From the IMG/VR virus record IMGVR_UViG_3300009175_000040, positions 1-36,138 of that record: a stretch of 36,138 nucleotides of DNA; one strand, written 5' to 3'. Below the pieces are notes generated by a model. It was not told the origin of the DNA, did not search any database, and worked only from the letters and a program-made list of their open reading frames with translations. Made by a program: the position numbers and the translations under genes. This DNA comes from a virus. Positions 1 through 36,138 of this stretch are shown piece after piece. How positions within the stretch are numbered: position 1 is the stretch's first letter; each line of letters opens with the position of its first letter.

Positions 1-15
1 GATTGTGACATAAAT

Positions 16-138
16 TTAAGGAGTGTAGACAAAACCAGCCGCGTCAAGTATCACCTCAACCTCGGCTTCATCAGACGTAGGCGGCTCACCATTTGCCGCT
101 TCCATCTCGTCAATTTTTTCTTTTAATGCAGAGTCCAT
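16..138 (-). CDS. Small hypothetical protein after large terminase (40 aa)
   Basis: This is a 40-residue acidic ORF that begins one base after the stop of the large terminase gene, so it is almost certainly co-transcribed with it. The product starts MDSALKEKIDEMEAANGEPP and is rich in Glu and Asp, with no membrane segment or known motif. Its tight packing against the terminase stop and its stop just before a further ATG at 9-11 (reading ATG TCA CAA off the left edge) argue that it is a real gene in a compact late operon. The gene that starts at position 11 and leaves the window would be the expected place for the portal protein, but only three codons are visible. Function unknown. Confidence 0.55.
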   Translation of the reverse strand: MDSALKEKIDEMEAANGEPPTSDEAEVEVILDAAGFVYTP

Positions 139-139
139 G

Positions 140-1687
140 TTAGTATCCAAAGTCTGGGCCAGTTATAGCCATTGGTGGAATGTAAGTCGTTTCATCGTCT
201 GTTGGTGGTTCCACATAAGTCATATCATGCAGAATCAACCGGTAAAGATTTTCCATCATGTGGAAGTCGCCCTTTTTGTCAGGTAGTCCATCATCGCCCC
301 AACAAAAGCGATCAATCTCCCACAGGAACCGATCCAGATGAGCACCCACCATCACATTACCCCGGATCTTAAGTTCTTCGGTCACCCGAGGAATCCCACG
401 TCTTGGATCCTTTACGGCCTTGTCCAGATACAGTCCATACTGCATCAAGTCATCAGCATTCGTGGTTCCAGTTGCAGGATTCTCCACCCAAGCCAACGGA
501 TCCATCACCGCGCCCGCCACAAAAGAATCACCTAAGACTGCTTTGATGTTTTCAGCAATTTCTCGATGGGTTCCTTTTTCAAACAAATTCGCGTAAAACA
601 CCTTGTTTCCAGTTGGTGCAACCGCGCAGAACAATACCGTGATTGGTTTACTCGGATGCCAGTCAACGGCATAATAGACACAATAGTTCTTCGGTGGTGT
701 CCATCCGTTCCATCCTTTTGGTGGATCATAAATCACATGTCCCTCAGGGGGAGCCACATACGAGAAGTCCTTGTAAATCGTCCCAGCCCGATCAAGTGGC
801 AAACCTTTTTCTCGGCACTCTCTTTCTTCCGGCGTCAAGGTGTTGAGAAAATCCGCCTTGTCCTCAGCCTTCAAGTGCGGATTGTCGTGCATCGAGGCAG
901 TCAGCACGAACCGATTTCCATGACTAAGAAGTCCTGTCTTCTGCAATGCCTCGTCCGCCATCCTGTTCGGAATAAAGCTATCATTTATCCACGGTTGATT
1001 CAACGGAGTGAGTGCAAAACTCGTATGTCCACCATGATCAATCAATCCACGTGCAGCAGCCACAAACATCTTCTGAGGACAAGGTTCGTCGACCCAAATC
1101 AAATCCCAATACGATGACTCCATCCCCATCGGGTTCATCATGAAGCTCTTAACCGTATCAATATGCAACCTCGACCCGTTCTTCGTTTCGATCATGTCGA
1201 TCGCACTTGAGTGATTCTTATGACTCGTCGAGAAATCCACATCCGGCAACATCTTCCAGATCTTTCCCGGTTGCTCCGCGGATTCTTCCGTGAAGATTTC
1301 CGTACTCTTGTCCCAATCCTGCACAATCAGCAAAATTTTGACTGGGCGCTGCGGGATCCACAGTCGCACAAATGGATGATCGTCACCTCCAGGGTGATGA
1401 TATCTCACTTTGCCGTCGCCATCAACAACGTCAAACTCGTGCCGATACCAGCTACGCTCACCCTTCATCCATGCGACAAGTTCCGCAGCGCCCAAGTCAC
1501 TCTTTCCCACCCGATTACCACCACGCAAAAATCTATGCTTCGCCGGAGCCGTATGATACAAATGCTGCTTCCAATGAGGTCGATAGAATTCAATCCCATT
1601 CGACCGTTGGAGCCTCTTGATCTTAATGAGAAGATCGCGCTGTTGACGCAACCTCATCACCTCAATCAAACTCTCGGTTTCATTCAT
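140..1687 (-). CDS. terL: Terminase large subunit (packaging ATPase/nuclease)
   Basis: This is the motor protein that pumps DNA into the prohead and cuts it. At 515 residues it has the usual TerL length. The N-terminal ATPase has a Walker A motif GGNRVGKS at residues 56-63, a Walker B stretch LIWVDEP at 196-202 with the catalytic Glu at 201, and a coupling motif ALTPL near 225-229. The C-terminal RNase H-fold nuclease shows acidic residues at Asp342 (in VDWHPS), Asp396 (in VMDPLAW) and probably Asp474. The start ATG overlaps the stop of the small terminase gene as ATGA, so the two are translationally coupled. The organisation fits the Terminase_6-like group, whose members need a portal and a small subunit. 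Packaging type (cos, pac or direct terminal repeats) cannot be told from this sequence alone. Confidence 0.93.
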   Translation of the reverse strand: MNETESLIEVMRLRQQRDLLIKIKRLQRSNGIEFYRPHWKQHLYHTAPAKHRFLRGGNRVGKSDLGAAELVAWMKGERSWYRHEFDVVDGDGKVRYHHPGGDDHPFVRLWIPQRPVKILLIVQDWDKSTEIFTEESAEQPGKIWKMLPDVDFSTSHKNHSSAIDMIETKNGSRLHIDTVKSFMMNPMGMESSYWDLIWVDEPCPQKMFVAAARGLIDHGGHTSFALTPLNQPWINDSFIPNRMADEALQKTGLLSHGNRFVLTASMHDNPHLKAEDKADFLNTLTPEERECREKGLPLDRAGTIYKDFSYVAPPEGHVIYDPPKGWNGWTPPKNYCVYYAVDWHPSKPITVLFCAVAPTGNKVFYANLFEKGTHREIAENIKAVLGDSFVAGAVMDPLAWVENPATGTTNADDLMQYGLYLDKAVKDPRRGIPRVTEELKIRGNVMVGAHLDRFLWEIDRFCWGDDGLPDKKGDFHMMENLYRLILHDMTYVEPPTDDETTYIPPMAITGPDFGY

Positions 1688-2283
1688 CTGGAGTTCAGAG
1701 CTTCAATCTCCTGACGAAGTTTCTCAGCTTCCTTCACCGGATCATCCACACTCCCACCGTCCTCGTGACGGAGAGTCTGAGGAGCTTTACCCATGTACCG
1801 ATCCAGCAACTTGTCTGCCGCATTCAGCGCAACACCCACGGGAGTCTTCGGGTTGTCCCGAATCTCAATAAGCTTGAGTGCACTCGCAGCCGCCGCGTTC
1901 TTGAAAATCTCATCAACCGCGGTGCGACCGGAGGAGTGAAGCTCTTTCAACACCAACTTCGAGAACCACGGCTGTCTCACCACCTGACTAATCCACGCAT
2001 CGGTCTTCCCGAGTTCTTTCGCGATCTCGGTTTGTGACATCCCCTTCGCCACCATGAACGCCACCTGCCGATGCCAGAACCTCTCGTGTTTGATCTTGTG
2101 ATTCGGATTCAACCGATTGTGCAAATCATCAATCCCCAAACTATCCAAGCTCTCACCCATGTGATGTTCACAGTGTGAACCAGACTCTAAGAAAGATTCC
2201 TCGTCATTAAAAATGTCGGACAGTCCCGCTATGGCCAACGCGCGATCCGTCGCTTCGTCCAGTTGCAATTCACTCAGTTCCAT
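1684..2283 (-). CDS. terS: Terminase small subunit (DNA-recognition)
   Basis: This 199-residue protein lies directly upstream of the large terminase gene and is coupled to it by an ATGA overlap. A helix-turn-helix is readable at about residues 78-98 (GMSQTEIAKELGKTDAWIS), as expected for small terminase subunits that recognise the packaging site and form an oligomeric ring. The N-terminal 60 residues are acidic, and the C-terminus is charged and coiled-coil-like, which is typical for oligomerisation and TerL contact. The identification rests on position, length and the HTH. One copy of the dispersed 15-bp palindrome lies within its coding sequence at 2166-2180, where it encodes part of a Ser-His-Cys-Glu-His run. 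Confidence 0.82.
   Translation of the reverse strand: MELSELQLDEATDRALAIAGLSDIFNDEESFLESGSHCEHHMGESLDSLGIDDLHNRLNPNHKIKHERFWHRQVAFMVAKGMSQTEIAKELGKTDAWISQVVRQPWFSKLVLKELHSSGRTAVDEIFKNAAAASALKLIEIRDNPKTPVGVALNAADKLLDRYMGKAPQTLRHEDGGSVDDPVKEAEKLRQEIEALNSR
2166..2180 (+). repeat. 15-bp palindrome copy 1 (in terS)
   Basis: GTTCACA-G-TGTGAAC, within the small terminase coding sequence, in the context GTGAT before it. Confidence 0.9.
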
Positions 2284-2360
2284 CTGGAATTATCCGTGGG
2301 ACGAGGCCAGTTTGTGGTGCTGGTGCTCGTCTTTGGTTTGATTGGTGCAGTTGCGTTCAT
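2274..2360 (-). CDS. Possible 28-aa ORF overlapping the terS start
   Basis: This short minus-strand ORF begins MNATAPIKPKTSTSTTNWPR and ends ten bases inside the small terminase gene. Its ATG overlaps (ATGA) the stop of an even smaller GTG-initiated ORF at 2357-2455. That ORF has an AGGAGG Shine-Dalgarno-like stretch nine bases upstream (2465-2470 on the minus strand). The chain of stop-start overlaps leading into terS is the only support. The composition (Thr, Pro, Asn) is not diagnostic, and the longer open frame here is antisense to the gene at 2685. It may be a leader peptide pair for terminase translation, or chance. Confidence 0.25.
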   Translation of the reverse strand: MNATAPIKPKTSTSTTNWPRPTDNSRWN

Positions 2361-2455
2361 TTGATTCCAGATACGATTTCTCGCATCGGCCTCACAGTAG
2401 TATAGACCAAGGGATGAGGAAAGTATGTATCGAGATACAATTCGCCGCCCCTCAC
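2357..2455 (-). CDS. Possible 32-aa GTG-start leader ORF upstream of terS
   Basis: This is a GTG-initiated minus-strand ORF (VRGGELYLDTYFPHPLVYTT at its start). An AGGAGG sequence at 2465-2470 stands nine bases before the start, and the stop overlaps the next ATG at 2358-2360. Clear Shine-Dalgarno sequences are rare in this window, which makes this one notable, but there is no protein-level evidence. It would form the first member of a small leader-ORF chain into the terminase operon. Confidence 0.22.
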   Translation of the reverse strand: MRGGELYLDTYFPHPLVYTTVRPMREIVSGIK

Positions 2456-2557
2456 TTGGAATATCCTCCTTGAAGTTGCACCGCCTTCCTAACCCCGCCC
2501 TCCCATCTGGACAATGGAGCTTCAAATCAAAAATCACGGTAGGGTGACATAAATTGA

Positions 2558-2629
2558 TATACACAAGGCAAGAGGGTAAGGGTACCCTGGGGGCGTCTGC
2601 CGTGTATAGGTGGAGACGGGAAGATCCCC
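2558..2629 (+). ncRNA. Pseudoknot-capable leader RNA upstream of 2685
   Basis: On the plus strand TATACAC (2558-2564) pairs with GTGTATA (2602-2608), extended by GGCA (2567-2570) with TGCC (2598-2601), and encloses a hairpin AGGGTA/TACCCT (2573-2578/2583-2588). A second helix, GGGGCGTCT (2590-2598) with AGACG (2614-2618) plus CCCC (2626-2629), has GTGTATA in its loop. The two folds therefore cross, giving a pseudoknot or a mutually exclusive switch. It sits about 55 bases before the start codon and is followed by an A-rich leader without a Shine-Dalgarno sequence. The pairing is seen in the sequence; its role in mRNA stability or control is inference. Confidence 0.4.
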
Positions 2630-2684
2630 TCTCTAACACAAAACCAAAAACAGATTGAGAACTGTAAAGCCTCAAAACAACACA

Positions 2685-3149
2685 ATGAACATCAAAGCAA
2701 CATCGACGATTGGAAAAGCGGGACAGGGTGCAACATGGGCGAGCGAAATGGACATGACAGAGGAGCAACTCAAGGTGGCTGCCAGCCTCGGCATGATCTA
2801 CTTGCAACAGAGGAATCCCAAGGTGGATGAGATCCTCGGCATCACACGCCGGGAGACAAACGACAAGGGTCGGTTGGTTACGGTTCGCACCGGAGTTAAG
2901 CGGGGCGATGTCACGATCACGCCCGAAATGCGGGTGGAATTGGAGAAAGAGCTTTCCACGCTCAACCTCCCGGACGACATGGGAACATGGACAGTTGCGA
3001 CGAAAGTGACAGAATACGAGGGTGAGACAAGTGGTCCGGCTTACAAGCGGTCTTGCGCGGAGATCACCAAGTTGGTGACTCTCGGGGTCTTGACCGAAAA
3101 ACAAGGAGCCACCGCGATTCAGAAAATCATGGAGAACGCAGGAGTCTAA
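2685..3149 (+). CDS. Hypothetical early protein with structured A-rich leader (154 aa)
   Basis: The start at 2685 (MNIKATSTIGKAGQGATW) is preferred to an in-frame ATG 30 bases upstream, because it follows an A-rich leader like those of the genes at 8363 and 13345. The product is soluble and alpha/beta by eye. It has a helical segment MTEEQLKVAASLGMIYLQQR near residues 25-44, a charged middle (RRETNDKGRL) and a C-terminal helix after KLVTLGVLTEKQGATAIQK. No known family was recognised. The gene stands alone as a transcript: a structured leader lies before it and a strong rho-independent terminator immediately after (3157-3190). That suggests an abundant, separately expressed early protein. A 316-residue antisense ORF covers the same bases and was rejected. 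Confidence 0.8.
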   Translation: MNIKATSTIGKAGQGATWASEMDMTEEQLKVAASLGMIYLQQRNPKVDEILGITRRETNDKGRLVTVRTGVKRGDVTITPEMRVELEKELSTLNLPDDMGTWTVATKVTEYEGETSGPAYKRSCAEITKLVTLGVLTEKQGATAIQKIMENAGV

Positions 3150-3156
3150 GGAATCT

Positions 3157-3190
3157 GGTGGGGAGGGACTGCAAACCTCCCCACCTTTTC
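3157..3190 (+). terminator. Rho-independent terminator after 2685 gene
   Basis: A perfect 10-bp GC-rich stem, GGTGGGGAGG (3157-3166) with CCTCCCCACC (3176-3185), has a 9-base loop and is followed by TTTTCC. It begins eight bases after the stop codon. This is the clearest intrinsic terminator in the window and isolates the 2685 gene from the small-gene operon. Confidence 0.88.
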
Positions 3191-3207
3191 CGTTTCCATT
3201 TATCACC

Positions 3208-3375
3208 ATGAATATCAAAGACATACAGACAGTTGAGCTTGCGAAGATCTACCGCAAACTCGATTACCCTCTACGGAGAGATTCCCGTCGAGACCACGAG
3301 AGAATCCATCTCCTTGACAAAGTGATGGAGGAACTCACACTTCGCGCTCGTGTCGCAACACGTCAAGTCAAATGA
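3208..3375 (+). CDS. Small hypothetical basic protein (55 aa)
   Basis: This 55-residue ORF starts MNIKDIQTVELAKIYRKLDY and continues as a charged helix rich in Arg (RRDSRRDHERIHLLDKVMEE). It is the first gene after the terminator at 3157-3190 and is coupled to the next ORF by an ATGA overlap at 3372-3375. The coupling, start context (ATCACCATG) and protein-like composition support it. Function unknown; a helical DNA- or protein-binding accessory is possible but not shown. Confidence 0.65.
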   Translation: MNIKDIQTVELAKIYRKLDYPLRRDSRRDHERIHLLDKVMEELTLRARVATRQVK

Positions 3376-3605
3376 AATCTCACCACGAGCGCAATCCCTG
3401 GGCAGCAACCAATGGCTTCAGCCGAGTCTCAAAGGGCAGTCTCGCTACACTAGCAGACTGCCCACCATCACGCGATAACACTCCACACTGGTCTTACAAT
3501 CCAGCTAATCGGGTGAAGCAACCAATAATCCACCGACCAAACCAAACCACACTCTCCGTCCTCGCCAGCATGGGCATCACTCTCGATCCCTCAATCCGCT
3601 TGTGA
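3372..3605 (+). CDS. Small hypothetical protein (77 aa)
   Basis: This gene is coupled to the preceding one by an ATGA overlap. The product begins MKSHHERNPWAATNGFSRVS and is Ser-, Pro- and Asn-rich with few strong hydrophobic segments, ending in a short LSVLASMGITLDPSIRL helix-like stretch. No family was recognised. Its stop codon lies two bases before a copy of the dispersed 15-bp palindrome (3607-3621), which marks the boundary to a 615-base non-coding tract. It could be a low-complexity early protein. Confidence 0.55.
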   Translation: MKSHHERNPWAATNGFSRVSKGSLATLADCPPSRDNTPHWSYNPANRVKQPIIHRPNQTTLSVLASMGITLDPSIRL

Positions 3606-4220
3606 TGTTCACAGTGTGAACAGGACGATTTGAATATCCTCCCACCATTCTCCTTCATTCCTCCATATGGTTGTTGTTGGCGATTCTTGCATGGAGCCCC
3701 ATATGGAGATCATGCCCTAAAGAGCATGGGGACAACTTCGGGAATGATTTTGTGGGTAGGGGTGGATGTATTGGTTTTAAAAATTTTTTTTTGTAAAGAA
3801 CTAAAGCACTCCTCACACGACTCTTTCCATCCGCACTTGAAGCTCTTTGCGCCTCAATGGCATATGGGGCTAAAGGGAAGAATGCGCAACAACAACCATA
3901 TGGAGCAGCAAGGATGGCCCCACGTAAGATTTAACCCCACCACCATTATGAAAAACTCCACCTCATCGCATTACCTTCTCCACCTAAAGAGTGGCCACAG
4001 CCACAAAGGCTCATCTCTCCACACTAAAGAAGATGGCCACTTCGTCTTGTGTTCATTGCAAGAGTTTTCGAAAGGAAGGACATTACACAAAGTGGAGTTT
4101 CACCTCAGTGAGATTCTTTCCCTCCACCTAGTTGTTGCACTACATTCACAATGGAATAAGGAGAAACAAGTTAATATTCCACCACAGACTCATTCGTTCA
4201 AGATTATTTAACACCAAGTT
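3606..4220. other. 615-base non-coding tract with repeats and hairpins
   Basis: An ORF of 193 codons is open here (3630-4211), but its product is improbable (His- and Ser-rich, no domain), so I treat the tract as non-coding. It holds the palindrome CCATATGG at 3663, 3699 and 3896 with a near copy at 3861. It has an 11-bp inverted pair AGCCCCATATG (about 3695-3705) and CATATGGGGCT (3861-3871). CTAAAG occurs five times (3717, 3801, 3870, 3984, 4024). Two of these, with the sequence CTAAAGA, sit in hairpin loops: CATGC/GCATG at 3711-3728 and CCAC/GTGG at 3980-3994. TGGCCAC is repeated (3992, 4034), and there is an AT run around 3774-3793. Candidates are a replication origin, a structured RNA or a control region. 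Confidence 0.5.
3607..3621 (+). repeat. 15-bp palindrome copy 2
   Basis: GTTCACA-G-TGTGAAC, two bases after the stop of the 77-residue gene, at the edge of the 615-base non-coding tract. Confidence 0.9.
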
Positions 4221-4457
4221 ATGACAAAACACTACGACAAGCGGGGCTTACCAATCGGTTACCGAGATGGCCAGCACTTCATACTGGAGGATGAGGCGTT
4301 GCAGTTAAAAGAGCAACCCAAGTTCACTCACTACCACGACGACTTCGACTGGGAGTTGTTTGTGCTTAACTTCACCGGAGAAAGAACGTGCAAGATACCA
4401 AAAAATCCAGTAATAAGGGATGAAATCCGTGAATTCTTATTGCGGAGACTACCATGA
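4221..4457 (+). CDS. Small hypothetical protein (78 aa)
   Basis: This is the first gene of a densely packed small-gene operon after the non-coding tract. The product starts MTKHYDKRGLPIGYRDGQHF and is a mixed charged, aromatic protein with a YHDDFDWELF acidic patch around residues 38-47 and a basic C-terminus (EIREFLLRRLP). The stop overlaps the next start as ATGA. No family was recognised. The start context (ACACCAAGTTATG) lacks a Shine-Dalgarno sequence, like most genes here. Confidence 0.72.
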   Translation: MTKHYDKRGLPIGYRDGQHFILEDEALQLKEQPKFTHYHDDFDWELFVLNFTGERTCKIPKNPVIRDEIREFLLRRLP

Positions 4458-4639
4458 AGAAGTTACTTAACACCGCCTTTAGGCTTGGCAAGTTAGGAGA
4501 TTCGAGTGAGCTAACATCGCTTTGCAAGATGTTCCCACACATGGCAGAAGATCTCAAGGTCGAGTTTCGTCTCGGCCAGAACCACAGACAACACCAACCA
4601 CTCCGCTTCGGAGCCAATAGCAACAAAAGAAACACATGA
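4454..4639 (+). CDS. Small hypothetical protein (61 aa)
   Basis: ATGA overlaps join this ORF to both the preceding and the following gene, which is the main support for it. The product begins MKKLLNTAFRLGKLGDSSEL and is basic with a short amphipathic N-terminus. Its C-terminal codons contain a perfect DNA/RNA hairpin (4601-4613) that recurs, with a compensatory base-pair change, before the gene at 4935. The tail of this ORF may therefore be constrained by RNA structure rather than by protein. Function unknown. Confidence 0.6.
   Translation: MKKLLNTAFRLGKLGDSSELTSLCKMFPHMAEDLKVEFRLGQNHRQHQPLRFGANSNKRNT
4601..4613 (+). repeat. Hairpin repeat copy 1 (compensatory pair)
   Basis: CTCCG-CTT-CGGAG is a 5-bp stem with a 3-base loop inside a shared context AACCACT..CGCTTCG..AGCC, 22 bases before the ATG at 4636. 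The second copy at 4891-4903 reads CTGCG-CTT-CGCAG, so the third base pair is swapped from C-G to G-C while the stem is kept. Confidence 0.6.
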
Positions 4640-4887
4640 AAATCACCAAACGATCACCACTCACAGGAAAGCTCAACTCGATGGAGATTCCCTTGAGTTG
4701 TAATGAATATCTCACCGCCCACCACAGATGGGAACACGGCCAGTTGATTCAGGAAGCCTTTCCCACACTCGATGCGGACCAACGCGAGTTCATCCGGATT
4801 GGAGTCTCTCCAGAAGAATGGGATACCATTCACCAAGAGTTCGAGTCACCCACTGATGAATCCTTCCCACATGAGGAACAAACCTAA
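4636..4887 (+). CDS. Conserved-type small phage protein with P-E-E-W motif (83 aa)
   Basis: The product starts MKITKRSPLTGKLNSMEIPL and carries a pattern I recall from small uncharacterised phage proteins: S-P-L-(S/T)-G-K near the N-terminus, then (Q/E)LIQEAFPTLDADQREFI and SPEEWD near residues 50-70. These appear in many tailed phages among early genes, with no experimentally assigned role known to me. The family recognition is from memory and moderate. The gene is coupled to the preceding one (ATGA). It ends shortly before the second hairpin repeat at 4891-4903. Confidence 0.78.
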   Translation: MKITKRSPLTGKLNSMEIPLSCNEYLTAHHRWEHGQLIQEAFPTLDADQREFIRIGVSPEEWDTIHQEFESPTDESFPHEEQT

Positions 4888-4890
4888 CCA

Positions 4891-4903
4891 CTGCGCTTCG
4901 CAG
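4891..4903 (+). repeat. Hairpin repeat copy 2 (compensatory pair)
   Basis: CTGCG-CTT-CGCAG sits in the same flanking context as copy 1 at 4601-4613, 31 bases before the ATG at 4935. The covarying third pair (C-G to G-C) indicates that the fold, not only the sequence, is maintained. Confidence 0.6.
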
Positions 4904-4934
4904 CCTAGTCCCAGTTTATGCAAACACCAACACC

Positions 4935-5225
4935 ATGACCGCACACGAAATCGACAACAACGTCAAATACATCGGGGATAGCATCTATCTGTCCGAATTG
5001 AATGAAACCACACTGATGCTCTTCCTCAACAACGGAGAATCAGTCGCTCCACTCGAATACCTCTGTAAGCACGACATCGTTCTTGAAGAAAGTGAGATCC
5101 GAGTCCTCACCAAACACCTGAATCTCTTCCTCCAGGGACTGGATCTCAAACGCCAGTCTCCGAAGCGTCCCAAATCACATGTTCACAGTGTGAACAGCAC
5201 CCAAGCACAACAACCCAGTCAGTAG
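4935..5225 (+). CDS. Hypothetical protein (96 aa), C-terminus holds palindrome
   Basis: The product starts MTAHEIDNNVKYIGDSIYLS. It has a compact acidic, leucine-rich body (LMLFLNNGESVAPLEYL, then LTKHLNLFLQGLDL) and a low-complexity tail of Lys, Pro, Gln and Ser. The tail codes for His-Ser-Val-Asn at the copy of the 15-bp palindrome (5181-5195), in a region that looks tolerant of any sequence. The start follows an A/C-rich spacer (AACACCAACACCATG) without a Shine-Dalgarno sequence. No family was recognised. Confidence 0.7.
   Translation: MTAHEIDNNVKYIGDSIYLSELNETTLMLFLNNGESVAPLEYLCKHDIVLEESEIRVLTKHLNLFLQGLDLKRQSPKRPKSHVHSVNSTQAQQPSQ
5181..5195 (+). repeat. 15-bp palindrome copy 3 (coding)
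   Basis: GTTCACA-G-TGTGAAC inside the 96-residue gene, read as Val-His-Ser-Val-Asn. Confidence 0.9.
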
Positions 5226-5239
5226 AAAGAACCAACACT

Positions 5240-5416
5240 ATGCAACTTAAGAAAAGATCACGCAGAATCGCCGCCAACATGTTCCCTTGTGGAATCTGTG
5301 GCAAAGAACATTCCACGAGTCAGCATCACAAGTCGGATGAGGCAAGAAGTATCGACACATTCAGCCGACGCAACAACCCAATGGATCGGATGTTCGTCGG
5401 GAAGGAGAGCAAATGA
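5240..5416 (+). CDS. Small zinc-finger-like protein (58 aa)
   Basis: This 58-residue basic protein begins MQLKKRSRRIAANMFPCGIC. Cys17-x2-Cys20 followed by His24 and His29/His30 could coordinate one zinc ion. Arg- and Lys-rich flanks suggest nucleic acid binding. It lies 14 bases after the preceding stop and overlaps the next gene by ATGA. The CGICGKEH stretch resembles zinc knuckles of small phage DNA-binding proteins, but this is only a visual resemblance. Confidence 0.62.
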   Translation: MQLKKRSRRIAANMFPCGICGKEHSTSQHHKSDEARSIDTFSRRNNPMDRMFVGKESK

Positions 5417-5595
5417 AACGTCATCCTTCTATTACCGAAGACCGGATCATTGAAGCAGTCCAAGTGGATGACAACCTGGGGTTTTGTAATGCGTGTGGGG
5501 AAGATGCTTATGGTGTCGAACCAGATGCAAGGAACTACACGTGTGAATCGTGTGGAGAGAAGCAAGTGTTTGGTGCACCGGAGTTCTTGTTCTAA
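5413..5595 (+). CDS. Zinc-ribbon phage protein (60 aa)
   Basis: This 60-residue protein has two CxxC knuckles, Cys25-x2-Cys28 (CNACGEDAYGVEPDARNY) and Cys44-x2-Cys47 (CESCGEKQVFGAPE), which form a zinc ribbon. The GVEPDARNY..C..CGE..V.GAPE pattern is one I know from many small phage hypothetical proteins, where the function is still unassigned. It is coupled upstream by ATGA and downstream by a TAATG overlap. The zinc ribbon suggests contact with nucleic acid or protein. Confidence 0.82.
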   Translation: MKRHPSITEDRIIEAVQVDDNLGFCNACGEDAYGVEPDARNYTCESCGEKQVFGAPEFLF

Positions 5596-6047
5596 TGAAG
5601 AATAAACTCCATGTCCCAGGATTCTCCGGCAACGACAAAGAACGCTGGCAACACTTCCGGCAGTTATGTCGTGAGTCGAATGAGGTTCATAGCGATGATT
5701 ACGAAGCAAGAGCTGAAGCACGAGCGTGTATGGTGGATAGAATCATCAGGGAGTATTCACTCCAAGTGCCTCACCACGTGAGACCAAATCTCCGCCCCAT
5801 CGGTTGCGTAGCCCACCACCTCACCATGGTCGATGCTTTTGGTGATTTCATGGCGTTGGTTACCGATGGGATTCAATGCTGGGTCCAGTTGGGTGATAAT
5901 CGTATTGAAATCCTCCATTGGACCAACATCGTCCTCCCCAAAATAGTGAAGGAGGAAGTAGAGAAGAAACCAAAGAAGAAGAAAGAACTCACAAAGACTC
6001 AGAAGGCATTGTTAGAAACACTCAAAGAACTAGGAGTTATAGAATGA
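5595..6047 (+). CDS. Hypothetical protein with lysine-rich linker (150 aa)
   Basis: I place the start at 5595, where ATG overlaps the preceding stop (TAATG), rather than at an in-frame ATG 45 bases upstream inside the zinc-ribbon gene. The product begins MKNKLHVPGFSGNDKERWQH. It has a globular core of about 115 residues, then a Lys-rich linker (VEKKPKKKKELTK) and a short C-terminal helix ending LKELGVIE. The tail resembles a nucleic-acid- or partner-binding extension. It is coupled to the next gene by ATGA. No family was recognised. Confidence 0.7.
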   Translation: MKNKLHVPGFSGNDKERWQHFRQLCRESNEVHSDDYEARAEARACMVDRIIREYSLQVPHHVRPNLRPIGCVAHHLTMVDAFGDFMALVTDGIQCWVQLGDNRIEILHWTNIVLPKIVKEEVEKKPKKKKELTKTQKALLETLKELGVIE

Positions 6048-6199
6048 ACCTCACCATCTACATCGACAAAGTCGGTAACTCCTACCGAATCACCGTGCGA
6101 CATGGCTCCAACATCGGTCATGTGTGGTATCCCACCGCACAAGCCGCATTGGACTTCGCACATATGTATCAAGTTCCCATTCACATTAACATACAATGA
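6044..6199 (+). CDS. Small hypothetical beta-rich protein (51 aa)
   Basis: This 51-residue ORF starting MNLTIYIDKVGNSYRITVRH has ATGA overlaps on both sides, so it is flanked by translational coupling. Alternating hydrophobic residues (TIYIDKV, YRITVRH, HVWYP) suggest a small beta-sheet followed by a helix (AAQALDF-like) near the C-terminus. No homologue is recognised. Confidence 0.62.
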   Translation: MNLTIYIDKVGNSYRITVRHGSNIGHVWYPTAQAALDFAHMYQVPIHINIQ

Positions 6200-6615
6200 C
6201 CACCACCAAACTTGAAAAAGAACTCCGCGCCAAGGTTGCCACGCTGGAGAGGGACATTGATCGCCGCAAGAAGGACTACCGTGGAAAGGTTACTGACTGT
6301 CTTCGATTTGTCACGGAGCGCGACACCCTCGCCACCGAGAACGCTGAGCTGAACGCACTCATCGACTCCCGCGAGCAGTTAAACGCCGCGAGCATTTCGG
6401 ACCTTGAGTTGGAATGCATGAAACTTGAACGCGCGAACGCGAGGCTGCGGGAAGTGCTCGCGGGTCTGGTCAAATCGCATGAGGAATGGAATGACCATAT
6501 AGCCCGCGTCATCGGGCGTCCGGTAAACTGGACGGATTCATACCTAGACGCAGCACGACATGTTTTGTCGAATATCCAAGATGAGAAATCGTCCCCTCGG
6601 AAAGCCCTAGACTAG
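6196..6615 (+). CDS. Coiled-coil protein (139 aa)
   Basis: The product starts MTTTKLEKELRAKVATLERD, and its first ~95 residues are a continuous coiled coil (heptads of Leu and Ala with Glu/Arg) followed by a helical tail. Such early phage coiled-coil proteins often scaffold or act as inhibitors, but no specific role can be given. The codon choice is visibly more GC-rich (GCG, CGC) than neighbouring small genes, a possible sign of separate origin. It overlaps the preceding gene by ATGA. A 12-codon ORF (6620-6658) sits between it and the next gene and overlaps that gene's ATG. Confidence 0.72.
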   Translation: MTTTKLEKELRAKVATLERDIDRRKKDYRGKVTDCLRFVTERDTLATENAELNALIDSREQLNAASISDLELECMKLERANARLREVLAGLVKSHEEWNDHIARVIGRPVNWTDSYLDAARHVLSNIQDEKSSPRKALD

Positions 6616-6619
6616 AGCC

Positions 6620-6658
6620 ATGAAAAACGCAGAACTCAACAACAAACCAACACTATGA
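6620..6658 (+). CDS. Possible 12-aa mini-ORF before 6655
   Basis: This is an ATG-initiated frame of 12 codons (MKNAELNNKPTL) whose stop overlaps the start of the next gene as ATGA, the same coupling used by larger genes here. It may be a leader peptide that carries ribosomes to the 6655 start, or simply the A/C-rich spacer read as codons. Confidence 0.25.
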   Translation: MKNAELNNKPTL

Positions 6659-6897
6659 CAACCACCATCGAAATCGAAGTCGAAGTTGAATACACTTTCG
6701 ACAAGGGAAGTCCGGGCTACCTGTCCGGGCCACCAGAATCCTGCTATCCAGCAGAAGATCCATCAGTCGAGATCATCGAAGTCCTTTACAACGGCCTCGA
6801 CATCTCCAACAACCTCACCGCTGACGCCCTCAAGACCCTTGAGGAAGAAGCACTCCAACACGCAATAGAAGAAATCGCAGACAGACAAATACCATGA
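6655..6897 (+). CDS. Conserved-type small acidic phage protein (80 aa)
   Basis: The product begins MTTTIEIEVEVEYTFDKGSP and shows the signature G-P-P-E-(S/D)-C-Y-P-A-E followed by VEIIEV around residues 25-42. I recall this signature from a frequent small phage hypothetical protein family with the same length and acidic C-terminus. No function is established to my knowledge. It is coupled to the next gene by ATGA. The start follows an A/C-rich spacer without a Shine-Dalgarno sequence. Confidence 0.8.
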   Translation: MTTTIEIEVEVEYTFDKGSPGYLSGPPESCYPAEDPSVEIIEVLYNGLDISNNLTADALKTLEEEALQHAIEEIADRQIP

Positions 6898-7106
6898 ACT
6901 TACTTAAATTCACCCGCATCACTTATCCTCAACGATTTATGAATTCTCTAAATCGTCCATCCACAATTCACGAAGGTATGGCCACTAAAATAATCCTCAC
7001 TCACTCCACCGAAGAACGTATTAAAACAGCACGAATTTGTCGCTGTGGCAAATGCACTTGTTGCCAAACACTCACTCAGTATAACCAACTCAACGCAAAC
7101 AACTAA
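6894..7106 (+). CDS. Small Cys-cluster protein (70 aa)
   Basis: The product starts MNLLKFTRITYPQRFMNSLN and contains the cysteine cluster CRCGKCTCC near residues 49-57, which could bind zinc or another metal. The rest is basic and Thr/Asn-rich. It is coupled to the preceding gene by ATGA and ends seven bases before the next start. Function unknown; a metal-binding knuckle is visible, but no second ligand pair is clear. Confidence 0.6.
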   Translation: MNLLKFTRITYPQRFMNSLNRPSTIHEGMATKIILTHSTEERIKTARICRCGKCTCCQTLTQYNQLNANN

Positions 7107-7113
7107 ACACACC

Positions 7114-7476
7114 ATGAAAACTAACAAACATATCGAAGAACTCAACAAAGACATCACCGATCTCCACATCAAGATCGAACAGAAACGCAAACTCATGAAC
7201 TTCCTCTCCGAGTTCGAGAATATCTTCACCGATAACCTCATCCTCGGACTCTACGGTTATGAGATTGAAATCTACACTCCACTCGATTGTCTTGAAGAAA
7301 TCGTCAAAACCTGGGGCCAATCCGACTGGGTTCGAGTTGCCTCCGGTAAAGAATCCATCAACTGGGAACGGAAGATTGGAGACTTCACAATTACACTTCA
7401 TTCGATGGAGAAGTGTGCTCCCGTCCTCGTCCCTCTCAACGCATGGCCGATCATGCTCACACAAGGAGCCGAATGA
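7114..7476 (+). CDS. Hypothetical protein with N-terminal coiled coil (120 aa)
   Basis: I chose the ATG at 7114 (context AACACACCATG). An upstream in-frame ATG at 7045 lies inside the preceding gene and yields an unconvincing extension. The product begins MKTNKHIEELNKDITDLHIK, a coiled coil of about 40 residues, followed by a globular part with SDWVRVASGKESINWERKIG. It is coupled to the next gene by ATGA at 7473. No family was recognised. Confidence 0.68.
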   Translation: MKTNKHIEELNKDITDLHIKIEQKRKLMNFLSEFENIFTDNLILGLYGYEIEIYTPLDCLEEIVKTWGQSDWVRVASGKESINWERKIGDFTITLHSMEKCAPVLVPLNAWPIMLTQGAE

Positions 7477-7793
7477 ACTTCATTGCACTCCAAGCTAAGT
7501 GGGCACCAATTAAGAACTTCACTCAAGAAGATCACGCACAATTCTGGAATGAGCTTCATTCACTTGTTCACAGTGTGAACACCACTTCAGATAACATCTA
7601 CACGGTGATCCAGATAAACACAATTGGTGGACGAATCCTGCTACAAGTCCTCGGCTCTTATCTCCACAAAGACCAAGCGGATGCACTTGCAGTCTCCGCA
7701 CGTAAGGGAGTAGATAATCGGGCACTGAAGAAGCTCGATGCTCGTATTGAGATCAAGGTCTTCCCTAACCGGCTCACCCGCCATGACTCCTAA
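7473..7793 (+). CDS. Hypothetical protein (106 aa), contains palindrome
   Basis: The start at 7473 is set by the ATGA overlap with the preceding stop. The product starts MNFIALQAKWAPIKNFTQED and looks globular with an N-terminal helix-rich part and a later beta stretch (VIQINTIGGRILLQVL). The palindrome copy at 7566-7580 encodes His-Ser-Val-Asn around residues 32-36, the same peptide as in the gene at 4935 although the proteins are unrelated. It overlaps the next gene by 11 bases. Confidence 0.68.
   Translation: MNFIALQAKWAPIKNFTQEDHAQFWNELHSLVHSVNTTSDNIYTVIQINTIGGRILLQVLGSYLHKDQADALAVSARKGVDNRALKKLDARIEIKVFPNRLTRHDS
7566..7580 (+). repeat. 15-bp palindrome copy 4 (coding)
   Basis: GTTCACA-G-TGTGAAC inside the 106-residue gene, read as Val-His-Ser-Val-Asn. 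Confidence 0.9.
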
Positions 7794-7959
7794 ACACATC
7801 ATTGGTGACAACGTGATGACTCAAGGCTTTGGCCTTGCTGTGATCAGGGAAGTCTATCAATCACCAGAAGGTAACACAGTCTATCGTGTTGATCCGTTGG
7901 ACGGATCGAGTAGTGACTGGCTTATCTTTGAACAGGAGATTTCACCCAATGACTCTTGA
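7783..7959 (+). CDS. Small beta-rich hypothetical protein (58 aa)
   Basis: This ORF starts inside the end of the preceding gene (CCATGACTCC) and encodes MTPKHIIGDNVMTQGFGLAV. The alternation of short hydrophobic strands (IGDNV, GLAVIREV, NTVYRVDPLDG, DWLIFEQEI) resembles a small SH3-like barrel. The stop is 11 bases past the next start. No family assignment. Confidence 0.6.
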   Translation: MTPKHIIGDNVMTQGFGLAVIREVYQSPEGNTVYRVDPLDGSSSDWLIFEQEISPNDS

Positions 7960-8149
7960 GATCTACTACCTCGACGAGAATCAAATCAAACGACGAACCG
8001 CGCCATTCGATGCAAACAAACTGGCCGAAAACCTTCGTCGCTTGAATCACCACAAGCATTTAAGCATCAGGAAAGTGAAGGAGAATCCCTCCGCACTTTC
8101 GCGAACCATAGATACGAGATACATTCTTGAATCTGATCTTGGTGCCTGA
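7949..8149 (+). CDS. Small basic hypothetical protein (66 aa)
   Basis: This is the last gene of the small-gene operon. The product starts MTLEIYYLDENQIKRRTAPF, with a helical basic middle (LAENLRRLNHHKHLSIRKVK). The start lies inside the preceding gene. After it comes a 213-base gap that contains the tRNA-like element. No family was recognised. Confidence 0.6.
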   Translation: MTLEIYYLDENQIKRRTAPFDANKLAENLRRLNHHKHLSIRKVKENPSALSRTIDTRYILESDLGA

Positions 8150-8221
8150 TAGCTTGTCATTCGCGGGAGAGATAGTGCGGAATGGTATGATCCTTTCCAT
8201 ATGGACTTTCCCAAGAAAAAC

Positions 8222-8331
8222 GCAGGTGTGGCGGAAGTATAGACGCGTAGGAAAGAGATGAAATACTCTCTACCTAGTCGAGTCAATTAAAGACTTGACG
8301 TGGGTGATGAGATGTCACTCCACCTGCACCA
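8222..8331 (+). tRNA. tRNA-Leu-like structure with encoded CCA, non-canonical
   Basis: Acceptor strand GCAGGTG (8222-8228) pairs perfectly with CACCTGC (8321-8327) and is followed by ACCA (8328-8331). TG, then a D-stem GCG/CGC (8231-8233/8244-8246) around GAAGTATAGA, matches the tRNA-Leu hallmark TGGCGGAA..AGACGC. A 7-bp variable arm (8278-8284 with 8292-8298, one G-U) fits a type II tRNA. Oddities: the anticodon arm is lengthened (TAGG/CCTA plus AGAGA/TCTCT, loop TGAAATAC) with no T33 or clear anticodon. The D-loop lacks GG. The T-stem is 6 bp (8302-8307/8315-8320) with loop TGAGATG instead of TTCRANY. So it is a derived tRNA-like RNA rather than a working tRNA, lying 31 bases before the ATG at 8363. 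Confidence 0.5.
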
Positions 8332-8336
8332 CGCAG

Positions 8337-8358
8337 TAAACACAAAACACAAACACAA
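8337..8358 (+). promoter_or_regulatory. A/C-rich SD-less leader, copy at 8363 gene
   Basis: These 22 bases (TAAACACAAAACAC then AAACACAA) are identical to 13316-13337 before the gene at 13345, and a looser version (CTAACACAAAACC) precedes the gene at 2685. The stretch is unstructured and purine/C-rich with no Shine-Dalgarno sequence. It probably serves as a ribosome-accessible initiation region for highly expressed genes. Confidence 0.6.
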
Positions 8359-8362
8359 AACC

Positions 8363-8974
8363 ATGACTAAAGTCGAAACAGACATCCTGGGCACAACGGT
8401 TTCCGTTGACGTCCCATCCACCGAAGCCGAATACAACGCTCTCGACACCAGCCGCCCCAGTGCGGTCCTCGCCGACGCCGTGAACAACACCCTCCAACAC
8501 TCCTGGAAAGGTGAAGTTCGTGACAAGGCCGCGGAACTCGTCGAGACCGAACTCGGATTCAAACGGGCGATGAAGCCCGGTGCACTCAAGAAATCTGGCG
8601 AAGCCGGTGCGGATATTCCCGCCGAAACCGTTGGAGTTTTCTTCGAGCGTGCGAAAGCCGCTGGCATCACCGAGGAGCAGCTCGCCGCAGTCCTTATCAA
8701 AGCCGCCACCTCCACCCCGTTCGACCCATCACCGGGTGAGCGTTCCGGTGGCTCTGGCCGCATCGGTAAGGAATACTACGCCGCCGCCGACGGGATCATC
8801 TCCCAAGGCCCGGACGTGATCAAGAAGGCGGTCAAGAAACTGGAGAAGCTCAACGTCGGTGTGGTTGTGAAGTTCAACGAAGACGGCTCCGTCTCCCGCG
8901 ACTCCTTCGCATCCGCCATCCGCACCAACGCAGCCCGCAAGGTTGCCGAAGCATCCGCGGAACTCATCGGGTAA
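8363..8974 (+). CDS. Hypothetical, probably abundant early protein (203 aa)
   Basis: The start at 8363 is chosen because the in-frame ATG at 8300 would read through the tRNA-like element and the shared A-rich leader. The product begins MTKVETDILGTTVSVDVPST and is alanine- and lysine-rich, largely helical in the second half (AAGITEEQLAAVLIKAATST; VIKKAVKKLEKLNVGVVVKF). It has a Gly/Ser loop SPGERSGGSGR near residue 125. Codons are more GC-rich than in the small operon. It shares with the 13345 product an early DTSRP segment followed by Leu-Ala. No domain was recognised. The dedicated leader and trailing hairpin suggest strong, separate expression. Confidence 0.82.
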   Translation: MTKVETDILGTTVSVDVPSTEAEYNALDTSRPSAVLADAVNNTLQHSWKGEVRDKAAELVETELGFKRAMKPGALKKSGEAGADIPAETVGVFFERAKAAGITEEQLAAVLIKAATSTPFDPSPGERSGGSGRIGKEYYAAADGIISQGPDVIKKAVKKLEKLNVGVVVKFNEDGSVSRDSFASAIRTNAARKVAEASAELIG

Positions 8975-8984
8975 TTTCAGCAGG

Positions 8985-9016
8985 TTGAGTGAGGTCTACC
9001 TTTCTTCCTCACTTAA
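8985..9016 (+). promoter_or_regulatory. Hairpin after 8363 gene (no U-tract)
   Basis: TTGAGTGAGG (8985-8994) pairs with CCTCACTTAA (9007-9016), ten pairs with one G-U and a 12-base loop. It begins eleven bases after the stop codon. No T-run follows, so it is more likely an mRNA 3'-end stabiliser, a processing site or the first helix of the downstream structured RNA than an intrinsic terminator. Confidence 0.45.
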
Positions 9017-9194
9017 ACCGCCGCTAATTTGACTGGTAACAAGCGTTAAATTGTTCCAACCGTCCGAGCAGTCACTTGAGGGTTCCTAGTATACTCGTTA
9101 AACTGTTAGTCTATCCTCCGGAGAAAAGAACCGTTAGCTATCTTACAGTCGGGTGAAAGTCCCGACACAATTTCTCAGCAAGGGAGTGATCACA

Positions 9195-9233
9195 ATGGCT
9201 AAGTGCAAAGGTAAAGGTGGTAAGAAGAAGTGA
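9195..9233 (+). CDS. 12-aa Lys/Gly micro-ORF in structured region
   Basis: ATG to TGA spans 13 codons for MAKCKGKGGKKK, six lysines and a single Cys. A purine-rich AAGGGAG stands about nine bases upstream, one of the few Shine-Dalgarno-like sites in the window. It lies between two strong hairpins of the putative structured RNA. It may be a translated basic micropeptide, a leader peptide, or chance. Confidence 0.35.
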   Translation: MAKCKGKGGKKK

Positions 9234-9320
9234 TTACAAGAACTGATGGTGAGGCTAGCCATCCCGGTGGGTTGGACGGAATTCAACCTTGAGACTGAGC
9301 AACCTGCAAAGTGGTGGCTC

Positions 9321-9386
9321 CTCATTTGAACAGGGAGAATGTGTGACATGGTGCGCACCTACATCATACGGCCCTGTTCAAATGAG
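9321..9386 (+). repeat. Perfect 15-bp inverted repeat (long hairpin)
   Basis: CTCATTTGAACAGGG at 9321-9335 is exactly complementary to 9372-9386, enclosing 36 bases that include the self-complementary GGTGCGCACC. Outer bases GTGGT (9311-9315) and ACCAC (9387-9391) add five pairs across a bulge. No T-run follows. It is the longest perfect stem in the window. Confidence 0.7.
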
Positions 9387-9520
9387 ACCACGCAGATACA
9401 TAAACGAAGTCACCTTGGGGACATCCACTACGCGTAGCGAATGCGCCGACGGACACCTCCACAAACCACGACCGATGGGAGTATCTCTCGTGGTCTCAAG
9501 TCTTTCCATCACCATCACCA

Positions 9521-9964
9521 ATGAACGACGCATTAAACTACGCCCGCTTCAAGCCATGTCTTGAACTCATCATCACCCAACACCCTTCTCCCACCAAATT
9601 CACCACCCTAGGTTCCTTCACACCCAACTCCTACTGCACCCTACTCCGTCGTGCTAAACACTACCATGTCCAAGTCCTTGACCTTCCATTCCCTGATGGA
9701 GTTACCTTCCGTTTCGGACACGACCATGTCATCGTTGGTCTTCCCAAGTCGGCCCTCGAACCTTTGCTCCCGACTGGATCAAGTGACCTCGTCAAGATCA
9801 CTCGACCAATATCTGGAGTTGAATTCCACGCACTCTGTGGACTCATTGAACATGGAGTCTTCTCCCACACCTTCCACATTCCCGGACGTCCCCCATGTTT
9901 AGTGCATGAGAACTTTATCAACGTGGAAATGTCCCAGCAATCCGATCACTACCTACTCCTATGA
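9521..9964 (+). CDS. Hypothetical protein (147 aa)
   Basis: The product starts MNDALNYARFKPCLELIITQ after a CACCATCACC spacer and is coupled to the next gene by ATGA at 9961. It has a compact alpha/beta look, with a basic patch (LLRRAKHYHVQV) and a repeated histidine content (HTFHIPGRPPCLVHENF) near the C-terminus. No known domain or catalytic motif was recognised. As the first gene of the replication arm it may be an accessory replication or host-interaction factor; that is position-based inference. Confidence 0.7.
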   Translation: MNDALNYARFKPCLELIITQHPSPTKFTTLGSFTPNSYCTLLRRAKHYHVQVLDLPFPDGVTFRFGHDHVIVGLPKSALEPLLPTGSSDLVKITRPISGVEFHALCGLIEHGVFSHTFHIPGRPPCLVHENFINVEMSQQSDHYLLL

Positions 9965-10335
9965 CCACACTCAAATCTCCTTACCGTAAACCTGAAGAGC
10001 GTGACCACATCATCATCTTCCGCGTTCCTCGGGAAACCTTCACCGACGTTTTTATCAAACGCTGCCCTCACCGTGGAGCAATCGACGGCGTAATGGGCCA
10101 GCTTTATTCCAAGTTCTATGCAGCACTCTTAGCCGACACCACCATCCCAACCACCTATGACACAGATAATGACACCCGAATCGCAACCCTCCTCGACCGA
10201 TGCACCTTTAGCCTCGCTCCTGTCCCTGGACATCAGCCAGATGTCGGAGGTGGAACTCCGCGAGTTCATCGCAACAAGCCGGCAGTTACAAAACTCCCCG
10301 CAAACCCTCCGCGCAAAACTCGAAACCGAAAGTAA
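9961..10335 (+). CDS. Hypothetical basic protein (124 aa), long overlap with next gene
   Basis: The product starts MTTLKSPYRKPEERDHIIIF. The first ~75 residues look like a real domain (FRVPRETFTDVFIKRCPHRG, then VMGQLYSKFYAALL). From about residue 80 the sequence turns Pro/Arg-rich (GHQPDVGGGTPRVHRNKPAV) and runs in a different frame over the gene at 10157. The C-terminal third is therefore either an overprinted tail or an artefact of a frame change. It is coupled to the preceding gene by ATGA. No family was recognised. Confidence 0.68.
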   Translation: MTTLKSPYRKPEERDHIIIFRVPRETFTDVFIKRCPHRGAIDGVMGQLYSKFYAALLADTTIPTTYDTDNDTRIATLLDRCTFSLAPVPGHQPDVGGGTPRVHRNKPAVTKLPANPPRKTRNRK

Positions 10336-10405
10336 AACCCTCGGCGGACGCAAGCCCAAGAAGCAGGTCGACATCACCGATCTGCTCTCCGACGACGATG
10401 ACTAA
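10157..10405 (+). CDS. Hypothetical acidic helical protein (82 aa)
   Basis: The product starts MTQIMTPESQPSSTDAPLAS, followed by an amphipathic helical core (DISQMSEVELREFIATSRQL, then LQNSPQTLRAKLE) and an acidic tail DITDLLSDDDD. The core resembles short phage proteins with an MSE-E-LR-F helix. It overlaps the upstream gene by 179 bases in another frame and the next by eight. The protein-like composition makes this frame the more convincing of the two through 10200-10335. A second start (MTPES) lies four codons in. Confidence 0.72.
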   Translation: MTQIMTPESQPSSTDAPLASLLSLDISQMSEVELREFIATSRQLQNSPQTLRAKLETESKTLGGRKPKKQVDITDLLSDDDD

Positions 10406-10610
10406 CTACCAGGTCGCAATCTACACCCGACCTACCTCATCGCCCATCTGGTTATGCATCCTTCACGATATGTTTTGTTCACAGTGTGAACATCACAAAT
10501 TGATTTCCAACATCACTCAAGCAGCATTACAAAATCCACTCACCAACCCAAACAACCTAGTTATATGGATCCATCAAGTCCCAAACTCAAGCAGTTCTTC
10601 ACCCGTCTAA
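10398..10610 (+). CDS. Small hypothetical protein (70 aa), contains palindrome
   Basis: The start overlaps the preceding stop region (GACGATGACTAAC) and the end runs 46 bases into the nuclease gene. The product begins MTNYQVAIYTRPTSSPIWLC. It carries Cys/His residues where the 15-bp palindrome (10477-10491) is read as Cys-Ser-Gln-Cys-Glu-His, a different frame from the His-Ser-Val-Asn reading elsewhere. Support is moderate: the composition is acceptable, but the ORF could be a coding-like bridge around the DNA site. Confidence 0.5.
   Translation: MTNYQVAIYTRPTSSPIWLCILHDMFCSQCEHHKLISNITQAALQNPLTNPNNLVIWIHQVPNSSSSSPV
10477..10491 (+). repeat. 15-bp palindrome copy 5 (coding, other frame)
   Basis: GTTCACA-G-TGTGAAC inside the 70-residue gene, read in a different frame as Cys-Ser-Gln-Cys-Glu-His. 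Confidence 0.9.
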
Positions 10611-11560
10611 ACGACGATGGTGATTTTATTCTTAAGCTCTCCGACAATTCGTTGGGAGTTTTCCAGTCGTGTAATCGCGCGGCTCAGTACTACATACAGC
10701 AATGCCGGAGAAGTTCCAAGTCCGGTGCAGCACTATCGTATGGTGATGCCTGGCACAAATTTCAAGAGATCAGAACTCGCTGCAAGTCGAGTGACGAGCA
10801 ACTCTGGAATCTCGTGGGGCAAGTAATCTCCAAACACTTCGAGGACAATCCCGTCGACCCTGATGAGTGGAGGACTGGAGAATATCTCCTGGAGTGTGCG
10901 AAGAAGTATCATCGTCAATATACGCCGGAGCTTCTTGAAACTGTGAAGACTCCAAGTAGTGAACTGATGTGTGAGCTTACGTTCAATCTTCCTCTCGGAA
11001 CTATCGAGATCAATGGTCCAATGTATCTTGATCGTAAGTCTGCATCAGGCCCAACCGACTATGTGCGCACCATCTTCGTCGAATGGAACGGACGCATCGA
11101 CGATATTATCAACCTCGATGGTATGTATTGGGTGAGAGACTACAAAACCACCTCAATGGGTGGGCCTACTTACTTCGAGGAGTTCAAGATGGCAGGTCAA
11201 CCAGTCGGGTATGCTTGGGCCGCCAAGACTCTCGCGCCTCAACTCCCTGTGTCTGGCTTCATGCTGGACTGTGCAATCATGCGCAAGCCCACGAAGACTG
11301 GCAAGGGCACTAAGTTCCAACGCCAACGCTATCCTTACTCGCAGGAGAAGCTCGACGAGTGGCAAGCCAACACCATGAGTCTCATCGGTGACATGGTTGC
11401 TAACTTCCGCGCGAACGATTTCCCCATGCGCACCAAGTCGTGTGTAGGAAAATACGGTAAGTGTGCTTACTTCGATGTGTGCACGTTGCCTCTTCGCTTT
11501 CGTCAAGATTTCCTAATGGGCCCAGACTATGGCGACTGCCTCGAAAAAACACCGGAGTAG
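10565..11560 (+). CDS. Cas4/RecB-like PD-(D/E)XK nuclease with Fe-S cluster
   Basis: This 331-residue nuclease has the RecB/Cas4 (PDDEXK_1) layout. His64 lies in SYGDAWHKF, GRIDD at residues 176-180 supplies the catalytic Asp, DYKTT at 192-196 gives the D/E-X-K pair, and QPVGYAW at 212-218 forms the QxxxY motif. Four cysteines, Cys36 near the N-terminus and Cys293, Cys300 and Cys306 at the C-terminus, match the one-plus-three 4Fe-4S arrangement of Cas4 and AddB-type enzymes. In phages such genes usually act as exonucleases with a single-strand annealing or RecA-like partner. Here the Sak4-like ATPase is two genes downstream. No CRISPR array is present, so a recombination role is the sensible reading. 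Confidence 0.88.
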   Translation: MDPSSPKLKQFFTRLNDDGDFILKLSDNSLGVFQSCNRAAQYYIQQCRRSSKSGAALSYGDAWHKFQEIRTRCKSSDEQLWNLVGQVISKHFEDNPVDPDEWRTGEYLLECAKKYHRQYTPELLETVKTPSSELMCELTFNLPLGTIEINGPMYLDRKSASGPTDYVRTIFVEWNGRIDDIINLDGMYWVRDYKTTSMGGPTYFEEFKMAGQPVGYAWAAKTLAPQLPVSGFMLDCAIMRKPTKTGKGTKFQRQRYPYSQEKLDEWQANTMSLIGDMVANFRANDFPMRTKSCVGKYGKCAYFDVCTLPLRFRQDFLMGPDYGDCLEKTPE

Positions 11561-11783
11561 GGAAGCTCGTCATGAGTGGCTGCCTGTTAAGGGGTTTCCC
11601 ACCTCCTCCCCGATCATTGGTGCGATTCCTTCCAAGCCTCTTACAGATAGGGCGATTAAAAAGTATGCACTTGAAGGTCGCTATGGTTCCGCCATCCAAC
11701 AACTCTACCAACAAGCAAAAAGCAAACAACCAAAACCAAGAACATCCAAAGTCAAACAACTAATCTCAGACCTACTATCATGA
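11529..11783 (+). CDS. Small basic hypothetical protein (84 aa)
   Basis: This gene overlaps the nuclease gene by 32 bases and the next by ATGA. The product begins MATASKKHRSREARHEWLPV and is strongly basic, with a Pro-rich segment (GFPTSSPIIGAIPSKPL) and a C-terminal helix (AIQQLYQQAKSKQPKPRT). Its position between the nuclease and the Sak4-like ATPase suggests a recombination accessory or DNA-binding factor. No family was recognised. Confidence 0.68.
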   Translation: MATASKKHRSREARHEWLPVKGFPTSSPIIGAIPSKPLTDRAIKKYALEGRYGSAIQQLYQQAKSKQPKPRTSKVKQLISDLLS

Positions 11784-12517
11784 ACTTACCAGACACTAAA
11801 ACACCCGTCACCTCACGAGATCCAAGGATCTTAGTCCTTTACGGTTCTCCTAAAGTTGGAAAGACCACTATCCTCTCACAACTTGAGTCCAACCTCATCG
11901 TGGATAACGAACACGGCACTGATTTCATCGAAGCCCTCAAGGTGCAGGTGAATAATGTAGCGGAACTCAAAGAACTCGCCGCAGAACTCAAGAAGCATCC
12001 AATGAAGTATCAAAGGATCAGCCTCGATACTGTGACCACCCTCGAAGACTGGGCGGAGCAACTCGCAACTACCAATTACAAACGCTCCGCCACTGGGAAG
12101 AACTTCCAAGGCCAGTCGGTATTGACCCTACCCAACGGTGGTGGCTATCTCTGGCTACGAATGGCGTTCAAGGAACTCATCGACCTGTTCTCCGGCGTGA
12201 CTGGAACGTTGATTCTTGTGGCTCACCTTCGCGAGAAACAACTTGAAGCGAATGGCAAGGAAGTCACCACAAAAGACATCGAACTCACGGGGAAAATCCG
12301 CACCATCGTATGTGCTCTTGCCGATGGAGTCGGGTTGCTCTATCGCGACAAGGACAAGCTGATGGTTTCATTCAAGACTTCTGAGACCGTCCTCTGTGGT
12401 TCCCGTTGCGAGCATCTCAAGGGACAAACATTCGAGATGGACTGGAGCAAGATCTTCGTCGAGACTTTACGCACATCTCCCACTCCTCTCATCCCCTACG
12501 CCGAACCAGTTGCCTAA
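11780..12517 (+). CDS. Sak4-like RecA-fold ATPase (annealing/recombination)
   Basis: This 245-residue P-loop ATPase has Walker A GSPKVGKT at residues 22-29 and a later strand LILVAHLREK. Sequences typical of the phage AAA_24/Sak4 group are visible (ISLDTVTTLEDWAEQ as Walker B-like, KIRTIVCALADGVGLLYRD). Sak4 proteins are single-domain RecA homologues that promote single-strand annealing and strand exchange, often encoded with an OB-fold SSB and a Cas4/RecB-like exonuclease, exactly as here. It is coupled by ATGA to the preceding small gene. The catalytic Walker B Asp is probably in SLDT (around residue 78); no structural test is possible from sequence alone. Confidence 0.85.
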   Translation: MNLPDTKTPVTSRDPRILVLYGSPKVGKTTILSQLESNLIVDNEHGTDFIEALKVQVNNVAELKELAAELKKHPMKYQRISLDTVTTLEDWAEQLATTNYKRSATGKNFQGQSVLTLPNGGGYLWLRMAFKELIDLFSGVTGTLILVAHLREKQLEANGKEVTTKDIELTGKIRTIVCALADGVGLLYRDKDKLMVSFKTSETVLCGSRCEHLKGQTFEMDWSKIFVETLRTSPTPLIPYAEPVA

Positions 12518-12518
12518 T

Positions 12519-13130
12519 ATGAAACGAGAAAAATCCATGGTGGCAGAATTCATGTATGCCGCAAACCAGAAAGTCCGAGTCGATAACTCCGATCCCATCA
12601 CCGAGGATGAACTTCGCTTTTGTTTCCATCTGATCTTCGAGGAAGTCACCGAACTGTTCTCCGCCAAGAACATCATCGCGATGGCGGACGCTCTAGGTGA
12701 CATTATCTACACGATTCTCTGGACTGCAAACAACCTGAACCTCCACCCCTGCGGTGACTGTTCGAGCTTGTCCAATGCACTTAAGGGAATCGAAGATCGT
12801 ATGAGAGCACATCGGGAGGAAGTTAATAACTTCCCTCTCATCACACGTGACGCTTACAAATGTTTGAACTTCGAGCAACAAGTCTCCAATCGAATCTCGT
12901 CATTTATCTGCGCCACAACCCAAGAGATGCGTGAATGCCACCTGCAAACAGCACTCCGCATGTGTATGGAATACTCCCTCTACCTAGGTCTCCCCATCTC
13001 ACGAATCTTCGACGAGATCCACCGTGCCAACATGACCAAGTTCATTGACGGTTATATGAACGAGGATGGAAAGTGGAAGGGTGGTGCATCCACCGAGAAA
13101 CCTAACCTCGAACAATTCATTCTACGATGA
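12519..13130 (+). CDS. MazG-like nucleotide pyrophosphohydrolase (203 aa)
   Basis: The start at 12519 (TAATATG after the upstream stop) is preferred to an in-frame ATG inside the Sak4-like gene. Residues 37-70 show the all-alpha NTP-PPase signature: E-E-x-x-E (Glu41, Glu42, Glu45) followed by A-D-A-L-G-D (Asp57, Asp61). The C-terminal half carries a second helical unit ending SRIFDEIHRANMTKF and a DGKWKGG stretch, common in phage PRA-PH/MazG-type proteins. Such enzymes hydrolyse (d)NTPs or related alarmone-like nucleotides and adjust pools during infection. The substrate cannot be told. Confidence 0.78.
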   Translation: MKREKSMVAEFMYAANQKVRVDNSDPITEDELRFCFHLIFEEVTELFSAKNIIAMADALGDIIYTILWTANNLNLHPCGDCSSLSNALKGIEDRMRAHREEVNNFPLITRDAYKCLNFEQQVSNRISSFICATTQEMRECHLQTALRMCMEYSLYLGLPISRIFDEIHRANMTKFIDGYMNEDGKWKGGASTEKPNLEQFILR

Positions 13131-13318
13131 GAGCATTCATAGTTCAACTAGAACAAGAGGACGACATGGATCCCGCCACAGTCGCCCAAGACATCTTACG
13201 ATCTTTAACTGACGACGGCTTCACAGTCGTCCAAGTTAATCCGTGGGGACCAGCACAGAGTGTTGGGATCTCACAAAACCCACCGGAGGTTCAGGGTTTA
13301 ATACCTCCATTAGCATAA
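13127..13318 (+). CDS. Small hypothetical protein (63 aa)
   Basis: This gene is coupled to the MazG-like gene by ATGA. The product begins MRAFIVQLEQEDDMDPATVA, with a helix and a beta stretch (DDGFTVVQVNPWG), then a Pro-rich end. Its last codons overlap the pseudoknot at 13276-13308, and its stop TAA begins the A-rich leader of the next gene, so the 3' end is constrained by RNA signals. No family was recognised. Confidence 0.6.
   Translation: MRAFIVQLEQEDDMDPATVAQDILRSLTDDGFTVVQVNPWGPAQSVGISQNPPEVQGLIPPLA
13276..13308 (+). ncRNA. Candidate H-type pseudoknot before 13345
   Basis: Stem 1 is AAACCC (13276-13281) with GGGTTT (13294-13299). Stem 2 is GGAGGT (13285-13290, in the loop of stem 1) with ACCTCC (13303-13308). 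Loops are 3, 3 and 3 bases. It overlaps the end of the 63-residue gene and precedes the A-rich leader of the 13345 gene by seven bases. It may set the 5' boundary or stability of that mRNA. Complementarity is seen; folding is inferred. Confidence 0.4.
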
Positions 13319-13337
13319 ACACAAAACACAAACACAA
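13316..13337 (+). promoter_or_regulatory. A/C-rich SD-less leader, copy at 13345 gene
   Basis: These 22 bases are identical to 8337-8358 and lie immediately before the start codon region of another solitary, probably abundant protein gene. No Shine-Dalgarno sequence is present. The identity of a non-coding stretch over 22 bases at two distant loci implies function in translation or transcript processing. Confidence 0.6.
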
Positions 13338-13344
13338 TACACAT

Positions 13345-13797
13345 ATGGATCCACTCGATATCGACATCGACATCACTAGCGTTGACACATCACGACCCGT
13401 TCTGGCCGAGTGCCTGGCGGATTGCGAAATCGTTTCCGCTATTCCCGAAGAGAACTCGCGCAAGGATGGCTACAACCTCGTCACGCGATTCCGCACCACC
13501 GCACAGCTCAAGGACATCAAGGACAAAGATGTCGCTCCCGGGTTCCAGCTCACCGCTTGGTACCCACTCCAGTCGAAAGACAAAGAGTCGGGAGAGCCCA
13601 CACAGAAGTGGCTGGAGAACATCATCCAACTCATCGACGCCGCGCTCGGAACTTCGCTCGAAGCGAAAGACCGTCCGTCGTTGAAGGCTGGAATCGCACA
13701 GGTCGTGGGCAAAGTTGTCCGCGCTCGCGTCACCGTTGAGGACATGCCGAATGGCCTCCCGGGTAACTCGGTTCGCTCACTGGCCCACATCAAATAA
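13345..13797 (+). CDS. Candidate OB-fold ssDNA-binding protein (150 aa)
   Basis: The product starts MDPLDIDIDITSVDTSRPVL; an upstream in-frame ATG at 13243 would translate the A-rich leader and is rejected. Beta strands (YNLVTRFRTTAQL, FQLTAWYPLQ) are followed by a helical segment and a terminal strand pair (VVGKVVRARVTVEDM, then PGNSVRSLAHIK). This is the order seen in phage DUF669-like/SSB-like OB proteins, where a G-K-x-V strand precedes an N-x-V end. Its genomic place between Sak4-like recombinase and polymerase and its high-expression leader fit an SSB. The assignment is structural guesswork from sequence. Confidence 0.55.
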   Translation: MDPLDIDIDITSVDTSRPVLAECLADCEIVSAIPEENSRKDGYNLVTRFRTTAQLKDIKDKDVAPGFQLTAWYPLQSKDKESGEPTQKWLENIIQLIDAALGTSLEAKDRPSLKAGIAQVVGKVVRARVTVEDMPNGLPGNSVRSLAHIK

Positions 13798-13800
13798 GCC

Positions 13801-14139
13801 ATGAGCACCCGCAACAAAAAGGGGCAGTTCAAGAAAGCTGCCAAAGCGTCTCGTGTTGCGGGGACACCAACTGGGGGGACAGCCACCCCCAGTAATGGTG
13901 AACCCTGTAACCAAGCGTGTGAATCAGCTGCACCTGAACCTCAACCCTGTCCTCCAAAGGAAATCATCCTGCACCTCACCAAAATGCGGCTCGCACGTGA
14001 TCTCTCCGACTTGGAAGAAAAAGCTAAGTTCGCTCAGGAACAGCACGACGAATACATGCACCAACTCAGCAACCGCTGGACCACCGTCAATCACGAATTG
14101 ACTCGCGTCAAACAACAGCTAATTGAAGCACTCGGTTAG
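13801..14139 (+). CDS. Coiled-coil protein with basic disordered N-terminus (112 aa)
   Basis: The ATG lies three bases after the preceding stop. The product begins MSTRNKKGQFKKAAKASRVA, then has a Gly/Thr/Pro-rich linker and a Cys-containing segment (Cys36, Cys40, Cys50). It ends with a coiled coil (RLARDLSDLEEKAKFAQEQH onward to KQQLIEALG). The N-terminal Lys/Arg tail resembles a nucleic-acid-binding extension. It probably shares a transcript with the OB-type gene, ended by the structure at 14146-14184. No family was recognised. Confidence 0.68.
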   Translation: MSTRNKKGQFKKAAKASRVAGTPTGGTATPSNGEPCNQACESAAPEPQPCPPKEIILHLTKMRLARDLSDLEEKAKFAQEQHDEYMHQLSNRWTTVNHELTRVKQQLIEALG

Positions 14140-14145
14140 CATAAG

Positions 14146-14184
14146 CCCCGCTGGTAGACCGGGGTGATCCGTCTACCACTTTTT
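14146..14184 (+). terminator. H-type pseudoknot or terminator before 14185
   Basis: Stem 1 is CCCCG (14146-14150) with CGGGG (14160-14164). Stem 2 is TGGTAGAC (14152-14159, in the loop of stem 1) with GTCTACCA (14171-14178), an 8-bp perfect helix followed by CTTTTT directly before ATG. Loop lengths of 1, 0 and 6 are ideal for a coaxially stacked H-type pseudoknot. Stem 2 plus the T-run also reads as an intrinsic terminator. It lies between two genes, so it may end the 13345-13801 transcript or control 14185, for example like the autoregulatory pseudoknot in T4 gene 32 mRNA. Confidence 0.62.
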
Positions 14185-14367
14185 ATGTCAAACAAATCTC
14201 CACTTAATATCCTTCTCGAAAACATCGACTCCGCTATCGCCACCGCACTTCAGATGGGAGTCCATCCAATCTTCATCATGGGAGCACTCGCCAAGCACTC
14301 CAATGAAGTCTCAAAACTCATGGACGAACCCGAAGCAAAACCCGATCTTAACCTCATCCAATCCTAA
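14185..14367 (+). CDS. Small hypothetical helical protein (60 aa)
   Basis: I take ATG 14185 (MSNKSPLNILLENIDSAIAT) and reject a GTG at 14164 that lies inside the pseudoknot. The product is helical and moderately hydrophobic (ATALQMGVHPIFIMGALAKH), not clearly a membrane segment. It is joined to the ParB-methyltransferase gene by a TAATG overlap, so both are probably translated together. Translation from this ATG depends on unfolding of the structure at 14146-14184, which ends six bases before it. Confidence 0.66.
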   Translation: MSNKSPLNILLENIDSAIATALQMGVHPIFIMGALAKHSNEVSKLMDEPEAKPDLNLIQS

Positions 14368-15833
14368 TGACTATTCCACTCGCATCCATCACCTTTGGAG
14401 AACGCATCTCACGTGCATACTCAGGCTACACCGGAATCGAAGACCTTGCTGATAGCATTAAAGATCGAGGACTTATCCAGCCACTTGTCCTTAACCAGGT
14501 TGCAGATGGCACTACTGAAACGGGTAGTCGATTCATCCTCGCGGCAGGTGGTCGTCGATTCAAGGCTCTTGAACTACTTGGCATTGACGAAGTCACAGAG
14601 GGACTTACTTCAGTCCCAGGATGCGCAGGTTATGTTAAGGCAACTGATCTTCCTGATGACCAGCTTCTTGAAGTTGAACTCGAAGAGAATCTCTTTCGTA
14701 TGGATATGGACTGGAGGGACCGAGCCATCATGGTTCACAAAATCCACTCTATCAAGTCGAAGATGGCCTTGGGTTCCACCGGCAAATGGGGGCAACGCCA
14801 AACAGGACAACTCTTAGGTGTCTCTCTCGGTGATGTCAACAACTGTCTCACCGTAGCCAAGGCAATCCTCATGGGTAACGAACCGATCAAAGGTTGCTCC
14901 AGTGTTCGCGATGCCATCCAACTCCTCATCAAACAGCGCACCGACGACGCACAACGTCGCCTCGTGCAATCATCCATCCCTCACGTCTCTCCCATGATGG
15001 GCACCGGTCTCGTCCCTGATCTCTCACAATTTTTCGGCGGTGACGAGGGTGAGCGGCCTCAACTCGAACCACTCGTTCACACTGTGAACACCACAAGTGT
15101 GGGGCCAGTCCAAGTCGTAAAGCTTCGCCAGCAGTTGATGCTTGGAGATTGCTTACAAGTTCTTAAGAAGATCGGAGACAAGAGCTTCGACCACATCGTT
15201 AGTGATCCGCCTTATGGTATCGACATGGAGAACCTCGACCTTGCGAACCAGTCGAGGATCGAAGCCACCCACGATGTGCAGGAAAACCTCACGTTGCTTG
15301 AAGCGATGATGCCAGAACTGTTTCGGGTTCTCAAAGACGATGCGTTTTGCATTCTGTGTTGTGACATCAACCACTTCCAGACCCTCAAGACATGGGCGGA
15401 AGGTGTGGGATTCAAGTCTCAGTCGTGGCCGCTGGTGTGGCACAAGGAACATCCTTGCCGTAACCAAGCACCGACTTTCAACTTCACCAAGAACTATGAG
15501 CTAGCGTTGGTGTTGAGGAAGGGTCTCGCCACGTTGCAGAAACCCCAGACCTCCAGCGTCATCACCTGTGATGGCTCGGTCGAACGTAAGCTCTACGACA
15601 ATCCGTTTGCGAAGCCGTTCGAGATGTGGAGATTCTTCCTCGAAGCAGTGGCAAGCAAAGGTCAAACCATTCTTGATCCTTGCATGGGTGAGGGTAGTTG
15701 TCTCCGCGCATGTGTGAACCTCGGTCTCATCCCCTACGGGATTGAACTCGAAGAGCACCACTTCAATCGTGCGCTAGAGAATGTCAAGAACACTTATTCC
15801 ACACTCCTTCAAGATGGAGTCAAATTCGAATGA
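14367..15833 (+). CDS. ParB-like domain fused to DNA methyltransferase (488 aa)
   Basis: Residues 1-170 form a ParB/Srx-type module: GGRRFKA at 61-67 and ENLFRMDM at 107-114 correspond to the two ParB nucleotide-contacting motifs, with a helix-turn-helix at about 139-166. Residues 250-488 form a beta-class amino-methyltransferase with DPPY (280-283) first and the AdoMet motif DPCMGEGS (437-444) at the C-terminal end, so it makes N6-methyladenine or N4-methylcytosine. The linker contains the palindrome copy at 15075-15089 (His-Thr-Val-Asn). Such ParB-MTase fusions occur in phages and may combine site-specific DNA binding with self-modification against restriction. The recognition site is unknown. 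ATGA links it to the polymerase gene. Confidence 0.87.
   Translation: MTIPLASITFGERISRAYSGYTGIEDLADSIKDRGLIQPLVLNQVADGTTETGSRFILAAGGRRFKALELLGIDEVTEGLTSVPGCAGYVKATDLPDDQLLEVELEENLFRMDMDWRDRAIMVHKIHSIKSKMALGSTGKWGQRQTGQLLGVSLGDVNNCLTVAKAILMGNEPIKGCSSVRDAIQLLIKQRTDDAQRRLVQSSIPHVSPMMGTGLVPDLSQFFGGDEGERPQLEPLVHTVNTTSVGPVQVVKLRQQLMLGDCLQVLKKIGDKSFDHIVSDPPYGIDMENLDLANQSRIEATHDVQENLTLLEAMMPELFRVLKDDAFCILCCDINHFQTLKTWAEGVGFKSQSWPLVWHKEHPCRNQAPTFNFTKNYELALVLRKGLATLQKPQTSSVITCDGSVERKLYDNPFAKPFEMWRFFLEAVASKGQTILDPCMGEGSCLRACVNLGLIPYGIELEEHHFNRALENVKNTYSTLLQDGVKFE
15075..15089 (-). repeat. 15-bp palindrome copy 6 (in ParB-MTase linker)
   Basis: GTTCACA-C-TGTGAAC on the plus strand, between the ParB and methyltransferase parts of the gene. 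Confidence 0.9.
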
Positions 15834-18262
15834 ACGAACAAGGATTCTCTCTCGAAACCACAACAGTAGTCGTCCCCAATGTCACACCAACTTCCATCGC
15901 ACCATACCGAATCGCACTCATCGGGGAGTGTCCGTGTGAAGCAGACATTGAGAACCTCCAACCATTCACTGGGCCAAGTGGTGGGTTCTTGGATGTTATG
16001 TTGTCTAATTGTGGTATCTCCCGTGCTAGTTGCTTTGTTGGTAACATTGCTCAGGTTCGGCCACCTAACAACGAAATCTTCCACTTCAAGTGGGATGGAA
16101 TTGAGATCCAAAGTGGGCTCAACCAACTCCGCAAAGACCTACAAGCATACCAACCGAACCTTTGCGTTCTGATGGGGAAGACCGCGATCACCGCGGCACT
16201 AGGTCGAGCAGTTGAGCCGAGTGATTACAGGGGTAGCCTATTCAAATGTGACCGCATCGACTCCCCTTTCTACGGGTTCAAGTTCCTTTGCACGGTGCAT
16301 CCGGCGTATGTTCTTCGGGACTATTCCGTGATGCCCTTGTTTGCTTTTGACCTCAAGCGTGCACGGGAGGAAGGGGAATACCCTGACTTGAGAGTGCCAC
16401 TTCGGAACCTCCTGATCCATCTCACCGCGGATGAAATCATCAATCGTCTCGACGCAATCACGGAACACCATGAAGTCTCCATCGACATCGAGGGCACGAT
16501 TGAGACTGGCATGTCTTGTCTTGCTATCTCCATCGACCCGCTTGAGTCCTTCTGCATTGTGTTTGGGAGATACTCTATCGACGAAGAAGCCCGCATCTAT
16601 CGTGCCCTGAACCGAGTGTTCCGAGACCCAACCATTGGTAAGTGCTTGCAGTATGGACTCTACGATCGGATGGTTCTCGCCTATCGTTATGGACTCCTCA
16701 TCCGCGGCGTCACGAATGATACCCTCGTTAAGTCTTGGGAGATCCACTCCGAACTACCCAAAGGCCTTGGCACTCTTGGTTCGATCTGGACTAAGGAACC
16801 CTATTACAAAGGTGATCGGAAGTCTGATTCCCGTGAAGTATTCCACCAATACAACTGCAAGGACTCCGCGATGACGTTGGAGATCTCCCGTGCGATGGAT
16901 GGTTCTCTAAGTGGCAAACCACTTGAGCACTACCATTTCAACATGGCTCTCCAAGACCCCTTGCTCTACATGCAGTTGCAAGGCTGGAACTTCGACAAGG
17001 CATTAGCCGATCAAAAGTCTCTTGAGATCAAGCTCGCCAAGTCGGAGTGTCTCGCCCGAATTACCACCCACATCGGGATGCCTCTGAACCCTAACTCACC
17101 TAAACAAGTCGCCCACCTACTATATGACCTCAAAGGACTGCCTAAACAATTCAAGAAGAAAAACGGACGAAACACGACCTCCGTCACCACCGACACCGGA
17201 GCCCTCCTTACCCTCGGTAAAGATCATCGAGATCCTGTCTTATTTGAGATTCTACTTTATCGCAAACTTGGCAAGCTCGAAGACGTTACCCACGCTCAAC
17301 TCGACAAAGACGGTCGTATGCGTTGTTCGTATAACTTGGTTGGAACAGTCACTGGTCGAATCTCATGCTCCACTTCTGCAACTGGTTCAGGATTCAATCT
17401 TCAGACTGTCACTAAAAAATTACGTTGTCTATTTCGAGCCGATCCTGGGTATCATCTTTTCCAGTGTGACCTTAGTGGTGCTGATGGTTGGACTGTGGCA
17501 GCTCATTGCTTGAACCAAGGGGATTCCACAATGTGGGATGATTATCGGTTCGGTCTCAAACCAGCTAAGATCGTCGCTGCGATGAAGGAGTTCGGACGGG
17601 AAGTGAATCAATGCTCTCGTGAAGAACTCGCTAAGATCTGTAAGAACGTCGATCAAGACGGATGGTTATACTTCGGGTGCAAGCGCGTTCAACACGGAAC
17701 AAATTATTCCCTCGGCAAACTCACCATGGCCTCGCAGATCATGAAGGACTCATATAAGTTCCTAGGTAAACCAATCTACATGGATCCCAATATGTGTCTT
17801 CAACTCCAAGGTCTCTACCTCTCCCGCTACCCTGGCGTTCCACTCTGGCAGAACTGGGTGAAGAGACAGGTCTTGGAGAAAGGTCAGATGACTAGTGCAT
17901 CAGGTCACATCCGCAAGCTCTTCGGTCGTCGTCGCAATGGTCGTGACGTTGATCATGAAACATACCGTGAAGCCCTCGCCGAGGAACCCCAAGCGAACAC
18001 CACGGAAGTTACCAACATCGCACTCTACAAACTCTGGAACGACATGGAGAACCGCCGAGGCAATACATTCCGTATCAAACCAGTTCACCAAGTTCATGAT
18101 GCTTTAATCGGTCAATTCTTAATTGAAGAAACTGACTGGGCTATTCCAAAGATCAAGTCTTATTTCAATAATCCAATCACCATTGCAAACACAACTCTTG
18201 TCATTCCATTTGAGATGGGAGTTGGCCCTTCTTGGGGAGATTTAACAGGAGTCAATATATGA
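15830..18262 (+). CDS. Uracil-DNA glycosylase / family A DNA polymerase fusion (810 aa)
   Basis: Residues about 26-184 match a family 4-type uracil-DNA glycosylase (GECPCEADIENLQPFTGPSG at 32-51 and HPAYVLRD at 157-164). Residues 205-360 form a 3'-5' exonuclease (DIE at 219-221, YDRM near 278-281, YNCKD at 341-345). The polymerase follows, with TGRISC at 508-513, motif A DLSGADG at 547-553, motif B KRVQHGTNYSLG at 618-629 and motif C VHDA at 755-758. In most family A enzymes motif C reads HDE; here the Glu is Ala. The residue aligned with E. coli Phe762 appears to be Tyr626, and Lys758 is replaced by His622. It is the phage replicase, perhaps coupled to uracil avoidance. The 3' end is AT-richer, next to the HNH gene. 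Confidence 0.88.
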   Translation: MNEQGFSLETTTVVVPNVTPTSIAPYRIALIGECPCEADIENLQPFTGPSGGFLDVMLSNCGISRASCFVGNIAQVRPPNNEIFHFKWDGIEIQSGLNQLRKDLQAYQPNLCVLMGKTAITAALGRAVEPSDYRGSLFKCDRIDSPFYGFKFLCTVHPAYVLRDYSVMPLFAFDLKRAREEGEYPDLRVPLRNLLIHLTADEIINRLDAITEHHEVSIDIEGTIETGMSCLAISIDPLESFCIVFGRYSIDEEARIYRALNRVFRDPTIGKCLQYGLYDRMVLAYRYGLLIRGVTNDTLVKSWEIHSELPKGLGTLGSIWTKEPYYKGDRKSDSREVFHQYNCKDSAMTLEISRAMDGSLSGKPLEHYHFNMALQDPLLYMQLQGWNFDKALADQKSLEIKLAKSECLARITTHIGMPLNPNSPKQVAHLLYDLKGLPKQFKKKNGRNTTSVTTDTGALLTLGKDHRDPVLFEILLYRKLGKLEDVTHAQLDKDGRMRCSYNLVGTVTGRISCSTSATGSGFNLQTVTKKLRCLFRADPGYHLFQCDLSGADGWTVAAHCLNQGDSTMWDDYRFGLKPAKIVAAMKEFGREVNQCSREELAKICKNVDQDGWLYFGCKRVQHGTNYSLGKLTMASQIMKDSYKFLGKPIYMDPNMCLQLQGLYLSRYPGVPLWQNWVKRQVLEKGQMTSASGHIRKLFGRRRNGRDVDHETYREALAEEPQANTTEVTNIALYKLWNDMENRRGNTFRIKPVHQVHDALIGQFLIEETDWAIPKIKSYFNNPITIANTTLVIPFEMGVGPSWGDLTGVNI

Positions 18263-18900
18263 GAATACTTACAATCAATGGACAAGATGTCTATGTCGAT
18301 GATATAGATTTTGGGCGTGTTGCAGGATTACCTTGGTATATCTCAGCTCAAGGTTACGCTCAGATTAAAACAGGTGAAGTTGCAGTTTCAATGCACAGGT
18401 TTGTTATCAACTATGGTGGGCCTTTGTTTGTTGATCACATAGATCGTAACAAATTAAACAATCAGCGCAACAATCTTCGTGTTGTTGAGCCTTGGTTAAA
18501 TGGTCTCAATCGCGATATGCTTTGCACCAACACAAGTGGGGTTGTTGGTGTAAGTAAAACAAAAGCTGGTAAGTTCGAAGCTTCTACAACAATCAATGAG
18601 CATAAGAAGTATATTGGAATCTACAATACACTTGAAGAAGCTGCTCAAGCACGTGAGGCCTACATCACACAGATGTTAGTCACACCACAAATACGTGAGA
18701 CTGCATTTGAATCACGTAAGAATAATCAATCAGGTCATGTTGGCGTTTCGTTTGTAAACAACACAAAGAAGTGGAAAGCGAAACTGAATCAAACCCATTT
18801 GGGTTTCTTTGATACAAAAGAAGAAGCCATTACAGCACGTAAGAAAGCTGAATACGTGTTAAAAGTCACTGGAGCACCACCACAATTCCCACTACAATGA
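18259..18900 (+). CDS. HNH endonuclease with two AP2 domains (homing-type)
   Basis: The start at 18259 is set by ATGA overlap with the polymerase stop. The product (213 residues) has an HNH core with His46, DH at 59-60 (LFVDHIDRNKLNNQRNN) and Asn residues at 67-71. Two AP2-like DNA-binding repeats follow, at about 93-135 (SGVVGVSKTKAGKFEAST) and 158-200 (SGHVGVSFVNNTKKWKAKL), each ending in a helix with A-R. This is the classic free-standing homing endonuclease layout in phages. The gene is clearly AT-richer than the replication genes around it, which supports recent arrival. Placement directly after the polymerase gene is typical for such invaders. Confidence 0.88.
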   Translation: MRILTINGQDVYVDDIDFGRVAGLPWYISAQGYAQIKTGEVAVSMHRFVINYGGPLFVDHIDRNKLNNQRNNLRVVEPWLNGLNRDMLCTNTSGVVGVSKTKAGKFEASTTINEHKKYIGIYNTLEEAAQAREAYITQMLVTPQIRETAFESRKNNQSGHVGVSFVNNTKKWKAKLNQTHLGFFDTKEEAITARKKAEYVLKVTGAPPQFPLQ

Positions 18901-19316
18901 ACCTACTCGAACAAGCACTCAACACACGCATCGACCACCTAGCCAGTAAGATCCCTCATTGGATCACACCAACGCACAACTTCTATGACTCCGACACCTT
19001 CCTCGACGAAATCGAAAAATACACCTACTGTGATGTCATCACTCTTTCAGTCTTCAAACATTTTCCCATACCTATCAGGCGTTGTATCTGCACAATACCC
19101 AACAACACCACGCATTGCCTTAAAGTCAAAGTTTACTCAGATGTTCACGCAAAACTCTACATCTGTTATGATAGAAAGGATAAACACAAAGCGTCCTTTA
19201 TCGGTTCCGCCAACGCACACTCAGGATACTTCCGTGAGTTGATGTATAAGTTACCTGATCCCGACGACATCTACGCAAAAGATTACTTCGACAAACTCTG
19301 GAAAGCAAACTCATGA
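18897..19316 (+). CDS. PLD-like (HKD-motif) protein (139 aa)
   Basis: The product begins MNLLEQALNTRIDHLASKIP. Residues 84-86 read H-A-K and 103-106 G-S-A-N, giving the HxK(x)n GSxN signature of the phospholipase D/nuclease superfamily (VHAKLYICYDRK and SFIGSANAHSG). One HKD motif in 139 residues means dimerisation would be needed, as in the Nuc and BfiI nucleases. A DNA nuclease or DNA-processing role is more likely than lipid hydrolysis in this replication cluster. ATGA overlaps join it to both neighbours, so it belongs to the polymerase-ligase operon despite the HNH insertion. Confidence 0.75.
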   Translation: MNLLEQALNTRIDHLASKIPHWITPTHNFYDSDTFLDEIEKYTYCDVITLSVFKHFPIPIRRCICTIPNNTTHCLKVKVYSDVHAKLYICYDRKDKHKASFIGSANAHSGYFRELMYKLPDPDDIYAKDYFDKLWKANS

Positions 19317-20098
19317 GACCTATGCTTGCACACGTGTTGTCTCTCAAGAAGATGCAACCACCCTTCGCAGTCCAACCCAAGCTCAACGGCGTTCGCTGTC
19401 TCTACCAAAACGACATCATGACTTCCCGTGATGAAATCCCGTGGGCACAAACCATGCTCACCCACATCCGTGAAGAACTCTCAACCCTCATTCCTGCTCC
19501 GTGGATACTCGATGGCGAACTCTACGTCCATGGATGGTCACTTCAACAAATCAACTCAGCCGTAGCTGTCAAACGCAATGAACCCACAGATAGAACCTTC
19601 CTCGTCACTTATAACGTATTCGACACAGTCTCTCTTCAGGGATTTCTCACCCGCTTTAAAGCAATCACTCCTATCCTTCGAGACCTCAAACACGTTAAGC
19701 TCGTCCCCACCCACCTCTGCCAATCCCACTCCGAAGCAGATGCACTTTACCTTCATTACAGAAAACTAGGTTATGAAGGAATCATGTACCGAAAACTCGA
19801 CCAGCCATATGAACCAGATAAACGAGTTCACACGCTACTTAAGCGAAAAGGCTGGCTCGACGATGAGTTTGAAATCATTGGAGTGCAAGAAGGCGAAGGA
19901 CGATGTGTGGGAATGTGTGGCGCGCTGGTATGCCGCGCAACAAATGGAGCAACATTCAACGTTGGGACTGGATTCGACGACTCCACTCGTGTCAGTTTCC
20001 TTACCTCCCCACCTATTGGACTCTTTGCTAAGGTTCAGTATCTCTCCCTCTCAGACTCAGGCATCCCTCTCAACCCATCCTTCCAATGCTTGATGTGA
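19313..20098 (+). CDS. ATP-dependent DNA ligase (261 aa)
   Basis: This ligase seals nicks left by replication or recombination. Motif I is K-L-N-G-V-R, with the adenylated Lys at residue 23 (QPKLNGVRC). Motif III is DGELY at 67-71, motif IV is EGIMYRK at 155-161, and motif V is the LLKRKGW stretch near 175-181. After that a short OB-fold follows (FEIIGVQEGEG, then GFDDSTRVSFL). At 261 residues it is a minimal ligase without an N-terminal DNA-binding domain, as in many phage and Lig E-type enzymes. It begins within the PLD-like stop (ATGA). A 163-base AT-richer spacer (20099-20261) with TTGCGAT repeats separates it from the second HNH gene. Confidence 0.9.
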   Translation: MRPMLAHVLSLKKMQPPFAVQPKLNGVRCLYQNDIMTSRDEIPWAQTMLTHIREELSTLIPAPWILDGELYVHGWSLQQINSAVAVKRNEPTDRTFLVTYNVFDTVSLQGFLTRFKAITPILRDLKHVKLVPTHLCQSHSEADALYLHYRKLGYEGIMYRKLDQPYEPDKRVHTLLKRKGWLDDEFEIIGVQEGEGRCVGMCGALVCRATNGATFNVGTGFDDSTRVSFLTSPPIGLFAKVQYLSLSDSGIPLNPSFQCLM

Positions 20099-20261
20099 GA
20101 TGTTGTTAGTAGATACGCGACAAGGCATCATTTGCTCCTGCTTAATTCCAACAATACTTGCGATAGCTCATGCAATTCTTGCGATGTCTGATTTTGTCGA
20201 TTTTTTCGATTTGCTGGTTCAATCGTCTTTGTATCCAGATACTCCCAAATAAAAAGTTCTT

Positions 20262-20882
20262 ATGAAACCAATTACAATTTCAGTTAAGATTGCTTACTCA
20301 AGAGCAAAGAAGTCTAAAGATTGGGCTGGTCTTACACTGAATGAATTTCATGTAGCCCGTGAAGCACAGATACAAAACTTAATGGAGCATTCAGATGTAA
20401 TGCACGTTGAGCATCTTGCTACTAATACAACACGTGCACACCAAATAGAATACATCTCACTTAATAAACAACAAGGTGGAGTTCACCCAAACTTCTGTGT
20501 CTACTGCGGTGACTTCAATCAATGTAGAGATCATGTGATTCCTGTATCAATGTCTTCCGTTTATCGTAGTTATGATTATGATGAAACTGTTGATTGCTGT
20601 ATGATGTGCAATTCTCTCGCAGGTGACTATCCAGCAGCAAACATTAGGGACAAAGCCCAATATTTGCGACATCGTTACATTCACAAATATCGTAAGTTGC
20701 TTAAGATACCACACTGGAAAAATGGAGAACTTCGTGAACTCTCGCATAATTTACGTAATCACACAAAAGCAAGTGAGAATCTTCATCGACTCATTGACCG
20801 TAAACTTGACAACTTAGTGATTGCATCACTCGGCTCACTTCCAATTCCTATCTGCGACGAACTGATTCTTTTCTTCGCGTGA
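20262..20882 (+). CDS. HNH endonuclease with zinc knuckles (206 aa)
   Basis: The product starts MKPITISVKIAYSRAKKSKD. It has an HNH core flanked by zinc-binding cysteines: Cys79-x2-Cys82 (FCVYCGDFNQCRDHVIPVS with Asp90-His91) and Cys113-x2-Cys116-Asn117 (CMMCNSLAGD). There is a helical N-terminal arm and a basic C-terminus. It resembles free-standing phage HNH endonucleases and is AT-richer than its neighbours, so lateral arrival is likely. The stop lies two bases before a copy of the 15-bp palindrome (20884-20898). Target site unknown. Confidence 0.82.
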   Translation: MKPITISVKIAYSRAKKSKDWAGLTLNEFHVAREAQIQNLMEHSDVMHVEHLATNTTRAHQIEYISLNKQQGGVHPNFCVYCGDFNQCRDHVIPVSMSSVYRSYDYDETVDCCMMCNSLAGDYPAANIRDKAQYLRHRYIHKYRKLLKIPHWKNGELRELSHNLRNHTKASENLHRLIDRKLDNLVIASLGSLPIPICDELILFFA

Positions 20883-20883
20883 T

Positions 20884-20898
20884 GTTCACACTGTGAAC
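20884..20898 (-). repeat. 15-bp palindrome copy 7
   Basis: GTTCACA-C-TGTGAAC, immediately after the second HNH gene and 24 bases before the DUF3987-type ATPase start. Confidence 0.9.
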
Positions 20899-20921
20899 AC
20901 GACAATTCCAACTCCATCCAT

Positions 20922-22217
20922 ATGCACTTCTTTGACAACTACATGACTTATGCAAAAGAAAACGAAGCACCTAGGATCTTCCATATGTGGGGCGCACTTA
21001 GTGCGATCTCTGCTGCGATTGGTAGAAAGACTCATCTGGACTTGGGCATCTTTCAGGTTTATCCTAATCTATATTCAGTGTTGGTCGGCAGCCCTGGGTG
21101 TGGAAAGTCCACCGCACTTTCAATTACGAAGGAGATGGTGCGGGCACTTAAGACTGTGCCAATATGCGCGGCTTCGATCACGAGGGAAGCTTTAATACGA
21201 GAGATGTCAAAAGACGGAAGCCCTTGCAAGAAATCGTATAAGATGCCAGATGGGCAGGTGAGAGAGTTTAACCAACTATGTATTATGGCGAGTGAACTTG
21301 TAACGTTCTTAGGGGCCAATGGCACCACGATGATCGAGTTTATGACTGACATCTACGATGAATCTCGGTATGAAGTCAAGACTAAGAACAAAGGAGAGGA
21401 CGACATCGTGAACCCCTACATTTCCCTCCTCGGTTGCATGACTCCTGAGATGACGACTGGCTATCTTAAACAATCAATCATCACTGGGGGATTCACCCGC
21501 CGAGCTATCTTTGTGCTTAGCCACGAGAAAGGGAAACCAGTACCGCGTCCACAAATCACTACGGAGATGGCGCAAGCGAAACTTAAGTGCATCGAATGGC
21601 TTCGTGTGCTTAATGCGCAGCAGGGTGAATTTCAATGGGCCGCTGACGCGATGCAGACTTACGATGAGTGGTATATTGCATTCCGTCTCAACCCCAATAA
21701 ACTTAATGATCCGTCGACTATGGGTTACTACGAGACGAAGCCTATCCAAGCACTTAAAGTCGCAATGCTTGTGTCGATGGCAGAGAGTGCAAAGATGATT
21801 CTTGAGAAGAGACATTTCGAGTTTGCTCTTTCACTCCTGACCGAAGCTGAAAAGAACTTGGAGCAGGTGTTCTTGGGAGTGGGAAAGAATGACACGGCGC
21901 AACTAGCAAGTAAGATCGTGTCGTATCTTGAGATGATTAACCAACCCATTACGACTAAACGCATCTATGCTGTGATGTATAATGATGCGCCTCGTGGGCG
22001 TGAGGATATCGACAAGGTGCTCCACCATCTAGTGGACACTGGCAAGATCGTGCGTATGCAGATCCGCCGTGGAGAACAAGCGACTATGCTGTTCTGTTCG
22101 CACCGAGCCGAACAAGTTACGAGAGATAAGATAGCTGAGGTTAATACATCCCTAACACAGACGTCGGATCTTCCTTCGGGAAGTAACCCATTGCCGCCAA
22201 GTCATCCGCTTGCATAG
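20922..22217 (+). CDS. DUF3987-type P-loop ATPase, probable replicative helicase (431 aa)
   Basis: The N-terminal region (residues 12-52) has a helical stretch typical of DUF3987/primase-helicase proteins (ISAAIGRKTHLDLGIFQVYP). Walker A GSPGCGKS is at 56-63, followed by ATPase-core strands (LCIMASELVTFL, then NPYISLLGCMTP). The GFTRRAIFVL stretch supplies a probable arginine finger. In phages such proteins act as replicative helicases, in some cases fused to a primase; no primase domain is visible here. The gene ends the plus-strand arm and overlaps the 3' end of the opposite-strand virion gene by 77 bases. The palindrome copy at 20884 lies 24 bases upstream of its start. Confidence 0.8.
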   Translation: MHFFDNYMTYAKENEAPRIFHMWGALSAISAAIGRKTHLDLGIFQVYPNLYSVLVGSPGCGKSTALSITKEMVRALKTVPICAASITREALIREMSKDGSPCKKSYKMPDGQVREFNQLCIMASELVTFLGANGTTMIEFMTDIYDESRYEVKTKNKGEDDIVNPYISLLGCMTPEMTTGYLKQSIITGGFTRRAIFVLSHEKGKPVPRPQITTEMAQAKLKCIEWLRVLNAQQGEFQWAADAMQTYDEWYIAFRLNPNKLNDPSTMGYYETKPIQALKVAMLVSMAESAKMILEKRHFEFALSLLTEAEKNLEQVFLGVGKNDTAQLASKIVSYLEMINQPITTKRIYAVMYNDAPRGREDIDKVLHHLVDTGKIVRMQIRRGEQATMLFCSHRAEQVTRDKIAEVNTSLTQTSDLPSGSNPLPPSHPLA

Positions 22218-25200
22218 CACGAAGTCGTGGATTCCCATGTAACTTCGGTAAGGAGCGCCCAGCACCAAGCTGCTGTTTCAACTGAGTCATCGCATCCAGA
22301 CGCTGCACCTGTTGCGGTGCGGTTGGTGTGAGACCCATCAGCCTGGCAGTCTGGGCGCCCGTAGCCGTTCCACCAGAGGGATCAGCAACCATCTGACCCT
22401 TGAGGAATTTCTGTGTGATTGCACGGATTGTAACATTTGGATCGAATGTTGGGTCTTGTGCAGCTTTCTCTGCCACGATCTGCTTGACCTGATCGAACTG
22501 CCCTTCTTTCATCAACTCGACTAAGTCGTCTTGTTCCCGCTTACTTCTTGCGGCTTCAATCTTAGTGCTACGATCTGCCATACGTGCAGCTTTGTAAGCG
22601 TTGTTCAACCGAGTCGGAGCAAAACCAATAGCTCTTCCATACTTCTCCGCTTCAGTTGGGTCAAGCATTAGATTGCCCTTACTATCAAGGATCTTCCAAT
22701 CGTCTCGATACATCTTGATGACGTTCTTGAATCCTAGTGGCACTGCGTTTTCCAACGCTTGTCCCATGTGGCCATTCATCAGTTCCTGGAAGGCTTTGAA
22801 CTCAGAACCCATGAGGGAAATACTGGGGCCGAGTAACTGATCAGCACTCCAGCCCTTCATGGAACTCACACCCATGACGTTGCTCATGCCGTAGCGAGAA
22901 GCGAAATCAAACGGTGTGATTTGGTTCAACAAACCATCGGAAGCCAATCGAGAGTAAAGTCCTCCCATCTCTTGGTCTTGTCCACCCAACTTCGCAATCC
23001 ACTCACGGAGATCCTTCTCGGGTTCAAGTTCAGGGAACATCTGTTCGATGAGAGCAATCGCACTACCCGCGAAGGGTAAACCCAACCCACCAGCCAAGGC
23101 GAATTGTGTGGCAGCGATTTGAACTAAGGCTTTCCTCGCGGCAACTCGTGTGCTTCTCGGAATGTCTGTGCGTCCACTAAATGCCGTCTTGGATTGTCTC
23201 ACGAAGGTGGAAATCATTCCCCACATGTAACCCTGCAAGGACATCATCATTTGTGCAGCAGTTCGACCCACTTGGGTCTTGTTGTCGTATGGTCCAATAG
23301 GCCGTCCTGCTTTACCTTCGTTGAAGTTCGCCAAACGATTGATTCTCCGCGCTTCGTCGATAGCCTCGATGTGACTTAAGCCATTGGCTCTTGCGGTCTT
23401 GTAACCTGCAACCAACGCCACCCTTGTGTTGAACTGAGAGGGAATCTGATAAAGTGCTTTCGCCGCATTACCATACATAGCAACTGGATTTCCCAACAAG
23501 TCGTTCGACGATGCAATCGACATTCCCTGTCCCAACCTCAAACTATTAACCAACGTCAACGAGTCAGGACTAATGGTTTCACTTAGACTTCCCAGGTTAT
23601 GATCAATGTCAATCGCCGCCTGATCCATCAACGCTTTGATATCGGGATCACTCCACTTCTTGGTCATGTGATACTGAGTGACTTCCTTCGCAGCCTTGAG
23701 AGTCTCGCGATAAGAACCAATTACTCCAAGTTCATTTCCAGGTTTGGCGTTGATTTCCGTAAGCACACTGGGCAACGAGACCATCCACTGAGCACCTTCC
23801 ATGATGTGGTTGGAGATGTTGAATGCCAAGTACATGAGGAAATTCCCACTGTTCATCATGGTTCCAAGACGAGTGTCCGGGCGTTGGAAATTCGCGTAAT
23901 TACGCTTCACCAGATCTACTACTGTGGGATCAGCCGTAACAGTTTTATCTAACATCTGCACACCCATGTCGCTGCGTGCTTTCCGTCGAGCCATCTGCTT
24001 GATCGACGATTTGATGAAGTTCATGTGGTTGAAAACCATGTTCAACTCTTCACGACCTGGGTCGAATTCTCGGTGGAGTTTCTTCTCCGTCACGAGAGTG
24101 GTGAGAGATGCTTTGTCCTTGAGGTATTCATCCACCACACTCAGATAAGGCGCAATCTTAGCACGAATTTCTTCATCCGGAACCAGAGACATCACATTGT
24201 CCTGCATCGTCATTTCATATGCACGGAGCTTCTGCACAAACCCTTCATCAAGAGCTTGGAACTCATTGAAGTCTTTCGGGTTAAGTGCTTCGACTTTGGA
24301 AACCGTAGGGTCTTTCTGCAACCTTTCGACTTGACGTTGTTGTTCAGCATACGTCGATGCACTAAGCATACCACCAGTCTCACCCTTGAGGAATTTCACC
24401 TTAAACTTCCCAGGACGACGCTCCGTCACATAATACTTCTTGCTCTCGTAAAACTTTTGAAGATCCTCCAGTGCAAGATTCGCCTTACGATAAAACCCAT
24501 ACAAATCCAACATGGTATCCGCACCAAGTAGTTGCTGCGCGATTTGCAACTCTGCAGGATCCTGAGACTTCACCGCCTCATACAACTTGTTTGCAACTTC
24601 GACAGCTTTAGTCCAAGGCAATTCCCTGTTCTTCATTAGGACGATTTGTGCACCCGCCTTTTGGATTCCATCGACTCGGGTCGCAATATCTTCTTGTCTC
24701 CAGACTGTTTGGGCATAGTCCACGTAGTCCAGATGATGTTGAACAGTAAGGCGATCTATCGGAGACAACTTCGCCAACGCGGCTTCGTCATCAGCGGGAG
24801 TATACTTCTCACCTTTGAAGTTCCTGTCCAACAAGATCTCACTTACGATTTCTTGGAGTCTAGGTGATTTCAACAACTTCTGGAACTCAGTGGCTTTTGG
24901 ATCTTTTACGAATCCGCCTTTGCCATCTGGTTTAGTGCAGAGCAATGACTGAAACTTGACTCGAAGATCCTGCTCGTAGGATTGCTGCATCAATGGGATA
25001 CCAAAAGCATATCTTGCCACCGGATACTTCTCTGCAAGGTGACGCACAGGCATGATCCAGTTCTCCATCGAGTTCAGCCAACCACGTGTAGCCCATCCCA
25101 GATTCACCGCAGTATCCTCAAGAATGTTGCTTTTTTTCCCAAGCATCAGACTCAAACCATCATACATACTCGGCTTGAACCTATCACCATCCATGGTGAA

Positions 25201-28200
25201 AGTCTTGATCGGTGAATCCTCACCCTGCAAGAACGCGACACCCTCAGGAGTAAATTGGTCGAGTGCGAGAAATCTCTGAACTTCTTGTTCGACCTGATTG
25301 TGAGTGCGATACATTCCATCCAACGTACGGTTAAAGTCCGTGAGGAAATCCCTCATCCCTTGTTCCATGCGGAATCCACCGAACTCCTGAACGCCAATCC
25401 CCATCGTAGTGCGCACTGCATTCGTAAGACTCTTAGCCCAATCGACCACATGGAAGATCAAATCTGCCAACGGTTTCGGCATCATCTCCACCATGCTTCT
25501 CCACACCCGTGGTTTCATCGTGGCATTCACCATGGAAACTGAAATCAAGTTAGCAATGATTTCATCAGGCTTGTCGAGATTACTTGCCAACAACGCATTG
25601 ACATTTGGATCGTTACGTTGTTCCTTTGGCAACGACTCGAAGGCCAACTTCATGATGTAGAGAGATTGCTCTTGATTCAGACTACCTAGAAACCCAACCG
25701 CATTATCATAGAACTGAGACATCTCAAGAGATCCCTCTTTGTTTCCCAACATCATGTGGATTTGGTGACCAAGTTCGTGTGCAAAGTTTTGGAGCGTAAC
25801 TGGCACTGAGTGTTGTTCTAGATTCAACGCGATCCAAGGTTTCTCTGTCGCACTTAATCCCTTCAGATTCGATGCACCATCAGTCGTGAATGTGGCCATG
25901 TTGGTGCCTTCAAGTTCCGGGACCAACGCGCACAACTTCATCCAGACTTTCTTCAACGGTGCAATTTCATCAGGGTGACGACCTTCTGCTTCCATTAGTT
26001 TGTCAAACAACTTCGCACCTTGCAGCATCATCCCCGGTGCTTCACTTGCAGGAGTCGCATACAGATTCGAAGCATGAACAGTTTCACCATTTTCCCCAAT
26101 CAGTGTAATCTCCCCTGCTCGACGTTCGTCGGAGATGAGTTTGGACAAGGAGTATTCACGTGCGGTGATATTTGATTTGGGTGTTCCGTCGCGATTTTTG
26201 AATATAGGAGAACCTACTTTCTTTTGTTCTTGTATTTGATTGTATTGATCTTGGTTAATTTCACCATCTCTAAGTGCTTGTTCAGGATCATCAAAAGTGA
26301 GATTATCGTTGTTATCACCAATAACTTCCACTCGTTGATGTTGTCCATAATCCACCAAACTTCCCTTCTCCCCAGTCATCTTCGAGAGAGTATCAGGTAA
26401 CACGTGATCATACGCAAGAGTCATTCCTTTCTCTTGTGGTATAAGAGCACCATCAGAGTTTTGCAAACCTGCCTCAATCACTGCTTTAGCAATAGGCTGA
26501 AACGTTGAAATGTTATTATCGGGTTTATCAACTCGAACCAACCGTGTATCTGATCTATTACTTTCAACTGTAACATATTTACCCTGAACCCAATCTTTTC
26601 CAAAGTTACGTTCTGCAGAAGTTTGTGCGGTATAAGCATCACCATATTCAGAAACAAGTTGTTTCACGATATTATCCACACCTTCGACCTTCTTCACCAT
26701 CCGCGCAACCTTGTCATGCCCCTCAGTCATCATCGCAGTCTTTGCATCACTCACTGCGATCCTATCACAACCATTCTCCAATGCGTGTTGAATCGCAGCT
26801 TTGAGTCCAATGGATTCGTGGACTTCGAGCATGGGGTGATTGGGTGTTCTCGGTGCAGTAAAGTGCTCAGCCTGTGCACGAGTTTCATAAGGCCCACTTA
26901 CATGGCTTCCATCAGCATCAGTCACATTGAAGTGATCGTTGAACTGCACGATCTTGTAACGATTCTCTTCCTTCGCTCTCGTCTGAGCCCAATCACTCTG
27001 AACCTCAATCACGTGGAAAGTCCTACCACCATCAGCACGAGTTTCAACATAACCACGAACCGATGCGATCATGTTGTCGGCTTCGGAGCCCCAGTGAGTT
27101 CCCTGGAACTGTGCCCTCGGAGTCTCACGTGCAAGCTGTGCATTTTGTTCCTTTGATAGCGTAGGATCATACTGCAACTCCTTCTTCGGCAACCTCACCA
27201 ACAACTCCACATACTCGGGCATGTTTACTTTGACTCCGATTTGGGAGTATTGTTCACTTGACCCATCATAAGGAGTTTCACGAGACAACTTAAACAAAGC
27301 ATGATACTTCTGAGTAGCCTTAATAAACTCAGGTGAACTACCTTCAGGCAATGCAATACCACGTTCGTTATTAACCAACACGACACACTGCTGCTCTTCA
27401 GTGAGATTATCAAACCACTCGTGTTGATAGCGCAAAAAAGTCTTCACTGCTTCTGGAAGTGCACCCTCTCCCAACTTCCTTACCTCAACCTTAACCTCGC
27501 CCATCAACTTCTCGACATCGGCGATGTTCACTCGATCCGTATCCTTCAGTGCCCCAACCACCTTCTCCAGCACAGTCATTTCCCAAGGTGGAAGTCCAAA
27601 CTTCTTCCCTTGAGCCAACAGGTTCTCTGCTTTCACAGTTCCGTTGCTATCAATCTGCAAGTGCTGCAACAGCTTCTTATTCTTACCCGAACGATAATCC
27701 GCTAAGTTCTTCATGAACCTCGTGGTAAACATCGTAGGCTTCCCCACAAACGAAATCCCCGTATCACCCACAGTCCAAGTCTTTGCATAAAGTCGCCCAT
27801 TTTCCCCCACATACGTGCCCTCATGCAAACCTTGTGAAAACGTCGCCAACAGTTTACCCGCAACAGGATGATTCAAGTCATTGGAATAGATCAGTCTTTT
27901 CACCTCGTTCCAATCCACTTGTTTCTTACTTGTCATCAATTCCACGAGTTTTCCAAATGCCGTCCGAAAACGTCCCACATTCAAAGGCTCTCCGTTGTTC
28001 AACTGGAGAATCTCATTATTGGACAAATCGTTTAAATGCTTCACCGATTTATCAAGTTCCACTCTCGTGATGTCCCACAAACTCGCCCCATAATGCTCGT
28101 CCGAGTCATGATGCAGTGCCTCAAACACCTGATCCATTCCACTATCTTTCGGATCATCCCAACCCATTGAGGAATACAAGTCTTCAAGATCGACTGAGTG

Positions 28201-30792
28201 CTCACCCGAGGGATCAGCCACTCCATACGACATATCCACACTCTGGGTCTTTCCACCTTCTTCATACTGCACATGATCGAACCATTGGTGTTTCTCCACT
28301 CTCCACGAAGCCCCACTCTTCTTCACCTTAAATCTTGTCCCACCTTGTGGAACCTCATTCTCACTTCCAGTCAACACTCCTGGTTCACTTCCAATCGTAG
28401 CGTCCGTGATGTTACCGCTAACTTCATTGTTCTGCTCTTCCAGATTCAACTGGTTAGCCATAAGCTTTGCCTCACGCTCAGTCTTGAACTTCACGTCCTT
28501 GCCTTGAGCTGGTGCACCTTCTTGTAATGGCCTATAACCACCATCATCTTGCAACACCGACTTCTCATCAGGTTCTGCCTGAGTCTTACGAGCTTGCTTC
28601 GCCGCAGTCTTCATTGATGCCGCAATCTTGTCTTTATTCGCTTTGATGTTCTTACTAATCTCAAGCACCTTCGACAACTTCTGCATGTTCCACTTTAACC
28701 GTTGCAAATCCAACGCGTCCATCTTCGCGCCAGTATTCCCGATCATCTTCATGTCGAACTTACCAGTCTCCACAAACTTTAGAATCGCACCCTGCACACG
28801 ATAATCCACTTCCTCCGTAGACCCACCGCGGTTTGCCTCATGTTCCTGAAGTTGCCCATACAACGTCATGATGTCGGCCATTGTGTCCTCAGGTAATGAC
28901 TTCACAAGTTCACCAAACTGTTCCTGACGTCTCGCCCTATTAGCAAGTGCTTTCTTCCCTGGTTGTTTCGCCTTTCCGATCACGACATCCTTTTGAGCAG
29001 TGTCAACTGCATCACTCGCAACCTCATTGATGATCTCATTCACCGCTTGCTCGACAGTCTTTCCGTCGGCAACCTTCTTCTCGATCTTACTAGCGAGTTC
29101 CTCATCCGTCGGTGCAGCACTCTTCAAAACATCTTTTGCCTCAGCAGTCTTCACGATACCATCAGCTGCATCACTCGTGGGACTTTTCGCATTGGTCTTC
29201 GCCTTGTTCAAGTTCTCTTGGGCAAACAGATCCTCACTCGCTGGAATTGGTTTCGCCACACGCTTCGCACGCAACGCGTCAATAGCCTGAGCTGGAGTCA
29301 TTTCAGGAGTCTTCACCACTCCATTCTCTTGCAACAACTGATCCAACGCCGGAGTAAACTTGAACGGAACATTTCCGTCTTTGTCAATCTCGCTAAGCAA
29401 TTGTTTCGCATCCGAAGTCAAACCCACATCACTTACCACAGGTGTAGGAGCTGAAGTCTTCGTCAATGCAGGAGCTTCATTACTCAAGAATCTCTCAGGA
29501 AAAGTAAACGATCCATCTGCTTCCTTCGTGAGCTTCTCACTCGCCACAAAGATCTTCTTTCCGTTCTCAAGTTCAAGCAGAGTCCACTTCACACCCTTCT
29601 TATCTGGACGTTCGATGATCGCCTTCCCTTGTTGCGTCGTCAAAACCTGACTAGGATGTTGGGCCAATTCTGGTGCAGTTGGTTCCACACTCACATTCTC
29701 ATTAGGAACAATAGGAGCGGGAGCACTAGGTTCAACAGGAACCAAAGGATTCCCATTCTCATCCACACTCGCACTCGGCTTCTTCGTCATCACGATACGA
29801 TCCAACTGTGCTTGCAATGCCTTCAACGCATCACGAGTTTCATCCGTTTGTGCACCCTCTCTCGTCGCCCTAATAATCTTCGCAAGTTGCAACATCTCAT
29901 CCGCGGCACTCTTGGAAATCTCAGTCTCACTCGGAGTGAACACAGGCTCAGGTGTCGTAGCATCCACCGGTTGCCTTTCAATCTTCTTAACCATCGCAGC
30001 ATCCTTACTCGCCTCCTTAAGAATCCTCGGTGCATCCAACGCCATGAACGGAAGTTGACCAATCACTTGGCCCGTGAGATACTCAGGCGTCACCGGATTG
30101 AACAATCCCTGACCACCAGCAACACTCTGTGCTTCAGCACCCGCAGTCATTGCACCAGCCGCCAACGTCTGCCCACCAAGATACTCAACCAAACGTGCTT
30201 TGAGCCCTTCAGGAACCAACTGAGGAACCCAACTAGGTGCCTCTTTCGTTCCCATATTCACCAACCCTTCCTCAATACCCTGAAGTCCATACTTCCGTGC
30301 AATAGCCAAGCCCATCTGACCGCCCGGCCGAAATACACCAGGAATTGCAGCCGCAGTCGCACCACTCAACAAACCAGCTACCGGTGAATCCGTTTGTGCA
30401 TAAGTCTCACTTCCAAACATCCCAGCCATTCCCGCCAGTGCCAACGGACCACCCACCACGGGAATCGCCCCAAGTGCCAACGGCGCCATATTCGCCACCA
30501 TTCTCGGCATCCCCATCCCAACATCACGGCCAACCTGTTCCTGTCCCACCAACTTAGCCAAACCGCCAAAGAAATCCGCACTTGCTTGAGGAGCACCAGT
30601 TTGTTGCAACCACGAGTCCAGCCCACGACTTCCTTTCTGGATCCAATTGTCATCCGCTACTCCTCCAAACATCGGATCATCAGGAGCCATTGTCTTGGCA
30701 AAACTATAAACATCACTCCCGCCCCATCGTTCCGGACGTCTCTCCTTTGCCTTGTTAAACATTCCAAGGACTTCATCAAATGTGTAAGCCAT
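22141..30792 (-). CDS. Giant polyvalent virion/ejection-type protein with HELGH zincin motif (2883 aa)
   Basis: An uninterrupted ORF of 2,883 residues. The N-terminus has a Gly/Ala-rich hydrophobic segment at about 97-155, fitting membrane interaction. Residues about 400-760 are low-complexity and coiled-coil (Lys/Glu). About 1230-1330 resembles large polyvalent protein-associated (LPD) domains (HVIEVQSDWAQ). A zinc-metallopeptidase motif FAHELGHQIH sits at 1670-1679 (HELGH at 1672-1676), with no second ligand fixed. The C-terminus has another hydrophobic stretch near 2555-2590 (ALAGGLGLPFAGSAIAL). Its length and its place after the connector genes suggest a protein packed in the capsid and injected with DNA. 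It could be one of the LPD-type multi-enzyme proteins. Part of the coding sequence (about 26150-26640) is AT-richer. Confidence 0.85.
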   Translation of the reverse strand: MAYTFDEVLGMFNKAKERRPERWGGSDVYSFAKTMAPDDPMFGGVADDNWIQKGSRGLDSWLQQTGAPQASADFFGGLAKLVGQEQVGRDVGMGMPRMVANMAPLALGAIPVVGGPLALAGMAGMFGSETYAQTDSPVAGLLSGATAAAIPGVFRPGGQMGLAIARKYGLQGIEEGLVNMGTKEAPSWVPQLVPEGLKARLVEYLGGQTLAAGAMTAGAEAQSVAGGQGLFNPVTPEYLTGQVIGQLPFMALDAPRILKEASKDAAMVKKIERQPVDATTPEPVFTPSETEISKSAADEMLQLAKIIRATREGAQTDETRDALKALQAQLDRIVMTKKPSASVDENGNPLVPVEPSAPAPIVPNENVSVEPTAPELAQHPSQVLTTQQGKAIIERPDKKGVKWTLLELENGKKIFVASEKLTKEADGSFTFPERFLSNEAPALTKTSAPTPVVSDVGLTSDAKQLLSEIDKDGNVPFKFTPALDQLLQENGVVKTPEMTPAQAIDALRAKRVAKPIPASEDLFAQENLNKAKTNAKSPTSDAADGIVKTAEAKDVLKSAAPTDEELASKIEKKVADGKTVEQAVNEIINEVASDAVDTAQKDVVIGKAKQPGKKALANRARRQEQFGELVKSLPEDTMADIMTLYGQLQEHEANRGGSTEEVDYRVQGAILKFVETGKFDMKMIGNTGAKMDALDLQRLKWNMQKLSKVLEISKNIKANKDKIAASMKTAAKQARKTQAEPDEKSVLQDDGGYRPLQEGAPAQGKDVKFKTEREAKLMANQLNLEEQNNEVSGNITDATIGSEPGVLTGSENEVPQGGTRFKVKKSGASWRVEKHQWFDHVQYEEGGKTQSVDMSYGVADPSGEHSVDLEDLYSSMGWDDPKDSGMDQVFEALHHDSDEHYGASLWDITRVELDKSVKHLNDLSNNEILQLNNGEPLNVGRFRTAFGKLVELMTSKKQVDWNEVKRLIYSNDLNHPVAGKLLATFSQGLHEGTYVGENGRLYAKTWTVGDTGISFVGKPTMFTTRFMKNLADYRSGKNKKLLQHLQIDSNGTVKAENLLAQGKKFGLPPWEMTVLEKVVGALKDTDRVNIADVEKLMGEVKVEVRKLGEGALPEAVKTFLRYQHEWFDNLTEEQQCVVLVNNERGIALPEGSSPEFIKATQKYHALFKLSRETPYDGSSEQYSQIGVKVNMPEYVELLVRLPKKELQYDPTLSKEQNAQLARETPRAQFQGTHWGSEADNMIASVRGYVETRADGGRTFHVIEVQSDWAQTRAKEENRYKIVQFNDHFNVTDADGSHVSGPYETRAQAEHFTAPRTPNHPMLEVHESIGLKAAIQHALENGCDRIAVSDAKTAMMTEGHDKVARMVKKVEGVDNIVKQLVSEYGDAYTAQTSAERNFGKDWVQGKYVTVESNRSDTRLVRVDKPDNNISTFQPIAKAVIEAGLQNSDGALIPQEKGMTLAYDHVLPDTLSKMTGEKGSLVDYGQHQRVEVIGDNNDNLTFDDPEQALRDGEINQDQYNQIQEQKKVGSPIFKNRDGTPKSNITAREYSLSKLISDERRAGEITLIGENGETVHASNLYATPASEAPGMMLQGAKLFDKLMEAEGRHPDEIAPLKKVWMKLCALVPELEGTNMATFTTDGASNLKGLSATEKPWIALNLEQHSVPVTLQNFAHELGHQIHMMLGNKEGSLEMSQFYDNAVGFLGSLNQEQSLYIMKLAFESLPKEQRNDPNVNALLASNLDKPDEIIANLISVSMVNATMKPRVWRSMVEMMPKPLADLIFHVVDWAKSLTNAVRTTMGIGVQEFGGFRMEQGMRDFLTDFNRTLDGMYRTHNQVEQEVQRFLALDQFTPEGVAFLQGEDSPIKTFTMDGDRFKPSMYDGLSLMLGKKSNILEDTAVNLGWATRGWLNSMENWIMPVRHLAEKYPVARYAFGIPLMQQSYEQDLRVKFQSLLCTKPDGKGGFVKDPKATEFQKLLKSPRLQEIVSEILLDRNFKGEKYTPADDEAALAKLSPIDRLTVQHHLDYVDYAQTVWRQEDIATRVDGIQKAGAQIVLMKNRELPWTKAVEVANKLYEAVKSQDPAELQIAQQLLGADTMLDLYGFYRKANLALEDLQKFYESKKYYVTERRPGKFKVKFLKGETGGMLSASTYAEQQRQVERLQKDPTVSKVEALNPKDFNEFQALDEGFVQKLRAYEMTMQDNVMSLVPDEEIRAKIAPYLSVVDEYLKDKASLTTLVTEKKLHREFDPGREELNMVFNHMNFIKSSIKQMARRKARSDMGVQMLDKTVTADPTVVDLVKRNYANFQRPDTRLGTMMNSGNFLMYLAFNISNHIMEGAQWMVSLPSVLTEINAKPGNELGVIGSYRETLKAAKEVTQYHMTKKWSDPDIKALMDQAAIDIDHNLGSLSETISPDSLTLVNSLRLGQGMSIASSNDLLGNPVAMYGNAAKALYQIPSQFNTRVALVAGYKTARANGLSHIEAIDEARRINRLANFNEGKAGRPIGPYDNKTQVGRTAAQMMMSLQGYMWGMISTFVRQSKTAFSGRTDIPRSTRVAARKALVQIAATQFALAGGLGLPFAGSAIALIEQMFPELEPEKDLREWIAKLGGQDQEMGGLYSRLASDGLLNQITPFDFASRYGMSNVMGVSSMKGWSADQLLGPSISLMGSEFKAFQELMNGHMGQALENAVPLGFKNVIKMYRDDWKILDSKGNLMLDPTEAEKYGRAIGFAPTRLNNAYKAARMADRSTKIEAARSKREQDDLVELMKEGQFDQVKQIVAEKAAQDPTFDPNVTIRAITQKFLKGQMVADPSGGTATGAQTARLMGLTPTAPQQVQRLDAMTQLKQQLGAGRSLPKLHGNPRLRAMQADDLAAMGYFPKEDPTSVLGMY

Positions 30793-30807
30793 AAATTAAA
30801 ATGTGAT

Positions 30808-30822
30808 GTTCACAGTGTGAAC
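30808..30822 (+). repeat. 15-bp palindrome copy 8
   Basis: GTTCACA-G-TGTGAAC, in the 36-base spacer between the giant virion gene and the 289-residue gene. Confidence 0.9.
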
Positions 30823-30828
30823 AGAACT

Positions 30829-31698
30829 TTAGAAACCGAATTGCTTAGGGTTTGCCGCAATGGCCGCACGAAGTGCAGCATATTGATCTTCGTAAGTATT
30901 CTTCGGATCGTTGATTCGTTTGGGAGCAGGAACTCCAGGATAAGTCTTAGCCCACGCAGCATCGCCCGCTGCAAGTGCGGCTTGCGCAGGAATTCCGTCG
31001 ATCGTGCCATTGTTTGGTGTGCGAGGATCACCAGGAGTTGCAGAACCTACGAGTTCATGATTTTTAGCATCCATGATGTAACGAGTTCCATCTTGGCCTA
31101 TGTAGGATTCACTCAATGGAGCTTGTGGTAAGTAAGTCTCAATGGGTTTTCCAGTTTTCATGCTAGTCATTCGAGCATTGATCTGACCCCGTTGTTCAGG
31201 AGTCATGTCGTTGGTTATTCCCATGTTTTGATTCATGCGTTCGTTGGCTGGAAGCGCATTGAAAGCAAGACGTTTAGCTGTTGGTGTTTGGTCATAAGGC
31301 AATCCAAACATCACTGATTCCTTAGTCGCAACTTGTTCAGGTGTCGAGAACATCTTTGCCCAGACATCGGGTGGAGTTCCGTGATCACTGGGAGTGGAAA
31401 CTTGATCGTATCGACCAGTTTCAGGATTTAAGCCGAAAGAACCAGGGGAACTAACTCCAGTGATGTGACGTGAGTTATGCTTATTTCCAATCAAACCCAT
31501 TTGCTGCATCACTTGAAGTGCTTGCATGAAGCCTACACCACTATCTTGTGCGGCACCAAGTCCATAGAATGCCATTGGATCAACACCTCCACGACGACGC
31601 GGTTGATCGTCGAAAGGTTGTTTCACCACAGCACCAGGGGCAAATGTGGGAAAAGGTGTGTCGAATTCGTTGGTTGTTTTTGTGTCGAAGAGTCCCAT
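30829..31698 (-). CDS. Virion-module hypothetical protein (289 aa)
   Basis: The product starts MGLFDTKTTNEFDTPFPTFA. It is Pro/Gly/Ala-rich with a GLGAAQDSGVGFMQALQVM helix near residue 50 and a repetitive Met-rich middle, and ends YAALRAAIAANPKQFGF. No enzymatic motif. It lies between the giant protein and the 280-residue protein. A 36-base intergenic spacer before the giant gene contains exactly the palindrome (30808-30822). Such proteins commonly accompany injected virion proteins; a specific role is not inferable. Confidence 0.72.
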   Translation of the reverse strand: MGLFDTKTTNEFDTPFPTFAPGAVVKQPFDDQPRRRGGVDPMAFYGLGAAQDSGVGFMQALQVMQQMGLIGNKHNSRHITGVSSPGSFGLNPETGRYDQVSTPSDHGTPPDVWAKMFSTPEQVATKESVMFGLPYDQTPTAKRLAFNALPANERMNQNMGITNDMTPEQRGQINARMTSMKTGKPIETYLPQAPLSESYIGQDGTRYIMDAKNHELVGSATPGDPRTPNNGTIDGIPAQAALAAGDAAWAKTYPGVPAPKRINDPKNTYEDQYAALRAAIAANPKQFGF

Positions 31699-31710
31699 AG
31701 TAGTAGTTAG

Positions 31711-32553
31711 TTAAGGTTTAACAGTTGAAGCATTAGGATTAAAGAAGTCATAAACATTTGCACCCACCTGGGCAGGTCCACCACTTGTCCAAGGAACGAA
31801 AGGTGTAGTATCTTTTTGTCCAAACATAGAGGAAAGAAGTTTCCAAGCAGCAAGTCCTGTGTTTGCAGTCATTCCTGGTTCGTTGTAAACCCAATCACCA
31901 ACAGCATTACCAATTCCTCCAACAACATTCCCTATACTTGAACCCATCGAAGCCATTGCTTGGTCTGCTTCAGGTGCTCCCGTAAGAACTTGTTGTGCTT
32001 GTTGCACCACGCCAGGAGTTGGCGCCGCTACTGGGGCTGGGGCCTTCTTAGGTGCATAAGGATTCTCACCCACCCAAGCTGGATTGAAGTCTCCTTTTGT
32101 CACTGCACTCCACATACGCATTAAGGGAGCAAGTTCAGGATCAGTCACACTTTTCCCTTTATCCATTTCATGTTGAACTTGACCCCAAAGTCCTGCAAGA
32201 ACTGGAGCGTAAGTTTCAGGAGCATGTGTAACTTTGTAAGCCTGTCCTTCAGGTGAAGTGCTTCCACCAAGGGTAACAAAAGTGTTCGCATCGAACTTCG
32301 TATTATCGCGAGTGCGATATTCATTAAGTGCATCTTGTGCTTCTTTGGCGTGGTCAATCTGCTGTTGAGTCAAATTCCTCGTCGCTTCACGATCAGCCGC
32401 GGTTTGAGCAAGTGCATCTTCATGTTGCTGTTGTGATAACATCACTTTCAACATGTCGTCTTTTCTTGCTTGTTTCGATTGCTCCATCTGATTAAAGATT
32501 TGATAAAGTGACAATGCACTTTGGAGGTCGTTGTTGTTTGAGTGTCTGGACAT
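31711..32553 (-). CDS. Coiled-coil internal virion-like protein (280 aa)
   Basis: The product starts MSRHSNNNDLQSALSLYQIF and has an N-terminal coiled-coil/helical region of about 80 residues rich in Gln and Asp (KVMLSQQQHEDALAQTAADR). Next are a Pro/Ala-rich linker (KKAPAPVAAPTPGVVQQAQQ) and a Gly/Ala stretch GSSIGNVVGGIGNAVGDWVY, which looks membrane-active. This layout recalls internal core proteins ejected by podoviruses, but no homology was seen by eye. It lies two bases after the adjacent receptor-type gene and twelve before the next. Confidence 0.7.
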   Translation of the reverse strand: MSRHSNNNDLQSALSLYQIFNQMEQSKQARKDDMLKVMLSQQQHEDALAQTAADREATRNLTQQQIDHAKEAQDALNEYRTRDNTKFDANTFVTLGGSTSPEGQAYKVTHAPETYAPVLAGLWGQVQHEMDKGKSVTDPELAPLMRMWSAVTKGDFNPAWVGENPYAPKKAPAPVAAPTPGVVQQAQQVLTGAPEADQAMASMGSSIGNVVGGIGNAVGDWVYNEPGMTANTGLAAWKLLSSMFGQKDTTPFVPWTSGGPAQVGANVYDFFNPNASTVKP

Positions 32554-32555
32554 AA

Positions 32556-33752
32556 TTAGATTGAATTGATTTGGGCGCCGCTTGTTGTATTGAAAACTGC
32601 CTCGTCCGCGCTGTTCTTGTAGGGCCAGTATTCGGAGGGGGAGATAGTGATTCCCGTGATGTCTATGGAGTAGCTCGCCGAACCTTCACTGCCAGCGTCT
32701 GCCGAGTCGCTTCGAGGGAACGATGGCGCATCGTAGTTCCCGTTTAGCGTCGTTGTTGGAAGACCGGGGATCTCAATGGAAATCGGGACAGTCTTGTAGC
32801 CGGAGTCGCTTCGGGGCGCGCAGATGATGTTTCCTGTGGTTCCCATCCCCATATCGAGCGCACCGATTGAGTCATCATTCACCCATTCAGGGACATAATC
32901 TTCAGGCGGAGGATATCCGTGGTAAGCCTCATAGCTAGCGGCATCCATCCACCACCACCACAGAGTATTGGCTGTTGTGTGGACCGACGCCTCGAATGCG
33001 ATATTTATATCAGGCAGCGACACGTAGTAGTTGCCCGTCACCAAATTGTCGCTATCCACCTCGCGGATAATCGCCGTGTTGTGGATGGCAGGCGAGGCAA
33101 CGGATACTCCAGCCTTCGATGTTGCATAAATATATCCTGTGTATTTCCGAGATCCTGATATCAGCAGCGTATCGTTGGACGCATGGACATCCGGGTTAAA
33201 CCCGACGCGAGAAAACATGATTTTCTGTTTTCCTAGCACGTTCCTCTCTTTGTCTCCCAGTGTCGGAGGATCGGATTTGTTCGACGGAAGCGAAGAGAGT
33301 GTTGATGAGGAGGATACTGAGGAAGTTCCTGTCCCTATGGTCCCAGCACCATATCCCATGTCGAACGTGATATTTGCCGTCATGTCTGCCGAGGCAGACC
33401 CGGAGCATTTCATTTCCAGATACTTTATCACCCAGCAAAAGCGAACGGCCTGGGATAATGTAAACGGCCCAGCAAACGGAAAGTCTGGTCCTACTAGATA
33501 CCTTGGCGACGGTAGTCCCTCTATTGCTCGTGCTTCCGGCAACGGGTATGAGTCATAGTGTGGGCCTGTTCCATAGTAAATAAGACTCCCCTCAATCCAC
33601 CCCGGCAACACGGGTTGCGAAATCCCCGTGTGGTCCGTCGCAAAATCTCCCTGCCACAGTTTCCCATAACCTGTCCGAACAGAAAAACCATTGAAACCTG
33701 TCGAGAGATTCGCCCCCCATTCCACGGTGGCAAAATGAACTTGGTCGCCCAT
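32556..33752 (-). CDS. Candidate tail/receptor-binding protein, atypical composition (398 aa)
   Basis: The product begins MGDQVHFATVEWGANLSTGF and is Gly/Ser/Thr-rich with beta-strand-like segments, a serine tract (SSVSSSSTLSSL) and a tryptophan cluster (ANTLWWWWMDAASYEAYHGY). The C-terminus ends ISPSEYWPYKNSADEAVFNT. The codon and base composition differ visibly from both neighbours, as is common for exchangeable receptor-binding genes. The gene could encode a tail spike or fibre, or a decoration protein. Two-base gaps join it to its neighbours. Confidence 0.62.
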   Translation of the reverse strand: MGDQVHFATVEWGANLSTGFNGFSVRTGYGKLWQGDFATDHTGISQPVLPGWIEGSLIYYGTGPHYDSYPLPEARAIEGLPSPRYLVGPDFPFAGPFTLSQAVRFCWVIKYLEMKCSGSASADMTANITFDMGYGAGTIGTGTSSVSSSSTLSSLPSNKSDPPTLGDKERNVLGKQKIMFSRVGFNPDVHASNDTLLISGSRKYTGYIYATSKAGVSVASPAIHNTAIIREVDSDNLVTGNYYVSLPDINIAFEASVHTTANTLWWWWMDAASYEAYHGYPPPEDYVPEWVNDDSIGALDMGMGTTGNIICAPRSDSGYKTVPISIEIPGLPTTTLNGNYDAPSFPRSDSADAGSEGSASYSIDITGITISPSEYWPYKNSADEAVFNTTSGAQINSI

Positions 33753-33755
33753 AGG

Positions 33756-34406
33756 TCACATCTCAAAAGGCACCTTGCACAGCACCCCGTTGACCGTAAC
33801 ATACAAAAGTGTCACATCTCTATATGCCATTTGCCTTACTTGCCAAATGGTTAAAGTTCCCACGGTCATAGGCCAGATATAACCAAGAACTTTAGTAAAT
33901 TTCGTTTGTTTCCCTGCACTTGAACTTACTGCATCAGGAAGATCAGCACCAATTTGCACCATGATATTACCATCAACAGCACCATCAACAATCGTTCCCT
34001 CAATGTAAAGATAACCCTGAATCGGTGTCATCCAACCCCCATCGCCCACATCCAATGGATTTGTCAAAAGTCCTTCAACGGTCTTTCCACTTCCACCAAT
34101 TCCATCCACCACGTTCGACTCACCATTAACTCCAACCACCCAACTTGTGGCCCCTGCAAACTTCTTCGCATACACTTGCCAAGGATACGTTGCACCTGAG
34201 ACATTAAAACTAGTCCTTCGTGCATGTTGCACTGCCTTCGGCCCATTGGCATTTACTCCCTGAAACAACATCGAAGGTGCATGACCACGATGCACGGTTC
34301 TCACCGGAGTGAGTTTTTCTTCAGGTGGAATTCCACCAAGATGACTTCCACCTTGTGGAGTTACATCAAAGTTAACCTTCGCGATAGCTTCGTCAAAAAG
34401 GCTCAT
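33756..34406 (-). CDS. Virion protein, probable tail/fibre component (216 aa)
   Basis: I set the start at 34406 (MSLFDEAIAKVNFDVTPQGG), where ATG overlaps the upstream stop as ATGA; an in-frame ATG 51 bases further upstream lies inside the neighbour. The product is Gly/Val/Thr-rich with predicted strands (WVVGVNGESNVVDGIGGSG, then YLYIEGTIVDGAVDGNIMV), in keeping with a beta-structured virion protein. No catalytic motif. It probably contacts the fibre or connector gene products around it. Confidence 0.7.
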   Translation of the reverse strand: MSLFDEAIAKVNFDVTPQGGSHLGGIPPEEKLTPVRTVHRGHAPSMLFQGVNANGPKAVQHARRTSFNVSGATYPWQVYAKKFAGATSWVVGVNGESNVVDGIGGSGKTVEGLLTNPLDVGDGGWMTPIQGYLYIEGTIVDGAVDGNIMVQIGADLPDAVSSSAGKQTKFTKVLGYIWPMTVGTLTIWQVRQMAYRDVTLLYVTVNGVLCKVPFEM

Positions 34407-35434
34407 GCTAATACAGTGGCATCTAAAACTTCGATATAAACCGTCATATAGTTCCACCTAAAAGGTTGACACTTGATGTCGGTGATGTATTGTCCCGTAA
34501 CTGGAACCGTCGTTTGCGCCGTAGCTGCAATTGTCTTTGGAGTTATTGTCCCCTTAACCTTAGCCACTCCTGCATTTTCTGGCAATTCCACATGAGGGAA
34601 ATCCTCACTTGTAATCGCATCAAGTGTTGCGCTAGATTCGGCAGACTTTTCATTCGAGTCAGCCAGAGTGAACCCTCCATGAAGCGTGGGAGGAATCTCC
34701 ACCACACTCACACTTGGTGCATAATCCACACTCTTGCTTCCCCCACTCGTAGACTCATTCGTCACATCATCCGGAATATCATTTTCAGGATCACCTGCAC
34801 GATACGACTGAGAAGCTCCAAAAGTTGCCTCTGATCTCACTGAAACTTTGCCATCATGAATCACCAGCGTGATCGCCTCAGGTTTAAACACAGGCCAAAG
34901 TTGAATCCCCGTAAGACTAAACGGAGCCGCATCAAGAAGTGCAATGATTTGTGCCGTCGTAGTAGACTCTGGCAAATACAACGAAATCCCAACTCCCGGT
35001 AGATTCCTCGTCCAATACTGTTTCCGCACCCTATAAACTTCACCCACAACCGCAGCCGAACCAGAAGAACCATAAGATCCTTGTCCACTTAACTGCCATG
35101 AATCACCACTCGCACTCCCACTCCACCCACTACCTGAAACACCATTTCCACTTTGCTCAGACCAGATAATCCCTAGATCCGTCAATACGTCTGGAATCTG
35201 TAAGTCCGAAATCATCACTGGCATCACCCGCTTAAAAGCAGCAAGTGCCTCAACTGGAACAGCCCACGTCTTCTTCAGCGACAACTTGGTGTTCTCCGGA
35301 TCAATCTGACTACGTTCTACGCCATCCTGCTCACCTTGGGTAATCCTCTGTGCAGTATACTTCACCACAAGATCGAGTTCAGGAATATACTCCTGACCCT
35401 TAAGAACATCCCCTTGTTTGTAATCCGTGCTCAT
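34403..35434 (-). CDS. Structural protein with Ser/Gly-rich linker (343 aa)
   Basis: The product starts MSTDYKQGDVLKGQEYIPEL. About residues 90-130 form a low-complexity Ser/Gly/Trp linker (WSEQSGNGVSGSGWSGSASG), separating an N-terminal domain from a larger beta-rich part (AITLVIHDGKVSVRSEATFG). The sequence ends in a region with repeated TV/TI strands (KTIAATAQTTVPVTGQYITD). It looks like a tail or head-fibre protein. The spacer of 28 bases upstream (35435-35462) consists almost entirely of the palindrome copy (35443-35457). Confidence 0.72.
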   Translation of the reverse strand: MSTDYKQGDVLKGQEYIPELDLVVKYTAQRITQGEQDGVERSQIDPENTKLSLKKTWAVPVEALAAFKRVMPVMISDLQIPDVLTDLGIIWSEQSGNGVSGSGWSGSASGDSWQLSGQGSYGSSGSAAVVGEVYRVRKQYWTRNLPGVGISLYLPESTTTAQIIALLDAAPFSLTGIQLWPVFKPEAITLVIHDGKVSVRSEATFGASQSYRAGDPENDIPDDVTNESTSGGSKSVDYAPSVSVVEIPPTLHGGFTLADSNEKSAESSATLDAITSEDFPHVELPENAGVAKVKGTITPKTIAATAQTTVPVTGQYITDIKCQPFRWNYMTVYIEVLDATVLA

Positions 35435-35442
35435 AATGTTGT

Positions 35443-35457
35443 GTTCACACTGTGAAC
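35443..35457 (-). repeat. 15-bp palindrome copy 9
   Basis: GTTCACA-C-TGTGAAC, making up most of the 28-base spacer between the right-end connector gene and the 343-residue gene. Confidence 0.9.
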
Positions 35458-35462
35458 ATCAC

Positions 35463-36138
35463 TTAATCTGCAGTAACATCGACACCTTCGGTGATGAGAT
35501 AGATGTCCCAGTTGATGAGTTGCTGAAGGTAAGTGGCTGCGAGGCGATCGGGTGGTGCAACATTGCCTTCTTGACGTGTGATGAATTCTTTGTAAAAATG
35601 ATTAAGTTCCACAATACTTTGCCACACTAAATAGTTGTGCCCATACAAAGTGAAAAAGTCAGTATAAGTTCCAGTGGAATCGTAATCGGGCATGTTGGTG
35701 TAGCATTCCATCACGAGTGTGACGCTGCCTGAATCCAACATGGGTCTGAGCATAACCTGGTCACCCCATTGCATCACTTCTCTCACGCCCACAGACCACT
35801 TTTCAGCGTCTTCCGCAGGGTAACGATCAAAGCCGTCAAGTGGTTCCACCCGATTAACCTTACGAATTTCAGCCATGACGGAATCTCGACGACGAAAATC
35901 AATTGGTCTAATGGAGCCATCATCTCCGACGATTCCACAGTTCAGAATACTTTTAATCTGAACTCCTGTGGTTGTTCCAAATAAAGTTGCACTACTTAAC
36001 GCAGCACCTGTCGAGGAACTGATTATGAGTTGACACAATTTTTTCGATTTTTCGAAGTCGTGAGTCTGTTCCGCTAAGAGTTTCGCACTATTCATGGCGG
36101 AGAGTATTAAGTCTTCGCTATTTACAGTACAATCACCC
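35463..36138 (-). CDS. Partial connector/adaptor-type protein (at least 224 aa)
   Basis: The frame stays open to the window edge: fourteen codons before the ATG at 36095 read GDCTVNSEDLILSA without a stop. The true start may therefore be off the right end, and MNSAKLLAEQTHDFEKSKKL may be internal. The product is globular, with a Ser/Thr-rich early part and a hydrophobic, aromatic C-terminal half (FFTLYGHNYLVWQSIVELNH). Its position at the head-proximal end of the virion module and its length fit a head-tail connector or adaptor, by position only. Confidence 0.6.
   Translation of the reverse strand, partial: GDCTVNSEDLILSAMNSAKLLAEQTHDFEKSKKLCQLIISSSTGAALSSATLFGTTTGVQIKSILNCGIVGDDGSIRPIDFRRRDSVMAEIRKVNRVEPLDGFDRYPAEDAEKWSVGVREVMQWGDQVMLRPMLDSGSVTLVMECYTNMPDYDSTGTYTDFFTLYGHNYLVWQSIVELNHFYKEFITRQEGNVAPPDRLAATYLQQLINWDIYLITEGVDVTAD

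Follow-up and report, generated by a model that had tools for sequence, protein, structure and literature searches.

What is the RNA encoded on the plus strand at positions 8222-8331 of IMG/VR virus record IMGVR_UViG_3300009175_000040: a decoding tRNA, the remains of one, or a tRNA body put to a different use? A first-pass annotation of the whole 36,138-nucleotide stretch (hereafter the window), made from the letters alone, had described a tRNA-Leu-like structure here, shortly before a gene, and had offered a 5' processing signal of an mRNA (an RNase P site), a decoy or a relic tRNA as possible readings. The window is a linear virus record of 36 kb, in which the minus-strand genes are structural, including a terminase (140-1687) and a 2883-aa protein (22141-30792). 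The rightward early region encodes a PD-(D/E)XK nuclease, a Sak4-like ATPase, the gene at 13345, a ParB-methyltransferase fusion, polA and a ligase, an order comparable to that in phages such as ctMlz233 and Mel-JY34. Gene 13345 is termed the ssb-position gene by its place and size, as it has no Pfam or PHROG match. The methyltransferase fusion (14367-15833) joins an N6/N4 DNA methyltransferase to a ParB N-terminal domain, and the DNA polymerase A (15830-18262) carries a fused N-terminal domain of the uracil-DNA-glycosylase superfamily. A palindrome, TGTTCACA(G/C)TGTGAACA, recurs in at least nine copies (2159, 3600, 5174, 7559, 10470, 15070, 20877, 30801 and 35436), many of them intergenic, which probably serve a phage regulator as operators.

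The minimum free energy (MFE) structure of 8222-8331 is a cloverleaf of the tRNA-Leu type at -42.3 kcal/mol, against -25.8 +/- 3.5 kcal/mol for dinucleotide shuffles (z -4.76; 0 of 200 equally good). The perfect acceptor and encoded ACCA of the first-pass annotation are borne out: the 5' strand GCAGGUG (8222-8228) forms 7 of 7 Watson-Crick pairs with CACCUGC (8321-8327), and the discriminator A73 and the CCA follow at once (8328-8331), completing the 3' segment 8321-8331. U8 and G9 open the segment 8229-8246, which includes a tRNA-Leu-like D-arm, GCG-GAAGUAUAGA-CGC (8231-8246), that retains A14 and A15 and, as had been observed, lacks G18G19. The anticodon arm is indeed lengthened, its place (8248-8276) being taken by two stacked stems of 4 bp and 5 bp separated by an AA/A internal loop; they end in an 8-nt loop, UGAAAUAC, with no U33 and no 7-nt decoding loop, and these nested helices are significant against shuffles (p 0.02). 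The type II variable arm (8277-8299; GUCGAGUC/GACUUGAC; terminal helix p 0.02) is present, with 8 bp in place of the 7 previously given. U48 (8301), the Levitt-pair partner of A15, precedes the T arm (8302-8320), where a 6-bp stem, GGGUGA/UCACUC, bears the 7-nt loop UGAGAUG in a style similar to that of the relatives L151, L112 and L107. UUC is absent from this loop, as claimed, with U55 and C56 lost, but the description of a degenerate elbow had overlooked that U54, A58 and the A15-U48 pair are retained.

Among the determinants recognized by E. coli LeuRS, the identity elements A73 and A15-U48 are present in the element, and G18G19 and the D-T loop tertiary pairs are missing (PMC9976931); the 12-bp acceptor-T stack and the 3' RCCA of RNase P substrates are both there (PMC10731613). 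ARAGORN reports 0 tRNA or tmRNA genes in the window, and Rfam 15 yields 0 matches at the gathering score, the tRNA family (RF00005) being unmatched even at E<=10; a relaxed Rfam search of the window returned chance matches only. A tRNA-Leu-like element at 8222-8331 is nonetheless confirmed as real and beyond chance.

The distance of 31 bases from the ACCA to the ATG also proved correct. This leader (8332-8362, plus strand) is A/C-rich and unstructured and has no Shine-Dalgarno motif, its last 28 nt being 93% A+C with an MFE of 0.0; many other gene starts in the window are likewise without Shine-Dalgarno motifs and have A/C-rich leaders. It leads to a plus-strand gene (8363-8974) for a 203-aa protein with no Pfam or PHROG match, of which weak homologs occur in the relatives L090, L129, L011, L149 and L088, and its homologs in other phages are accompanied by small hairpins at the place of the tRNA-like element. 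A near-copy of the leader (96% over 13316-13340) forms a second plus-strand leader, 13316-13344, before the ssb-position gene, and upstream of it stands a hairpin, GGAGGU..ACCUCC (about 13285-13308), instead of a tRNA-like element. A second tRNA-like element had been suspected there from the fold (z -2.3); the family model described below gives no match at that place. A sigma-70 promoter scan of 7800-9600 returned no site, and an extended -10-like TGGTATGAT at 8183-8191 was spotted by eye only.

Protein and DNA similarity searches of the element and its neighbouring gene against cultured phages found nothing, and exact peptide patterns found no relatives in IMG/VR; polymerase (polA) profiles were therefore needed, and these reached 13 loci at 34-45% identity and later many more, at up to 59%. 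When 2.6 Mb was scanned for acceptor, D and T stems, with slight extra credit for CCA, UUC and an initial G(C/U)GGAA, the top places were taken by elements with the same D-arm style in L115, L137 (two), L151, L140, the window, L124, L112, L146 and L107, together with the canonical tRNA-Leu of L019. When a D-arm regular expression was scored by pairing, these 10 and L019 reached 23-24 of 24, and all background sites at most 19. An initial D-arm expression was too loose and returned mostly coding sequence; it was the combination of acceptor, D and T stems that separated signal from noise. For the window, L146, L151 and L124, unconstrained folding also yields the cloverleaf as the MFE structure.

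MAFFT applied to the full set of 25 members put the acceptors out of register wherever the T loop was 9 nt long; a covariance model (R1) was therefore trained on 18 sequences with 7-nt T loops, the window being held out. In the window this model recovers 8222-8331 with both ends exactly placed (29.6 bits, E 1.3e-5), the next match scoring 10.1 bits; 1.54 Mb of relatives yield 11 sites, which are L019, the window and nine others (7 of the 11 outside the training set), and 1.05 Mb of more distant phages yield none. Both sides have changed in 9 pairs of the training set (n=18), including all seven acceptor pairs. The covariation score is 0.624, against 0.164 for shuffled sequences (0/500) and at most 0.129 for slid partners, and 98.3% of acceptor pairs are formed over the 25 members, against 57% when shuffled. 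The compensatory changes whose absence from relatives the first-pass annotation had named as refuting its observation are thus present, and the held-out match answers its call for a covariance model. The window element is a divergent member of a family, a point which that annotation had overlooked; it is neither a relic nor a decoding tRNA.

How far does this family extend? A D-arm plus T-arm pattern run over 2.9 million viral contigs gave 36 loci. Read in a fixed frame, half of them (18) form 11-12 of the 12 acceptor and T pairs, each with U48; the remaining 18 form at most 8 and are mostly one coding sequence. The matching pattern, with a slightly different allowed middle (40-68 nt, against 30-60 nt for the viral search), gave 76 loci in 84,980 bacterial and archaeal genomes, none with more than 10 pairs and none with the fold. 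Because 18 viral loci fold against 0 of 76 cellular ones, the family is viral as judged by the D-arm plus T-arm pattern used. An exact search with the 17-nt D-arm in the 2.9 million viral contigs found 47 loci, 41 of which reach an 11-pair threshold for acceptor and T stems, counts that are more generous than those of the fixed frame since the 3' acceptor strand was taken at the best pairing position within 160 nt. U48 is present in 40 of these 41 (26/26 in the first set), A73 in 29 (19/26 in the first set) and an encoded CCA in 3; L298 and L303 are weak among the 41 and were left out of later counts. The family search covers sequences with this D-arm only, and D-arm conservation is partly circular, two of the three collections having been fetched by D-arm sequence; the patterns placed no demand on U48 or acceptor pairing or, for the third search, on the T arm. 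BLAST of two members against cultured phages returned only ordinary tRNA T-arms and coding sequence, 17 matching bases being below its sensitivity. Some members with canonical T arms exceed the Rfam tRNA threshold, and the family therefore grades into ordinary tRNA-Leu. Searches of Rfam 15 and of open-access papers turned up no description of it, and it is apparently a widespread, undescribed phage family.

Common to the family are a perfect 7-bp acceptor, a D-arm of the form UGGCGGAA-short-AGACGC, the A15-U48 contact and a 5-bp T stem, and the window element has the 7-bp acceptor, UG followed by a GCGGAA..AGACGC D-arm, U48 and the 5-bp T stem. U8-A14 is retained as well, and A73 mostly; G18G19 has been lost in nearly all members and the anticodon loop in essentially all, whereas U55 and C56 are lost in the window and its close group. 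A UUC-type T loop is found in most members outside the polA clade and, being missing from the window and deviating in five other members of that clade, is not a defining feature. The decoding anticodon arm is replaced by a free-form middle of 19-123 nt, and a canonical-like arm, with a 5-bp stem and a 7-nt loop with U33, occurs in one of the 41 exact-D-arm members (L167). That the middle varies so freely while the frame is kept argues against decoding. In 15 of the 46 middles tested (p<=0.05 against shuffles; 2.3 expected), the canonical L167 among them, there is a pair of crossing helices, the second of which ends against U48; together they form an H-type pseudoknot joining the anticodon-loop region to the variable region. 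The predicted pseudoknot is clear in L107, L137, L186, L290 and L182, and the middles of the window, L124 and L295 are nested. The contig that holds L281 and L182 has a second copy with an identical middle and a long T-loop insert, its outer T stem being still complementary.

The flanks of the elements bear on what they might do. Of 53 non-redundant members, 34 have U at -1 (p 3e-9) and 30 have A at -2 (p 1e-4). An ATG-initiated ORF of at least 50 codons begins within 70 nt of 54% of members, against 28% of random same-strand noncoding positions, a modest enrichment in compact genomes; several members, L112, L186 and L173, have no near ORF. The genes downstream share no common function. L158 carries a pair of elements whose middles differ and whose 23-nt leaders, each running to a different gene, are near-identical, and the two elements of L157 have a common upstream hairpin. 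Within the polymerase clade, 50 of 65 leaders of ssb-position genes are unstructured at 80% A+C or more, and ahead of these leaders the sequence shows more structure than random 60-mers do (mean z -1.64 against -0.33). The structure before the ssb-position gene may be a family member (L115, L146), a tRNA-Leu, a tRNA-like RNA (L018), a YrlA-like RNA (L016, L009) or a plain hairpin. The tRNA-Leu is the canonical tRNA-Leu(UAA) of L019 (6189-6274), which abuts an A/C-rich leader 66 nt before the ATG; the YrlA (RF02553) match at L016:7530-7665 (+), with a near-identical region in L009, scores 54.4 bits (E 2.6e-11), under the gathering score of 69. L018 contains two further tRNA-like cloverleaves (3284-3367 and 7351-7443) that have no Leu D-arm and were missed by the family model. 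In L007 (4690-5016) two copies of GTGTAAAAATTTTG, possible phage promoters, each with a hairpin behind it, flank a tRNA (4809-4879) ahead of an AAA ATPase gene.

On these grounds we propose, at about even odds, that 8222-8331 is a non-decoding, tRNA-Leu-derived RNA that uses its tRNA shape to punctuate or cap a single phage mRNA. The structure, the covariation, the family and the exact ends are observed; the role in cis is favoured because members often lie less than 70 nt before an ORF and have U at -1. The element would fold as a tRNA within the phage transcript, and host RNase P would cut immediately 5' of 8222 on the plus strand. The tRNA-like body might then persist as a stable 5' end or be removed by 3' tRNA processing. 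Either outcome would part the downstream mRNA from the upstream RNA, leaving the unstructured leader for translation of gene 8363-8974. Bacterial RNase P gauges the 12-bp acceptor-T stack and cleaves some mRNAs at hairpins, stabilizing the downstream message (PMC10731613); the invariable presence of this stack, the enrichment of U at -1 and the filling of comparable places in relatives by hairpins, tRNA-Leu or a Y-RNA-like RNA support this reading, which is the best supported of the three first put forward. Against it, the window has C at -1 (8221), its encoded CCA would impede RNase Z, the downstream genes have no shared function and several members are without a near ORF. As a simple RNase P site needs neither a conserved D-arm nor A15-U48, their retention suggests a tRNA-specific partner beyond RNase P.

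Such a partner brings in the decoy of the first-pass annotation, a rival that we rate as possible but clearly behind the role in cis: a free tRNA-like RNA acting in trans as a decoy or substrate for LeuRS, EF-Tu, a tRNA-attacking defence toxin or PNPase/Ro-type machinery. It may be leucylated, since bacterial LeuRS ignores the anticodon, and E. coli tRNA-Leu can be charged even when both its anticodon arm and its variable arm are missing (PMC9976931). The retained A73, A15-U48, U8-A14 and U54-A58 make up the tertiary core and Leu determinants (PMC9976931); this retention of anticodon-independent determinants keeps a role in trans open. The frequencies of A73 and U48 among the exact-D-arm members, the pseudoknotted middles and the location of some members within tRNA/tmRNA clusters (L186, L168) also speak for it; the same contigs carry tmRNA genes (L168:4355-4779 and, on the minus strand, L186:4297-4755). 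D-T loop contacts are, however, required for leucylation in E. coli (PMC9976931), and the loss of G18G19, and of U55 and C56 in the window, tells against efficient charging. CCA is rarely encoded, though it could be added, and placement at ORF starts is unneeded for action in trans. More doubtful still, in our view, is the wider claim that phages encode a large group of tRNA-Leu mimics, free of an anticodon and often pseudoknotted, which retain what anticodon-blind machinery reads (acceptor, A73, A15-U48, T stem) and, besides punctuating mRNAs, work in trans in a charged or chargeable form. The weighting of cis against trans is a judgement, not a measurement.

The remaining readings fare worse. 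A tRNA-shaped translation enhancer, switch or ribosome recruiter that works without processing would suit an element 31 nt upstream of a start lacking a Shine-Dalgarno motif, and the clade-wide architecture of a hairpin and an A/C leader; yet Shine-Dalgarno-type starts also follow members (L162, L169, L179), which leaves no common initiation mode, and the spacing is not conserved, making this reading improbable. That the element is a degenerating phage tRNA-Leu without present function, as first suggested, would fit its derivation and the canonical tRNA-Leu at a comparable place in L019, but a relic would lose pairing, and perfect stems are kept in wholly different sequences from unrelated phages, with pairs changed on both sides and an invariant U48. 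Covariation thus largely refutes this reading, to which we give very little credence. Least credible is the reading that an intron or other insert interrupts the anticodon arm of a tRNA-Leu gene, from which splicing would yield a working tRNA. The extended arm of the window and L157:4307-4408, where the D-loop is canonical and a long loop caps a 5-bp anticodon stem, are in its favour; we reject it because middles down to 19 nt are too short for a canonical arm plus variable region, L167 alone has the canonical arm, and no group I or BHB signature was seen.

Phage tRNA genes are usually taken as decoding aids. Phages also maintain, in many unrelated genomes and under strong structural selection, tRNA bodies stripped of decoding, and standard annotation overlooks many of them, the window element included. 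The family provides a testable set of RNAs for the uses of an anticodon-less tRNA, be it mRNA punctuation, 5'-end protection, aminoacylation or defence evasion; if they are mimics acting in trans, they might for example be decoys for tRNA-targeting defences or put leucine to use outside coding.

Among known systems, the canonical bacterial and phage tRNA-Leu (RF00005; the tRNA-Leu(UAA) of L019, L167) shares with the element the acceptor, the D-arm sequence, A15-U48, a long variable region, A73 and CCA, whereas the element has no decoding loop, G18G19 or U55C56 and goes uncalled by ARAGORN and Rfam. The bacterial Y RNA YrlA (RF02553; L016, L009) also has a tRNA-like body without an anticodon and lies before the ssb-position gene in related phages, but its body is circularly permuted and rests on a basal Ro-binding stem; no match to the permuted domain was found in the window, and the arms of the element are in ordinary tRNA order. 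tmRNA (RF00023) likewise has a tRNA-like acceptor/T-arm domain without an anticodon, whereas the element is short, has no mRNA-like tag reading frame and has no Rfam match. The rnaC and rnaD of phage T4 (species 1 and 2 RNAs) are small stable RNAs of unknown role encoded beside tRNAs, and rnaC has a T-arm; they have no Leu-type D-arm, and the family model matches only weakly over rnaC (22.8 bits). The comparison extends to RNase P sites of mRNAs and phage RNAs, namely those of the hisCD operon hairpin, the pbuE riboswitch, the phi80-induced M3 RNA and the phage C4 RNA, in which a helix of about 12 bp is cut on its 5' side, altering the fate of the downstream mRNA (PMC10731613). Those sites are hairpins or partial mimics, whereas the phage family described here retains a near-complete tRNA core.
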